From a virus: a DNA stretch of 20,717 nt. Positions 1-20,717 of the stretch are shown here, in pieces; positions within the stretch are counted from its first letter, which is position 1, and the number at the start of each line of letters is the position of its first letter. A model generated the notes under the pieces. That model was given only the letters and a program-made list of their open reading frames with translations. It had not been told where the DNA came from and made no database searches. The stretch is from the IMG/VR virus record IMGVR_UViG_3300033143_002846, positions 1 through 20,717 of that record, one strand, 5' to 3'. The position numbers and the translations under genes were made by a program.

Positions 1-876
1 GATTTATATGCATGTGGTGGTGTTGCACAAACAACAACTACAACAACTACAGTTGTCCCAGAAGATACCCCATGTACAGATGGGTTGGATGTAGCATTTA
101 TAGTTGATTATACTGCATCTATGACTAGTGTAATTGAAAATGTAAAATCAGGAATAGGGGGTATTGTAAATGCTATTTATACTCAGTCAGGTGCTGGTGG
201 GTATAGATTAGCTCTAACTACTAGTGATCAATATCTGGATACAGTAGATCCATATTATGGAAATTGTGTTGATTATTTACAACTACCATTATCTCAAAGA
301 TTAATAGAAGGACCTTTTTTATCAGCCCAACCTGTGATCGGATCTCTTTACACAAATATAGTAAGTACTGCTTGGGAAAAATTTAGTGATAATAATCAAG
401 CAACATTTAATGCACAACTTCAAAAATTAAATGGAGGTGTAGATGGTAATTGTGTACAAATAGGAGAGGGTGCAGCTGGTCCAGAACCTTGTGATTATGT
501 TTCCAAATTAATTACAGAATCAGATTTTGTAGGAGCATTTAGACCAACTGCTGCAAAGCGTATTATTATATTAACTGACCAATTTCCAGGAAGCACTAGA
601 GATTATTTTGACGTAGTTACTTGGCAAGGTATACAAGATCTAATTACACATGCTAATGCAAATGGAATTAAATATTTTGTTTTAGGTATGGGTGTTAATT
701 TGTTTGGTGGTCCATATCCAAACACTAATGAAACTGTTGCTGGCATATATCCATGGAGAGAATTAGCAGAACAAACTGGTGGAGGTTGGAGCACTGATGC
801 AAGTTCAGAAGAAATACGACAGCAAATAATAGCTGGATGTAGCGCAACCACAACCACAACCACAAATCAAAACTAA
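1..876 (+). CDS. von Willebrand factor A domain protein, 5' end outside window
   Basis: The frame is open from base 1, so this is the C-terminal 291 residues of a longer protein; the TTG at 85 is only an internal codon. Visible residues begin with a short Cys-containing piece and seven Thr (codons 31-51), then a vWA domain from about residue 29. The MIDAS signature D-Y-T-A-S sits at residues 36-40 (D-x-T-x-S, a variant of DxSxS). Candidate further metal ligands are Thr73/74 and the Asp in L-T-D-Q-F-P near residue 193. Several Cys (for example in N-C-V-Q and E-P-C-D) could form disulfides. The C-terminus ends in six Thr and N-Q-N, as if a further domain had been lost. vWA domains bind protein ligands through a divalent cation, so an adhesive role in the virion tail is plausible but inferred. 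It lies 9 bases upstream of the next gene. Confidence 0.8.
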   Translation, partial: DLYACGGVAQTTTTTTTVVPEDTPCTDGLDVAFIVDYTASMTSVIENVKSGIGGIVNAIYTQSGAGGYRLALTTSDQYLDTVDPYYGNCVDYLQLPLSQRLIEGPFLSAQPVIGSLYTNIVSTAWEKFSDNNQATFNAQLQKLNGGVDGNCVQIGEGAAGPEPCDYVSKLITESDFVGAFRPTAAKRIIILTDQFPGSTRDYFDVVTWQGIQDLITHANANGIKYFVLGMGVNLFGGPYPNTNETVAGIYPWRELAEQTGGGWSTDASSEEIRQQIIAGCSATTTTTTNQN

Positions 877-885
877 GTAAAGAAG

Positions 886-3800
886 ATGATAATATTTATA
901 ACATTAAGTTTCGCAGGTGCAGAGTCAGGTCCTTTTGATCTGTACTCTGATGTTGATGGTTTTACTACACCATTTGCACAAAATGTAAGCAAGGCTGATC
1001 TTTTATTAGGTTATGAAGTCGTAGCTCCTGATGGAACAACAACTGTTAGATTGTTAGATTTAGGTGCAGACTGTGCACCCTTTACAACAGATATATACAA
1101 CTGTGCTACACCAAATTGTGATTTCTCTGGAGAGATTAATTGTATAATACCAGACTGTAACTTTAGTGGAACAATTGTTTGCCCTGCGCCAGAAACTACA
1201 ACCACCACTACTACTGGATATCCAGGATTCTCACCATGTACTTGGTCAACTTATGGAGGTAACCCTGGAGAAATAGCTGTATATGATTTTAACACTAATT
1301 CATCAACTGTGGTGTTAGTACCTAATGATTTTACAACCACTTCAGGAATAAACAGACCTATCTGTTCTACATCAAGTAAGTTATGGTTAGCTAGTTATCC
1401 TGTAAACTCTACAACTTGTGGCAACATTGATATAACTCAACCAGAAGGTTTTCCTAATGCTGTAACAGGAAATGGAACAAAAACATTATCTAATGGTATA
1501 GTGTTAACTACAACATATACTGGCCCTGATCCAATATATGATTCAACACCAGGAAGTTTTGACCTATGTGATGGATTTTACATAAATCGGACAAATACTA
1601 GTACAAGTGCAAGTTTAGCATTAAAAGTTAATGGAGAATTGACTATGGAGTTTGATCCTCCTATAAACTGTATTCAATTTATATCTAGTGCATGGGGTTA
1701 TAGTGGAGATCCAAAAACAGAAGGTGATATAGAGATTGTATCTGTAACCAGTGAGTCTTCTATTATAGGTGAGCAGATTTTGCAATGTACTAGAGGTAAT
1801 GATGAGGAAGACATTCCTACATATGAAACAATACAGATAAGTCCAAATCAAGTTAACATGCAAGCTTATCAGGAGTTTGAAAATTCGTCTTTTCAAGTTG
1901 GATCAACTAAAATTACAGCAGAAGATAAGGGTATTTCACAATTAGTACTTACTAATATATCTCCAACAAATGTGAGGGGAGTAATTATTGATTTCTATGT
2001 AGGTGATTTCAATGTAAATAATGCTAGACCACCTGAACTTCAATATATTAGAGAATGGGATATAGATACATCTGGTCCTACACCAACTCTATCTTTTGTT
2101 AGAGAAATATCTATTGATGTAGATAATCTATCTAACAGAGGTATATGGGGAAGTGAAATAACTGCAATAGCTACAACTTCTGATAATAATACATTACTTG
2201 CAGGATTTGGTGCAAGAGATGATGGCGAAAATAGTATGGGTGTTTACTCATGGGATATTTCTACATCTGGTAATATTCTACTAAATGAAAATAATAAAAT
2301 AGATAAAGCAAATGTAAGTTTTGGTAATACATATGGAATTACAACAGAGCTTACAGGAATGTTTATTACTAATGATGACAATGTTATTGTTTCTGCTAGA
2401 TACTACGAAAATGAAAGTCCTAATAATGCAGCAAACCGTGTAAGACAATATGAAGGGCTAGACTTAAGTTCTTGGACATCATCATCACCTGTTATTAATT
2501 TACAACAGCGTGGTGTTCCTGAATTTACCAATGCGTGGACTAGTACAAGTAAAGCTATGCCTGTATGGGGTGTAAATGGATTATTACAGGTAATTCAACC
2601 AGAAACGCTTAAGGTGTATAATATTGATCAAGTAGGACCATATGATGCTACACTGTCAGGTACAGTAGCTGACGATACTGTTTGGATACATACATCAACT
2701 GGTTGTGCAAATGTTAATATTCAGTATGATGATTGTGAAGAAGCTACGTGGATACCTGCATTAACTGAACAAGTTGATGGTGAATGGGTATATACAGGAC
2801 CTGCTACTTTTACATATGCAGGAGTTGAGGTTACAGCTAGTGCCAGTCAAGATAATATGCAATTACGATCAGGCGATACTGTAGGAGGTATACCACAAGA
2901 AGGATGTAGTGGAATATCTAACCCAGCTGCAAATGGTGTATTAAGAAGTGTTAGAGGTTTTGATTTTACTATTACACTAAGTTTTTCAGAACCTGTTAAT
3001 AATATTCCTATTAGAGCTGCTGTACTTAACTCTCAACCTGACTTAAGCGGTGGAGATGTTTATACGTTTGACACAAATACAGGAACACCTAATGTATCAA
3101 TAAGTGTTGGATGTAATGTTCAAGTTCAAGGAAATATAATAGGTGGAGGTGTACCAGACTATGATACAGAAGGTGATGGAGAATTTATTATAACATCTGA
3201 CACACCTTTTACAATTTTAACCATATCTGGTGATGCACCAACTGGAGGACCAATATTACTAGGTTGTGTAGATGTTGAAACTACTTGTACATGGGCACGC
3301 CCTGCAAGAGGAACGAGTGGTGTTGATTCATTTTATCGCTATAATCCACTTTCTAACCAATATCAATTTGTTGATCTTCCAGACAGTTTTGGTACACCTC
3401 CAGACTATATAATAGGCTCAGGTAGTTCACAAAATATTATGTTCCAATATTTAACGAATAGTTCACTCGAAAGACTTAGTATAAAGAGATGGAACCTAAG
3501 CGACTTGTCTATTGTTGAAACCTCAGATCCTAATAATATAATAGATATAAGTTGGCCATCTGATGAATACTTTCTAGCTCCAGGAGTTTGTGTAGTGAAT
3601 GATAATACTCTTCTGCTTAATTCTATTAATATAAATAACGATCCATCTACTGGTAAAATATATAAACTAGTAATAAATGAAGATGATTCATATACATTAA
3701 CATTTTTATTTGATTTATTAACTGATCAAAGTTATTGGAGGACTCCAATATATTCAAATAATAAAATAATATATCAGAGATCAGACACTCAAGACGGTGA

Positions 3801-4218
3801 ACCAGCTCCACTTTATATAGTTCAAAGAGATTACGACACCTTAGATATAGAACTTGAAATAAATATAACAGACATACAGATTGTAGGAACATCACCAGAT
3901 GGGTATAATGTCCAGACAGCTTTGCAATGGATGTTTGTTTATGAAAATAAAATGTATATACTTGTTAGTGGTATTCAATTATATGAAATAGATACAAATT
4001 TCCCTTACAATACTACATTAATAAATGACAACACAGCATTCTTTGGTCCAGGTGAGTTTAATAATCAATATTTAAGAACTTGGAGTAATGCAGGTGAATG
4101 TAATGGAAATTTATCTTTTATTCCATCAACAAGCCCAACTACCACTACCACTACTACTGTTGACCCATCAGGACCTAGTACAATATGGATAAAGTTTGAC
4201 CCTATAACACCAGCGTAG
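886..4218 (+). CDS. Modular tail/adsorption protein with N-terminal docking-type domain, Thr linkers and beta-propeller-like repeats
   Basis: This is a 1110-residue protein with no signal peptide. Residues 1-70 are a copy of the small beta domain shared by six genes here (F-D-L-Y-S-D-V-D-G-F-T-T-P-F). Residues 76-101 hold two 13-residue Cys repeats (N-C-D-F-S-G-E-I-N-C, then D-C-N-F-S-G-T-I-V-C). A run of seven Thr follows at 104-110. The remainder alternates regions with propeller-like strands (E-W-D-I-D-T-S, S-W-D-I-S-T-S, L-Y-E-I-D-T) and beta-sandwich-like regions. C-T-W occurs at residues 118 and 801, and a related A-T-W near 640, which suggests internal duplication. Seven Thr occur again at 1085-1091, followed by a short tail containing T-I-W-I-K-F. 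The stop is TAG, the only non-TAA stop in the window, with an in-frame TAA two codons later. I know no specific family for the whole protein. A tail appendage role is inferred from the neighbours. Confidence 0.75.
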   Translation: MIIFITLSFAGAESGPFDLYSDVDGFTTPFAQNVSKADLLLGYEVVAPDGTTTVRLLDLGADCAPFTTDIYNCATPNCDFSGEINCIIPDCNFSGTIVCPAPETTTTTTTGYPGFSPCTWSTYGGNPGEIAVYDFNTNSSTVVLVPNDFTTTSGINRPICSTSSKLWLASYPVNSTTCGNIDITQPEGFPNAVTGNGTKTLSNGIVLTTTYTGPDPIYDSTPGSFDLCDGFYINRTNTSTSASLALKVNGELTMEFDPPINCIQFISSAWGYSGDPKTEGDIEIVSVTSESSIIGEQILQCTRGNDEEDIPTYETIQISPNQVNMQAYQEFENSSFQVGSTKITAEDKGISQLVLTNISPTNVRGVIIDFYVGDFNVNNARPPELQYIREWDIDTSGPTPTLSFVREISIDVDNLSNRGIWGSEITAIATTSDNNTLLAGFGARDDGENSMGVYSWDISTSGNILLNENNKIDKANVSFGNTYGITTELTGMFITNDDNVIVSARYYENESPNNAANRVRQYEGLDLSSWTSSSPVINLQQRGVPEFTNAWTSTSKAMPVWGVNGLLQVIQPETLKVYNIDQVGPYDATLSGTVADDTVWIHTSTGCANVNIQYDDCEEATWIPALTEQVDGEWVYTGPATFTYAGVEVTASASQDNMQLRSGDTVGGIPQEGCSGISNPAANGVLRSVRGFDFTITLSFSEPVNNIPIRAAVLNSQPDLSGGDVYTFDTNTGTPNVSISVGCNVQVQGNIIGGGVPDYDTEGDGEFIITSDTPFTILTISGDAPTGGPILLGCVDVETTCTWARPARGTSGVDSFYRYNPLSNQYQFVDLPDSFGTPPDYIIGSGSSQNIMFQYLTNSSLERLSIKRWNLSDLSIVETSDPNNIIDISWPSDEYFLAPGVCVVNDNTLLLNSININNDPSTGKIYKLVINEDDSYTLTFLFDLLTDQSYWRTPIYSNNKIIYQRSDTQDGEPAPLYIVQRDYDTLDIELEINITDIQIVGTSPDGYNVQTALQWMFVYENKMYILVSGIQLYEIDTNFPYNTTLINDNTAFFGPGEFNNQYLRTWSNAGECNGNLSFIPSTSPTTTTTTTVDPSGPSTIWIKFDPITPA
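1111..1188 (+). repeat. Two 39-base tandem repeats encoding a Cys-bounded motif
   Basis: Two adjacent 13-codon units encode P-N-C-D-F-S-G-E-I-N-C-I-I and P-D-C-N-F-S-G-T-I-V-C-P-A. They are alike in protein but diverged in DNA. They sit between the N-terminal beta domain and the first seven-Thr linker of the 1110-residue protein, and each carries two Cys that could pair within the unit. Confidence 0.7.
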
Positions 4219-4227
4219 ATATAAATT

Positions 4228-5550
4228 ATGAAAGTAACACAAAAAATAAAAGATAAATTAAGAGAGGTTCGCAGATCAAATCCAGGTCTTACTTCTGTGT
4301 GGTATGGTTATAAATCATCTAATGGAGTTAGTACAGGAGAGTTGAGTGTTGTATGTGGTGTTGAAAAGAAAAAACCCCTTTCAGAATTATCTAATGATGA
4401 GATTATACCAACTGAAGTGAAAGTTGGAAGTCAGTCTATTAAAACAGATATTGTGGAAATAGGTAAACCAGAGCTACTAGGTACTTGTAATTCTGCATGT
4501 GGTCAAAACATAGGATCAGCATCAATACCTAACAGATCATATACAAGACCTATTAAAGGTGGTTTATCTATAAGTACAAACAATACATCAGGTGGTGTTG
4601 GTACATTTGGTTTAGTTGTAAAAGATGTTGCTACAGGAGCAATATTAGGACTTAGTAATAATCATGTTACAATTGCAGATGCATTTTATACAGACTCTAG
4701 AAATTTATCTGGAGTGATACAAAATGATTATGATCCAACAAATAATATATACCAAGGAACTGAAGGAACTGTTGCTGGAGGAAGTTGGACAGAATACTTC
4801 ACCTCAGCAAATATAATTGGAAGAGGTGTGAGATATGTTCCTGTTCACCCACAGAGTTCAGGATTAGTAAATAATGTAGATGCTGCATTATTCTCATTAA
4901 AATCTAATGTTATAAGTCTTTTTGAAAGTTGGAAGCAAGTAGGACTAGATTCAATTATAACAAGTAATCTCCCTTTTGCTACAACTTCGGAAATAGATAA
5001 TGCTCTTGCAAGTAACCCAGAATTATATAGTTCAGGAAGAACAACAGGTCCTAAAGGTGGAGCTAGTTGTCCCATGAGAATTTTTACAACAACAGGAGGA
5101 TTTCCTATTTCATATAAAAGACAAGGAGTAAGCACTCTTATTGAAATGGAAGATATTATAGGATATTTTAAACCTCCTTTAGAAGATCCTACATCACAAG
5201 ATCCAAGTGACCTTTGTTGTAACCCAGTAAGGGGTGGAGATTCAGGATCTGCTTTAATTGCTAATATAGGAGGAACTATAAAAGTAATTGGACTAGTTTT
5301 TGCTGGAGGTGGTTCAGGATGTGACGGTGGACAAAATTCATATCAAGTTGGATGGGCTTGCAGAATAGACGAAGTAGCTAACCAATTAGGAATTACTAGC
5401 CTTGATGCAGGTGATTTATTTACTGTTGTAAATGAAAACTCAATAGAGTATGTAACTGAACTTGGAGGAAGTGATCAAATAAATAAAGAATGTGATGGAG
5501 CAACTTATTGGCAAGTTGGTCTAACAGATACATTAAATAACCCTTGTTAA
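4228..5550 (+). CDS. Trypsin-like (chymotrypsin-fold) serine protease, Nal1-like type
   Basis: The 440-residue protein has a complete candidate catalytic triad: His146 in L-S-N-N-H-V, Asp218 in N-V-D-A-A-L-F, and Ser339 in R-G-G-D-S-G-S. The G-R-T-T-G motif at 270-274 and the V-I-G-L-V-F-A-G strand after the nucleophile also fit the family. The N-terminus (W-Y-G-Y-K ... T-G-E-L-S-V-V ... V-E-K-K-K-P-L-S-E-L ... I-P ... D-I-V-E-I-G) matches the N-terminal region I remember from bacterial trypsin-like proteins related to plant NAL1. There is no signal peptide, so it is probably packaged in the virion or acts during assembly. Sited between a modular adhesin-like gene and the tail-collar gene, it may cleave host surface proteins or process neighbouring tail proteins; both are inference. 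Six Cys lie in the C-terminal half. ATG at 4228 is in a TAAATTATG context, 9 bases after the previous TAG. Confidence 0.88.
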   Translation: MKVTQKIKDKLREVRRSNPGLTSVWYGYKSSNGVSTGELSVVCGVEKKKPLSELSNDEIIPTEVKVGSQSIKTDIVEIGKPELLGTCNSACGQNIGSASIPNRSYTRPIKGGLSISTNNTSGGVGTFGLVVKDVATGAILGLSNNHVTIADAFYTDSRNLSGVIQNDYDPTNNIYQGTEGTVAGGSWTEYFTSANIIGRGVRYVPVHPQSSGLVNNVDAALFSLKSNVISLFESWKQVGLDSIITSNLPFATTSEIDNALASNPELYSSGRTTGPKGGASCPMRIFTTTGGFPISYKRQGVSTLIEMEDIIGYFKPPLEDPTSQDPSDLCCNPVRGGDSGSALIANIGGTIKVIGLVFAGGGSGCDGGQNSYQVGWACRIDEVANQLGITSLDAGDLFTVVNENSIEYVTELGGSDQINKECDGATYWQVGLTDTLNNPC

Positions 5551-5563
5551 AATATAAAATACC

Positions 5564-6676
5564 ATGTCAAATAATTGCTCAAATTGCTATAACGGATGTA
5601 CTGAGATAACCTCAGACAAGTGCGTTAAATATACAGGGGTAGATGTCCCTGTTCTAGGAATAAAAAATGGAGACTCTCTATCTTATGTAGAGCAGTCATT
5701 AATAGGTTTTCTAACCTCATCGCTTGATGGTACAGGAATATTTCCTGTAATACCACAGACAGATATATGTCCAAGTTTACAAGCAGAACTAGACGATTGT
5801 AATCCCCTTTCATTAAATAATTACTTAACAGGAATCGTAAAGTTTTTATGTAGTTTGGAAGAACAAATTTCAGGAGGAGGAGAAGAAGGAGGAGAAACAC
5901 CGTTACCAGCCTATGACCTAGAATGTATAGATATCCCAGCAGGTTCAGATCCAAGTGATACACAGGTAGTGTTACAAACTGTAATATACAAAGTTTGTAC
6001 ACTAGTTGATCAACTTAATGGTTTTATAAATTTTGTTGAAAACACTTATGTTAAAATTTCAGATATAAATACGTATATTGAAAACTATATACAAAATGAT
6101 CCAGGTCAACAACTTATTGCTAATAGAATGGTTCCTTATTCAATTGTTGCTGCCACTGGAGGTTCTGCATTTCTTAATAACTTTGATGCTTCTGGTGCTG
6201 GTATAGGTGATTGGGTAAGTATATATTTATGTAATGGTGAAAATGGAACTCCTGATTTAAGAGGTAGAGTACCAGTTGGAACTAGTGATGGAAGTATGCT
6301 TGGTGGACAAATGGATGTAGCTGTAGATCCTGCTCAACCTGGTAACCCAACTTATACAACAACAACTCCACAAGGTGGCAATAGTGTAGTTTTGAGTCAA
6401 GGACAAATTCCTTCACATACACACGCTGTTACTATTGGACCATCAACACCTACAATAACTCCTACAGGATGGGCAGCAGGACCTTACGTTGGTCCAGGTA
6501 TACCAGGTGGTGGGGGATTTGATGGTGGAGGTAATGCTTTTAGACAAAGACAGTTTAATGCAGACCCTCTTCCTCCACACACACATACTGTTACTCTTAA
6601 TCCTACAGGTGGTGGACAACCACATAGTAACTATCAACCTGGACTTGGAGTATATTATATAATTTACATACCTTAA
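5564..6676 (+). CDS. Tail-collar domain fibre protein
   Basis: The 370-residue protein has a C-terminal phage tail-collar type tip. Residues 222-239 read L-C-N-G-E-N-G-T-P-D-L-R-G-R-V-P-V-G, the classic collar signature. Two H-T-H motifs (285-287 and 339-341), each after a Pro, and the terminal P-H-S-N-Y-Q-P-G-L-G-V-Y-Y-I-I-Y-I-P resemble metal-coordinating trimeric fibre tips. The N-terminus is Cys-rich and contains K-Y-T-G-V-D-V-P-V-L-G-I-K-N-G-D-S (22-38), a motif repeated in the next gene. A Gly/Glu-rich spacer at 103-111 separates the N-terminal part from the central helical region. The tip is Gly-rich (301-324), suggesting a flexible receptor-facing loop. It probably forms a trimeric short fibre or spike that contacts the host surface. 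It follows the protease by 13 bases and precedes the small coiled-coil gene by 11. Confidence 0.85.
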   Translation: MSNNCSNCYNGCTEITSDKCVKYTGVDVPVLGIKNGDSLSYVEQSLIGFLTSSLDGTGIFPVIPQTDICPSLQAELDDCNPLSLNNYLTGIVKFLCSLEEQISGGGEEGGETPLPAYDLECIDIPAGSDPSDTQVVLQTVIYKVCTLVDQLNGFINFVENTYVKISDINTYIENYIQNDPGQQLIANRMVPYSIVAATGGSAFLNNFDASGAGIGDWVSIYLCNGENGTPDLRGRVPVGTSDGSMLGGQMDVAVDPAQPGNPTYTTTTPQGGNSVVLSQGQIPSHTHAVTIGPSTPTITPTGWAAGPYVGPGIPGGGGFDGGGNAFRQRQFNADPLPPHTHTVTLNPTGGGQPHSNYQPGLGVYYIIYIP

Positions 6677-6687
6677 AACAAAATAAA

Positions 6688-7014
6688 ATGGCATACCTAC
6701 CTGTAAACCCTTGCTGCACTGATGTAGTTTTAAATAACCCTTGTGGATGCACAAGTACATGTAATCAATGTACTAACTCCTGTGGAACAAATGGTACTGT
6801 ATCGAGCACAGTTGTGTACGATGGTCCAACTCTTCCAGGATCTGGTGTGGAAGCTTGTGATACAATCAATGTAGCATTATCAAAAATAGACTCTGTTCTT
6901 GTCGAGTTAAAAAATCAAGTTGCAACTAACACTAGTGACATTGCTTCTATTAAAGAACAGATAATAAACATTAACTCACAAATAACAAACATTAATAACA
7001 ACTGTTGTTCATAA
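6688..7014 (+). CDS. Small Cys-rich coiled-coil protein, probable fibre-associated subunit
   Basis: This 108-residue protein has ten Cys, seven of them in the first 32 residues (9, 10, 19, 21, 25, 28, 32), then Cys57 and a terminal pair at 106-107. Residues 42-59 (V-V-Y-D-G-P-T-L-P-G-S-G-V-E-A-C-D-T) match the N-terminal motif of the upstream collar protein. Residues 60-104 form a likely parallel coiled coil with Ile/Leu/Val spaced 3-4 apart (I-A-S-I-K-E-Q-I-I-N-I-N-S-Q-I-T-N-I). The layout suggests an elongated trimeric stalk or neck piece sharing an attachment element with the fibre. I recognise no named family. The dense Cys could bind metal or form disulfides after release. Its stop is 2 bases before the ATG of the next gene. 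Confidence 0.72.
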   Translation: MAYLPVNPCCTDVVLNNPCGCTSTCNQCTNSCGTNGTVSSTVVYDGPTLPGSGVEACDTINVALSKIDSVLVELKNQVATNTSDIASIKEQIININSQITNINNNCCS

Positions 7015-7016
7015 TC

Positions 7017-7265
7017 ATGACCGTACTACTAACCATATCTCAAATAGGACCTGATAACTCTGAATTTAACTTATACTCAGATGTAGATAATTTCACTACT
7101 CCTTTTGAAACAAATGTATCAGACACTGACTTGTTAAATGGATACACTAGTTCTCTAGTTCCAGATTACACAAACATTGTACGAGTGCAGGCTTTAGGCA
7201 AGTGCGTCAATTATTTGGATATAGTTTTAGAAAATATAACAACAACAACAACTTTAATACCTTAA
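7017..7265 (+). CDS. Stand-alone small beta domain protein (docking-type family), copy 2
   Basis: The 82-residue protein consists of the small shared domain (F-N-L-Y-S-D-V-D-N-F-T-T-P-F, then L-L-N-G-Y and I-V-R-V ... G-K-C), followed by N-I, five Thr and L-I-P. The frame extends back to a TTG at 7005 inside the previous gene. I chose ATG 7017 because it lies just after the upstream stop and because the other family members also start one beta strand before the conserved core. The Thr run at the C-terminus (7239-7253) ends in almost nothing, as if a linked domain had been lost or not yet gained. Function unknown; from the repeated fusion pattern it may plug tail proteins into a common platform. 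Confidence 0.75.
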   Translation: MTVLLTISQIGPDNSEFNLYSDVDNFTTPFETNVSDTDLLNGYTSSLVPDYTNIVRVQALGKCVNYLDIVLENITTTTTLIP

Positions 7266-7268
7266 ACC

Positions 7269-8510
7269 ATGTTAATACAAATAACCATAACCATTCCACC
7301 TGGAGGCGCTGCTGGACCTTTTGACTTATATTCAGATGCGGACGGATTTACAACTCCATTTGAAACACAAGTCCCAGCTGTAGATTTAGTAGCTGGATAT
7401 ACAGTTACACTTCCTATGGGAGCAACCATTATACGAGTTTGCTCTGTTGGTACATGTGAAAATTGTATTGACTTACCAACTAATTGTCCAACTACTACAA
7501 CAACAACTGTTGCACCTACCACTACAACAACAACAACGGTAGCTACAACAACTACAAGTACAACAGTAGCTCCGACAACAACAACAACAACTACTGCAGC
7601 AACAACAACTACAACTACCACTGCAGCAACTACTACAACTACTACCACTGCACCTACAACAACAACTACTACTACAGCAGCTACTACAACTACAACTACT
7701 ACTGGAAATCCTGAAAAGTTAGGTTGGGAACTTACAACTACTACAGCTTCTGAAATATTTGCTGTAGGTATGCAAATACTTGTAAATGATGTTGTTCAAG
7801 TTCAGGAAAGTATTGATGGAGCTAACTATCCGTTAACAGGTGAGATTCTGGTTGGTACAGGAGCAACCGTAAAAGTAATAGTTACAAATCAAAAGACTGG
7901 AATACATACTTTCCAAAACAGAGCACTATTACAAGGTCTTGGATCACCAGCTGTAATATTAAGTGATACTCAATCTGCAACTAATTCACTTGTTTCTGAT
8001 GTATCATTTATTAAAGGTGGACTTACAGAAGATCTTGAGGTCATTGGTAATATTATAGTAAATACAACAACTACTAGTACTACAACAATTATAGAGACAA
8101 CAACTACTAGTACAACCACTGCAGCCCCAACAACAACTACCACTACGACTAGTGCTGTAGGAGCTTGTGATTTAGGTACTATAACAGCAACTGCACCTTC
8201 TCAAACAACTACAACTACTACTACAGTGGGTGGGTTGACACAAGGATTATTAAGTGAATTTGGACAAACAAGTTCTACTTCTGCATGTACTCAAAGTACA
8301 ACATTAGATGTTTGGGTGTCCAACGTTAATGCAAGTAATGCACCAACTACTAGCTCTGTTATTTATCTGAATGCGATGGGAACTTCTGTTTTCCAAGGTA
8401 ATACTTTACAACCATGGCACATCTTTGAAGTTTCAGGTAGTGCACAGTATTCATTTGAAGTTGACGGAAATGGTAATGTTGGAGGACCAATCGATATATG
8501 TACAGTTTAA
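7269..8510 (+). CDS. Thr-linker-rich modular protein with N-terminal docking-type domain and C-terminal Cys-bounded domain
   Basis: This is a 413-residue protein. Residues 1-70 are the closest relative of the 886 gene's N-terminal domain (G-P-F-D-L-Y-S-D-A-D-G-F-T-T-P-F). Residues 75-145 are almost pure Thr in nine-residue units. A middle domain (about 149-264; W-E-L ... I-L-V-N-D-V-V-Q-V-Q) has beta-rich character. Two more Thr-rich stretches lie at 266-294 and 313-319, and the protein ends in a Cys-bounded domain (about 339-413) containing V-I-Y-L-N-A-M-G-T-S-V-F-Q-G-N and F-E-V-D-G-N-G-N-V. That last domain resembles one in the accessory part of the 2212-residue protein. There is no signal peptide or enzyme motif. 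The design looks like domains on extended stalks, so a virion surface filament or adsorption factor is likely, but this is inferred. Confidence 0.75.
   Translation: MLIQITITIPPGGAAGPFDLYSDADGFTTPFETQVPAVDLVAGYTVTLPMGATIIRVCSVGTCENCIDLPTNCPTTTTTTVAPTTTTTTTVATTTTSTTVAPTTTTTTTAATTTTTTTAATTTTTTTAPTTTTTTTAATTTTTTTGNPEKLGWELTTTTASEIFAVGMQILVNDVVQVQESIDGANYPLTGEILVGTGATVKVIVTNQKTGIHTFQNRALLQGLGSPAVILSDTQSATNSLVSDVSFIKGGLTEDLEVIGNIIVNTTTTSTTTIIETTTTSTTTAAPTTTTTTTSAVGACDLGTITATAPSQTTTTTTTVGGLTQGLLSEFGQTSSTSACTQSTTLDVWVSNVNASNAPTTSSVIYLNAMGTSVFQGNTLQPWHIFEVSGSAQYSFEVDGNGNVGGPIDICTV
7491..7703 (+). repeat. Poly-Thr tract of about eight nine-codon units
   Basis: Seventy-one codons encode units of six to seven Thr plus two small residues (V-A-P, V-A, A-A or A-P). 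The period is 27 bases, with one ten-codon unit. Thr codons are mixed ACA, ACT and ACC with a single ACG, so this is not a pure triplet microsatellite. It forms a long linker between the N-terminal domain and the rest of the 413-residue protein. Confidence 0.9.
8064..8150 (+). repeat. Second Thr-rich linker of the 413-residue protein
   Basis: This encodes T4-S-T3-I-I-E, T4-S-T3-A-A-P and T7. Two eight-residue Thr/Ser units precede a canonical seven-Thr unit. A further seven-Thr run lies at 8205-8225. Confidence 0.85.
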
Positions 8511-8536
8511 TTTATAAATCTTAAAAACAATATAAT

Positions 8537-8773
8537 ATGGCTTTTACCGTAAATGTAAAAATAACAGCACCAGTTGGAGCTGATTCAGGACCTTGTGATA
8601 TATATGAAAATGGTGATCTTTACACCACTCCTGTAGCTACTGGTGTGTCAATAAGCTCCCTCACATCACCAGCTGGTTTTGATGTTGGGGTAAATCAAAA
8701 CACAACACTTATAAGAGTTTATAACACTGGAACGTGTTCAAACTTTGAGACTGTTGCAATCTTATTTTCATAA
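8537..8773 (+). CDS. Stand-alone small beta domain protein, divergent copy
   Basis: The 78-residue protein is a divergent copy of the shared domain. It keeps the first beta strand (V-N-V-K-I-T-A), S-G-P-C-D-I-Y in place of G-P-F-D-L-Y, T-T-P at the core, and L-I-R-V ... T-G-T-C near the end. The S-D-x-D-G segment is replaced by E-N-G-D-L. It has no linker and no fused partner. The start context is an A/T-rich AATATAATATG, 26 bases after the previous stop, the widest gap inside this block. The function is unknown; membership of the family is clear from the order of the conserved positions. Confidence 0.7.
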   Translation: MAFTVNVKITAPVGADSGPCDIYENGDLYTTPVATGVSISSLTSPAGFDVGVNQNTTLIRVYNTGTCSNFETVAILFS

Positions 8774-8779
8774 TACAAT

Positions 8780-9007
8780 ATGACAGCTTTAATAAAAATA
8801 GACACAATAGGTGAAGATCTTCATTTGTTTAACCTCTACTCGGACATAAATAACTTTACAGCTCCATTTGCAACAAATGTAACTAGAGATGAACTGTTAG
8901 GTAAGGATAAAGTAGATGGTTATCCAACTGATCAATTGCCTGATTTAGCAACAGTTGTTAGAGTTATGGCAATTGATGAAGGGGTATTCCTAGATATTAA
9001 TGTATAA
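8780..9007 (+). CDS. Stand-alone small beta domain protein, last gene of the first block
   Basis: The 75-residue protein carries F-N-L-Y-S-D-I-N-N-F-T-A-P-F-A-T-N-V, closely matching the 7017 gene, then an insertion (G-K-D-K-V-D-G-Y) and V-V-R-V-M-A-I. It lacks the G-x-C end found in most copies. It starts 6 bases after the previous stop, and two abutting hairpins follow within 2 bases of its own stop, so it closes the transcription unit. Confidence 0.72.
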   Translation: MTALIKIDTIGEDLHLFNLYSDINNFTAPFATNVTRDELLGKDKVDGYPTDQLPDLATVVRVMAIDEGVFLDINV

Positions 9008-9008
9008 A

Positions 9009-9038
9009 AAGTCTTGTTTTGTTGGTTTTACAAGGCTT
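9009..9038 (+). other. Stem-loop directly upstream of the terminator
   Basis: AAGTCTTGT (9009-9017) pairs with ACAAGGCTT (9030-9038) over nine positions with one G-U pair and a 12-base loop. It has no T tract of its own and ends exactly where the terminator stem begins. It could stabilise the 3' end of the transcript or be a degraded earlier terminator. Confidence 0.6.
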
Positions 9039-9072
9039 CTCCTAGGGTTATTAGTAGCCCTAGGAGTTTTTT
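9039..9072 (+). terminator. Rho-independent terminator
   Basis: CTCCTAGGGTTA (9039-9050) pairs with TAGCCCTAGGAG (9055-9066) over twelve positions with one G-U pair and a four-base loop TTAG, followed by TTTTTT (9067-9072). This is a strong intrinsic terminator separating the accessory tail block from the conserved virion block. Confidence 0.9.
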
Positions 9073-9121
9073 ATTTATAACTAAATTGATTATAAATAAT
9101 AACCTGGTTTAGTAAATTTAT

Positions 9122-9153
9122 TTGTAATATCCAAAATAAATTTTATATCTTTA
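9122..9153 (+). promoter_or_regulatory. Candidate Bacteroidota-type promoter
   Basis: TTG at 9122-9124 (part of TTTG) is followed after 21 bases by TATCTTTA (9146-9153). This fits the Bacteroidota pattern of a -33 TTG and a -7 TAnnTTTG with one mismatch in the last base. It lies between a terminator and the first gene of the next block and would leave a leader of roughly 20 bases. The rest of the 9008-9181 gap shows nothing else I can support. Confidence 0.5.
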
Positions 9154-9181
9154 CAATATTTTTTAACTAAAGCACAATTAA

Positions 9182-10423
9182 ATGTCGTACAATGAGAAAC
9201 TACTCAGACAGCTAGAGGGACTACTGGGCTGGAAGAAAAGTAAAAAGTTTTATGCTGAAAAGCTAAACATAACAGAAGATGAAGTAGATGAATTAATTAA
9301 GGAGATCAGAAGTAGAGACAAAGATGAAGGAGAAGCATTCTTAAAAACATCAAACGATTCAACAACCTTTGAATCACTAAAGAAGGTTAACAATGAGAAG
9401 GGAACTATAGAGAGTACGATTACTCTTGATTATGAACCTAAAGACCACCTGGAGCTAGCAAAGCTTCACAAAATAGACCTAGACAAATACATAATTACAA
9501 ACTACTGGTCTAAAGTACTTCCAAGCGGAAAGTTTACTTCCTCAGTATTTTCAAAGAGGAAAACACCAACAGATTACACAGCTGAGGATTTCAGCAAGTT
9601 CTTAGAGAACTATAAATCAAATTACATTCCAATCCCTTCACCAGAGAGAAATGGTAATAGAGATATTACAGATGTTGAAATATCTTTATCTGATTACCAT
9701 TTAGCAAAACGATACGTTGATGGTGATAACAATCCTGCAGTAAGAGCAAGAAGATTCTTTGATGTGGCTCAAAATTTGATGCACAAAGTAAGATCTGTTT
9801 ATGATGTAGACAAGGTGGTATTCCCAATATCTAATGACTTTTTTCATACAGATAACTATCAAAATTCAACAACAAACGGAACACCACAAGACACTATATT
9901 AGATTATTCTTCTGAGTATGAATTAGGTTTTGCAGTACTTGTAGATACTATCAAGATGTTAAAAGCAAACTCTAATCATGTAGAAGTTATATTAGTACAA
10001 GGTAATCATGATAGAACAAAGTCTTTTTATCTAGCACATGCATTAGATATATACTTTACAGATGAAAAGAATATAAGCTTTATAAGAGATGAAGGATTAA
10101 TAAAAGCAACTGTAGTTGGTGAAACATTTATAGGTTACCATCATGGGAACTGTAAGATAGATCAACTACCACTATTATTTGCCACTCATCCAAAGTATGC
10201 ATCTATGTTTGGTAATTCTAAATATAGAGAAGTCCATACAGGTGATAAACATCACTATATGGCTAAAGAAATAAAAGGGGTTAGAATACAACAAATGCCT
10301 AGTTTATCTGGTACAGATAGATGGCATAAAGATAACAACTTTGTACATAGTGTACGAGCTGCTCTTGCTTTAGTCTATGATAATGATCTTGGTAAGGTGG
10401 CTGAATTTGAAGAAAGAATATAA
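9182..10423 (+). CDS. Calcineurin-like metallophosphoesterase with N-terminal helix-turn-helix-like region
   Basis: This is a 413-residue protein. The metal-binding motifs of the metallophosphatase fold appear in order: D171-Y-H173; N218-D219-F-F-H222-T-D224 in place of GDxxD; G274-N-H-D277; H320-H321 in G-Y-H-H-G; and H352-T-G-D-K-H-H358. Residues 8-45 look like a winged-helix or helix-turn-helix segment (W-K-K-S-K-K-F-Y-A-E-K-L-N-I-T-E-D-E-V). Such enzymes hydrolyse phosphodiesters using two metal ions. Phage members next to structural genes are often annotated as DNA exonucleases or phosphoesterases, but the substrate here cannot be told from sequence. It is the first gene after the candidate promoter and is followed 2 bases later by a tail-ring gene. 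It may act on DNA during packaging or entry (inference). Confidence 0.85.
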   Translation: MSYNEKLLRQLEGLLGWKKSKKFYAEKLNITEDEVDELIKEIRSRDKDEGEAFLKTSNDSTTFESLKKVNNEKGTIESTITLDYEPKDHLELAKLHKIDLDKYIITNYWSKVLPSGKFTSSVFSKRKTPTDYTAEDFSKFLENYKSNYIPIPSPERNGNRDITDVEISLSDYHLAKRYVDGDNNPAVRARRFFDVAQNLMHKVRSVYDVDKVVFPISNDFFHTDNYQNSTTNGTPQDTILDYSSEYELGFAVLVDTIKMLKANSNHVEVILVQGNHDRTKSFYLAHALDIYFTDEKNISFIRDEGLIKATVVGETFIGYHHGNCKIDQLPLLFATHPKYASMFGNSKYREVHTGDKHHYMAKEIKGVRIQQMPSLSGTDRWHKDNNFVHSVRAALALVYDNDLGKVAEFEERI

Positions 10424-10425
10424 TT

Positions 10426-11151
10426 ATGGCAACATTAAGAAAATTGGTTTCAGATGTGCGATCTACGCATAAGATTTTATCAACTGATGCACTTATTACA
10501 GACAGAGCAATTGCTTCTGAAATAAGAAATAATGCCTTGACGTTAATTAAAAGAGAAACCAATGTAAGGAAGTTATGGGCTAGCGATACCCTGTTTACTA
10601 CCATTCCTTGTTTAGAGATGGTAGAAGTTCCTATTTCAGAATGTTGTGAATATGCTGACCCTTGCACTGTAGCAAGAACTAAATTTAAACTACCTAGAAT
10701 ATCAGAAGGTAACTATCAATATGTAATTCAAGGTGTTTACTCCATAAACGCTATGGGAGGAAAAGGTACTAAACTAAAAGAAATAACAATAAACAGATAT
10801 CTAAATATACTGAAACTTAGAATAATTAAAAAGGACAGTTATTTTTGGATATCTAATGGTTACTTATATGTGAGTAACCCATTATTAAAATCAATAAGGT
10901 TGGCAGCATTATTTGAAGAAGATGTGCCTAATGAAATAATGTATCCAGATTGTGATTGTGGCACAAATTATTCTGTAGAGGATCTATGTAAGAACCCACT
11001 GGATAAAGAATATGCACTTCCTGGATACTTAGAGCAACAAGTCCTTGCAATGACTTCTACAAAACTTTTATCTACATATTTTCAAATTAAGACAGATATG
11101 AGTAACGAAGGAATAGATGGACAAGCACCAAACGCCCAGCCTACAAATTAA
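10426..11151 (+). CDS. crAss-like tail-ring / connector type structural protein
   Basis: The 241-residue protein starts M-A-T-L-R-K-L-V-S-D-V-R-S. It has a helical N-terminal region (V-R-K-L-W), then V-A-R-T-K-F-K-L-P-R-I, and further on Y-F-W-I-S-N-G-Y-L-Y-V-S-N-P. A cluster D-C-D-C precedes L-P-G-Y-L-E-Q-Q-V at the C-terminal helix. These elements, and the position before two other ring-like genes and a giant tail protein, match from memory the tail-ring proteins of crAss-like phages, which stack below the portal. I cannot say which ring it is. The C-terminal 20 residues are polar and probably disordered. Gene spacing is 2 bases upstream and 6 downstream. Confidence 0.6.
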   Translation: MATLRKLVSDVRSTHKILSTDALITDRAIASEIRNNALTLIKRETNVRKLWASDTLFTTIPCLEMVEVPISECCEYADPCTVARTKFKLPRISEGNYQYVIQGVYSINAMGGKGTKLKEITINRYLNILKLRIIKKDSYFWISNGYLYVSNPLLKSIRLAALFEEDVPNEIMYPDCDCGTNYSVEDLCKNPLDKEYALPGYLEQQVLAMTSTKLLSTYFQIKTDMSNEGIDGQAPNAQPTN

Positions 11152-11157
11152 TAACAA

Positions 11158-11637
11158 ATGGCTAGAGTCTCTGTTGATTGGAGAAGTGCAAGTAAAGATA
11201 ACTACAATGATTTCTGTAAGAAACACCCTTTGGTGAATCTGTCTTTTGATGAGTGGAGAAATATATTGTATCAGTACAATGATGCATTTAAACACTATAT
11301 ATTAGAAACAGGAAAGAAAGAAAAGTTAGTAGGTAGCCTTGGACAATTTTCTATAAACAAAAAGAAAAGAAGAAGAGTGAAAGGTGTAGATGGTAAAGAG
11401 TTTGTTAACTTACCTATTGACTGGCAGAAAACTAAAGAGAAAGGAAAAGTTATATATAACTTTAACTATCACACAGAAGGATATTTCTTTGGGTGGATGT
11501 GGTTTAAAGATAGCGCTAGATTTAGGAACTCTGAATTATGGTACTTTAAACCCTCAAGAATTACCTCAAGATTATTATCACACTATATAAAAACTGACGA
11601 TAAATACCAACACATGTATCATGAATGGAAAAAATAA
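11158..11637 (+). CDS. Conserved crAss-like tail/connector protein
   Basis: The 159-residue basic protein contains L-S-F-D-E-W-R-N-I-L-Y-Q-Y-N (29-42), a Lys/Arg-rich patch K-K-K-R-R-R after F-S-I-N, L-P-I-D-W-Q-K-T-K-E-K-G-K, and a His/aromatic stretch N-Y-H-T-E-G-Y-F-F-G-W-M-W-F. It ends in Y-H-E-W-K-K. I recall this combination as a very conserved small protein in the tail-ring cluster of crAss-like phages. It is most likely a ring or adaptor subunit; the basic patch could contact DNA in the tail channel, which is inference. It lies between two ring-type genes with 6- and 3-base gaps. Confidence 0.6.
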   Translation: MARVSVDWRSASKDNYNDFCKKHPLVNLSFDEWRNILYQYNDAFKHYILETGKKEKLVGSLGQFSINKKKRRRVKGVDGKEFVNLPIDWQKTKEKGKVIYNFNYHTEGYFFGWMWFKDSARFRNSELWYFKPSRITSRLLSHYIKTDDKYQHMYHEWKK

Positions 11638-11640
11638 ATT

Positions 11641-12615
11641 ATGTCGTACTACTATAAATACAATTTTATTTCCCCAGAGCCTATATACGCTACTGTAAAA
11701 GAAGAACTTAAAAGTTACTTTGATACAGGTGCTGTAGATGATTTGCTCTTCCCTACCTATCTAGACAAGTGTCTAAGAAAGCTAGGCAGAACTACTTATG
11801 TAATAAGTGAACAAGTGTTGTTTATTGAAGACTTTCAAGCAAGATTACCAGATAACTTTCATGCTGTTAGAGAAGCTTGGATGTGTGCTGAGATACCAGG
11901 AAACCCTTATCCTTCTGCTACATCATTCTATTCACAAGCAGCTAATGCAACAACAATACAAATATCCCCACTAACAATAGGAGGAACACCTTGTAACAAT
12001 CCTGAGTGTCAACATCCAAGTTGTGATGGTACATGTATGCCTGAATTAGTTCAAGCAGTATATAAAACAAACAACGAGATAGCTAGATCATATAGACATA
12101 GTTATTTACTAAGACCAGGTAATATTTCTACAAGAAAACAATGTGATGTAAGTTACAGAAATGACTGGAACAACTTTGCACCACCTGTAAGAGAGTTTAC
12201 TCCTGGATCTGCAACCTATGATTCATTTGATATTAGAGATAATAAGTTTGTAACTAATTTTAGAAATGGCGTAGTTCACTTAATGTTTTATGCCACAGAA
12301 TATGATACAACAGGAAATCAACTGGTTCCTGATAATTATCGTATAGCAGAATATGTTGAATCATTTCTTAAGTTCAAAGTTTTTGAAACATTAACTAATC
12401 AAACAAATGATGAAACTTTTAATCAACTTCAACAAAAGCTGGCTTATTATAAGCAAGAATATAATGAGAAGTATATAGAAGCAGAGATTGAAATTAAAAA
12501 ACAAACTCCTTGGGAGAAACAAAGGAGAATAAAAAAAGACTTGAACAGGTTTAACAAGTATGAACTTCCAACTCGTACAAATAGATACGGTACAAGAAGA
12601 AGACGCAATAATTAA
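11641..12615 (+). CDS. crAss-like tail-ring type structural protein
   Basis: The 324-residue protein begins M-S-Y-Y-Y-K-Y-N-F-I-S-P-E-P-I, then V-K-E-E-L-K-S-Y-F-D-T-G and D-L-L-F-P-T-Y-L-D-K-C-L-R-K-L-G. The middle holds a Cys cluster (C-N-N-P-E-C-Q-H-P-S-C-D-G-T-C) followed by L-L-R-P-G-N-I-S-T-R and F-D-I-R-D-N-K-F-V-T-N-F-R. The C-terminal third is helical and highly charged (E-I-E-I-K-K-Q-T-P-W-E-K-Q-R-R-I) and ends in an Arg/Asn-rich tail. From memory this is one of the best conserved ring proteins of the crAss-like tail, in the functional place of podovirus tail-tube or adaptor proteins. Its neighbours support this. The Cys cluster may bind zinc or iron. Confidence 0.68.
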   Translation: MSYYYKYNFISPEPIYATVKEELKSYFDTGAVDDLLFPTYLDKCLRKLGRTTYVISEQVLFIEDFQARLPDNFHAVREAWMCAEIPGNPYPSATSFYSQAANATTIQISPLTIGGTPCNNPECQHPSCDGTCMPELVQAVYKTNNEIARSYRHSYLLRPGNISTRKQCDVSYRNDWNNFAPPVREFTPGSATYDSFDIRDNKFVTNFRNGVVHLMFYATEYDTTGNQLVPDNYRIAEYVESFLKFKVFETLTNQTNDETFNQLQQKLAYYKQEYNEKYIEAEIEIKKQTPWEKQRRIKKDLNRFNKYELPTRTNRYGTRRRRNN

Positions 12616-12620
12616 GAATT

Positions 12621-15600
12621 ATGGCTAAACAGCAATCAAAAAAAGATTCTGACAAAACAAAGAAGCAGGGTAACATTAGATTAAATCCAAGTGTTGCTAG
12701 GACAGGATTAAACCTAGACAGCTCTATTAATCAAGTTGGTCCTGGAAGACTTACGTATGCTTTAAATGCTGCTGTAGAAAACTTTGACTCTAGTTCTGTA
12801 AACTATCAGAATGAGCCAGGTAATGAGTTGTGTTTAGATTTTCCTTCAGGATATAAACTTATTGGTTCTCATTTTATTCCTGAGAAACGTAAGAATATAT
12901 TCTTTTTAGCCAACCCAAGTATAGGAGGTAGCGAGATTGGGTTTATGGACAATAATGATTGTCAATATCAAACACTTGTAAATGCTCCTTGTCTTAACTT
13001 TGATGTAAATCATCCAATCCCTAAAATTGTACATAGAATAACAAACTGTTCAACAGAACTCTACTGGACAGATGGAGTTAATCCTAGAAGATATTTAGAC
13101 ATAGAAAATATTCCTTATGTAATTAATTTAACAGCAGAGGGTAGCATTTGTAATTCTACAGAAACTGATCAGCTTGATTGTAATCAGCTTAAAATTCAAC
13201 CTAACTTTGACATACCTCAATTAATGATCACTCAGATCAGAAATATAGGTAATTTAAAAGCAGGTACATATCAGTTTGCAATTCAATACTCAGACGCAAG
13301 TGGTAATGAACTTACATCATACTATTCTGTAACTAACCCTTTACCTATTGCTGATGAGTTTACAACAACAGTAAACTTTGATTACCCAGTAGGGAAATCT
13401 ATTGTTGTAGGTGTATCTAATTTAGATTTATCAGGACAGTTTGAATATTACAACTTAGCCGTAATAAAAACTATAAATAACATAACTTCAGTTGAAATTG
13501 TTGGTACATATAGTATTGAAGATTCTACAAGAGAAGTAACTTATACAGGAGGAGATCAGTCACCTATACAGCTTTCCATATCAGATATATTTGAAAAGTT
13601 TCCATATTATGATATTGCACAAGATGTTACAGCTGTACAAGATGTTCTTGTTTGGGACAATCTTACATCTATTGATAGAATCAACTACCAGTCAATTGCA
13701 AATCAAATAACACTCGGTTGGGAGACTTACAGAATACCAGCAGATGAAAATTATGCAGATGAATTAAATGCTGTGAATCTTCGTGGATACATGCGTGATG
13801 AAGTGTATGCATTTGAAATTGTATTTTTATTAAAGAATGGTAAACAGACAGACGGTTTTCACATTCCAGGAAGACAAAGGGGTAGTAACGAATCTTATCC
13901 TGATGTAGCTGATTCAGGACCTAATCAAAATAACGATTTTATTGGAGACCCTGACTACTATGCTGGTGATGTAGGTTATAAATCTTGGTGGAAAGTTTAC
14001 AATACAGCTTCTGTGACAGGAGCCTCTACAGGACAATCTAGTGATCCAAACTACAAAGGACCTTGGGAATATGGTGAGTTTGCATACTGGGAATCAACAG
14101 AAACGTATCCTTGTGAGCCAGATGTTTGGGGAGATTTATCTGAACAACCTATCAGACATCACAAATTTCCAGATGTAGCAGTAAGTCCTATTATAGAAAA
14201 CGGACCAATAGTGTATGACAATGATAAAATTGTTCCTACAATGCAGGACGATGCTGTATTTCCTATTGGTGTAAAAATAGATAATACACAGGTATTTCAA
14301 TTAATTCAAAATTCTGGATTAACACAAGATCAGAAAGATGATATTGTTGCCTACAAGATTGTAAGAGCTGACAGAGGAACAAACAAATCTATAATAGCAA
14401 AAGGTATACTTAGAAATGTAAACAAGTATACTAGAGATGAAGAAGACTACTACTATCCTAACTATCCGTATAATGATCTATCTTCAGACCCATATATTTT
14501 AGCAAACAATAATGCATGGAGTGCTGACTCTGAAGCATACTTAGTGTATTTACCAGAAGCTGAACCAGATACAAGTACTTTTCTTGCAATAATTCAAGGA
14601 CTTGAAGTAACGGTGAATGAAAATGAGGGCGTATTTGAGTATACTAGTGCACTGAATGGTAAAGTGACGCAAGCAGTTATACAATTAGATGAAGTTGTTG
14701 AAATCTGTTCATTAACAAGACCTGTTCCACTTTTAGGTAAGATGGTAATTGGTCCTGGTAATTATGATGTATGGAGAGTATTTACTGATAATACTCTGAC
14801 TTCATGTGGACATAGAATACGTTGGTTTGATCCATTTACTGATTGGAATGATACACCTTATGTTGATGGGGTATTTAGAACCCAATATATGTTTGATAAT
14901 GGAGCTATAGGTAACTCAAAGAAATATACAGTTATTACTGAAGTGGGAGCATCAGCACCAGACGTGATAGAATGTGGTAGAGTTTGGGTAGGCTGGTGGG
15001 TAGATTGTTGTAGACCTAGACAGACATTAATGCCAGAGCAAGTGTTTGGTCCTGGAGAAGTTGAAAATCCTCCAGGGGTTAAAAAAGGTTCTGATTATGA
15101 AGGATCCAGTACAAGTAACAATGGCTGGATAGGTAGAAGAACAAAAAGTAGAAGATCTTCTTTAGGTTGTAAAGCTGAAAAACCTCAACCTTCAATTGAA
15201 GAACAAGAAGGTGAAGACATTACATACAGACAAGTATTTAATTCACCAGAAACATCTTTTGGCCAACCGTTCTTAGGAAGTGTGTTAAAGCTTGAGAGTG
15301 TAATGTTCGGTGGTGGAAAAGCTCATTGGGTAAGCGTTAAAGATAATGCTAACTACAAGCTTCTTTCTAAAGAGGCCCAACAAGATGCATTAGATAGCTC
15401 AAAGAAAATGGCTAGCTTATCAGATCCAGAAAGTTTAGGTGTGATGTTTACAGCATATCAAGCATATCTAACTATCTACGTAAATGGTATTACAAGAAAG
15501 AACTATGCAATGTCATTTAACTCTAGAGCTAATTATGATTATTCTTTTGATATAGGTAATAATGTAAATGGAGGAATCAAACAAAGAGACATAGATTTAA

Positions 15601-18600
15601 CTAGATACTTAATACCAGGTGTACAATCATTAGGTCCTAAGGAAGAGTATTCTATAAATAACTGGAACAGAGAGACTTCTGTGTTTATAAAAACATTGGA
15701 GGAAAGAGAATTACCTAGTAGTACTATAGTGTCTGTTCCCCCTTTACCTTTTCCAAGTCAAACACCTAGTCTACTTAGTGTAGGAGATCCACTTATAGAA
15801 GATAAATCTAGATTTACAATAGGTAATAAAGGTGCATGTCCTACTCCTGAAAAACAACAAGATCTTACAGTAGTATCATACTATGCATCTATGAAAAACA
15901 TTTTTCCAAATCAATATGGACAAATGTATTCATATACTACTATTGATACAGGATATCAAGCACTTGTAAAAGAAACAGGAACTTCTACAATATTTGGTGG
16001 AGATACATTTATTTCTAGATTTGCATTTAAAACAAAGCTTCCATACTTTATAGATAATAGAGTGGGTGCTCCAGATGATAGTGATATATTTTACGATGAG
16101 ATTGGTAATATTGGATACCCAAGATATTGGCACTCTGCAAGATCTATATTAGAAGATTATAATTTAGATTTTGATGGTGAAACAACTCCTGTAAGAAACC
16201 TAATTTCATACAAGGCACACAACTTTGATTGTCCTAATGATCCATCTACTATAGAACCAGGAGGAGGAGCATATAGAACTTTCTATGATGGATATATGTA
16301 TTTGTTTGCATATGGTATTCCAAACTTCTATTGTGAAACTACATACAACACAGACTTACGTCAAGCATTTAATAATAAAGAAGGGGACTTCTGGCCTCAC
16401 GTAAGTTCTGGCATTCCTGATGATTGGTTACAAGAAACAAACGTACCTATTGCACAGGATAACACTTATTATTATAATGTAACATATTCTAAACAGAACA
16501 AAGAGAACGTATTCTCACATCTTCCACCTGATTGGAAAGATGACTTATGTTATACAGTGTTCCCATTCAGAGCTATTTATTCTGATGCAGCTATAACAAC
16601 TGCTGACTCTAGAGTTAATAACTGGTTAGTTTATAGAGCATTATCATTTCATGACTTCCCACAGAATTATGGGAATCTTACATCATTAGATGGTATTCAA
16701 AATAAAGCAATACTTGCACGATTTGAGAACAAGTCATTATTATATAACAATCTTCTTACAATTGACACAAGTAATCCACAAGCTGCATATATTGGTAATC
16801 CAAGACTATTTGATAGTTCTCCACCAATTGACTTTGCTGAAACAGATTTAGGATATGTAGGAAGCCAGAATAAGTTCTTATTAAAAATACCCCAAGGTCA
16901 AATCACTGTAGATGCTAAGAGAGGACAAGTGTTCCTAGTTTCAGGAACTAAAGTTCAAGATCTTACAGCATTTGGTTCTGGTGTAAATAGGTTTATGGCA
17001 GATCATTTACCTTTTGAGATACTCGAACATTTTCCAAATGTACCTACAGACAATCATTTTAACAGTATTGGATTACATGGTGTATATGATAGTAAGTTTG
17101 AAAGAGTAATTATTACCAAGCGTGATTATATTCCTCTTCGTGATGATATTCAATATGATGAAGACACAGGAGAGTTCTATATTGAAGGTGAAACTGCACG
17201 TCTTTTCAAACAAGCAGATCCAACAGCAAAATTACCAAACAATTGTCAACCATATATAAGTTCAACATTTGAAGGAACTTTACGCATTGAATATATTCCT
17301 TGTGGGGATGATGTTATTGAGCTTATTGAATTTGAGTGTCAAGGTAATAGTTGTGGAGGAGTTTTGGTGCCATGTGCTGAACAAATAATATTTAGTAATG
17401 TAAGTCTTATAGGATTAGGTTCTTGTGGAGATGAGACAACTACAACTACTAGTACGTCTTCTTCAACTACAACTACCACTACAACATCTAATGAAACTAC
17501 TACTACTACAACTACAGTAGAGGTAACTACTACCACTACAACTTTAGAAGAAGTCCCTAGTGATCCTCCAAGGCATATAATATATCTTGAAGATGAAGAA
17601 TATTTCTGTAATAAATCTTGGACAATCTCCTTTGACTTTAATACAAAGAGTTGGATATCTTTTCATTCATATATTCCAAACTTCTACATAGGAGAGAATA
17701 ACTTCTTCTATTCAGGGGTAAATGGATGTTGTACAAGTGATGGTTCTGCAAATCTTGAAGTTCTAGCAGGTGAACTATTACCTCCTACTTTACCAACCAC
17801 TACTACCACTACTACAAAAACAACATTGTTTCCAACTACAACAACTACTACTACATTTAGAGATTTAGTAATAGAGGGTGGTGAAGTTACACCTACTTAT
17901 TGTGAACTTTCTGGTGGTACAGGAATAATAACAATAACTACCACTACAACAGCTCCATGTTACACTCCATCAGAGAATTCAATAACTGATAGTTTTTTAG
18001 AAGGATATCAAATAGTTGGAGGATCTCCAACAATTAGCACAGGCTCATCACAAGATGCGTGTAGAGCAATGAATTTAATATCTTCAAATGTATTAGGAAT
18101 TTATATACAAGTTTCTTATGACAGTTATGATATAGGTGAAGCAGTATATGTTTGGGATCCAATAGCTCCATATTGCGAAGGTCTTTCAGAAGGTTGGTAT
18201 TCTAATACAGAAAATACCGATAGTGTCTTTTATGTAGCTTCTAATTCTAGAATTGAACAAATAGAATATTGTGATTCCTGTTTAAGTACAACTACTACTA
18301 TAGCTCCTCCACCAGAACTAGATGAATGTTGTGGATTTGTTTCAGTAACTCCTGAAGGCTTATACATAAGTGGAGGTTCTGAAGACTCTGATACACAAGA
18401 TGGTTATGTAAATGTTCCAGGATTTGCATACTCAGCAACAACAGGTGTTGCTTTTACGTCAAGTAAGTTATGGACTATAGATACAGACATAAAAGAATGG
18501 GACATTACACTTTCTCCATTTACAGCAACATTCAACAGAGATATAACATATGGAGAAACTCCAAGCGTTGCAGGTAATATTGCACTAAGTGATACGGTAT

Positions 18601-19259
18601 TGTTAGGTGTAGATTCTACTGTAGCTCCACAGAAGATTCTAGAAATAGATATTACAGCAAATACAGCTGTAGTAAATGTACAATTTGAAATACAACTAAA
18701 TAGAGTTGTTGAAAGTAATTTATTATACACTAAAGAAAATAAGTTAGTTTTAATATCTAAAGACGGACTAGACTACTACATTACACAATTTGATTACTCT
18801 AGTGGTAATGTTGAATTAGATGTAAGTCTTGGACAACTCACTGGACGTATTATGTTATTTGAATGTGATTGTATAATTAATGTTATACTTGACAATGTAT
18901 TATACATATTTGATTCAACTCAAGGGCTTGTTAATGTAAGTGAAACAGATCCTAGTCTTATTCCACCAGGTGAGAGTGCTAAAGATTTTAAAACACTGAG
19001 TCAATCAGCAGCATATCTAAATTGTGGAATTGAAAATACAACCACAACAAGTACTAGCACATCTACTACAACTAGCACCACTACACTTTCACCAACTTGC
19101 TATGAGTATGAAGTAAGTGGACCAATAGCAACATACTATACAGATTGTTTTGGTCAGCAACAAGTAATAAGTTTAGGTAGTGGACAAACACAAATAGTAT
19201 GTGCAGGTCTAGGAATAATAGGAGCAACATTAATAGGACCATGTAACAACCCAGTTTAA
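12621..19259 (+). CDS. Giant crAss-like tail stabilisation/muzzle-type protein with Thr-linked accessory domains
   Basis: This is a 2212-residue protein. Residues 1-1605 look like the conserved body: N-terminal G-N-I-R-L-N-P-S, then G-P-G-R-L-T-Y-A-L-N-A, Y-W-T-D-G-V-N-P-R-R-Y, C-C-R-P-R-Q-T and Y-D-S-K-F-E-R-V. Thr runs at 1606-1641 precede a conserved segment with W-I-S-F-H-S-Y-I-P-N-F-Y-I (about 1676-1688). More Thr runs (1726-1745) then introduce accessory parts: a Cys-bounded domain (about 1780-1889), a propeller-like domain (about 1894-2135; E-W-D-I, L-E-I-D-I, Q-F-D-Y, Y-I-F-D), another Thr/Ser linker (2140-2155) and a small terminal domain (Y-T-D-C-F-G-Q-Q-Q-V). In crAss-like phages I recall this protein running as one chain through the W-I-S-F-H-S segment into a C-terminal part. 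Here that part appears to be encoded separately by the next gene. The product probably forms the distal tail assembly. Confidence 0.72.
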   Translation: MAKQQSKKDSDKTKKQGNIRLNPSVARTGLNLDSSINQVGPGRLTYALNAAVENFDSSSVNYQNEPGNELCLDFPSGYKLIGSHFIPEKRKNIFFLANPSIGGSEIGFMDNNDCQYQTLVNAPCLNFDVNHPIPKIVHRITNCSTELYWTDGVNPRRYLDIENIPYVINLTAEGSICNSTETDQLDCNQLKIQPNFDIPQLMITQIRNIGNLKAGTYQFAIQYSDASGNELTSYYSVTNPLPIADEFTTTVNFDYPVGKSIVVGVSNLDLSGQFEYYNLAVIKTINNITSVEIVGTYSIEDSTREVTYTGGDQSPIQLSISDIFEKFPYYDIAQDVTAVQDVLVWDNLTSIDRINYQSIANQITLGWETYRIPADENYADELNAVNLRGYMRDEVYAFEIVFLLKNGKQTDGFHIPGRQRGSNESYPDVADSGPNQNNDFIGDPDYYAGDVGYKSWWKVYNTASVTGASTGQSSDPNYKGPWEYGEFAYWESTETYPCEPDVWGDLSEQPIRHHKFPDVAVSPIIENGPIVYDNDKIVPTMQDDAVFPIGVKIDNTQVFQLIQNSGLTQDQKDDIVAYKIVRADRGTNKSIIAKGILRNVNKYTRDEEDYYYPNYPYNDLSSDPYILANNNAWSADSEAYLVYLPEAEPDTSTFLAIIQGLEVTVNENEGVFEYTSALNGKVTQAVIQLDEVVEICSLTRPVPLLGKMVIGPGNYDVWRVFTDNTLTSCGHRIRWFDPFTDWNDTPYVDGVFRTQYMFDNGAIGNSKKYTVITEVGASAPDVIECGRVWVGWWVDCCRPRQTLMPEQVFGPGEVENPPGVKKGSDYEGSSTSNNGWIGRRTKSRRSSLGCKAEKPQPSIEEQEGEDITYRQVFNSPETSFGQPFLGSVLKLESVMFGGGKAHWVSVKDNANYKLLSKEAQQDALDSSKKMASLSDPESLGVMFTAYQAYLTIYVNGITRKNYAMSFNSRANYDYSFDIGNNVNGGIKQRDIDLTRYLIPGVQSLGPKEEYSINNWNRETSVFIKTLEERELPSSTIVSVPPLPFPSQTPSLLSVGDPLIEDKSRFTIGNKGACPTPEKQQDLTVVSYYASMKNIFPNQYGQMYSYTTIDTGYQALVKETGTSTIFGGDTFISRFAFKTKLPYFIDNRVGAPDDSDIFYDEIGNIGYPRYWHSARSILEDYNLDFDGETTPVRNLISYKAHNFDCPNDPSTIEPGGGAYRTFYDGYMYLFAYGIPNFYCETTYNTDLRQAFNNKEGDFWPHVSSGIPDDWLQETNVPIAQDNTYYYNVTYSKQNKENVFSHLPPDWKDDLCYTVFPFRAIYSDAAITTADSRVNNWLVYRALSFHDFPQNYGNLTSLDGIQNKAILARFENKSLLYNNLLTIDTSNPQAAYIGNPRLFDSSPPIDFAETDLGYVGSQNKFLLKIPQGQITVDAKRGQVFLVSGTKVQDLTAFGSGVNRFMADHLPFEILEHFPNVPTDNHFNSIGLHGVYDSKFERVIITKRDYIPLRDDIQYDEDTGEFYIEGETARLFKQADPTAKLPNNCQPYISSTFEGTLRIEYIPCGDDVIELIEFECQGNSCGGVLVPCAEQIIFSNVSLIGLGSCGDETTTTTSTSSSTTTTTTTSNETTTTTTTVEVTTTTTTLEEVPSDPPRHIIYLEDEEYFCNKSWTISFDFNTKSWISFHSYIPNFYIGENNFFYSGVNGCCTSDGSANLEVLAGELLPPTLPTTTTTTTKTTLFPTTTTTTTFRDLVIEGGEVTPTYCELSGGTGIITITTTTTAPCYTPSENSITDSFLEGYQIVGGSPTISTGSSQDACRAMNLISSNVLGIYIQVSYDSYDIGEAVYVWDPIAPYCEGLSEGWYSNTENTDSVFYVASNSRIEQIEYCDSCLSTTTTIAPPPELDECCGFVSVTPEGLYISGGSEDSDTQDGYVNVPGFAYSATTGVAFTSSKLWTIDTDIKEWDITLSPFTATFNRDITYGETPSVAGNIALSDTVLLGVDSTVAPQKILEIDITANTAVVNVQFEIQLNRVVESNLLYTKENKLVLISKDGLDYYITQFDYSSGNVELDVSLGQLTGRIMLFECDCIINVILDNVLYIFDSTQGLVNVSETDPSLIPPGESAKDFKTLSQSAAYLNCGIENTTTTSTSTSTTTSTTTLSPTCYEYEVSGPIATYYTDCFGQQQVISLGSGQTQIVCAGLGIIGATLIGPCNNPV
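17436..17543 (+). repeat. Thr/Ser linker inside the giant protein
   Basis: It encodes T5-S-T-S3-T7, S-N-E, T7, V-E-V and T6. It interrupts the conserved body just before the W-I-S-F-H-S segment. Codons are mixed ACA/ACT/ACC. Confidence 0.88.
17796..17855 (+). repeat. Paired seven-Thr linker at the accessory-domain junction
   Basis: It encodes T7-K-T-T-L-F-P-T7. It marks where the conserved chain of the giant protein gives way to accessory domains. Shorter Thr runs follow near 17937 and 18288. Confidence 0.88.
19038..19085 (+). repeat. Thr/Ser linker before the last domain of the giant protein
   Basis: It encodes T4-S-T-S-T-S-T3-S-T3. It joins the propeller-like domain to the final small Cys-containing domain (about 19090-19259). 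Confidence 0.85.
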
Positions 19260-19260
19260 T

Positions 19261-20124
19261 ATGAAAACAATAGTAATAAAATTAACTTTTTCTGGACCAA
19301 ACGCAGGCCCATTTGACATACTTACTCGGTCAGGACAAGTATTGTTATTAGCTGTGACTAGAGATCAGTTAATAAATGGAATTACTGTTAATGTTGATGA
19401 CAATGCTTCATCAATTATAATTAGATCAAACGGAGATTGTAAATTTGAAAAAATCATACCACTTGTAGATATTCCTATGGATGAGTATCAGGAAGCTAAA
19501 TATGCTCAAGATACTACAGGATGTTTGTGGACACACCTAAGGAATCCACAAATATATAATTATTACTATGGTAATATTGAACCCTACATTATAGAATACC
19601 CATTTGCTTATAAATATAACGATGAGATACTTCAGAATGTAAAAGATTATAGTAAAGTGTATAGATATTTACCTTCAACAGCTGGAGCTTTTGATAGTAA
19701 TAGAAAAGTACAAATAGATGATAAATGGTTTAACAAGGCTGTATTATATAACGGTCAACAGTCTACAGGATTGTTGGAACTTGTTCCTAAGCCAGAAAAT
19801 AATCTGTCAGCATATATGCAATATCCTATATTAAATAATGACAGTAAGACTATTACGTTCACCAAAAGTGATAACTTTTATCAGTATAATACATTCTGGG
19901 CATTACAGAAAAATGAGCAGATACCACTATTTAATACATCTTGTCAATCTCTTTCTATTGATAAAGTTATTAATCAATCTAATATGGACTATGGTCCTAA
20001 ATCATTTGGTAAGTCAACCCTTAGAGCTAAAAACTTAAAGGTGAGACATATACTTGATGACTCATCAACAACACACATTATAAGTCAGTTTATTGTAACA
20101 CCATCACAAATATCATATAAGTAA
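19261..20124 (+). CDS. Docking-type domain fused to the probable detached C-terminal part of the giant tail protein
   Basis: This is a 287-residue protein. Residues 1-65 are a divergent copy of the shared small beta domain (T-I-V-I-K-L-T-F ... G-P-F-D-I-L ... V-T-R-D-Q-L-I-N-G ... I-I-I-R-S-N-G-D-C). Residues about 80-287 differ completely: L-W-T-H-L-R-N, Y-Y-Y-G, P-Y-I-I-E-Y-P-F, then G-L-L-E-L-V-P-K-P-E-N-N, Y-P-I-L-N-N-D-S-K-T-I-T-F and F-W-A-L-Q-K-N. From memory these resemble the C-terminal region of single-chain crAss-like stabilisation proteins, which follows their W-I-S-F-H-S segment. The gene begins 1 base after the giant protein's stop and in another frame. The likely history is domain insertion that split the chain, leaving the two products to rejoin non-covalently. 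The homology call is a recollection and untested. Confidence 0.7.
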   Translation: MKTIVIKLTFSGPNAGPFDILTRSGQVLLLAVTRDQLINGITVNVDDNASSIIIRSNGDCKFEKIIPLVDIPMDEYQEAKYAQDTTGCLWTHLRNPQIYNYYYGNIEPYIIEYPFAYKYNDEILQNVKDYSKVYRYLPSTAGAFDSNRKVQIDDKWFNKAVLYNGQQSTGLLELVPKPENNLSAYMQYPILNNDSKTITFTKSDNFYQYNTFWALQKNEQIPLFNTSCQSLSIDKVINQSNMDYGPKSFGKSTLRAKNLKVRHILDDSSTTHIISQFIVTPSQISYK

Positions 20125-20717
20125 TGGCAAAAGGTTTAACAGCATCTAAAGCAAAGAAGATACTCGAAGATGGAACAGTTCGAGGTAAAGCGCTTACAGA
20201 GAAACAAAAGAAGTTCTTTGGAGCTGTTGCTGGTGGTGCTACGCCTTTAAAAAAGCTTAATGGTGGTTGGTTAGATAAGTTTGCTATGGGAGGAAGTCTT
20301 CCTGGTGCGTCTGGTATGATGTATGCACGTACATCTGGAACATCTCCTGAAGAACCTAAGAAAGCTCAGGAGGGCACTATACAATTAGATGAGGTAGTTG
20401 TAACTGCACCAGGAAGAAAGAAAGATACAGCCTTTCGTGACTCAGATAAAGATGGGAAGCCTGAGTATTTGCAAATCAATGATAATGGTGATTATGTTCT
20501 TTCGTTAGATCAACAGCAAGAACTTGAAAATCTAGGTATTACAGACTTAGATAGTTATAATGATTATTTTGGAACAAATTATAGTAGAGATAATGCACTA
20601 AATGAGTTTAATTATCTAAACTACTATAAGCCTCAATATGATGATATGATTAGTAGTATTCATGGTGCTACTAATCAAGCAGCAAAAAACATAATGACAG
20701 CTGCATCATTTATACCT
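20124..20717 (+). CDS. Large internal/cargo-type virion protein, 3' end outside window
   Basis: The ATG overlaps the previous stop (TAATG at 20122-20126), and the frame stays open to the window end, giving 198 residues. The start M-A-K-G-L-T-A-S-K-A-K-K-I-L-E-D-G-T-V and G-K-A-L-T-E-K-Q-K-K-F-F-G-A-V-A-G-G (21-38) is a pattern I remember from the N-termini of large phage structural or ejected proteins, including crAss-like ones. A Gly/Ser/Met-rich low-complexity stretch follows. Residues 88-96 read L-D-E-V-V-V-T-A-P, identical in pattern to the conserved segment before the plug of Bacteroidota TonB-dependent transporters. The visible part has no enzyme domain; a lytic or polymerase domain could lie downstream. 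Its position just after the tail protein fits the crAss-like layout. Confidence 0.65.
   Translation, partial: MAKGLTASKAKKILEDGTVRGKALTEKQKKFFGAVAGGATPLKKLNGGWLDKFAMGGSLPGASGMMYARTSGTSPEEPKKAQEGTIQLDEVVVTAPGRKKDTAFRDSDKDGKPEYLQINDNGDYVLSLDQQQELENLGITDLDSYNDYFGTNYSRDNALNEFNYLNYYKPQYDDMISSIHGATNQAAKNIMTAASFIP

Follow-up and report, generated by a model that had tools for sequence, protein, structure and literature searches.

The window, i.e., the whole stretch of DNA analysed, spans 20,717 bases and is a fragment of a virus. It carries a giant ORF (2212 aa) followed by a shorter one, ORF2 (287 aa), with a single base (19260) between the TAA of the former and the ATG of the latter; the two frames differ. 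An exonuclease and a structural protein, then two or three small genes, precede the muzzle (9182-12615); FpV4 and Fpv1 share this order, but have one extra small gene. Downstream of the WISFHSYIPNFYI segment the giant contains Cys-Cys, Thr runs (17796-17816, 17835-17855 and 19038-19085) and Cys-bearing domains, i.e., about 510 residues of Thr-linked accessory domains and then a stop (Table 1). The sequence and the ORF calls thus bear out the first-pass annotation, according to which the giant keeps this segment and runs on through Thr linkers and Cys domains to a stop, the next gene starting one base later in another frame.

Table 1. Positions of the features of the two-gene muzzle locus and of the genes sharing the ORF2 N-domain (numbering of the window).
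Feature	Position	Strand	Evidence
Giant chain: muzzle body, two accessory insertions and stop	12621..19259	+	PHROG 37948, E 3.6e-117; PHROG 15100, E 1e-31
Thr linkers of the giant's first insertion (loop preceding the conserved segment and cut in other loci)	17436..17543	+
Conserved segment YLEDEEYF...WISFHSYIPNFYI...FYSGVN, last core piece of the giant (aa 1655-1701)	17583..17723	+	Alignments, HMM
Giant C1663, candidate partner of ORF2 C228	17607..17609	+	Concordant in 244/244
Giant C1703, candidate partner of ORF2 C88	17727..17729	+	Concordant in 204/204
Giant C1704, candidate partner of ORF2 C60	17730..17732	+	Cys in 203/203 aligned split loci
Accessory tail: Thr linkers and Cys-bearing domains, exchanged between relatives	17733..19256	+
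Break between the genes: TAA (19257-19259), one base, ATG	19257..19263	+
ORF2: N-domain and muzzle C-terminus	19261..20124	+
ORF2 N-domain (about residues 1-82), common to other tail genes	19261..19506	+	Profile; AF2
ORF2 C60	19438..19440	+	Cys in 203/203
ORF2 C88, immediately ahead of LWTH	19522..19524	+	Covariation with giant C1703
Muzzle C-terminal domain: propeller edge strand and presumed ring-joining domain	19525..20121	+	PHROG 15100; L204 model
ORF2 C228	19942..19944	+	Covariation with giant C1663
Genes opening with the N-domain (about 75 residues)	877-4215, 6999-7262, 7266-8507, 8525-8770		Profile

A profile search divides PHROG 15100 (1783 positions) between the two ORFs: the best stretch of the giant corresponds to positions 9-416 (E 1e-31) and residues 87-285 of ORF2 to positions 1588-1781 (E 5.5e-12). 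The proposal that the second gene carries the missing C-terminal part is therefore upheld. The 31 phage records matched by ORF2 in tblastn are each matched solely from residue 77-89 onward. Both parts are found in one annotated gene in Lbo-JY46, FpV4, Fpv1, csAssE-Sib and Cellulophaga phi17:2, and in one ORF of the unannotated record MT837925, the sixth public single-chain relative; the csAssE-Sib protein (WOZ57294) is annotated with the note 'Muzzle protein'. Both halves of this protein and of that of Lbo-JY46 (XAI97387) align with the two ORFs of the window; each is nevertheless encoded by one gene, with a short, cysteine-free loop at the junction. As had been predicted, the profile alignment falls C-terminal to the conserved segment, and since single-chain homologues exist, neither of the two contrary outcomes named in advance (no alignment to such homologues, or homologues always in two genes) occurred. 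Up to E 0.1, Pfam gave no family on either ORF of the window, and in particular no intein domain such as a split intein would require. Sequence searches of the PDB gave 0 matches for the giant, ORF2 and profile A1, and megablast against phages gave no match.

As regards the features of a crAss-like muzzle: (i) the giant has the N-terminal body homology (PHROG 37948 and 15100, and gp44 through single-chain relatives); (ii) ORF2 has the C-terminal domain and adjoins the body in the genome; (iii) the core domains lie in two ORFs and not in a single polypeptide. The locus is thus filed as a two-chain variant of the crAss-like muzzle. Gene fission and the homology of both parts are practically certain.

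The cut can be placed precisely. In single chains the segment (ending, e.g., in FETG or FYSW) is followed by a short loop, then by a W-x-H motif and YQ-x-YYG-like residues; in the window the core of the giant stops at aa 1701 and picks up in ORF2 at residue 89 with LWTH. Against phiCrAss001 gp44, a profile built from six single-chain relatives gave 95.7% in hhalign over gp44 109-395, i.e., the N-terminal part only. The C-terminal match required 18 relatives, whose C-termini gave 54.1% (local) and 91.7% (global), against 0.2% for a reversed gp44 control (local); with the last 371 residues of gp44 alone, the same profile gave 61.5% (local). In the 18-relative alignment the cut loop falls at about gp44 residue 1235. 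Both the N- and C-terminal parts of the relatives thus match gp44 (PDB 7qok, 7qol), which differs from the present protein in being one chain of 1371 aa, without cysteine past residue 1235. In PMC10172136, gp44 is described as a hexameric tail tip whose length varies by insertions in the crass and IG2 domains.

The AlphaFold2 model of the last 480 residues of the single-chain protein L204 (mean pLDDT 69.9) resembles 7qol_P 1119-1371 (Z 14.4, rmsd 4.5, 247 aligned) and 7qok_A, the same protein (Z 14.1); the next row, another phage portal-tail complex, has Z 11.0. Foldseek gave E 7e-9 for the L204 C-terminus. In the model, strands 278-281 and 289-291 flank the loop at which the split occurs in other loci. 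It is for L204 that the fold of gp44 1119-1371 is seen; the C-terminal part of ORF2 itself, modelled alone, gave a poor model, with pLDDT blocks of 23-50 versus 65-90 for its L204 equivalent beside the segment, a comparison confounded by the different diversity of the alignments. In the T7 nozzle gp12, according to PMC6702177, behind the propeller comes a C-terminal platform domain, which attaches to the adaptor and includes three strands from the N-terminus; a disulfide joins blades 7 and 1, and a fibre dock lies on the outer surface after the propeller. However, gp12 is a single chain and the structural match is weak (7ey9, Z 8.1; 7boy, Z 7.9). By analogy, ORF2 presumably carries the equivalent of this ring-joining platform domain, its C-terminal domain probably connecting muzzle and tail barrel.

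Scans with the C-domain, with or without the preceding segment, and with the whole ORF2 gave, together with reference records and the window, 512 entries, i.e., 244 distinct complete loci after removal of 254 duplicates and 14 incomplete entries. At least 204 distinct loci, window included, are split, versus 40 whose segment and C-domain share an ORF; the counts derive from the best 80 matches of each scan and do not reflect natural frequencies, the whole-ORF2 query being biased toward split loci by its N-domain. Among the matches listed for the scan seeded with single chains, there are 27 loci, of which 26 carry the two parts in a single ORF and one is truncated by the end of its contig. All 204 split loci form one clade and are cut at the same loop. 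In the body tree (1387 columns without the junction, 69 rows) the split clade comprises 54 rows with support 100. This tree is based on a thinned set: close copies were removed, twenty named distant single chains were omitted by hand, a body match was lacking for seven single chains, and L008, a relative, stands in for the window, which is itself part of the trees used for the cysteine switches (see below). Two single-chain rows are nested in the split clade, L208 (with L069, support 100) and L206 (with L253 and L230, support 98), and look re-fused; the L208 ORF runs off the contig end behind the junction. The simplest reading of the tree would be one gain and two re-fusions, three changes in all.

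A further cut, before the segment, occurs in 24 of the 204 split loci; the chain bearing the segment there begins 14-49 residues upstream of it, and the body ORF is seen upstream in 22. These 24 loci leave no room for the docking domain by which, according to the first-pass annotation, the chains are re-tethered. L095, L096, L098 and L103 (L096 being a duplicate, the others three distinct loci among the 40) likewise have a muzzle in two genes beside the same segment, but the cut is in the other loop, before the segment, and the downstream ORF opens with a different module, rich in Cys and about 55 residues long. In L095, L096 and L103 the upstream ORF ends in Cys (cut region around 7.7-8.7 kb). 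More than 100 bases with further ORFs separate the giant from ORF2 in 39 of the 204 loci, and in 33 of these an intervening ORF opens, as judged by eye, with the GPF motif of the ORF2 N-domain. In L253 the two are 4.3 kb of genes apart (3.4-7.7 kb), some of which resemble by eye the protease-like ORF 4228-5550 of the window (PHROG 20754, E 5.3e-16).

ORF2 contains exactly three cysteines (60, 88 and 228), each with a candidate partner near the break in the giant, where C1703 and C1704 sit after FYSGVNG. Both Cys are conserved in the first 79 close loci; this was not scored as covariation, since nothing varied there. In the 204 split loci the residues at (C1703, C1704, C88) are C,C,C in 150, G,C,S in 44, G,C,T in 5 and S,C,S in 5, with 0 discordant. 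By corrected mutual information (203 loci, one of the 204 having no body match; effective number 123), C1703-C88 is rank 1 of 214,410 inter-chain column pairs, and ranks 2 and 3 pair the same giant stub with ORF2 residue 85. Of the 1406 giant columns, C1703 alone is an error-free predictor of the C88 class (baseline 73.4%); the best column away from the junction reaches 96.6% agreement by descent alone. On the 203-row body tree the C1703/C88 state switches 5 times, both chains together in 5/5, and in 3/3 on supported branches.

Of the 244 loci, 220 have C1663 together with C228 and 24 have neither residue, again with 0 discordant; the single-chain rows, among them Lbo-JY46, which has both, are divided 16 to 24. 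Independent switches on supported branches are concordant in 4/4 (sign test 0.125); with 5 and 4 switches, the sign test cannot reach 0.05 for either pair alone. Since this concordance holds in single chains too, an ancestral intrachain disulfide would have become an interchain one. The putative bond is not general to muzzle proteins, as gp44 has Thr at the position aligned to C1663 and lacks a late Cys. C1704 and C60 are both Cys in all aligned split loci and show no variation within them; they appear and disappear together with the split. L208 keeps the equivalents of C1703, C88, C1663 and C228 but C1704 and the N-domain are missing, while in L206 the N-domain, C1703, C1704 and C88 are all missing; among single chains, only L101 and L208 have a Cys in the loop. 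C1704-C60 is the weakest pair, since it is invariant in split loci and, by eye, C60 has a counterpart in the N-domain of four other genes of the window. In three split loci the giant has no Cys beyond C1704, whose partner there would thus lie outside the tail. Cysteine pairs are in sum conserved together across the two chains, as looked for in a disulfide-linked two-chain protein; disulfides between tail proteins of phiCrAss001 are reported in PMC10172136. C1703-C88 as the staple that came first was rejected, the earliest-branching split rows having Gly/Ser there (body tree, deep forks with support 87-98), so that the ancestral role falls to C1663-C228.

The tail after C1704 varies from 12 to 853 residues (median 276), with a median Thr share of 20%. 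Locus pairs with tails of at least 100 residues were grouped by C-domain identity; the share of pairs in which less than 20% of the unmasked tail is alignable is 11% (113 pairs) at ≥95%, 43% (292) at 90-95%, 22% (317) at 85-90%, 45% (1644) at 80-85% and 74% (15,212) below, a turnover that is not monotonic with distance. It fits a fast exchange of surface modules; a role in receptor binding is suggested by position and turnover. In L211, L240 and L228 the tail has very long Thr/Ser tracts between small repeated modules, which is suggestive of repeat-driven module exchange. A propeller had been placed in the accessory tail of the window, where Pfam finds no match: for the ten tails searched (the window and nine related), it gave a DUF5122 beta-propeller in two of the nine relatives and nothing in the other eight tails. 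Three split loci have only 12-27 residues after Cys-Cys, so that accessory domains are dispensable for the persistence of the split. Hence, of the idea of a muzzle split by accessory insertion, the split of a single-chain muzzle within a clade stands, and insertion as its cause is unproven.

A profile from 85 ORF2 N-domains matches the N-termini of four other ORFs of the window (E 4e-4 to 7e-7), in agreement with the earlier view of a small shared domain at the start of the second gene. By eye, each of the four has a cysteine near the C60 position, and ORF 8780-9007 looks N-domain-like without a profile match. The N-domain is predicted by AF2 to be mainly beta (pLDDT 78-91 in blocks of residues 1-80). 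Among known structures, a type IX secretion C-terminal domain (8gl8_D) comes closest to it (Z 6.1, rmsd 2.4, 65 aligned; best Foldseek E 0.1); naming the fold after it was dropped, as common Ig-like arrangements may reach Z 6.1 too. The N-domain may contribute to the tether through C60.

Taken together, we favour, with a probability of about 0.74, a two-chain crAss-like muzzle whose homologous parts form a joint fold, held by as many as three putative interchain disulfides. It is very likely that the two chains assemble into one muzzle. The giant would supply the propeller, the tip domains and an exchangeable Thr-linked tail, and ORF2 the closing strand and the C-terminal domain. Of the candidate disulfides, C1663-C228 would go back to the single-chain ancestor, C1703-C88 would postdate the split, and C1704-C60 would be linked to the N-domain; standing in place of the lost peptide link, they would leave the broken loop free to end in swappable surface modules. 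The first-pass annotation had a covalent connection exchanged for a two-chain assembly: the two chains are found, and the covalent link is probably kept in another form, the matched cysteine pairs being the stronger tether signal.

Assembly by shape only, i.e., by beta-sheet complementation, with cysteines that are lineage markers or serve other bonds, is the alternative to be weighed most carefully, and we regard it as unlikely. It would account for the 54 of 204 split loci without the C1703-C88 pair. Moreover, in the control on 40 single-chain rows, 5 of 18,282 segment-by-C-domain indicator pairs are perfect, of which C1663/C228 is one and the four others are perfect by descent alone. Against it, the partners switch together in 9/9 cases over the two pairs (7/7 on supported branches), the covarying pair stands exactly at the break, and C1663 and C228 are kept in 204/204 split loci. 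Recombination could move both junction residues together; for an exceptionless covariation with nine independent switches, seven of them on supported branches, disulfides appear to be the best explanation.

It is quite improbable that the ORF2 product has become a separate minor tail protein, gone from the C-terminal site of the muzzle. The added N-domain, common to other tail genes, would suit such a role, but no second copy of the C-domain occurs in another ORF in any of the 204 split loci, 28 ORF2 rows are 54-72% identical to that of the window, and the junction residues coevolve. A single chain obtained by frameshift, bypass or stop read-through, i.e., no real split, is hardly credible: open frames do overlap in 82 of the 204 loci (by 20 bases in the window), but in the other 122 the ORF2 frame opens only past the upstream stop, and the explanation fails since frames do not overlap there. 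The upstream stops are TAA in 197, TGA in 5 and TAG in 2 loci, relative to the upstream gene the frame of ORF2 differs in 153 loci and is the same in 51, and further ORFs intervene in the 39 loci mentioned above. A sequencing or assembly error, conceivable for a fragment and in view of L039 and L040, which look frame-shifted elsewhere in the gene, has next to no chance given the same gene border in 204 distinct loci.

A wider version of the two-chain reading, which we put forward tentatively and with the odds somewhat against it, is that the break is a maintained cassette slot. The ancestral disulfide at the propeller end would have made the peptide bond dispensable; fission would have allowed freely exchangeable receptor-binding modules, extra disulfides would have re-laced the chains and some lineages would have re-fused. 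The slot would also take further N-domain genes, and a redox-sensitive seam might help muzzle opening.

A break in the muzzle is unexpected, as this protein closes the tail and must withstand packed DNA. In the open-licence PubMed Central literature we found no description of a split muzzle or nozzle, of gene fission with a disulfide in phage tails, or of a tail nozzle in two; where 'split' occurs with the Crassvirales muzzle in this literature, it refers to functional modules. What is new is that each of the three cysteines of ORF2 has a candidate partner beside the break, and the prediction is specific to named residues. If true, there would be a natural series from a single chain with a disulfide, to a split, to a split with an extra disulfide, to a re-fused chain, showing stepwise how, and why, fission of a core structural protein is tolerated, the freed loop being a site of domain swap. 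For annotation, short ORFs behind crAss-like muzzle genes may belong to the muzzle.

The inter-chain pairs ranked 6, 7 and 19 connect a giant residue near 41 with ORF2 residues near 216, 219 and 246; a coupling of the giant N-terminus with the ORF2 C-domain is as expected if the platform is built from both ends.
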